27,734 nt of DNA, from IMG/VR virus record IMGVR_UViG_3300035661_000275, positions 1 to 27,734 of that record; one strand, written 5' to 3'. The stretch comes from a virus. The notes under the pieces were generated by a model. It made no database searches. It was not told where the DNA came from and saw only the letters and a list, made by a program, of their open reading frames with translations. Every line of letters starts with the position of its first letter. Within the stretch, counting starts at the first letter, position 1. The position numbers and the translations under genes are program-made. Of this stretch, positions 1 to 27,734 are shown in pieces.

Positions 1-1143
1 GCCACGTCTTCCTGCCCGGCCACGGATGTGATCATGGTGCTCGTTGAGACGGCGGACACCACGTCGTCGATGGTAGCCGCGCCGCAGCCGCAAGGTGTTA
101 TCGTCAGCGCTGGCGATGGCACAAGCCCGATCACGATCGATGCGTACGCCGTGCTGGTGAACTCGGCCGACGCTGTATCGACTGCAGACACCACGACGGT
201 TATCTCCGACCTGCTGCTTGACAGCGCGAGCGGCGTATCGTCCGCCGTGCAGGTCCTGAATCAGGTGGCTGAGGCAGCCGCTAACGCCACGGACAAGGTT
301 CTCGTCGCCGACGCATTGCAGCTGTTGGTCTCGGCCGCACAGGCCATATCCAACATCTCTGATATCGGCACGGTTGCTGGCGCGTTCGTTGAATCCAGCG
401 GCAATGCCAAGTCGTTTGCCTCCCTCGGTCTGCTGGAGGCCGTGACATCGTCGGCGAACGCCACGGGGCTCATCGCTGTACTACAGCGTCGTGTCGACGT
501 CGACGCGACTTCTACCGCTGCTGCCACGTCCTCTGCTGACCCCAACGGTGTGCCGGAGACCTACCTGCTGATCTCGACCGCCGATGGCACGTCGCTGATG
601 CAGGTCCAGAACGACGCGGTTCTGTCTATCAGCTCTTCGGCCGAAGTGACTTCGGACGTCTGGTTCGAGGACCCGAGTTCCAAGGCGTGGGTGATGAACA
701 CCGAGACGACGGCGATGGGCTGGTACGACAATTTCAAATTCGAGTCGATCGTTTCGTGGAAGGGCCGCGAGTTGGCTGTGGGACCGGACGGCATCCACGA
801 GTTGACTGGCGCCTCCGACAACGGCCGGAAAATCGACTCGCTCGTGGAATCCGGCTTCACCGACTTCGGTGCAGCTCAAACGAAGCGGCTAGATAGCATG
901 TACTTCGGCTACACTAGCGACGGTCAAATTGCCGTGAAGACCGAGGTCTATGAGTCTGGGTCTCCCCCATACACCTACTCCCTTGAAAAGCGCAATGCGA
1001 ATGCCCCTCGCAATAGCCGTGTGACCCCCGGCAAGGGCCTTTGGGGTCGGTACTGGCGTCTGACGATCACGAACGTGGACGGCGCCGATTTTGAAGTCCA
1101 TGATGCGACTGTCGACATCGCCATGTCGACTCGGAGGATCTGA
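1..1143 (+). CDS. Phage structural (tail-type) protein, 5' end outside window
   Basis: The frame is open from the first base of the window to the stop at 1141-1143, so the true start is probably upstream; GTG at 28 is only the first start codon inside the window. About 210 visible residues are rich in Ala, Ser, Thr, Asp and Val, in short alternating stretches typical of elongated phage structural proteins. A different, globular C-terminal part follows (about residues 212-371 counted from 28). It is rich in Trp, Tyr and Gly, with a 'GPDGIHEL' turn, a 'GLWGRYW' segment and a 'VDGADFEVHDA' segment. I have seen this C-terminal style in phage tail or virion proteins, but I cannot name a family. 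The next gene starts three bases after the stop, so the two are probably co-transcribed late genes. Virion role is inferred from composition and neighbours. Confidence 0.7.
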   Translation, partial: ATSSCPATDVIMVLVETADTTSSMVAAPQPQGVIVSAGDGTSPITIDAYAVLVNSADAVSTADTTTVISDLLLDSASGVSSAVQVLNQVAEAAANATDKVLVADALQLLVSAAQAISNISDIGTVAGAFVESSGNAKSFASLGLLEAVTSSANATGLIAVLQRRVDVDATSTAAATSSADPNGVPETYLLISTADGTSLMQVQNDAVLSISSSAEVTSDVWFEDPSSKAWVMNTETTAMGWYDNFKFESIVSWKGRELAVGPDGIHELTGASDNGRKIDSLVESGFTDFGAAQTKRLDSMYFGYTSDGQIAVKTEVYESGSPPYTYSLEKRNANAPRNSRVTPGKGLWGRYWRLTITNVDGADFEVHDATVDIAMSTRRI

Positions 1144-1145
1144 AT

Positions 1146-3101
1146 ATGGCTGCGAGTGGTGCTTTTGCTGAGGCATACAGCACGGTCGAGAACGTAGAGA
1201 GGCTGGTTGAGGATCGCGTCAAGGCGTCGACAGATGTCGCCAAAGACCTCCAGTCCTCGGCCATGCAGACTGTATTTGCCCTTGGCCACACCGACCTCAA
1301 CTTCAACGCCGGCAGCCCGCCAGCGTTGCCGAAAATTGACCCGTCGATCAAAGTCGACCTAAACCTGCCCCACATCTCGCCGACATCGTTCGGGACAATC
1401 ACGTCGATCGTCCCGGACGTGCCTACGCTCGATCCGGTGCCGGCCATTCCCGACCTGACGATCCCCGACTTCGTGTCGTCGATTGGTTCGCTGAATATCC
1501 CGAATGCCCCTGCGTGGTCAGCCACCCCTCAGCTGCCTACTGAGCCTACGATCGAAGACGTTGTCGTGCCAGACATGCCGGCGATAACGATACCTGCTCC
1601 ACCCACACTGGCAGAGATCACCGTACCCGACTTCTCCGGGATAACTCTCCCTACGTTCAACGCAACGGCGCCCGAATTCGAAGGCACTGCGCTGCCCGGC
1701 ATCCTGCAATGGGGCGAGCCGACCTACCGCCCAGAGATCCTCGAAGACGTAATGGCGCAGCTGCGCAGGCTATGGGACGGCGGCTCTGGCATCCCCCCTG
1801 CTGTGGAGCAGGCCATGTGGGCGCGCGCGGCTGACCGCGAAGACCTGACTGCCAAGCGTGAACTGGACTCTGTGTCTGAGGAGTTTTCAATGCGCGGCTT
1901 CACCATGCCTCCGGGCATGCAGGCCGCGCGTATCGACCAGCTGCGCCAAGACCTCGCTGTCAAGAAGCTTGGTCTGAACCGCGAGCTGACGATCCAGATC
2001 GCCCAGTGGCAGGTCGAGAACGTGCGCTTCGCCTGCACGCAGGCCATCGCCGCCGAGAACGTCTATGTCAACCTGTTCATGAATCAGGCCCAGCGCCTAT
2101 TCGAGGCCGCCCGGTTCCAAGTTGAGTCGCAGATCAGCATCTACAACGCGCAGGTCGCGCTGTTTAACGCACGCATGAACGGCTATGAGATCAGTGCCCG
2201 GGTGTTCAACACGCTGATCCAAGCCGAGCTGTCCAAGATCGAAGTGTTCAAGGCCGAGGTCGAAGCCGAGGTGGCGCGCGGCCAGCTGAACACACAGAAA
2301 GTGCAAGCGTACGCAGCAATGATCGACGCGCTGAAGGCGCAGACCGAGGCATACCGTACTCAGATGCAGGGCGCGGAGATCAAGTCCAGCGTGCTGCGCG
2401 ACAGGATCGAGGTGTTCAAGGCCAAGATCCAAGCCTACGCGGAGCAGATCAATGCGCAGAAGATCGTGTTCGATGCCTATGAGTCGCAGGTGAAGGGTGA
2501 GGCGGCCAAAGCCGGCATCATCGACGCCGAGGCCCGTGCATACGCTGCCTTGATTCAGGGCAAGACGTCCGTTGCTGACATCGACATGAAGAAGGCCGAC
2601 GTGACCATCCAGAAGAACAAGGTGCTGATCGAGGGCTATCAAGCGGCGTTGGAGGCCGAGAAGGCTCGCATTCAGTCCCAGCTGTCGATCATTCAGTCAG
2701 GTGCGCAGGCGTATATCGCCGACACCCAGCGCTACACCGCAGTGGCTCAGGCCGAAGGCACGAAAGCCCAAGTGCAGGTGACTGCCAAAGAAGCGGAGCT
2801 GCGCACCAACGTGGCGTTCTACCAAGCTCAGGTGCAAGCGTACATCGGCAACATGGAGCAGTTGATTCGCAAAGCCGCGCTGGCCGTCGACGCTCTGAAA
2901 GCGGCTGGCAGCATCTCGTCCACCCTTGCTGCAGGCGCCATGGCCGGTGTCCACGTGGGTGCGACGCTCTCTGGTTCCGGTGGTGTCGCTGCTACGGGTG
3001 CTGAGCAATACACCCAGTCGTTCGCGAAGAACGAGGCAACCTCGAAGATTGAGGCGAACTACGTTAACCAGACCTACACCCACGAAGGGGGTAAACCATG
3101 A
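1146..3101 (+). CDS. Long coiled-coil virion protein
   Basis: This 651-residue protein starts at an ATG with GGAGG eight bases upstream (1133-1137). It has three parts. A short helical N-terminus (about 1-55) comes first. Next is a Pro-rich region (about 57-197) with recurring 'P-x-(I/L/V)-P' steps such as 'VPDMPAITIPAPP', which looks like an extended rod. A long Ala/Gln/Glu/Lys-rich helical region (about 205-585) then has almost no Pro or Gly, as expected for coiled coil. The last 65 residues are Gly/Ala-rich and mildly hydrophobic. No enzyme motif is visible. Its stop overlaps the next start (ATGA at 3098-3101), which suggests translational coupling. Position in the late block and shape suggest a virion, fibre or ejection protein. 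I do not recognise a named family. Confidence 0.8.
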   Translation: MAASGAFAEAYSTVENVERLVEDRVKASTDVAKDLQSSAMQTVFALGHTDLNFNAGSPPALPKIDPSIKVDLNLPHISPTSFGTITSIVPDVPTLDPVPAIPDLTIPDFVSSIGSLNIPNAPAWSATPQLPTEPTIEDVVVPDMPAITIPAPPTLAEITVPDFSGITLPTFNATAPEFEGTALPGILQWGEPTYRPEILEDVMAQLRRLWDGGSGIPPAVEQAMWARAADREDLTAKRELDSVSEEFSMRGFTMPPGMQAARIDQLRQDLAVKKLGLNRELTIQIAQWQVENVRFACTQAIAAENVYVNLFMNQAQRLFEAARFQVESQISIYNAQVALFNARMNGYEISARVFNTLIQAELSKIEVFKAEVEAEVARGQLNTQKVQAYAAMIDALKAQTEAYRTQMQGAEIKSSVLRDRIEVFKAKIQAYAEQINAQKIVFDAYESQVKGEAAKAGIIDAEARAYAALIQGKTSVADIDMKKADVTIQKNKVLIEGYQAALEAEKARIQSQLSIIQSGAQAYIADTQRYTAVAQAEGTKAQVQVTAKEAELRTNVAFYQAQVQAYIGNMEQLIRKAALAVDALKAAGSISSTLAAGAMAGVHVGATLSGSGGVAATGAEQYTQSFAKNEATSKIEANYVNQTYTHEGGKP

Positions 3102-5377
3102 CCAGCCAAATAACGAAGGATTTCAAAATGAAGTCTCGCTTGCGCGCCCTAGCTGACGGTGGTTCCGTCGACCCTAACATGCTCGGCACCGGTGCCGCTG
3201 CACGCGCGGGCAACCTTCTAGTTGGACGCGGTCGCCAGATCGACGATGCCGTGGACGCCGCCACTGGCACGGCGGCCCCTGCCCCAGCGCAGCAGCAACA
3301 ACAGGTTGTTCAACCTACGAAGAAATCCGGCCTCCGTGGTCTGCTGGGTTTGGCCGATGGTGGCTCGTATAACGCTCAACTGCGTGACGGCGGTCGCGTG
3401 AAGGGTCCCGGCGGCCCGACGGGCGACAAAGTCGGCCCCGTGATGCTGAGCAACAAGGAGTATGTGCTCCCCGGTGACACGGCTGATGCCATTGGCCGCG
3501 ACAAGCTGGACGCAATCCGTCTCGCCACTCACGATTTCAAGAGTGATCGCAAGGAATCCGCCCTGCGCAAGCGCGTTGGCAGCGACGGTGATAGCGACAG
3601 CGACGGTCGGCACGATGGCGATGGCGATGGCGATGGTCGACGCGGCAGTGCGATGCCGGCGCCCCATCTGGCCGATGGTGGTAGCCCGAAGGCTGTAGAC
3701 CCAAATGACGATGTGTACCTCCCGAACGCATTAGGGGATGTCGCCGCCGGCCCTAGCTATCAGCAACCCGGCGCGGTAGCGCAGGCGAGTTCGGCTGGCA
3801 ATCCTCCGCCTCCCGCTCAGGTCGCGAATAAAGCCACCGACTCGACCCCCAACACCCCTCTGGCCCATATCTTTGACCCGGGCAGCAGCAGCAGCGCGCT
3901 GCGACTCATCGCGCCGTTTGCCAATGTCGCCGGCAACATCTCGTCGGATCTTGGTGGCCGTATCGGTCACGGCATGACTAGCGCCTTTAGCGGCGGCAAG
4001 TTCATGGACGGGTTCACGAGCCCGCCCGACAGTGGTCAGCGCCCAGCGCAGCAGCAACCGAGCACCAATGCGCCCTCAGCTCCTGCAGCTCCTGCGGCGG
4101 CCGCCCCACCAGTCCCGGTCTCGGATCAAGGGCCCGCGCAGCCGGTAGCCCCGAGCTCGTATCAGTCGCGGCGTCTCTCTGAGATGGGTGTGCCGATGGA
4201 AGTACAGAACAGCAATCCTGTGGTGGACTCCGTCACTGACAATACCCGCAATTTCCTGCGTACTGGCGGTACCAAACAGTACCAAAACCTCGGGACCTAC
4301 GGCGGCGACGGCAACATCTATGGCAAAGCCGATGACCCATCGCGTCCCAGCCGCATCAACAACTTCGTTGGCGTAGGTGCTACTGCATCCCCGTCCAGCG
4401 GGGAGCAGAACCCGTTAATGGAAGCCATCACCTCTGCCCTGCGCAGCCCCGGTGGCGGTTCGTCTGCCTCTGGCGCTCAATCGCCCAACGTAGACCCCGA
4501 AGCCGCTATTAACGCTCGCTACGACAAGATAGCCGAAGAGATTCGCAAATCATATGGCCCTGAAGATAAGGGCCTCTACGCCAGAAGGCTAGCTGAGATA
4601 CAGCAGGCGCGTGCCGGCGAGCTGAACAGCCTCCGCTCGACTAGGACCATGCACGATGATGCGCAGCTCAACGCCGATACGCTGCGACATACCAATGCAG
4701 TCACTGCCTTGGCCGGCATGCAAAACGCAAGCATGGCGCGGGAAAAGGAGTATGCGGTAGCGCGGATGAGGGCCTTGCAGCAGGCCCAGCAGTTCCAACG
4801 AGAGGTCGAAAAAGATGGAGCCGCACACCTAAAACAAAGCCTCGAGCAGATGTACGTCACCACCGACAAGAACGGTAATCAGGTCACGAACAAGGAAGCG
4901 GCGGCAGACCTCTTCTCGTACATCATGGGTAGCAACCCCATGGCAGACAAGGAATTCGCCTCCATGAAACCGCAGGAGCAGGACGCTTGGCTGCAGAGAT
5001 TCAAGGTCTTGCATGATATTGGTACGACCGCTGACGATGTTGCGAGGAGAGGCCATCTGTTCTCCGCCAACGGCGGGACGACGCATTACGCAGATCTGCC
5101 GACCAGTTTGCGTGGGCTGGAGTGGAACGATGTCGTGAACAACGGCGTACCGACATGGGACTATCTTCTGGGGAAGGCTACCGGAAATAACAAGGCAATG
5201 GTGATGGAGTCTGGGCGCGTGGTGCCACTCTTTAGGGCCACCAATGAAAACGGGTCGCCGTTTAGTGTGCGTAATCTGGACGTTGAGAACGTCATCAACC
5301 AGTCTGTAGAAGCCGCACAGAAAGCGCAGAGCGCGCAAAACGTAAAGGCTAAGCAGTCAGCACTACGGAACAACTGA
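3098..5377 (+). CDS. Virion-associated protein with LADGGS repeats and LS-x2-EYVLP-x-DT motif
   Basis: This is a 759-residue protein. The motif LADGGS occurs three times (residues 18-23, 85-90 and 191-196). A segment at about 98-140 reads 'DGGRVKGPGGPTGDKVGP', then LSNKEYVLP and GDTADAIGRDKLDAI. A Gly-Pro-Gly run followed by LS-x-xEYVLPxDT recurs in virion-associated proteins of many podoviruses, in my experience. Residues 162-182 form an Asp/Gly/Ser tract with DxDxDG steps. A Pro/Ala/Gln-rich middle (about 210-350) is probably disordered, and the last 280 residues are helical. ATG at 3098 has AAGGGGG upstream. An in-frame ATG at 3128 also has a good site (GAAGGA), so a form ten residues shorter is possible. 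The molecular role is unknown; internal or ejected virion protein is an inference. Confidence 0.75.
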   Translation: MTSQITKDFKMKSRLRALADGGSVDPNMLGTGAAARAGNLLVGRGRQIDDAVDAATGTAAPAPAQQQQQVVQPTKKSGLRGLLGLADGGSYNAQLRDGGRVKGPGGPTGDKVGPVMLSNKEYVLPGDTADAIGRDKLDAIRLATHDFKSDRKESALRKRVGSDGDSDSDGRHDGDGDGDGRRGSAMPAPHLADGGSPKAVDPNDDVYLPNALGDVAAGPSYQQPGAVAQASSAGNPPPPAQVANKATDSTPNTPLAHIFDPGSSSSALRLIAPFANVAGNISSDLGGRIGHGMTSAFSGGKFMDGFTSPPDSGQRPAQQQPSTNAPSAPAAPAAAAPPVPVSDQGPAQPVAPSSYQSRRLSEMGVPMEVQNSNPVVDSVTDNTRNFLRTGGTKQYQNLGTYGGDGNIYGKADDPSRPSRINNFVGVGATASPSSGEQNPLMEAITSALRSPGGGSSASGAQSPNVDPEAAINARYDKIAEEIRKSYGPEDKGLYARRLAEIQQARAGELNSLRSTRTMHDDAQLNADTLRHTNAVTALAGMQNASMAREKEYAVARMRALQQAQQFQREVEKDGAAHLKQSLEQMYVTTDKNGNQVTNKEAAADLFSYIMGSNPMADKEFASMKPQEQDAWLQRFKVLHDIGTTADDVARRGHLFSANGGTTHYADLPTSLRGLEWNDVVNNGVPTWDYLLGKATGNNKAMVMESGRVVPLFRATNENGSPFSVRNLDVENVINQSVEAAQKAQSAQNVKAKQSALRNN
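3614..3637 (+). repeat. Hexanucleotide tandem repeat (GATGGC/T)x4
   Basis: Three exact GATGGC units are followed by one GATGGT. They lie inside the gene at 3098-5377 and encode part of its Asp-Gly acidic tract. Copy number could vary by slippage without shifting the frame. Confidence 0.85.
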
Positions 5378-5378
5378 C

Positions 5379-8300
5379 ATGGCAACTTCAATCTCATCCC
5401 TGCGCACCAATCGCGACGAGCCAAACCCATTCACTCGGCTCACCACGGATGGTCAGATCTCTCCGGCTGCCCAGTACGCCTTACTCCCGGAGGAGAGCCA
5501 GTTCACCAAGGGCCTGCGTACTACCGCTGCGGCCCTTACCGCCGGTTCGTACACCGACGAGGCGCTGAGCAAAGAAGCAGCCGGTGATCCCGCATACACC
5601 GACGCACTCAACCGCGCTACGCAGGTCCTACAAGACACGCGTATGTACGCACCGCGTGTGTCGTCACTGCGCGACGTCCATTCGCTCGGTGATGCCGGTG
5701 ACTACGCCGCTAGCGCCCTTGGCCAGGGTGCCATGAGCATGGTTCCGATGATCCCAACGCTCGCAGCGGCCGCGCTGACTCGTAATCTCGGACTGGTCGG
5801 CAAGGCCATTGGGCACGGCGTTGCAGCGGTGCCGATGTACGACATGGGGCGCGGCGCAGCTGCATTGGAACAGTATCAAGATCCGGAGCAGATGAAGGCC
5901 CCGGTTCAGGACCGCGAGACGGCTGCTCGGGCCAGAGGAGTTATTGACACTGCTTTTGCATCCGCTGTTCCTATCGGCATCGGTAAAACGCTTCTCCAAA
6001 AACCAGCTGGGTCGCTTTTGGGCCATATCGGTCGAGAAGCCGCCATCATGGGCGCCACAGGAGGAGCACAGCGGGTCGCAGACTACGGCACTGAGAAATA
6101 CATCGATCCGAACAAGCAGCTCGATCCATGGGACGTTGCCGATGCCGTAGCGGGCGGTGCTCTCACGGGCGGTGCCATGTCCGGTGTGTTTCGCGGCCCG
6201 GCCCACGCTGCAGCGGCCTTGTTGGGGCGCGGCAAGGACGCGATGCCAGACATGTCCGGGATCAAGAACCCGTTCCAGCGTGGTGACGACACTGGTGATG
6301 GTGCTGGTGCTGGCGGCGTCGCGGATATGCCTAACGAGGGCGGGGGTGGCGGCGCTGCCGCTGGCCCTGCTCCTGCTGACACGGTACTGGATAAGATGGC
6401 TGGCTTCGGCCAAGCAGTGAAGGAGCGCTTCGGTGATGACTTCGCGGCTGCCGGCGACAAGGCCAAGGACGTGACCGGCAAGGCCAAGGATATCGTCTCT
6501 GACACCCTTGACCGCATGACCGAGGCTGTGCGCACTGCTGAAAATCCGGGCGATTTTCTGAGTAAGGTTTTCGGTACCAGCCTCGAAGACGAAGCTTCGG
6601 CCGATGCGTTCGGGCAACCCAAACCTACGCTCAAGGGGGGTACGATTGAAGAGACCGAAGCCAACGTCAGGCACGATGACGAGCAGCGTGCTACGCGCGC
6701 CTCGCGTTATGCCGACGAGCTGCTGAATGACCCGGTCACTCCGGACGAGGTCAAACAGCGTGTGGTCGACATGGGCGGTGACTTCACCGACCCGGACAAC
6801 CAATCCTTCCTAGCCCGCACCCTCGTTACCCAGCGTGGTGGCGAGAAGGCCGGGAGTGCTGTGAAGGATCTGATCGACCTCGACAAGAGCGTATCCGCCA
6901 AGGGCTCGGAGATTGCGGGCGACGCCACTGACGGTGCACAAGACCGTGTCGTCAAGAAGAACCTGCAGAGCGCTACGCCAGCCGAGGAGGCTGCGTTCAG
7001 CAAGGTGGTGTTCGACGGCTTGACCGACGAGGCCAAGGCCAGCCCTGACGTGCGCCGCCATCTTTCGGACGTAACCAACGCCATGATGGCCTTCGCTGCC
7101 AAGACCGGTGACGTGACGGCCAAGGACCTACCGACGCTGACCAAGCTGTCGAACGCCATGTCCCTGTTCAAGGACCCGGACGCCATGGCCAAGACGCTGG
7201 TGGAGTACGCTAACCTGCCGCGTCCCGAGGATAGCTTCTTGTCGCGTATCAAGAGCATCACGAACGCCCAGCAGGACATGAAGCAGCCAAACAGCTTCCT
7301 CGTGTCCAGCCTGACGCCCGAGGCGCGCCGCCAGCTCACTGCTCCGCAGCTCCAACGCATCGCCCAGCTGGTAGACCAGTTCACCCTCATTGACTCGGCC
7401 GACTCGAAAAAGGGCACGGCGCTGGTGAACGGGCTGGCTAGCGCCTTCGGCTCGCCTGAGAGCGCCAAGGCCGTTCTGGATTACTACGCCAAGCAGAACA
7501 AGGCTGATCTGCGCTTCGACCCGAACGAAACCCTGCAGGAGGACGGCAGCAACCCGATCAACGTGCATGAGGCACCTGAGGCGTCATACCAGTTCAAGGA
7601 CGCGAAGTCCATGCGTCCGTTCAGCGTGCTGCGCGGCACGCAGCGCGGCGCCAAGGAGTCGTCGCGCGCAGCCGTCGATATGATGGGCAGTGGCTCTGTT
7701 GGCCCTGACGCCCGGGCCCACCCGGTACCGTACAGCGAGTACGTGGCCCGCACCGGGCGCGACCCCGGGGCTGAGGTCAGGCGTATTGCTAACGACATCA
7801 AGGAGCGTATCGCCGGGCACGAGAGCCGTACCGGCGAAGACCGCTCGCAGCAGATCAACGAGTTGAAGGGTGAACTGAGCGCCATGCGCGAGGCGTACAA
7901 GAAGGGTGGCGCTAAGGCGGCTCTCGACCTGTACGAGGTGCTGAAGGTCTCAGACGCCAAGGCATACGACGGCACGATCGCGTCGGATGAAGACGTCGCT
8001 GCCTACGGCAAGCTTACCAAGGACCCGTCGGCCTCGAAGACTCGTGTGACGTTCGAGCGCACTGATGGCTCCAAGCTCACCCTATCCGCCGAGTCCATGT
8101 GGAAGTCGCAGGGCGATAAGGAGGGTTCAGGCCGTGGTGAGGGCGCCAGCAGGCGTATGCGCCGTCTGTTCTCCGACGCCGTGGCCTCCGTGCTGGCGCG
8201 CGATGATGTTAAGGGATTGTCGACCAATCTCGACGACGTGGTGCTAGACCGCAAAACAGGGGCGAGGCTCAAGCCTGAGCGTGACGACGAGTACTACGAC

Positions 8301-11300
8301 ATGGTGAAATCCGCTCTGAAAGGGGCTGAGGGTTCCCTGAAAGAACTGGAAGGGAAACTGTCCGAAGTTGCCGACGAGTTCACCGAGCTGCTGGACGACG
8401 ACAGTGGGGTGGCTGAGTCACGCCGCGCGGAGATCAAACTTGCACTGCAACGAAACGTAGACCGCTTGCAGGAGCGTCTCAACGAACTCAAGAAGAACAG
8501 AGGCGGTGTGCCGGCGGAAACTGTTGTGAAGAAGAGGCTGCGCATGTACACCGAAGCAGCTGCGAACATCAGCGCTCTGGAGTTCGAGCACGAAGTAGAG
8601 CAGTCTGACATGAACCGCAAGGGAGTGACCGGAGAGGACGACGGCAAATCAATCGGCTCAAACGGCCTGCCGCGCACGCGTTCTAACGAGGAGCTAAACA
8701 ACACTAGCCCTCGTCGCTACGAAGAAGACACCGGTGCTGCCTTGGGGTCCACGCGTGCGCCGATGACAGGCGCTGGGGGTGGTAGTAAGAATGGCGACGC
8801 GCGACCGCTTTCACCCAAAGAGCTCACCACTCTGCACGACGTGGCGGTGAAGGGGAACTGGGATCGCATAGACACGCCCGAGAAGATGCAGAGTTACAAG
8901 GAACTGGCCAGCAGAGCGATAGAGGAGCTTGGACAGATTCCGGAGGACAGACTGACCCGTATGCAGAGAGGGCTGCTGGACAAGCTGCGCTGGGGTGCTT
9001 CGCCGCCCTCGGAGCCGCCCTCGGAGTCACCGAAGAAGGACGTGGCGTACAAAAACAAAGTCGAGCTCACTGGGGACAGTCCGTATCTTGGCAAGGATCA
9101 AGAGAAATCCGATCGTGCCGACAAGTTCATCGGGCGCGGTAGCGAGAAGTCCAGCACCAACCAGTACATGAAGGACTGGGGGGAGTTAGCCAACACCGGC
9201 AAGTACACGAAAGACGACACCGTATTCATAAGCGCTGAGGGTAACCGCAAAGGACGAATCGAGCCAGACTGGAATGAGATAAAGAAGGCCGTCGACGCTG
9301 GGGCTACGCTGATCACAGACGCGAAAGCAGATCGGGGGCGTCAGTACAACGTCGGTGAACGTGAAGTGGCTAAGTTCTTGTCCGACAACGGTTATGCTGA
9401 GTCGTCACCCGGTACTTGGGCGCCTGTGCAGCGCGAGGGGCGCGCCGAAACGCCAAAGACCGAACCGAACCCGGCCGCCTCGTCACGTGAGACCGCCAAG
9501 AAGATCGACGACACACGGGCGCTGAGCCCAGATGCGCTCACCGACCTGTACGACGTGGCAGTGAAGGACAACTGGGGCCGCCTCGACACTCCGGGTAAGG
9601 TGCTGCGCTTCACTGATATGGCTGTCAAGGCCTTTGAGCAGCTCAAGAAGATCCCAGCGCTGGATCTCACTGACACGCAAAGCCAACTGCGCTTCAGGCT
9701 GGAAGAACTGCTTGACCCGAAAGGCTCCTTCGACTGGGGTAGCATGTGGGACGGGCTCGAACCGACGGATGCACAGCGTGCGCGGCTGGAGGAGCTGATC
9801 CGCCCAAAAGCTGAGCCGGGCAGCGCCCGGCAATCCGCGATGAACCCCAATAGCGGGGAACCGGGGAAGATTGACAAACAAGCGATCATCGATGAGATCG
9901 CCCGCATTCGCGGCAAGGACGTTAAGGTAGCGTTTGCCAAGTTCGCTGATATCGGTGCGTCTGGCGAATTCTCCATGAGTCCCGACAAGACGAAGCGGCT
10001 GATCAAGATCGCGGTCGATTCGTTGAACCCGATGTCCGTGGCGTGGCACGAGTCGCTACACGACTTCATGGCCGTGCTGGGTGGCTCTAAGGCCGAACGC
10101 AAGCTGAAGGCCGACCTGCTTGCCGCTTCCGAGGCACCGCAAGTCATGTCCAAGATGCGGGAGCTGCTGAAAGACCATCCCGAAGCGCTCATGCAGATCG
10201 AGAAAGACCGCGAGGAGCGGCTGGCCTACATGTACCAGTTCTGGGCCGAAGGTGCGCTGAAACTGGGCCCGACCGGGACGAACATCTTCTCGCGCATAGT
10301 GACGTTCTTCCGCGAGATGTTGGGAGTGCTGAGCCAAGACCAGAAGATCGATCGGCTGCTCACGGCGCTGCACGGTGGCAAGTTTTCGGAGCCCAGCCTC
10401 GTTGGAGCTGTGCTCGAAGACCTGAAGGCCGAGACGTTGCCCGACCGTATACGCAGGGTGTCAGGTCCGCTTGGCGATACCGCCGAGGCCCTGTTCACAG
10501 CCACTACGGACCGTTTGCGCAACACCAACGTCGAGGCGCTGACCGAGCTGGCTGACATGTTCCATCGCGAACCGGGCCGTGAAGCCCCGGGCAAGCTGCC
10601 ATTCATGCAGCGCCGCGCACAGCAGACCGGTAAACGCCTGAACCAGCTGCAGGATATCTTGGGTGATACGTCGGCTGAGGACCGCCGCCGCGCGCTGGAG
10701 AATATGCAGGCTATGAAACCGCCCTCCAGCCCGCTGGAGATGAGGCTGGCTGCATATCTCAAGGACATACACGACTATATGGTCGAGAACGGCGTAAAGC
10801 GCTTCGACCACAGTACCAAAAAGTGGGAAGATCTGGGCTACGTCAAGAACTACTTCCCGCGTGTCTGGGACAAGGGGACCATCCGCAACAATGAGGCGGA
10901 GTTCGTCAAGCTGCTGGAGCAGTACGTCGGTAAGGAACAGGCACGGGAAACGTTCAACGCGCTGGTGAACGGTGACGGTTCGATCGAGCTGGCCGAAAAC
11001 GAACACTCGCTGGGCTTCACCCCTTGGAACCCATCGGTGCTGGACCGCCGGTTTACCTTCATCGACCCCAGCAACGCGGGCGATTTCGCCAAATACCAGT
11101 CCAAGGACTTGGTAGACGTCATGACCACATACGCCCAGCGCGCGGTGCATCGTGCTGAGTACGCCAACGACTTCGGCAACGACGGAGAAGTGATCACCTC
11201 GAAGCTCCTCAAAGCCCAGAAGCAAGGCGCGACGCAGGACGAACTCGACATGGCGCGCAAGGCGACCATGGCTATGGAGGGTACGCTGGGCTACAACTTC

Positions 11301-12344
11301 AACCCGCACCTCAAGGAGGTTATGAGCGGTCTCATGGCGTACGAGAACATCGTGCTGCTTCCGCTTAGCCTGTTCTCGAACCTGATCGACCCGCTAGGCA
11401 TAGCCCTACGCTCGAACGACATGAAAGAGGCGTGGACCGCGTTCAAGTACGGCATAAAGGGCCTCGTCGATCAGGTACGTGGTGCGGGCCCTGACGCCCA
11501 GACTGAGATGGCCAGAACGCTGGGGCTCATCGGCGACCAGCTCGTACTAGATTCCATGGGGCAGATGTACAACTCGATGTACATGAGCAAATTCCTGAAG
11601 AACCTCAACACGAAGTTCTTCCGCTACAACGGCATGGAGAGGTGGAATCAGAACATGCGGGTGGCCGCAATGGTGGCTGCGCAGCGATTTATCCTCGCAA
11701 ATCTGGGCCACGAACGGTACCTATCGGAGCTTGGGATCAAGGATTCTGACGTTTTTCAGCTCGCGGACGGAAGAATAGCCCTCACAAAGGACCAATTACT
11801 ACAGTCTGGAGCCAAAAAATCGGAGGTATCAGCCATCGAAAAGCGGATTCAGGCGGCGGTTTTCAAGTGGGTTGACGGCGCCGTCCTCCGCCCAAACGCG
11901 GCCCATCGGCCGATCTGGGGGAGCGATCCGCGATATCAGTTGATCTTCCACTTGAAGCAGTACACCTACAGTTTCCAGAACACGATCCTGCGCCGCGTCA
12001 GCGAAGAGCTGCGGCACGGGAACGTTGTGCCGGCGTGGATTTTGATGTCGTACGTGCCGTTCATGTTCGCCAGCGATACCGTCAAGGGATTGGTTACTGG
12101 AACGCTCCACTCCTCTGCAGACCTATATTCCATTGCAAGTCAATCACTTGCGAGATCTGGCATCTTGGGGACAGGTGTGTTCGGCGAGGACGCTTGGGGT
12201 GATCTGAAGCGCGGCAAGCTGCCGGGCACTACGTTCCTTGGCCCCACGTTCGACCACCTGACGACCCTACTATCAGGCCTCAGCGGGCATGCGAGCATGG
12301 GCCAAGTCATAAACCGCTCAGTGCCGCTTGCCAAGTACGTTTGA
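5379..12344 (+). CDS. Giant polyvalent-type virion protein with HExxH metallopeptidase domain
   Basis: This 2321-residue protein begins one base after the previous stop. The N-terminal 280 residues contain Gly/Ala-rich hydrophobic helices, followed by Gly-rich linkers and long charged helical stretches. Two related modules of about 65 residues (1140-1204 and 1378-1446) flank a compact alpha/beta-looking domain (about 1245-1352). Residues 1557-1561 are HESLH, a zinc-peptidase HExxH motif, and 'EERLAYMYQFW' about 52 residues later offers a third metal ligand (E1612 or E1613). This pattern matches the metallopeptidase of phage polyvalent proteins. The C-terminal part holds 'YVKNYFPRVW' and hydrophobic stretches near 1985-2010, again as in those proteins. 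Such proteins are thought to enter the cell with phage DNA. I see no lysozyme or transglycosylase motif. Substrate and ejection are inferred. Confidence 0.85.
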   Translation: MATSISSLRTNRDEPNPFTRLTTDGQISPAAQYALLPEESQFTKGLRTTAAALTAGSYTDEALSKEAAGDPAYTDALNRATQVLQDTRMYAPRVSSLRDVHSLGDAGDYAASALGQGAMSMVPMIPTLAAAALTRNLGLVGKAIGHGVAAVPMYDMGRGAAALEQYQDPEQMKAPVQDRETAARARGVIDTAFASAVPIGIGKTLLQKPAGSLLGHIGREAAIMGATGGAQRVADYGTEKYIDPNKQLDPWDVADAVAGGALTGGAMSGVFRGPAHAAAALLGRGKDAMPDMSGIKNPFQRGDDTGDGAGAGGVADMPNEGGGGGAAAGPAPADTVLDKMAGFGQAVKERFGDDFAAAGDKAKDVTGKAKDIVSDTLDRMTEAVRTAENPGDFLSKVFGTSLEDEASADAFGQPKPTLKGGTIEETEANVRHDDEQRATRASRYADELLNDPVTPDEVKQRVVDMGGDFTDPDNQSFLARTLVTQRGGEKAGSAVKDLIDLDKSVSAKGSEIAGDATDGAQDRVVKKNLQSATPAEEAAFSKVVFDGLTDEAKASPDVRRHLSDVTNAMMAFAAKTGDVTAKDLPTLTKLSNAMSLFKDPDAMAKTLVEYANLPRPEDSFLSRIKSITNAQQDMKQPNSFLVSSLTPEARRQLTAPQLQRIAQLVDQFTLIDSADSKKGTALVNGLASAFGSPESAKAVLDYYAKQNKADLRFDPNETLQEDGSNPINVHEAPEASYQFKDAKSMRPFSVLRGTQRGAKESSRAAVDMMGSGSVGPDARAHPVPYSEYVARTGRDPGAEVRRIANDIKERIAGHESRTGEDRSQQINELKGELSAMREAYKKGGAKAALDLYEVLKVSDAKAYDGTIASDEDVAAYGKLTKDPSASKTRVTFERTDGSKLTLSAESMWKSQGDKEGSGRGEGASRRMRRLFSDAVASVLARDDVKGLSTNLDDVVLDRKTGARLKPERDDEYYDMVKSALKGAEGSLKELEGKLSEVADEFTELLDDDSGVAESRRAEIKLALQRNVDRLQERLNELKKNRGGVPAETVVKKRLRMYTEAAANISALEFEHEVEQSDMNRKGVTGEDDGKSIGSNGLPRTRSNEELNNTSPRRYEEDTGAALGSTRAPMTGAGGGSKNGDARPLSPKELTTLHDVAVKGNWDRIDTPEKMQSYKELASRAIEELGQIPEDRLTRMQRGLLDKLRWGASPPSEPPSESPKKDVAYKNKVELTGDSPYLGKDQEKSDRADKFIGRGSEKSSTNQYMKDWGELANTGKYTKDDTVFISAEGNRKGRIEPDWNEIKKAVDAGATLITDAKADRGRQYNVGEREVAKFLSDNGYAESSPGTWAPVQREGRAETPKTEPNPAASSRETAKKIDDTRALSPDALTDLYDVAVKDNWGRLDTPGKVLRFTDMAVKAFEQLKKIPALDLTDTQSQLRFRLEELLDPKGSFDWGSMWDGLEPTDAQRARLEELIRPKAEPGSARQSAMNPNSGEPGKIDKQAIIDEIARIRGKDVKVAFAKFADIGASGEFSMSPDKTKRLIKIAVDSLNPMSVAWHESLHDFMAVLGGSKAERKLKADLLAASEAPQVMSKMRELLKDHPEALMQIEKDREERLAYMYQFWAEGALKLGPTGTNIFSRIVTFFREMLGVLSQDQKIDRLLTALHGGKFSEPSLVGAVLEDLKAETLPDRIRRVSGPLGDTAEALFTATTDRLRNTNVEALTELADMFHREPGREAPGKLPFMQRRAQQTGKRLNQLQDILGDTSAEDRRRALENMQAMKPPSSPLEMRLAAYLKDIHDYMVENGVKRFDHSTKKWEDLGYVKNYFPRVWDKGTIRNNEAEFVKLLEQYVGKEQARETFNALVNGDGSIELAENEHSLGFTPWNPSVLDRRFTFIDPSNAGDFAKYQSKDLVDVMTTYAQRAVHRAEYANDFGNDGEVITSKLLKAQKQGATQDELDMARKATMAMEGTLGYNFNPHLKEVMSGLMAYENIVLLPLSLFSNLIDPLGIALRSNDMKEAWTAFKYGIKGLVDQVRGAGPDAQTEMARTLGLIGDQLVLDSMGQMYNSMYMSKFLKNLNTKFFRYNGMERWNQNMRVAAMVAAQRFILANLGHERYLSELGIKDSDVFQLADGRIALTKDQLLQSGAKKSEVSAIEKRIQAAVFKWVDGAVLRPNAAHRPIWGSDPRYQLIFHLKQYTYSFQNTILRRVSEELRHGNVVPAWILMSYVPFMFASDTVKGLVTGTLHSSADLYSIASQSLARSGILGTGVFGEDAWGDLKRGKLPGTTFLGPTFDHLTTLLSGLSGHASMGQVINRSVPLAKYV
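8796..9716 (+). repeat. Duplicated ~65-codon module in the giant gene
   Basis: Residues 1140-1204 (8796-8990) and 1378-1446 (9510-9716) of the giant protein are related. By hand alignment, 26 of the first 49 residues are identical, including the shared cores LSP, DVAVK, NW and DTP. The two copies flank a separate domain at about 9111-9434, giving a repeat-domain-repeat layout. Confidence 0.8.
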
Positions 12345-12357
12345 CCGAAACCAAGCA

Positions 12358-12383
12358 CGAAGCCCCGATTCGTTGGGGCTTCG
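12358..12383 (+). terminator. Hairpin ending the structural gene block
   Basis: A perfect nine-base-pair stem (CGAAGCCCC at 12358-12366, GGGGCTTCG at 12375-12383) encloses an eight-base loop. It starts 14 bases after the stop of the giant gene. The bases after it (TCACTTCGT) are not a strong T-run, so it may be a weak or Rho-assisted terminator. Confidence 0.6.
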
Positions 12384-12397
12384 TCACTTCGTAAGCG

Positions 12398-12431
12398 TAA
12401 GGAGATCGTGATGCCCGGTGAGATGCTCTAA
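12398..12431 (+). other. Orphan Shine-Dalgarno with six-codon open frame
   Basis: AAGGAG lies six bases before an ATG at 12411. That ATG opens a frame of only six sense codons (M-P-G-E-M-L) ending at TAA 12429-12431, exactly where the AT-rich stretch begins. It may be a leader peptide or the leftover start of a lost gene. Expression is not shown. Confidence 0.4.
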
Positions 12432-12444
12432 GTACTTATCACTA

Positions 12445-12482
12445 TTACATTTTTTCTATTCCTTACGAACTTACATTTTTTC
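12445..12482 (+). repeat. Two copies of TTACATTTTTTC, 26 bases apart
   Basis: The exact 12-mer TTACATTTTTTC occurs at 12445-12456 and 12471-12482. The spacing of 26 bases start to start and the location in non-coding AT-rich DNA make a binding-site role (origin, promoter or operator) possible, but this is inference. Confidence 0.7.
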
Positions 12483-12503
12483 AGATAAATAAAACAGTAG
12501 GTA

Positions 12504-12530
12504 TAGATAGTATATGTAGATAGTTGATAG
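12504..12530 (+). repeat. TAGATAG direct repeats
   Basis: TAGATAG occurs at 12504-12510 and 12517-12523 (period 13), followed directly by the variant TTGATAG at 12524-12530. It adjoins the 12-mer repeats in the same AT-rich stretch. Confidence 0.6.
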
Positions 12531-12604
12531 CAGTGATGGTGGTTTCTATAAAGGTTACCCCGCCTCGTTACGAAAGTTTCGTCAGGACCCATCCGTCGCC
12601 GGCC

Positions 12605-12634
12605 TTGCACCACCAGCCCGTGATGTGGTATATT
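12605..12634 (+). promoter_or_regulatory. Possible sigma70-like promoter for the reductase
   Basis: TATATT (12629-12634) matches five of six bases of a -10 box. TTGCAC (12605-12610), 18 bases upstream, is only a weak -35 box. A start near 12641 would place the hairpin at 12641-12657 at the very 5' end of the transcript. The AT-rich stretch upstream could also act as an UP element. Confidence 0.3.
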
Positions 12635-12640
12635 TTCCGC

Positions 12641-12661
12641 AGCCCCCCAGAGGGGCTTTTT
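12641..12661 (+). terminator. Rho-independent terminator-like hairpin before the reductase
   Basis: AGCCCC (12641-12646) pairs with GGGGCT (12652-12657) around a five-base loop, followed by TTTTT-like sequence (12658-12661 after the paired T). It lies only 22 bases before the reductase ATG. It may stop read-through from the left, or act as a 5' hairpin or attenuator if the promoter just upstream is real. Confidence 0.55.
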
Positions 12662-12683
12662 CAGCCTTCGAGGAAAACCCGCC

Positions 12684-14597
12684 ATGGACATCGCCGCCAA
12701 AGCCGACCTGCCTGTCTCTCTCCCCACCCCCCTTCAGTCGTTCATCCACAAGTCCCGCTACGCCCGCTGGCTTGACGCCGAACAGCGCCGCGAGGACTGG
12801 CCCGAGACCGTTGACCGCTACGTCAACTTCTTCGCCAAACGCTTCCCCGAGCTGTATCCTGCCTCTCGCGTGAAGGCCGCCATCCAGTCGCTGCGCTGCA
12901 TGCCCTCCATGCGCGCCCTGATGACCGCTGGCCCTGCCCTCGAGAAGGACGAGATGGCTGGGTATAACTGCTCCTACATCGCCGTGGACAACGTCCGCGC
13001 CTTCGATGAAATCCTGTACATCCTGATGTGCGGTACGGGCGTCGGCTTCAGTGTCGAGCGCCAGAACATCAACCAGCTGCCCGAAGTGGCTGAGACTTTT
13101 CACCCCAGCACCACGGTCATTACGGTCAAGGACAGCAAGATCGGCTGGGCCAGCGCCTTCCGCGAGCTGATCAGTCTGCTGTACGCTGGACAGATCCCAC
13201 AGTGGGACGTCAGCAAAGTGCGCCCTGCCGGCGCGAAGCTGAAGACCTTCGGCGGCCGCGCTTCTGGCCCCAAGCCGCTGGTCGACCTGTTCAAGTTCTC
13301 CGTAGCTCTGTTCAAGGGTGCTGCAGGCCGCAAGCTGACCTCCGTCGAGTGCCATGACCTCGTCTGCAAGATCGCCGACATCGTCGTGGTGGGCGGTGTG
13401 CGCCGCTCGGCCCTGATCTCCCTGTCCAACCTGTCTGACGACCGCATGCGCGTGGCGAAGTCGGGCAAGTGGTGGGAAACTGAACCCCAGCGCGCGCTGG
13501 CCAACAACTCTGCCGCCTACACGGAGCGCCCCGACATGGAGATCTTCCTGAAGGAGTGGCAGGCCCTTATCGAGTCGAAGTCCGGGGAGCGCGGCATCTT
13601 CAATCGCGTGGCGGCGAAAAAGAAGGCGGCTGAGTCTGGCCGTCGCAATCCGGACTTCGATTTCGGTACCAACCCCTGCGGAGAGATCCTTCTGCGCTCC
13701 GCCGGTCTGTGCAACCTGACTGAGGTGGTTATCCGCGCTGGCGACACGCTCGAGGACCTGATGGAGAAGGTCGAGGTGGCCACCATCATGGGCACCTTCC
13801 AGTCGACCCTCAGCAAGTTCCGCTACGTGCGCAGCGTGTGGCAGAAGAACCAAGAGGAGGAACGCCTGCTTGGTGTCTCCATGACTGGCATCATGGACCA
13901 CGAGGTGCTGTCCAAGGTCTCCGATGAAGCCGCCAGCTGGCTGGCGGTCCTGCGTGTCCATGCCGTCAAGACGAACGCCGAATGGGCTGCCAAGCTGGGC
14001 ATCAATCAGTCCGTGGCGATCACCACTGTGAAACCGTCCGGCACGGTCTCCCAGCTCGTGGATTCTGCGTCCGGCATCCACCCCCGATACAGCAAGCACT
14101 ACATCCGCACCGTGCGCGCCGACAAGAAGGATCCTCTGGCACAGTTCATGCGTGCGGAAGGCTTCCCTGTCGAGGACTGTGTGCTGAAGGGCGACACAAC
14201 TGATGTGTTCAGCTTCCCCGTGGAAGGCCCGGAGCACGCCGTGTTCCGCAATGACATGACGGCCGTCGAGCAGCTGGACCACTACCTGATGTTCAAGCAG
14301 CACTGGTGTGAGCACAACCCGTCGATCACCGTCTACGTGCGTGATCACGAGTGGCTGGCCGTCGGTGATTGGGTGTACCGCAACTTCGACGACGTCGGTG
14401 GCGTGTCGTTCCTGCCCCACAGCGACCACACCTACCAGCAGGCACCATACCAAGAGTGCTCGAAGGAGGAGTACGACGCGCTGGTTGCGAGGATGCCAGA
14501 CTTCGACTGGGCGGGCCTGCAGCGGTTCGAGAGGGACGATTCGACGACCAACCAGCAAACGCTGGCCTGCTCGGCTGGTGCCTGCGACGTCCTGTGA
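12684..14597 (+). CDS. Adenosylcobalamin-dependent (class II) ribonucleoside-triphosphate reductase
   Basis: This 637-residue enzyme would reduce ribonucleotides to deoxyribonucleotides using coenzyme B12. The active-site motif NPCGE is present (N330, C332, E334). C96 (in 'GYNCSYIAV') and C343 (11 residues after C332) fit the redox pair of the monomeric Lactobacillus leichmannii-type enzyme. The C-terminal C-x4-C pair (C629 and C634, 'CSAGAC') fits the thioredoxin-accepting tail. 'KPSGT' is also present. The monomeric class usually has about 700 residues, so this is a slightly compact form. The ATG at 12684 has AGGA nine bases upstream (12671-12674). It stands alone on the + strand between the late block and the convergent leftward genes, with hairpins on both sides, so it is probably its own transcription unit. 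Confidence 0.95.
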   Translation: MDIAAKADLPVSLPTPLQSFIHKSRYARWLDAEQRREDWPETVDRYVNFFAKRFPELYPASRVKAAIQSLRCMPSMRALMTAGPALEKDEMAGYNCSYIAVDNVRAFDEILYILMCGTGVGFSVERQNINQLPEVAETFHPSTTVITVKDSKIGWASAFRELISLLYAGQIPQWDVSKVRPAGAKLKTFGGRASGPKPLVDLFKFSVALFKGAAGRKLTSVECHDLVCKIADIVVVGGVRRSALISLSNLSDDRMRVAKSGKWWETEPQRALANNSAAYTERPDMEIFLKEWQALIESKSGERGIFNRVAAKKKAAESGRRNPDFDFGTNPCGEILLRSAGLCNLTEVVIRAGDTLEDLMEKVEVATIMGTFQSTLSKFRYVRSVWQKNQEEERLLGVSMTGIMDHEVLSKVSDEAASWLAVLRVHAVKTNAEWAAKLGINQSVAITTVKPSGTVSQLVDSASGIHPRYSKHYIRTVRADKKDPLAQFMRAEGFPVEDCVLKGDTTDVFSFPVEGPEHAVFRNDMTAVEQLDHYLMFKQHWCEHNPSITVYVRDHEWLAVGDWVYRNFDDVGGVSFLPHSDHTYQQAPYQECSKEEYDALVARMPDFDWAGLQRFERDDSTTNQQTLACSAGACDVL

Positions 14598-14672
14598 CGG
14601 GGCGGCGGGCGAGGGCTAAGCAACTCTGAAATAGTTTGGCATCCCTCAGCGAAGAGGGAAAAAGAGAGAGAG

Positions 14673-14690
14673 AGAGCCCTACGGGGCTCT
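14673..14690. terminator. Bidirectional terminator between convergent genes
   Basis: AGAGCCC (14673-14679) and GGGCTCT (14684-14690) form a seven-base-pair stem around TACG. A UACG loop closed by C-G is a UNCG-type, very stable tetraloop. TTCTACTT follows on +. On - the hairpin is followed by a CT-run and TTTTT (complement of 14657-14672). It lies between the reductase and the convergent small gene. Confidence 0.75.
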
Positions 14691-14692
14691 TT

Positions 14693-14926
14693 CTACTTCC
14701 GAAGCGACTTCTTGGTCGCGTTCTTCCAGTAGTGACGACCGTCCTTGGACATGCACCACGGGTCTGAGACCTCGCGGTAGTCGATAGGGATCGGGTCGTC
14801 AGGTCCAGCTTTGAGCCGGTCCCTGAACTTGGCGCGCAGGCGCTTGTGCCACAGCCGCTTGTCCTCAGCTTCTGAGGTCGCAGTGGTGTTCCCGAAGATA
14901 GGGGTCTTACGGCGGCTGCGGCTCAT
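14693..14926 (-). CDS. Small basic phage protein (MSRSRRKTPIFG type)
   Basis: This 77-residue protein starts at ATG 14926, one base after the ThyX stop (TGATATGA), which suggests translational coupling. The frame is open further upstream into thyX, but that start would overlap thyX by about 60 bases and is less likely. The N-terminus 'MSRSRRKTPIFGNTT', an Arg/Lys/Trp-rich helix (DKRLWHKRLRAKFRDRLK) and 'VSDPWCMSKDGRHYW' near the end match a small hypothetical protein that I have seen in many unrelated phages. Its function is unknown; its charge would suit nucleic-acid binding, which is only inference. It is the last gene of the leftward block and ends just before the shared terminator. Confidence 0.75.
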   Translation of the reverse strand: MSRSRRKTPIFGNTTATSEAEDKRLWHKRLRAKFRDRLKAGPDDPIPIDYREVSDPWCMSKDGRHYWKNATKKSLRK

Positions 14927-14927
14927 A

Positions 14928-15710
14928 TCACACCTTGCTGTGGGCGAACTTCCATTCACCGTTATGGAAGCGCTCCATGTCGCCATAGATCGTCGGGAAC
15001 TTGGCCTTCAGCTGCTGAGCAACGTCGCCAATGATCACGCGGATCTCTTCTTCGGCATGCATGGAAGTGCGCATCTCGATGATGTGGCGCCACGCACGGT
15101 GGTTGCCAGTCATCACGATGTGGTTGGCCTGCCCGTTGCCGAGGATGCGGCGGAAAGCACTCGTGAGCCGTTTCTTCAGTCCGAAGTCAGTCATGGTCTC
15201 AATACCCGTGACCCTGACCAGCTCAGCGAGGTTCTCTTCCATCTGTGCATTCGCACGTTGGAAGATGGCCACAGCTTCGGGGTACGCGGTCAACTCGTCG
15301 GGCATGTACATGTCGACTTCGTCACTACGCACGTAGCGCCCGCTGGTCTGGCTGAACGCCGTACCAGCGCGGTGGCGCACCAGCTCGTGCGTAACCACAC
15401 GCGACACGTTCGTCAAGAAGAAGGTGACAGACGAGTGCTCCAGCACGCTACCGTGCCCGTTGGCGACGATCCCCTGCTGGATATAGTCGTAGTTGTTGCG
15501 ACCACCTACCTTGGTCAGGTTCTTGTTCATCGAGGTGTCGAATGACATGTAACAGGACTTGCCAGCGAACTCGGTGAGTACGTCGGCGTCGTTGTCACTG
15601 TCCGTGGTCCAGCCGTCCACACCAAGGTGCAGAAGGGCATGGTCTATGGCCGCATAGTCTACCTTCGTCTCGGCGATGAGGAAGGCCTTGGGGACGATGA
15701 GTTTACCCAT
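14928..15710 (-). CDS. thyX: FAD-dependent thymidylate synthase ThyX
   Basis: This 260-residue enzyme would make dTMP from dUMP using methylene-tetrahydrofolate, with NADPH reducing its FAD. The ThyX signature RHR (residues 112-114) is followed by 'AGTAFSQTSGRY', giving the RHR-x(5)-S form with S120, S123 and R125 downstream. 'HGSVLEHSSVTF' (86-97) and 'NHRAWRHIIEMR' supply further conserved His and Arg residues of the family. Length is usual for ThyX. The ATG at 15710 has GGAG nine bases upstream and overlaps the end of the preceding small gene by eight bases. Together with the dNMP kinase, the MazG-like enzyme and the reductase on the other strand it forms a phage dNTP supply set. Confidence 0.96.
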   Translation of the reverse strand: MGKLIVPKAFLIAETKVDYAAIDHALLHLGVDGWTTDSDNDADVLTEFAGKSCYMSFDTSMNKNLTKVGGRNNYDYIQQGIVANGHGSVLEHSSVTFFLTNVSRVVTHELVRHRAGTAFSQTSGRYVRSDEVDMYMPDELTAYPEAVAIFQRANAQMEENLAELVRVTGIETMTDFGLKKRLTSAFRRILGNGQANHIVMTGNHRAWRHIIEMRTSMHAEEEIRVIIGDVAQQLKAKFPTIYGDMERFHNGEWKFAHSKV

Positions 15711-15879
15711 GGTTTTGCGCTCCGTTTTGGTTGTGCTTTCGTTCGTACTCGAGCAGTTTGAGGAATGCCTCCCTCACGAAGAGGGCTTCGCGGTTGCCAG
15801 CCAGCCCTGTGCGGATGGCCGCAATGACCCTCGCGTATTCGTTCGGGAGAACCGGTCTGTCTTCAAAACGCTTTTCCAT
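15703..15879 (-). CDS. Small hypothetical protein upstream of thyX
   Basis: This is a 58-residue protein if it starts at ATG 15879 ('MEKRFEDRPVLPNEYARV'); GTG at 15891 would add four residues. It is mostly helical and charged, with 'REALFVREAFLKLLEYERKH' in the middle, and no motif that I recognise. Its 3' end overlaps thyX by eight bases and its start overlaps the MazG-like gene by 17 bases, a layout typical of real phage genes. No strong ribosome site is seen, so translation may depend on coupling to the gene before it. Confidence 0.6.
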   Translation of the reverse strand: MEKRFEDRPVLPNEYARVIAAIRTGLAGNREALFVREAFLKLLEYERKHNQNGAQNHG

Positions 15880-16423
15880 GCTTGTAGCCACGCCCTTTGT
15901 TGAACTTCATCTTGGCTTCAACGGCCTGAGCCACGCGCCAGCCACGTGCATGTGCCTGATCCATCATGCGGATGACAGCATCGGCGAACTCGGCTTCAGC
16001 CGCCGTGAACTCAGGCACTTTGTCGTCCGGCGGGTTGCCGTGGCGCAGGCCTTCGACAGCCTCGGCCAGCTCGGTGACAACGAGCATGATCATCTCGCTG
16101 TCATTGCGCTCAGTGCCAGACTCCCAGAAGCCCTTCTCCTTGGCGATCTGGTGGCTGTCCGCAGCGGTGCTGATCCAGCCGCGCACAAAGGGGCTCAGGC
16201 GACCCGGTACGGTGCTACCGATGGTATCGGCAACGAACTGAAGCGCTTCAGCCAATTGGAGACGTCCAGCACCCGGCGGGAACTGGGTGACAAGAGGAGT
16301 GCCGTCGCCGAAATCGATGGAGAACCCGGAGTGTTCCCCATCGACAAGGACGCGCACGGTCATATCCGGAGTGCCTTCCGACTGGAAGACGGCGGTGGTA
16401 GCGATTTCGGGGTTGAAGTTCAT
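15863..16423 (-). CDS. MazG-like nucleoside triphosphate pyrophosphohydrolase
   Basis: I chose ATG 16423 (186 residues); the frame extends upstream through the previous gene, but that extension is low-complexity shadow sequence. The C-terminal half carries the all-alpha NTP pyrophosphohydrolase signature: E118 and E121 in 'TELAEAVEG', and E145 and D148 in 'EFADAVIR', matching the ExxE...ExxD metal-binding pattern. 'KMKFNKGRGYKHGKAF' at the end is also typical of phage MazG-like proteins. The N-terminal 70 residues form a small domain that I do not recognise. The enzyme probably hydrolyses NTPs or dNTPs to monophosphates; in phages this may feed dNTP synthesis or lower alarmone or odd-nucleotide pools. 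Its exact substrate cannot be read from the sequence. Confidence 0.85.
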   Translation of the reverse strand: MNFNPEIATTAVFQSEGTPDMTVRVLVDGEHSGFSIDFGDGTPLVTQFPPGAGRLQLAEALQFVADTIGSTVPGRLSPFVRGWISTAADSHQIAKEKGFWESGTERNDSEMIMLVVTELAEAVEGLRHGNPPDDKVPEFTAAEAEFADAVIRMMDQAHARGWRVAQAVEAKMKFNKGRGYKHGKAF

Positions 16424-16436
16424 AGTCGTGCTTTCT

Positions 16437-17060
16437 TCAGTGACGTGGGTAGGAAACATTTCGGACGGTAGGGTCCCAGCAGGATCGACAAGATCCGCAG
16501 ACGCCTCCCTGCTTGTAGGCGGGGCATGTTGCATGTGCCGCCTCGGTGACAACAGTGCTGGTGTTGAAGAACTTGATCGGGGCGTAGCCATCAATCATTG
16601 CTCCTGATACTCGAACTACGAGGTTCTCGGGGAATTTGCCCACCGTGTTTAGGTACTGAGACACGAGAGCGTTTTCACGCGTAGGCAGCCAAAACTTGGT
16701 GTTGGGGCACAGGCGGGCCACCTCCACGATGTTGGCAAGATGCCACATCCCTTGGAGATCTCCGCTGTCATGCCAGCGGAAGTAGTCGCACTTGTGTTTG
16801 TTCAAGGTCCAAGCCATAGCCTGAACCCATAGTGGGTGCTTGAGAGACTGGAAACGACGCTCTTGGGCATTCTGCACGTTGGGGAAAGCGTACCGGCCCT
16901 TTAGCGCGTAGCAGTCTGCACAGACGCTGCCCGGCACCTTGTGGAGCTTCATCCCGACCTTGCAGTGCTTGGCCGGGATGCCATAAGCATAGCCGGGCAT
17001 CTTGGAGGGTTTTCCGAGTCCACCATGAATGGCTTCAGCCTCTTTGAGGGTCTTGAACAT
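16437..17060 (-). CDS. Cysteine-rich GP88-like phage protein
   Basis: This 207-residue protein probably starts at ATG 17060; a TTG two codons earlier is less likely. It has nine Cys: C33, C47 and C50 (C-x2-C in 'VCADCYALKGRYAF'), C91, C118, C179, and a C-terminal cluster C188, C191 and C194 ('CGSCRSCWDP') that ends in 'VSYPRH'. The CADCYA segment and the C-terminal CGxCRxCW cluster fit my memory of the mycobacteriophage GP88 family, which is thought to bind metal or Fe-S. A distant link to radical-SAM-like folds is possible but not shown. 'FRWHDSGDLQG' and 'FWLPTREN' add conserved-looking polar residues. Its reaction is unknown. It sits between the MazG-like gene and a short hydrophobic gene in the nucleotide-metabolism stretch. 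Confidence 0.65.
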   Translation of the reverse strand: MFKTLKEAEAIHGGLGKPSKMPGYAYGIPAKHCKVGMKLHKVPGSVCADCYALKGRYAFPNVQNAQERRFQSLKHPLWVQAMAWTLNKHKCDYFRWHDSGDLQGMWHLANIVEVARLCPNTKFWLPTRENALVSQYLNTVGKFPENLVVRVSGAMIDGYAPIKFFNTSTVVTEAAHATCPAYKQGGVCGSCRSCWDPTVRNVSYPRH

Positions 17061-17081
17061 AGTCAAAGGCGTCGTTCTTTG

Positions 17082-17234
17082 TTACTTTGCATCGCGCTTA
17101 CTCTCTCGATAGCGAAGTCTTTCGTGATCGATGACCCCTTTCACGAGGTAGTACCCCATGACGGTAGTGGCGAGAACTCGATACGTCGCGGTAGTGACCT
17201 TGGCTGCGCTCACAGCGACTCTGACAACTTGCAT
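17082..17234 (-). CDS. Small hydrophobic protein, possible membrane protein
   Basis: This 50-residue protein starts at ATG 17234 with GGAG seven bases upstream. It overlaps the end of the preceding nuclease gene by 25 bases. Residues 3-32 are mostly Ala, Val, Thr and Leu with few charges and could form one membrane helix; the C-terminus is strongly charged ('DHERLRYRESKRDAK'), so it would probably face the cytoplasm. I recognise no family. A role at the membrane is inference only. Confidence 0.55.
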   Translation of the reverse strand: MQVVRVAVSAAKVTTATYRVLATTVMGYYLVKGVIDHERLRYRESKRDAK

Positions 17235-17635
17235 ATGCTTACTCCGACTTGGGTTTTGATCCACCGAGCAACCTCTTCGCGTGATACGAGGCGGGTTTTA
17301 AGCTCAGTGCTGGAGAGTGGGGTGTCCCACTCTTTGTTCCGGTAGATCACACCCCCGTCGGGTGTTCCAAGCACAACCGCTACGTTGCGCCCTTCGTCAT
17401 ATCTGTCGTTCAACCATCGACGTTGTCGAGGCGTGAGGTCCGGAAGGATCTCTGCGCTTCTCGGAATTCTCGGAAGGAACTTGTACTCGATCCACATGTC
17501 CCCGACATCACCGCTGTAGTAGACGTCAGGAGTCCCTGAGCGCAGCGGGTTGTACATCTTCTCGAAGTACGGTTTACCCTCGCTGAACTTTTTGTGGACG
17601 GATGCGATGAACGTGTTCTCGGGTTTAGCTGCCAT
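17210..17635 (-). CDS. VRR-NUC-like nuclease of the PD-(D/E)xK fold
   Basis: I chose ATG 17635 (141 residues), with AGGA about six bases upstream and an 11-base overlap with the dNMP kinase gene. The core motif is visible: G34-T-P36-D37 ('RSGTPDVYY'), then E50-Y-K52 in 'WIEYKF', and 'LTPRQRRWL' (about 68-75) with a conserved Gln. This order matches small phage VRR-NUC or Holliday-junction-resolvase-like nucleases. It probably cuts branched or single-stranded DNA during phage replication or recombination; the exact substrate is unknown. Confidence 0.75.
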   Translation of the reverse strand: MAAKPENTFIASVHKKFSEGKPYFEKMYNPLRSGTPDVYYSGDVGDMWIEYKFLPRIPRSAEILPDLTPRQRRWLNDRYDEGRNVAVVLGTPDGGVIYRNKEWDTPLSSTELKTRLVSREEVARWIKTQVGVSICKLSESL

Positions 17636-18158
17636 CGAAGATCCTACGAATGGTGTTCTGGAGATCCTCCAGCGTACCATCGTTCACGATCTTGATATCA
17701 CCTTCTCCACCCTTGAACTCGATTCCTGCCTCTGACGCGTGGACCTCTACTGCGATGTTGTTGGGCCGTTCGATGTGGATCACGCGCCCGTGAGCTCGAA
17801 CCCATGAGGCCTCGTTCTCAAAACGCACGTCTGCGACCACCATACCCGGCCCGAAGTTGAGCAGCCGCTGCTTGGCCAGAATCAGCCACAGGTCCTGATT
17901 GATGAGCTGACGACCCCACTCAGTTCCCAGTGTCTGCATGAGTCGACGCGGCGAAACGCCGAGAGCCGGGATGATGTTCTCCTTGTTCGCTTGCCAGTAC
18001 GGATCGGACATGTCGATGCCCAGCGGCACGAGCATTGCGCGGATCGGGTCCGCAAACGAATACACGTAGCCGCCACGGTGACTGATGATGAAATTGGCCA
18101 CCGTGTCCTTGCCCGTACGGGCACGCCCGTGGAGCCCGATTACTGCTGCTTTATGCAT
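17625..18158 (-). CDS. Deoxynucleoside monophosphate kinase
   Basis: This 177-residue P-loop kinase would convert dNMPs to dNDPs. The Walker A loop reads 'GLHGRARTGKDT' (residues 8-19, K17). 'SPRRLMQTLGTEWGRQL' (about 69-85) and 'DVRFENEA' (110-117) are typical of the phage dNMP kinase family that includes T4 gp1. ATG 18158 has AGGAG eight bases upstream and overlaps the exonuclease gene by 19 bases. It would act between ThyX and the DNA polymerase in the dNTP pathway, possibly recycling nucleotides from degraded host DNA. Confidence 0.9.
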   Translation of the reverse strand: MHKAAVIGLHGRARTGKDTVANFIISHRGGYVYSFADPIRAMLVPLGIDMSDPYWQANKENIIPALGVSPRRLMQTLGTEWGRQLINQDLWLILAKQRLLNFGPGMVVADVRFENEASWVRAHGRVIHIERPNNIAVEVHASEAGIEFKGGEGDIKIVNDGTLEDLQNTIRRIFDGS

Positions 18159-18694
18159 GCCATGATCTCCTGTGTGTGGATAGCCTGAGTGATTGCGTCG
18201 TCGAGCCCGTTGTGGTACACGCCGACGCGCTCGATGTTAATGTTCTCACCGAACAGACGTTTCAATGTGCGGTAGCAGCGGTTGCTGCCGTACGACCACG
18301 GCTTGCTCATCGAGAACGCTTCGTAGAGGCTCCCGAGAATGAGGTTGTCGAAGTCAGCACCGTTGCCCCACAACTTCGTGTTCTTCCCGCCGTTGCGTGC
18401 GATGAACGCAGCAAACTCGGTCAAGCCTTGCGCGGTGCTGACGCGGCGCACACCGTCTGGGGGCGGATCAGCGAATAGCTGCTTGGCGGCAGCGTCTTGT
18501 TGCACCCACCACCGTACCGTGCTTGCGCTGATCGTACGGCCAACGTGTTGCTGCACCTCAAGATCAGCAAGCTCGACGTAGAACTTCTCACCCAGCTCTT
18601 TAGAGTAAGGATCGAATGCAACGGCACCGATACTCAGTACGACGGCGCTATGCACCGTGTCCAGAGTTTCGATGTCCACCATGATGTTGTCCAT
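18140..18694 (-). CDS. DnaQ-like 3'-5' exonuclease (DEDDh)
   Basis: This 184-residue protein has the DEDD exonuclease motifs in order: D7 and E9 in 'MVDIETL', D114 (or D116) in 'WGNGADFDNLIL', and H161 with D166 in 'YHNGLDDAI', which gives the DEDDh form. 'VVLSIGAVAFD' near the N-terminus is typical of phage exonucleases related to T4 DexA. ATG 18694 has AGGAG seven bases upstream. It begins just after a leftward terminator (18715-18745), so it may depend on read-through or an unseen promoter. It may degrade host DNA or trim DNA ends; proofreading is probably done by the polymerase's own exonuclease domain. Confidence 0.88.
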   Translation of the reverse strand: MDNIMVDIETLDTVHSAVVLSIGAVAFDPYSKELGEKFYVELADLEVQQHVGRTISASTVRWWVQQDAAAKQLFADPPPDGVRRVSTAQGLTEFAAFIARNGGKNTKLWGNGADFDNLILGSLYEAFSMSKPWSYGSNRCYRTLKRLFGENINIERVGVYHNGLDDAITQAIHTQEIMACIKQQ

Positions 18695-18714
18695 GTAGCG
18701 GCTCCTGACGAATT

Positions 18715-18745
18715 GAAAAAGCCCGGGAACTATCGTCCCCGGGCT
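18715..18745 (-). terminator. Rho-independent terminator inside the leftward block
   Basis: On the - strand AGCCCGGG (complement of 18738-18745) pairs with CCCGGGCT (complement of 18720-18727) around a ten-base loop, and TTTTC follows. It lies 28 bases after the stop of the coiled-coil gene at 18773 and 20 bases before the exonuclease start. Confidence 0.88.
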
Positions 18746-18772
18746 CCGTTCTGGCTGGTGTACTGGTGCGGC

Positions 18773-19081
18773 TTATGCCGTTTCAGTAGGTACGGCCCAC
18801 TCGGACTCGGTCTTGGGCGCGGGGACAAGCTTCAGCAGATTGGCTTCGGCCTTGGTAAGCTCAGTGGCTGCCAGCTTGATGGTCTTGTCCAGCTCCTTCA
18901 GCTTGGCGGCATGCGCCTTTTCCAGCTCCTTCAGCTTGGCGGCATGCGCCTTGCCCAGAGCAGCACGGTCTTTGGTCAGACTGGCGTGCTTGGCTTTCGC
19001 GGACTTGACTGCTTCTTTGGCATTGTTGACGGCCATTTTCTTTTCGGCCGGGGTGAGGATGATGCTCGGTGCACGTGCCAT
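18773..19081 (-). CDS. Ala/Lys-rich coiled-coil protein
   Basis: This 102-residue protein starts at ATG 19081 with AGGAG seven bases upstream. Residues 12-85 are almost free of Pro and Gly and rich in Ala, Lys, Leu and Glu, as in a continuous coiled coil. An 11-residue unit is repeated in tandem (44-54 and 55-65, 'KAHAAKLKELE/D'), the hendecad spacing of some coiled coils. The C-terminus is short and acidic ('PKTESEWAVPTETA'). A strong terminator follows directly, which may mean high or separately controlled expression. No family is recognised. Lys-rich helices could bind DNA, but this is speculation. Confidence 0.75.
   Translation of the reverse strand: MARAPSIILTPAEKKMAVNNAKEAVKSAKAKHASLTKDRAALGKAHAAKLKELEKAHAAKLKELDKTIKLAATELTKAEANLLKLVPAPKTESEWAVPTETA
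18889..18954 (-). repeat. 33-base tandem duplication
   Basis: Two adjacent 33-base units (18889-18921 and 18922-18954) are nearly identical. They encode the 11-residue repeats in the coiled-coil protein at 18773-19081. The low divergence suggests a recent in-frame duplication. Confidence 0.85.
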
Positions 19082-19191
19082 CTCAGGCTCCTTGGTTCGT
19101 TGATAAAACTGGCGGTACCCGGCCAGAACGGGTTGGGTGGGAGAGCAGCTTCAAGATTCTGCGGACCGATGTACATGACTTCGATGGTCAA
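18976..19191 (-). CDS. Candidate small gene overlapping the coiled-coil gene
   Basis: A frame of 71 codons opens with TTG at 19191 (ATG at 19176 is the alternative, 66 codons). Its first 40 codons lie between two real genes and look like coding sequence: many third positions are G or C and the peptide 'TIEVMYIGPQNLEAALP' mixes hydrophobic and polar residues normally. The rest overlaps the coiled-coil gene out of frame and is Ser/Pro/Lys-rich, as expected of shadow sequence. No good ribosome site is seen. It could be a real small gene, a decayed one, or chance. Confidence 0.3.
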   Translation of the reverse strand: MTIEVMYIGPQNLEAALPPNPFWPGTASFINEPRSLRWHVHRASSSPRPKRKWPSTMPKKQSSPRKPSTPV

Positions 19192-19239
19192 GATCAGGAG
19201 TCGAACCTGCAGCAGTCAAAATCAGCTGCTCTCCACAAC

Positions 19240-19977
19240 TTAGCGGACGCCGCGGCGAACAGGCTGACCACGGCCGACGGCTGCGCCCTTCGGGGGTGTG
19301 TACTGCGACACGTCGGGCTCAGCAGTCAGGCGCGTGTTGGCTTCTTCGCGACGATTCATGTACGTCTCGAATTCCTCAGCCTTCAGCGGACGCACTACCG
19401 AGAAACGCGGGGCAGCGAACTGCACATCTTGGTCCAGCGTGATGCGTGTGACCACGCCGATCGGGATGGTCTTGTGCTTGGTGGCCAGCATCTTGACATA
19501 GGCGTCAAAGGCCTTCATGGAAGTGGGGGGCACCGACATGATCCAAATCGGAGGCTCATCGCCGTCCATCGCTACAGGCGTTACGGCCAGCAAGCGTGTG
19601 TTCTTGCAGGCCTTGCCCTTGCCGGCAGAGCCGAACTGGTTGTTCGGACAGGCACTGCAGGTCTCGGCTTGCTTGTTGGGCGAGTTGGGGCTGGGCACCA
19701 GCAAGCTGGGCTCGGCACCGATAGCGAAGCAGCCGGGGGGTTGCGGGTTGTCACGATCGAACGGGCCGTCGTAGAACAGGTTGCTCGACACGAAGTCGAC
19801 GATCACCACTTCAAGTTCCTCGCCTTCACTGCCATCGGGCGTGATGAGGCTGCGGTTGGAATTGAAGCGGATTCGATCGCCGGACGGGGTTGCGATGCGC
19901 TTACTGATCTCCGCTGCTTCCTTGGCGAGCTGCTCTTGGTAGTTGACGGGAAGGTTGGCTTTTGCACGGGTTGCCAT
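19240..19977 (-). CDS. Four-cysteine phage protein, possible ssDNA-binding protein
   Basis: This 245-residue protein starts at ATG 19977 with AAGGAG eight bases upstream, the best ribosome site in this block, which suggests high output. Residues 34-70 and 143-195 look like beta strands. Between them lie C83, C107, C110 and C124 ('CSACPNNQFGSAGKGKACKN'), a likely metal-binding knuckle. The C-terminus is disordered and basic ('GAAVGRGQPVRRGVR'). The N-terminus has a charged helix. Strong expression signal, metal knuckle and position among replication genes make an ssDNA-binding role plausible. However, the usual acidic SSB tail is absent and I cannot name a family. Confidence 0.75.
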   Translation of the reverse strand: MATRAKANLPVNYQEQLAKEAAEISKRIATPSGDRIRFNSNRSLITPDGSEGEELEVVIVDFVSSNLFYDGPFDRDNPQPPGCFAIGAEPSLLVPSPNSPNKQAETCSACPNNQFGSAGKGKACKNTRLLAVTPVAMDGDEPPIWIMSVPPTSMKAFDAYVKMLATKHKTIPIGVVTRITLDQDVQFAAPRFSVVRPLKAEEFETYMNRREEANTRLTAEPDVSQYTPPKGAAVGRGQPVRRGVR

Positions 19978-19997
19978 CTTTGATTCTCCTTGAATCG

Positions 19998-20366
19998 TTA
20001 CACGGAACGGATGTTCAGCTTGCGCTGAGTGAAAGGCACGACGCCGGGAATGGCGCCTTTGTGATCGAACAGCTCACGGCAGCCAGTGACTGACGGACGA
20101 CGTTCGAGCAAGTGGTAGTACTTGTTCTTGTGGATATACGCGTAGAACGCATCCCAGTCCTCGACCGACGGTTTGACAGACGTCGAGATAGACACTGTGG
20201 CCTTCGAACCAGTCGACTTGGTGATGTTTTGTCGATCCATCAATTCGATCAGTTCGTTTTCCACAAGGTCAATCTCTTGAGCTTTCGCCTTGAGCAGCTC
20301 TTCGAGCTGACGTTTCTCTTCTCGCAGTGCGTGAAGAGCATCGATTTTAGCACCAACGGTACTCAT
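19998..20366 (-). CDS. Phage protein with N-terminal coiled coil
   Basis: This 122-residue protein has an N-terminal coiled coil (about 5-45, 'LREEKRQLEELLKAKAQEIDLVENELIELM') and a C-terminal globular part with 'VEDWDAFYAYIHKNKYYHLLERRPS' and 'IPGVVPFTQRKLNIRS'. I have seen this C-terminal pattern in hypothetical proteins of several phages, beside replication genes. GGAG lies ten bases before ATG 20366, inside a leader closely similar to the one at 25363 (see findings). The function is unknown. Confidence 0.78.
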   Translation of the reverse strand: MSTVGAKIDALHALREEKRQLEELLKAKAQEIDLVENELIELMDRQNITKSTGSKATVSISTSVKPSVEDWDAFYAYIHKNKYYHLLERRPSVTGCRELFDHKGAIPGVVPFTQRKLNIRSV

Positions 20367-20367
20367 C

Positions 20368-20375
20368 TGATATCA
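20368..20375 (-). promoter_or_regulatory. TGATATCA palindrome one base before a start codon
   Basis: This is the second copy of the leader TTGGRGTGATATCAKATG, here before the coiled-coil gene at 19998-20366. See 25365-25372. Confidence 0.4.
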
Positions 20376-20391
20376 CTCCAAAGGGTAAATT

Positions 20392-20646
20392 TCAGGTCTG
20401 CCAACATCGTGGACAGTTGACGAGCTTTGTGAACGCCCCGTTTCGTTCACGAATCTGACCCCGACCTTCGCAGACCGGACATACCTTGTTCTGCAGGCCC
20501 TCGTAAGCCTTCTTCACGGCGTCGAACTTTTCCGCGTCACCTCCTTCTCGATCGGGGTGGTACTTCATGGCAAGCCGCTTGTACGCGGCTCGGATCTCTT
20601 CGTCTGTAGCACTAGGTGCTACACCCAATGTGTCGTAGTGGCTCAT
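20392..20646 (-). CDS. Miniature DnaJ-like protein
   Basis: This 84-residue protein has a nearly complete J domain: '[33 protein letters not shown]' with the HPD tripeptide at 30-32, which stimulates DnaK. A single zinc-binding half follows: C56-x2-C59 ('CPVCEGRGQ') and C78-x2-C81 ('CPRCW'), instead of the four CxxCxGxG repeats of full DnaJ. There is no Gly/Phe linker and no substrate-binding C-terminal domain. It would recruit host DnaK to a phage target, perhaps a replication complex, as host DnaJ does for lambda; this is inference. ATG 20646 overlaps the stop of the gene before it (ATGA), so translation is probably coupled. Confidence 0.88.
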
Positions 20647-20981
20647 GCACGGATCTTCGCTGCGATGGCGTCCGAAAGAGCAGCCTTGACCTGCTGTGAA
20701 AGCGGGGTGACTGCCTTATCAATCTCGGCTTTGACTTGCTTCTGCAGTTCAGCGGCAATGGCCGACGGCGTGACCTTCATAGAGGTCTGCTTCTTTAGCT
20801 CAACGGCCACAAGGTCGCCTAGCACCGGACTGTTGGGTTTGAGGAGACGTAGTTTGGCGATCTCGCCAGCCACAATGCCGGAGAGCTGTTCACGCAGAAC
20901 GTGGCGAACTTGACCTTCGATCAAGCTTTTCACATGTTGACGGAACATCTCATCTTCTTCGATGATCAGGTTGACTTTCAT
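20643..20981 (-). CDS. Small helical hypothetical protein
   Basis: This 112-residue protein lies between the DNA polymerase and the DnaJ-like gene; its stop overlaps the DnaJ-like start. It is mostly helical, with an acidic N-terminus ('[15 protein letters not shown]') and an Ala/Lys-rich C-terminal helix ('[33 protein letters not shown]'). No family is recognised. Its place next to the polymerase and J protein suggests a replication accessory role, which is inference. Confidence 0.7.
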
Positions 20982-20998
20982 TTTGGGGCTCGGTTGCG

Positions 20999-22864
20999 TT
21001 ACTTGGAATAGCAGTAGTCAAAGCCACCTTCGGCCGAGAGTGGAAGTCCCGGTGCCCAGTCGGGTGCAGTTGACATGGTTTTGATCATGAAGTCGAGGGC
21101 CTTCTTGGCGTCCTTCTCCTTGGCGATGATTACGATCTCGTCATGCGTCATGGTCACGATTCGGTAGCCGGCATCGTGGATCTTCAGCATCTGCTCAGCG
21201 ATGATGATGCGCGCGAGAGCCTGCACCACGTTCTCGGTGAGTAGTCCGCCGTATAGCTTGGCTCGGCCAGAGCGTGTGAGGTATGTGGTCTCGGTCATCA
21301 CGAGGTCATCGCGCGTGACGTCGGCTGTACCATGCAGACCGAAGTACTGTAGAAATAGCCCGTTGGGCAGGCACAGGAAACCTTTGCCGGACTCGATCGG
21401 ACCTTCTTTGCTCTTGATCCCCAGCGTCATGTTGGTGATCATCTGGTCCATCTTCTTCCAGAAGGCCCTGATCTTCCAGTTCTTTTGGCGGTAGATGTTG
21501 ACGATGCGACGACACTCATCTTCGCTGATGTCCACTGGCGGTCCCATCGTGCCCTGCTTCAGCGTCTGCTGGAGCTTTTGCGGACCCATGCCGTAGCCCA
21601 GACCCAGCACACAGATCTTGCCAATGAAGCGTTGGTCCTTGGTAACATCTTCGACCGGGACGTTGTAGATCACTGAGGCCATCAACTTGTACACATCTTG
21701 CTTTGTAGCGAAGGCGTTGACGATGTCCATTTGCTGAGCCAGCCATGCAAGAACACGAGCCTCAATCTGCGCAGAGTCGGCGACCACGATTACGTAGCCC
21801 TTCGGCGCAAGGATCGAGCGGCGCAGTTCACCGCCGCGCTTCAAGTTCTGCAAGTTCATCTTGTTCCCACCAGACCAGCGGTGAGTATGGGCACCGCTGT
21901 AATTCAGCAGGATGGGCAGCTTCTTGCCGTCGCGCCCAGCTTCAAGGAAACGGTTCGCACGGGTCTCGCCGATGGTAGATTTCACCTTAAGACGAGCCTC
22001 GCACAGTGCGCGGACCTTATCATTGCCGCTTTTCATCAAGTCTTGAAAGGCTAGATCGGATTTGGCGAACGCATAGGTCAGTTTGCCGGTCGACGGGCTG
22101 ATTTTCTGCGGTAACTGTGCACCAGCAGCTTTGAGCAGTTGAGCGAACTTGTCATTCGACATCAGGTCTTCGACCTGAGCACCTGAATGCAGCAAAGCTG
22201 CAGTCTTGGCGCCGAGTTCCTTCTCCAGTTCAGTTTTGACGCGTGGAATGTCGACCTCCAGCACAGGATCGCAGAACATACGCATCGTGATGTCGATCAA
22301 CCGTAGTTCATTATCAGGCACGTATGGGTACATGTCCCAGAAAATCTTGTACGTGTCTTCCACATCGTCGACCGCGTAGCCGCCCAGCTTAGCCTCTTCG
22401 TCCTTCGTGAGCTGCATCTTGTTCTTGGTGTTGGCCAACGCTTCGCGCTTTACCTTGCCACCATGACCGAGGGCCTTAGCCACTGTGTCCAAATCGTGCT
22501 TCGTGGCGTGACCACGTGTTGCACGGCTCATGGACAGAGTGTCGACGTAGAAGGCGGGCTTGTGTCCGTAGACCTCCGATGTGACGAATCCGTCAAACGC
22601 CGTGTTGTGGCAGACCATCGCGGTCTTCGACCAGTCGATTTCCTTCAGCGCGAGCGCGATGTTGCGTCCGGTGTACCAGAGCGTCTTGCCGTTGCCCTTT
22701 TTGATCGCTACTCCATGCACGTGAAAGCGGTCATCGCGCACGTACTCTGAGGTGTTCAGCTTTCCTGCCAATGTGTAGTCATCGCTGTAGAAGGTCTCGT
22801 AGTCAAGCGTGACAATGTCATACGTGACGCCATTGACTTCCAGCTTTCCGTCTTCCATGGACAT
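20999..22864 (-). CDS. Family A DNA polymerase with 3'-5' exonuclease domain
   Basis: I chose ATG 22864 (621 residues), with AAGGA seven bases upstream. The N-terminal third is a DEDDy exonuclease: D21 and E23 in 'LDYETFY', D91 in 'HNTAFD', and Y163 with D167 in 'YAVDD'. Palm and finger motifs follow: motif A 'DSAQIEAR' (D363), O-helix R412...K416...G421...Y424-G in 'RFIGKICVLGLGYGMG', and motif C 'HDE' (H574, D575, E576). There is no 5'-3' exonuclease domain, as expected of a phage replicative Pol A. The residue matching E. coli Pol I F762 is Leu here (L420). The enzyme would copy the phage genome with the nearby helicase and nucleases. Confidence 0.97.
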   Translation of the reverse strand: MSMEDGKLEVNGVTYDIVTLDYETFYSDDYTLAGKLNTSEYVRDDRFHVHGVAIKKGNGKTLWYTGRNIALALKEIDWSKTAMVCHNTAFDGFVTSEVYGHKPAFYVDTLSMSRATRGHATKHDLDTVAKALGHGGKVKREALANTKNKMQLTKDEEAKLGGYAVDDVEDTYKIFWDMYPYVPDNELRLIDITMRMFCDPVLEVDIPRVKTELEKELGAKTAALLHSGAQVEDLMSNDKFAQLLKAAGAQLPQKISPSTGKLTYAFAKSDLAFQDLMKSGNDKVRALCEARLKVKSTIGETRANRFLEAGRDGKKLPILLNYSGAHTHRWSGGNKMNLQNLKRGGELRRSILAPKGYVIVVADSAQIEARVLAWLAQQMDIVNAFATKQDVYKLMASVIYNVPVEDVTKDQRFIGKICVLGLGYGMGPQKLQQTLKQGTMGPPVDISEDECRRIVNIYRQKNWKIRAFWKKMDQMITNMTLGIKSKEGPIESGKGFLCLPNGLFLQYFGLHGTADVTRDDLVMTETTYLTRSGRAKLYGGLLTENVVQALARIIIAEQMLKIHDAGYRIVTMTHDEIVIIAKEKDAKKALDFMIKTMSTAPDWAPGLPLSAEGGFDYCYSK

Positions 22865-22874
22865 GGGTTGTTCC

Positions 22875-23195
22875 TTAGAGCTTAACCTTTGCTGTGTAGA
22901 AGGCACTGCGCCAGATGCGCACTTGCGCGATGTGCGCAGCGCCAGAAGGGACGCCGCGACCCACTGCTGACATCCAGCCGAGGCCGGAGTAGTAGATGAT
23001 CTGGCTACCCCACATATTGTGGTGCTCAGGGTCGTGCAGGCCCTGCTTACGCATCCACGCGGCGACAGCAGAGCCGTCGAACTCGTAGTGCGTCTTCAGA
23101 AACTGGCGCAGGAGTTGTTGGTATTGCTTCTCCCATGCGATCTGGTACGTGAGGTTGAGCGGCATGTTTTGCGGGCGGACGGCGAAGTTGCTCAT
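22875..23195 (-). CDS. Hypothetical protein between polymerase and helicase
   Basis: This 106-residue protein starts at ATG 23195 with AAGGAG six bases upstream. It is rich in Trp, Tyr and His ('HDPEHHNMWGSQIIYYSGLGWMSAVG'). I see no catalytic motif and recognise no family. The strong ribosome site and tight fit between two replication genes make it a real gene; the function is unknown. Confidence 0.75.
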   Translation of the reverse strand: MSNFAVRPQNMPLNLTYQIAWEKQYQQLLRQFLKTHYEFDGSAVAAWMRKQGLHDPEHHNMWGSQIIYYSGLGWMSAVGRGVPSGAAHIAQVRIWRSAFYTAKVKL

Positions 23196-23232
23196 TGGAT
23201 TCTCCTTGGGGCTCGTTGGTGGCAGTTGCAAA

Positions 23233-24624
23233 TCAGGGCGTTCGATCGTCGAACATTTCTTGAAGGAAGGTAAGCATATTGGTCTGTCGGACGTTCTTGT
23301 CGGTCAGCTTCTGGAACACTTTGTCCTCGACAGTGCCCGGGGCGAGCACGACAATGGTCTCGGTTTTTTGCGTCTGGCCGGCACGGTAGATGCGGCGGTT
23401 GCCTTGCAGCCAGTGTTCGAGGTTGTACGTCGGACTCGCCCAGATCGTGGCTGTGCCCTTGGTAAGCGTGAGGCCATGAGCTGCGCTCTGCGGATGAGCT
23501 AGCAGGACGCGGTAAAACCCAGCTTGGTACCGGTCAACTGCTTCTTTGCGCTGCTTGTCCGACGTACTGCCATCGATGACTGCGTACGTCAGGCCTTTCT
23601 TCTTGAACTCGGCAATCAGGTGATCTCTCTGGTGCTGCCAGTTGAAGAACACCACGCTGTGATCGCGCTGGTCAGCCAGATCGGCCACCAGCTCGTAGCG
23701 CGCTGTATCGATGCTGACGTAGTCCTCGCCCTCTAGCCCTTCAGAATATGAAGCGCCACTGGCGATCTGCAGCAGCTTAGTCATCACGCCCGCTGCGTTG
23801 AGCGCGCTGATCACCTTGCCTCCCGATAGCGCTGCGATAGCGTTCTTCTCGAACTGCTGGTACAGCTTGGCTTGCTTCGGTGTCATGTGGTACGGCACTG
23901 AGTACTCGTGGTTCGCAGGAATGTCGATGCACTCCTCGAATTTGTGGCGCACTACCATGTCTTGGATCAGGCCGCCTACAGCGATCTCGGCACCGGGCTT
24001 GTCGATCCACTTCAACATGTTCGGTTGCGGACCGACCTGCTCAGGAGTTTGTGTCGAGTTGCGAAACTGATAGAACGACTTGCCTAGCCGCTGGCCATCA
24101 TCGAGGATGAATATTTGGTGCCAGAGATCTGTGATCGTGTTGCTGTTCGGAGTACCAGTGAGCCCGTAGCGATGCTTGAAGTGCTTCTTGATTTTGTTCA
24201 TCGCCTTTGAGCGACCACTGGTGTGGTGCTTGAATGCAGACAACTCGTCGATGATCAAGGTATCGAAGCGCTTGAAGAACTTCGCGTCCTGCTTTGCGAG
24301 CCAGTTCACAGCGTCAGTGTTCGTCACATAAACGTCGGCCGGCACGTTGAGCGCAGTTTCACGCTTCTCTGCTGTGGCTACAGACACCCTGATGTGCGGC
24401 GCGAACTTCTTGAAGTCGTCTTCCCATGCACTGCGCAGGAGAGACTTCGGAGCAATCACCAAGGCCGCCCCACCACCGGCTGCACGACGAGCCGCAAACA
24501 GCTCGATCTGTACCCGGGTCTTGCCGGTTCCGGGGTCTGAAGCATCGAGTACACGCGGACGTGTTCGCATGAACTCTATGGAAGCGGCTTGATGCTTGAA
24601 GAGAGGCGGTGACTTTTGGGACAT
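23233..24624 (-). CDS. SNF2-type superfamily 2 helicase
   Basis: I chose ATG 24624 (463 residues), with AAAGGAG seven bases upstream. Both RecA-like halves are present. Walker A is 'DPGTGKT' (30-36, K35), motif II is D126-E127-L-S ('IIDELSAFK'), motif III 'GLTGTP' ends at 159, and motif VI 'QGNRRIYRAGQ' lies near the C-terminus. The order and the RxxRAGQ-like motif VI match phage SNF2-like helicases. It would move along or remodel DNA, as the likely replicative or recombination helicase; no separate DnaB-like helicase is seen in the window. It starts one base after the stop of the nuclease gene. Confidence 0.93.
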   Translation of the reverse strand: MSQKSPPLFKHQAASIEFMRTRPRVLDASDPGTGKTRVQIELFAARRAAGGGAALVIAPKSLLRSAWEDDFKKFAPHIRVSVATAEKRETALNVPADVYVTNTDAVNWLAKQDAKFFKRFDTLIIDELSAFKHHTSGRSKAMNKIKKHFKHRYGLTGTPNSNTITDLWHQIFILDDGQRLGKSFYQFRNSTQTPEQVGPQPNMLKWIDKPGAEIAVGGLIQDMVVRHKFEECIDIPANHEYSVPYHMTPKQAKLYQQFEKNAIAALSGGKVISALNAAGVMTKLLQIASGASYSEGLEGEDYVSIDTARYELVADLADQRDHSVVFFNWQHQRDHLIAEFKKKGLTYAVIDGSTSDKQRKEAVDRYQAGFYRVLLAHPQSAAHGLTLTKGTATIWASPTYNLEHWLQGNRRIYRAGQTQKTETIVVLAPGTVEDKVFQKLTDKNVRQTNMLTFLQEMFDDRTP

Positions 24625-24625
24625 G

Positions 24626-25336
24626 TCAGACTCCTTTGTCGCAGTCCCCTGTCCCTCGAGGGCCATAAGGGCACCACTTGCAAGCGAAGACGTTGGGGTT
24701 TGGTGGAAACTCCTCGGCCGTTGTCATCGTGATACCGCGTTGGTTGAAGTTCTGGAAGAACCGCATGCCTTGAGCACGCGTGTATTTCATGTGGGTCAGG
24801 TCGTCCTGATCCGTGTACCAGAGCTCGACGTCAATCGTCTCCAGCTCTGGGTAGCGAAGGAACGCAGCCAGTTGGTACAGCTGCGTCTGCTCTGCGTGCT
24901 TGATCTCGTTCCCGAACTTCTTGCCGGTCTTGTAGTCGATGACTACGGCATGAGTCTTCGACAGTCGAACGAACGCGTCGAGCTTGATGCGAGCCCATGC
25001 ATCACGATCGTTCCACGCCACCGGCTCCCAGTCCTTGTTGACGGCCCACTCACCTTCCAGTGAAACTAAGCCCTGCTTGTATTTGTCGCGCAGGTCGTGG
25101 AACTCGGCGCTGAAAGCCTTCAGTTCCGGGATCAGCTCCACTTCACCACGCACAAAGCGCTCAGCGGCGTCATGGATGCGTGTTCCACGGTCGTTAGCAT
25201 GTTCGGTCTTGCCAGAAGGGAGCTCGCGGTCTGGCTCAGGGATGCGGTCTATGTACTTGAGCTTGGCGCGCAGCTTGCACTGCTCGAAGTCGACAAGACG
25301 GGAGTAACTCCACGTCTTGATGCGTTTGTTGGACAT
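24626..25336 (-). CDS. RecB/Cas4-like PD-(D/E)xK exonuclease with candidate Fe-S cysteines
   Basis: ATG 25336 (236 residues) has GAGGAG eight bases upstream. A second start at 25363 adds nine residues and has GGGG upstream, so both may be used. Nuclease motifs are H55 ('GTRIHDAAE'), D120 ('WARIKLDAF'), D134 and K136 ('VVIDYKTGKK'), and Q150 and Y154 ('EQTQLYQLAAF'), the RecB-type order. One N-terminal Cys (C20) and three C-terminal Cys (C219, C222, C232) match the layout of the 4Fe-4S cluster of AddB and Cas4. It is coupled to the SNF2 helicase gene, so the two may work together in end resection or recombination. Confidence 0.9.
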   Translation of the reverse strand: MSNKRIKTWSYSRLVDFEQCKLRAKLKYIDRIPEPDRELPSGKTEHANDRGTRIHDAAERFVRGEVELIPELKAFSAEFHDLRDKYKQGLVSLEGEWAVNKDWEPVAWNDRDAWARIKLDAFVRLSKTHAVVIDYKTGKKFGNEIKHAEQTQLYQLAAFLRYPELETIDVELWYTDQDDLTHMKYTRAQGMRFFQNFNQRGITMTTAEEFPPNPNVFACKWCPYGPRGTGDCDKGV

Positions 25337-25364
25337 ACGTGGAACTCCTCGTTTGGGGGACATA

Positions 25365-25372
25365 TGATATCA
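25365..25372 (-). promoter_or_regulatory. TGATATCA palindrome one base before a start codon
   Basis: The palindrome TGATATCA lies one base upstream of ATG 25363 and is preceded by TTGGGG. The same palindrome, spacing and TTGGAG occur before ATG 20366 (20368-20375). It may be an operator or simply a shared extended ribosome site. Confidence 0.4.
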
Positions 25373-25759
25373 CCCCAAGCTGTGTCTAGCGATCGCACGA
25401 CGAGCTGCACGGCTGAACCCTATGGTCTCTTCGGCTACCTCTGTATCTCCAGCATCTGAATCAATCCATGCGGGGGAGCAGTGCTCCTTCAAAGGGCTGA
25501 AACGCTCGCACATTGAGTCGCGCGTGGGCTCCCAGTGGTCGTTCTGCCAGTCGTTTGGAATTTTGACTTCTTTGCCTCTGAGATTAGGGCTCATGTCCAG
25601 TGCGCAATGGATGGTCGTGTCGATCACTGTGTGCACCATGGACTCTGTACGATGCGAGCGTCTGATATTACGAAGATACAGATACTCACATCCCGTGCAG
25701 CTGCGTTTGCCCATCAGTCGGGATAGTAGTGCTTTCTTGTTCACGGCCTTTTGCGACAT
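25370..25759 (-). CDS. Cys-containing hypothetical protein
   Basis: This 129-residue protein starts at ATG 25759 with GGGAG nine bases upstream. It overlaps the end of the previous gene by 74 bases; ATG 25714 would cut the overlap to 29 but has no visible ribosome site. Five Cys (C21 and C24 as C-x2-C in 'RSCTGCEYLYLR', C52, C84 and C94) suggest a bound metal. No family is recognised. It lies in a run of three unrecognised genes between the VWA gene and the nuclease. Confidence 0.68.
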   Translation of the reverse strand: MSQKAVNKKALLSRLMGKRSCTGCEYLYLRNIRRSHRTESMVHTVIDTTIHCALDMSPNLRGKEVKIPNDWQNDHWEPTRDSMCERFSPLKEHCSPAWIDSDAGDTEVAEETIGFSRAARRAIARHSLG

Positions 25760-26645
25760 AGCTCACGGCTCCCAGTTCTTTGCGAAGGCCCTCACGTGCA
25801 GCCTCGATCATGCTGTTGAAAACGCGCAACCAGTTGTACGAACTGTCGATGCTGTTCCACTTGGAGGGCGCGTAAGGATGGAAAGCGTAGACCCGGGAAA
25901 TCCACAAAAGTGGAAGCATCGATTCGAAGTTCTCAGGGTCTACGGCCATCAGCATGTCGTTGATCACCTTGGGGTGGCTACGAACCAAGGCTCCATGGTT
26001 ATGGAGTGAAGGGCCGTATTTAGACTTGCACTCGTCATCGACTTTCTGCCAGTCCACGGAGCTGAAACCACCCAACTTGGCGCGAAGAACCAGCATACGT
26101 CGGACGTCTCTGATGCGCTTGTTGAGTATGGACTTACGCTCTTTGTCATGCACGCGTACAAGCGGCTCGCCTACAGGTTGATATGTGCCATCCGGAAACA
26201 TCAGCACGTCACTGCTGGAATACAGCAACTCACCGTTTCCGTAGTTCCTGTCGAAGTACGGGGTACTTGGGGAAAAGATCGTCCACTCAATGCCCTTGAT
26301 TTTGATGCCCGGGACGTCGCGGTATGTACAGTAGTACATGTCTTTGAAGAAGTCACGCACAGTGTGCCCAGTGCCCAAGTTAGCAACCAAGCGTACGTGA
26401 TCTTTATAGATGTAGGCTACGGTGCGCATCTTGTACTTGTCACGCATAGAAGGACCTGCGCGCAAGTACACCAGTTTGCCTTTTGCATCGATGTCAGTGT
26501 AGTACCTGCTGAAGACATAGCTCACGGTGTAGCAGTCTTTTCCCGGCTCGTAGTTGAGCCAGAGATGTTTGGTCAGCTTGGTACCAATCGGGCTGTACTT
26601 TCTGCCAGCGGTGTACTGTCTGGCTGCGCGATGATAGTCGAGCAT
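25686..26645 (-). CDS. Tyr-rich hypothetical protein
   Basis: This 319-residue protein has many aromatic residues, for example 'CYTVSYVFSRYYTDID' and 'FFKDMYYCTYRDV', and reads like a mixed beta and helix domain with a helical C-terminal half ('NWLRVFNSMIEAAREGLRKEL'). I see no nucleotide-binding loop and no nuclease motif. It starts two bases after the stop of the gene before it, so translation is probably coupled. No family is recognised. The last 74 bases overlap the next gene. Confidence 0.75.
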   Translation of the reverse strand: MLDYHRAARQYTAGRKYSPIGTKLTKHLWLNYEPGKDCYTVSYVFSRYYTDIDAKGKLVYLRAGPSMRDKYKMRTVAYIYKDHVRLVANLGTGHTVRDFFKDMYYCTYRDVPGIKIKGIEWTIFSPSTPYFDRNYGNGELLYSSSDVLMFPDGTYQPVGEPLVRVHDKERKSILNKRIRDVRRMLVLRAKLGGFSSVDWQKVDDECKSKYGPSLHNHGALVRSHPKVINDMLMAVDPENFESMLPLLWISRVYAFHPYAPSKWNSIDSSYNWLRVFNSMIEAAREGLRKELGAVSYVAKGREQESTTIPTDGQTQLHGM

Positions 26646-26647
26646 GA

Positions 26648-27160
26648 TTAGTCGTCGGAAGATAGGGCCAGAGTGGATTTGACGGTTTTCGAGAATTCTT
26701 CGGCCACTTGCTCGGCCATGTTTTCTGCGAGGTCGCGAATGGCGTTGTGCAACGCGTGTTGGAAGATGCTGTCGAACTCCTTGATCGCAGCGGCTTTGAC
26801 TTTGGCATCAGAGAGCTTGCCGCGAACGTGTGCTTCGAACGCGCCTTTCAGGTGATCGTCCATCCATTTTTGAACGGCGTCTGCAGCAGTGGTGCGAATG
26901 TATTTCCCCACGATGCTGTCCCTGTCGCGACCGTTACAGTGGTCGACCTCAAGCGACCCCCAATGATCTGAGAAGCCGATCAGTTTCAAAACAATTTCAC
27001 GGCGTTCTGCGAGCAGCATCGACGTGATCTCGGTAGCCAAGGATTCGGGGTCGAATTTGACTTGTGCTTCGTCGAAAGCCTTGAGGAATTCCTCATGCAT
27101 CTTTGCACGAGCGATTAGCAAGCGTTCTTTTACCACAGCAGGTTTGGGGGTAGTTGCCAT
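26648..27160 (-). CDS. Helical hypothetical protein next to the VWA gene
   Basis: I chose ATG 27160 (170 residues), with GGAGG ten bases upstream; GTG 27169 overlaps the VWA stop (GTGA) but sits only one base from GGAGG. The protein is almost wholly helical, with long charged helices and no catalytic motif. Its C-terminal part ('AENMAEQVAEEFSKTVKS') is amphipathic. Its close link to the VWA gene suggests a partner role, which is inference. Confidence 0.75.
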   Translation of the reverse strand: MATTPKPAVVKERLLIARAKMHEEFLKAFDEAQVKFDPESLATEITSMLLAERREIVLKLIGFSDHWGSLEVDHCNGRDRDSIVGKYIRTTAADAVQKWMDDHLKGAFEAHVRGKLSDAKVKAAAIKEFDSIFQHALHNAIRDLAENMAEQVAEEFSKTVKSTLALSSDD

Positions 27161-27165
27161 GGCTG

Positions 27166-27734
27166 TCACACCTCCAAGATGATGTGCTCGCCGTACGGCG
27201 GTGTGACATCATGGTTGTTGATGCACCAGATGTTCGGGAAGTCCGGTTCCTGTTCGGGAAACGGGCCGTAGCCGTCAGTCAGATACGCGAATGCACGCGG
27301 TTGAATCTGGTTGTCTTCAAGCCACTTGAACGGCGGGCGAAAATCCGTGCCGCCACCGCCGTGTAGCTTGAAGTGCAGCTCATCTTCGGGACCGAAGCGA
27401 TCCACGTGGTTCACACGTGCGTCGCAGTAGATGACGATCAGCTCCTTGGGCTTGACCTCTTTGTGGATCTCAGCGATCTCGGAACCGAACTCGGTAAGTT
27501 CCTTTTCGCCGATCGAGCCAGAGGTGTCGATAGTTACTACCATAGCGCCCATGGCATCGTCGCTCGTGCGGCTCGGCAGATACAGGCCCTGTGCAATGAA
27601 GCGGCGGTTGCCACGCTTCCATGAGAAGTCGTCATTGCACTTCTCAGTCATGAAGCGCTTGAGGATGTTTTTCCACGGCAGCACAGGCTCCAGCAGCTCC
27701 TGCATGGCGCGCTCAATGTCGGCCGGCAAGTTGC
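27166..27734 (-). CDS. VWA-like MIDAS protein (DUF2201 type), 5' end outside window
   Basis: The frame is open to the window edge, so the N-terminal part is missing; TTG at 27729 is only the first possible start in view. A MIDAS metal site is visible: D68-T-S70-G-S72 in 'VTIDTSGSIG', T128 and D129 in 'GGGGTDFRPP', and D152 in 'YLTDGYGPFP' (numbered from 27729). This matches the C-terminal VWA-like domain of the DUF2201 family, whose full proteins have an N-terminal metallopeptidase-like domain. Such genes often sit beside a MoxR-type AAA+ ATPase, so one may lie just beyond the right edge. The cellular role is not known; protein complex remodelling is a guess from MoxR-VWA systems. Confidence 0.85.
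   Translation of the reverse strand, partial: NLPADIERAMQELLEPVLPWKNILKRFMTEKCNDDFSWKRGNRRFIAQGLYLPSRTSDDAMGAMVVTIDTSGSIGEKELTEFGSEIAEIHKEVKPKELIVIYCDARVNHVDRFGPEDELHFKLHGGGGTDFRPPFKWLEDNQIQPRAFAYLTDGYGPFPEQEPDFPNIWCINNHDVTPPYGEHIILEV

Follow-up and report, generated by a model that had tools for sequence, protein, structure and literature searches.

A repeat-bearing AT-rich island as a candidate late replication origin in a bacterial virus

Introduction

Between the virion genes and a ribonucleotide reductase gene of a bacterial virus lies a non-coding stretch in which the G+C content falls sharply. This raises the question of what such an island does for the phage. The sequence analysed here, referred to as the window, is an IMG/VR record of 27,734 nt in which end repeats are absent. 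Its virion genes run on the + strand up to position 12344, the last being a giant gene for a protein of 2321 aa (5379..12344, +). A 339-bp non-coding region follows, and then a class II ribonucleotide reductase (RNR) gene (12684..14597, +; phrog_367, 1.6e-186). Downstream of the RNR gene, replication and nucleotide genes lie on the - strand, with ThyX, a nucleotide kinase, a family A DNA polymerase, an SNF2-type helicase and a PD-(D/E)XK nuclease. In the phage collection searched, the nearest relatives of the C-terminal third of the giant protein (34.6%) and of the DNA polymerase (41.7%) are the Pseudomonas phages KPP25/R18, and those of a 651-aa virion protein are Pseudomonas phages such as Epa33 and LKA5 (~38%). 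The window also encodes a small DnaJ-domain protein near the polymerase gene (20392-20646, 6.4e-18). A DUF2201 metallopeptidase/VWA-like protein with a MoxR-like AAA ATPase ~2 kb away (window 27166-27729; stretch L155 of a near-identical phage, 7127-8305 and 10341-11360) forms a pair that is, in our view, unusual for a phage.

The original prediction offered three guesses for the island: a replication origin, a regulatory hub or a foreign insert. The origin is the best supported, on grounds that differ from those of that prediction: a repeat array found at the same place in L003, a relative, and in KPP25 recurs in another AT island of related genomes, which carry a primase-helicase gene. The regulatory hub survives as a rather unlikely rival, and the foreign insert is unsupported because both of these relatives keep the island in place together with its motif. 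From sequence comparison, we consider it reasonably likely that the island is one of two paired iteron-type origins served by the phage's own NrS-1/P4-like candidate initiator.

Results

The prediction had described 12431-12530 as very AT-rich, and its count of 25 G+C in 100 bases is exact. The lowest value for any 100-bp stretch of the window is 24, at 12429 (mean 58.4, sd 5.3), and the least stable 100 bp by nearest-neighbour energy also starts at 12429 (z 6.4); in composition and stability, a candidate AT-rich unwinding element therefore adjoins the repeats described below. Both repeat families named earlier are present as well. TTACATTTTTTC occurs exactly twice, at 12445-12456 and 12471-12482, 26 bases apart, and TAGATAG forms a pair at 12504 and 12517 with a period of 13, plus one extra copy at 890. 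A 12-base exact direct repeat arises in 6/2000 dinucleotide shuffles of the 100 bp and in 8/2000 of 12345-12683; two TAGATAG copies arise in 4/2000 shuffles of the 100 bp. The 12-mer has no further site in the window when up to 2 mismatches are allowed and is absent at up to 1 mismatch from five of five related contigs, among which G002 stops short of the island; in the sequence covered, it is not a word common through the genome. The conserved element is a different repeat of ~9 bp, which the original prediction overlooked, and the 12-mer is not kept in relatives. GC skew, proposed there as a check, takes no turn at the islands and does not discriminate between the guesses.

The AT islands of the window's clade and its relatives carry tandem ~9-bp repeats in both orientations. 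In the window phage their consensus is TCGTAAGGA; the repeated word is TCGTAAG(GA) in the window clade, TCGTAACA in KPP25 and CCTAGCA in others. L003, whose giant protein is 60% identical to that of the window, carries an island with a GC content of 22% in the same location; the 3' end of the giant gene marks the place of the island in both L003 and KPP25. The L003 island contains TCGTAAG eight times, in tandem runs 8-12 bp apart, with four copies forward, two reversed and two forward, and these are 8 of the 10 copies in its 33.7-kb contig (G001). Nothing in L003 matches RNR with an E of up to 1e-3, and a different gene lies 3' of its island; RNR is thus not the constant neighbour, as the gene 3' of the island differs among the window, L003 and KPP25 and the island stays. 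An extra cluster of the iteron motif (score 51.0) lies inside the giant gene of L003 at 10249-10499 (= L086 19767); it is near an insertion in the L003 protein relative to that of the window and holds one of the two non-island TCGTAAG copies.

The whole element in the window (12345..12683), non-coding by the ORF table and situated between the giant virion gene and RNR, is a candidate late or second origin; its position is like that in L003 and KPP25, not G010, and it is the top iteron cluster of the window. Right 3' of the giant gene, a G+C-rich hairpin with perfect 10-bp arms (12357..12384; RNA fold -22 kcal/mol, z -3.66) is probably the terminator of the late operon, although a terminator scan found it terminator-like on the - strand only. 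The three blocks of L003 follow in degenerate form. Block A (12387..12404, +) consists of the abutting iterons TTCGTAAG and CGTAAGGA, which score 9.5 and 7.5 with a motif matrix (PWM) trained on the eight sites of the L003 island alone and which fall within the alignment of the islands. Downstream of it, GCTCTAAGTACTT (12425..12437, +) is common to the initiator-side island of the phage contig L170, and the first TTACATTTTTTC copy (12445..12456, +) is not conserved as such. Block B (12459..12482, -) comprises the reversed iterons TCCTTACGAA and CTTAC, which run into the second TTACATTTTTTC; it is the best single matrix site of the window (18.4) and a conserved block in the multi-island alignment. 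The A-rich core (12483..12550, 29% GC), which includes the TAGATAG pair, is the candidate DNA unwinding element, and its position, not its sequence, is kept among the aligned islands. Block C (12564..12588) contains the degenerate iterons CTCGTTACGAAA and TTTCGTCAGGAC in opposite orientation (11.8 and 12.8); L003 has TTTCGTAAGGATCGTAAGGACC at the matching place. Just before RNR, a short hairpin followed by a T run (12641..12657, +; fold -10.8 kcal/mol, z -1.5) was not reported by the terminator scan and is a weak candidate for a terminator or attenuator.

As DNA, 12385-12590 folds in an ordinary manner (z +0.95; 164/200 shuffles fold at least as well). An RNR riboswitch or other known RNA was rejected, since Rfam gave no match across the whole window at gathering scores, nor in 12300-12700 at E up to 1. 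The regions upstream of five RNR relatives, taken from the best 80 of 412, look by eye either coding or unrelated.

The L003 matrix ranks the island first in the window, with a score of 60.1 vs 28.6 for the next 250 bp. In L156, a stretch from a near-identical phage, it ranks a second island first (56.9 vs 22.3), and the best clusters in the other such stretches reach 28.3 (L155) and 25.6 (L157). The window and L156 values were reached in none of 200 whole-sequence shuffles and none of 1000 local shuffles. Local alignment of the window island with the late island of L003 gives a score of 50 (0/500 shuffles). No exact 7-mer repeat in the window exceeds the controls (log10 p -5.5), and the best 7-mer is a hairpin arm. 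In the same test, a value of -8.0 or less was obtained for 8 of 11 family loci (all but the window, L156 and L170) and for 1 of 33 controls (LKA5); the 11 loci are not independent, with KPP25, G010 and the L171/L172 pair contributing two each. Because the exact 7-mer count fails to single out the window, its case rests on the relatives. Among viral contigs, exact tandem TCGTAAGGATCGTAAGGA occurs in two, one being the relative itself and the other a contig of 6972 bases whose surroundings look unrelated. With up to 2 mismatches allowed, the paired motif CGTAAGNNCGTAAG is scattered over 8 of 12 additional contigs, in numbers similar to those of a reversed control.

The second island of the window phage is known only from a contig (G005) that is 99.2% identical to window 20040-27734 and holds a further AT-rich place (26% GC, L156 2503). 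This island 2, which scores highest in its stretch as a motif cluster, is flanked on one side by two XRE genes and on the other by a 72-aa ORF, ribbon-helix-helix (RHH)-like by eye and without a Pfam match; beyond the XRE genes is a DUF5906 protein of ~790 aa, the candidate initiator. No third AT island is present in the stretches of near-identical phages covered, where coverage is incomplete, there being no overlap between G005 at its right end and G002 at its left. The strongest single result is the alignment of the late island of the window with the initiator-side island of L170 over ~140 bp, with a score of 75 against a shuffle maximum of 30 (0/500). Alignments with the initiator-side islands of G005 and L169 each score 34 (0/500).

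A search of viral contigs with the initiator gave six loci (L167-L172), in each of which the lowest-GC place lies ~0.35-0.75 kb before the matched gene; the dip is modest in L171 and L172 (z -3.1 and -2.9). These represent about four phages, because L167/L168 agree with G005 and L171/L172 with each other. In the phage of L169 (G023), all seven TCGTAAG copies fall within 371 bp, four in the non-coding island and three within the beginning of the adjacent XRE gene. The islands of L171 and L172 carry CCTAGCA.

KPP25 and G010 came instead from searches with virion or polymerase genes, and in both genomes two islands of shared build, one early and one late, are present. In KPP25 (complete, 64.1 kb), one island (58.26-58.54 kb) immediately follows the giant gene and the other is at 26.39-26.82 kb; together they hold 13 of 13 TCGTAACA copies, and they align with each other with a score of 147 (0/500 shuffles). 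In G010 (62 kb), 11 of 12 CCTAGCAA copies are in two islands (13 of 19 for the shorter CTAGCAA), which align with a score of 156 (0/500); its late island precedes the giant gene by ~1.8 kb instead of following it. The early island is ~12 kb from the initiator gene in KPP25 and ~4.5 kb in G010. The window island has little or no similarity to those of KPP25 (scores reached by 17 and 2 of 500 shuffles), G010 (149 and 165 of 500) or L171 (192 of 500).

Several further places were seen along the way. About three longer, near-identical tandem units, GGCACTAAGGCTCCAG...GTTACGAAATTTT, are found at L088 1290-1510 (KPP25 ~26.6-26.85 kb), and KPP25 island A, used as a query, hits five places in the KPP25 record. 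An 18% GC island in the Aeromonas phage phiA008 (L173 2812-3226), accompanied by a 26% initiator homologue, lacks the known iteron words and may hold another repeat word. Two loci with a related polymerase (L107 800-1400 and L121 800-1400) have AT islands of a different kind, with ACTTTACA or ATCTAA repeats; a search of the L107/L121 stretches covered gave no homologue of the initiator.

The helicase region of the candidate initiator matches DUF5906 (PF19263, 8e-20), placing it among DUF5906/SF3 proteins, and the protein matches the PDB chains 6k9e/6k9c/6lrb 'Primase' (phmmer, 5.3e-31). It shares 42.3% identity with its KPP25 counterpart and, over the helicase part, 27.2% with the NrS-1 primase. 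The N-terminal part has no meaningful Pfam match at E up to 10; LDLDG, CHIF and PLDI, picked out by eye in the initiator alignment, may be motifs of a putative AEP PrimPol. The full-length model is too poor for a fold search (pLDDT 41.2). The C-terminal 117 aa gave a winged-helix-like model at pLDDT 81.6, the best of five that differ from one another (the other four, 69.1 down to 41.8). Its best VIA match is NrS-1 630-718, with a Z of 5.0 (rmsd 3.6 over 84 residues) that, by the tool's own note, possibly reflects just a common arrangement. Foldseek gave no match at E under 0.001; the fold of P4 alpha itself is absent from the structural matches listed, which decides nothing.

The initiators of G005, L169 and L170 (82-90% identical) accompany TCGTAAG; those of L171 and G010, 57-61% identical to the former, accompany CCTAGCA; and that of KPP25, 41-42% identical to those of G005, L169, L170 and L171, accompanies TCGTAACA. 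A link between initiator branch and iteron word is suggestive only, because the initiators of L171 and G010, despite having a word in common, are just 60% identical, hardly closer to each other than to the others.

Discussion

An AT-rich island, a motif shared with relatives and a two-island pattern are found here, and the genomes with such islands carry the candidate initiator gene. From these, we infer that initiator binding, strand opening and the start of replication may take place at the island. We propose the following: the phage initiator, a NrS-1-type primase-helicase of ~790 aa with a putative winged-helix-like C-terminal domain, would bind the TCGTAAGGA repeats, set in runs of alternating orientation, and its binding would separate the strands of the A-rich core, which lies between block B and block C. 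The same protein would then assemble at this point into an SF3 helicase ring and begin DNA synthesis. Of the two islands, the sister near the initiator gene would act as the early origin and fire first; the island of the window, at the end of the late operon, would be the late or second origin and fire second, as oriR does relative to oriL in SPP1. Several results weigh against this reading: the absence of a GC-skew turn at the islands, the lack of an exact 7-mer signal in the window, the poor alignment of its island with those of KPP25, G010 and L171, the place of the late island of G010, the distance of the early islands of KPP25 and G010 from the initiator gene, the regulator genes beside island 2 in some phages, an N-terminal part with no meaningful Pfam match, the weak winged-helix match and its divergent models, the phiA008 island that lacks these repeats, and the motif cluster within the giant gene of L003.

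The repeats could instead be operators for the XRE or the 72-aa RHH-like regulator, controlling the early genes at island 2 and RNR or the late-end genes at island 1. XRE genes do adjoin island 2 in G005 (HTH_3, 2.4e-13), L170 and L169, the RHH-like ORF adjoins it in G005, L170 and G010, and hairpins stand on both sides of island 1. However, neither regulator is constant, each being matched in three of the six phages compared (G005, L169, L170, L171, KPP25 and G010; E up to 1e-3), and no HTH family was found in the two ORFs flanking island B of KPP25. The gene downstream of island 1 is not conserved either, a scan of 12200-15000 found no sigma-70-like promoter, and an operator has no need of the most AT-rich spot in the genome; an operator role is therefore one to which we assign a low, if appreciable, likelihood. 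RHH proteins are known to bind centromere iterons, so the RHH-like ORF that neighbours island 2 in half of the six phages compared would also suit a partition, packaging or recombination site, in which an RHH-like protein sits on iterons at a centromere-like or maturation site. That protein has no Pfam match itself and is unmatched near the islands of L169, L171 and KPP25, no partition ATPase was recognised beside island 2, where the adjacent 311-aa ORF lacks a Pfam or PHROG match, and the terminase gene is ~3.3 kb from island 2 (L156 5933); such a site seems improbable to us.

An ordinary AT-rich spacer or foreign insert with repeats arising by chance would fit the few and degenerate exact repeats of the window itself. 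Its place, low GC and motif recur in L003 and KPP25, however, and the motif and alignment scores, obtained with the L003 matrix and the islands of L003, L170, L169 and G005, stand above every shuffle. The shuffle tests largely contradict this explanation, to which we give very little credence.

Returning to the paired-origin reading, a wider and more tentative proposal, doubtful as it stands, is that the window phage, the KPP25 group, G010 and the L171 lineage all use two iteron origins, served by an NrS-1-like primase-polymerase-helicase that is self-contained and would recognise the iterons through its winged helix. Branches would have exchanged the iteron word along with the initiator, and a late origin occupied by initiator would act as a roadblock that turns theta replication towards concatemers. 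In titles and the beginnings of abstracts on KPP25, related phages and iteron or two-origin phages, with few subscription papers among them, such islands are undescribed, and the words 'origin' and 'AT-rich' are absent from the main text of the CRPAP1904 paper. A two-origin layout is known; a variant with a NrS-1-type initiator would probably be new. If true, it would suggest that an early/late origin pair arose more than once, given the different, single-protein initiator, and NrS-1-type enzymes would gain a natural double-stranded target. The islands provide exact sites in KPP25, an isolated phage.

Among known systems, NrS-1 resembles the window phage in its homologous helicase region (phmmer 5.3e-31) and, judging from the model, may also have a similarly folded C-terminal domain (Z 5.0); both genomes have helicase and RecB or PD-(D/E)XK nuclease genes. 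According to excerpts of two studies, the NrS-1 primase-polymerase starts at 8-nt TTTGGTTA sites, not clustered iterons (PMC7102993, PMC8718748). The former, in the portion available, gives two TTTGGTTA copies in NrS-1, one per strand, and leaves open how these start sites become accessible. The NrS-1 record (L175, AB746912) contains a single exact TTTGGTTA, at 17198 on the - strand. Its lowest-GC place is not a repeat-bearing AT island.

P4 has two separate repeat regions, ori1 and crr, and its alpha protein binds the repeats, unwinds the DNA and primes synthesis. P4 is thus like the arrangement proposed here in using one protein for repeats, unwinding and priming and in having two repeat regions; alpha, unlike the candidate here, has a bacterial-type primase domain. 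The available part of one paper assigns alpha an origin-binding winged helix and describes in ORF904 of pRN1 and its relatives a primase, an SF3 helicase and a C-terminal winged helix (PMC4234260), the same arrangement as here, where the primase part and the winged helix are putative. Its authors propose a stem-loop origin, not iterons, for pRN1 in that same portion (PMC4234260); we rejected an origin of this type for the island, which is without a large stable stem-loop (z +0.95). In the accessible sections of another report, the helicases SaPI Rep and SCCmec Cch2 read short iterons through a C-terminal domain (PMC7581432); as described there, they differ in having a single origin downstream of the gene, in belonging to a satellite or cassette and in relying on a separate primase.

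The closest parallel in layout is the Bacillus phage SPP1, for which we draw on excerpts of two papers (PMC6316719, PMC3485210). SPP1 replication, as these present it, relies on the host replisome together with the initiator gp38, the loader gp39 and gp40, a DnaB-type helicase. The window phage differs in that its candidate initiator is a single DUF5906/SF3 primase-helicase, accompanied by a phage family A polymerase, and no protein named gp38, gp39 or gp40 was among the window or G005 proteins scanned. SPP1 oriL lies inside gene 38, and island 2 is intergenic. The same excerpts describe two like origins with repeats and an AT-rich unwinding element: oriL, located at the initiator gene in the early region, and oriR, in the late region. 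As here, the AT islands are the strongest composition bias of the genome. The late origin of SPP1 is a segment between transcription signals, with accessory genes, and its authors propose that initiator at oriR stalls forks and thus brings about the switch to concatemers. Like oriR, the island of the window is bracketed, by the hairpin of the late operon on one side and a weaker hairpin before RNR on the other.
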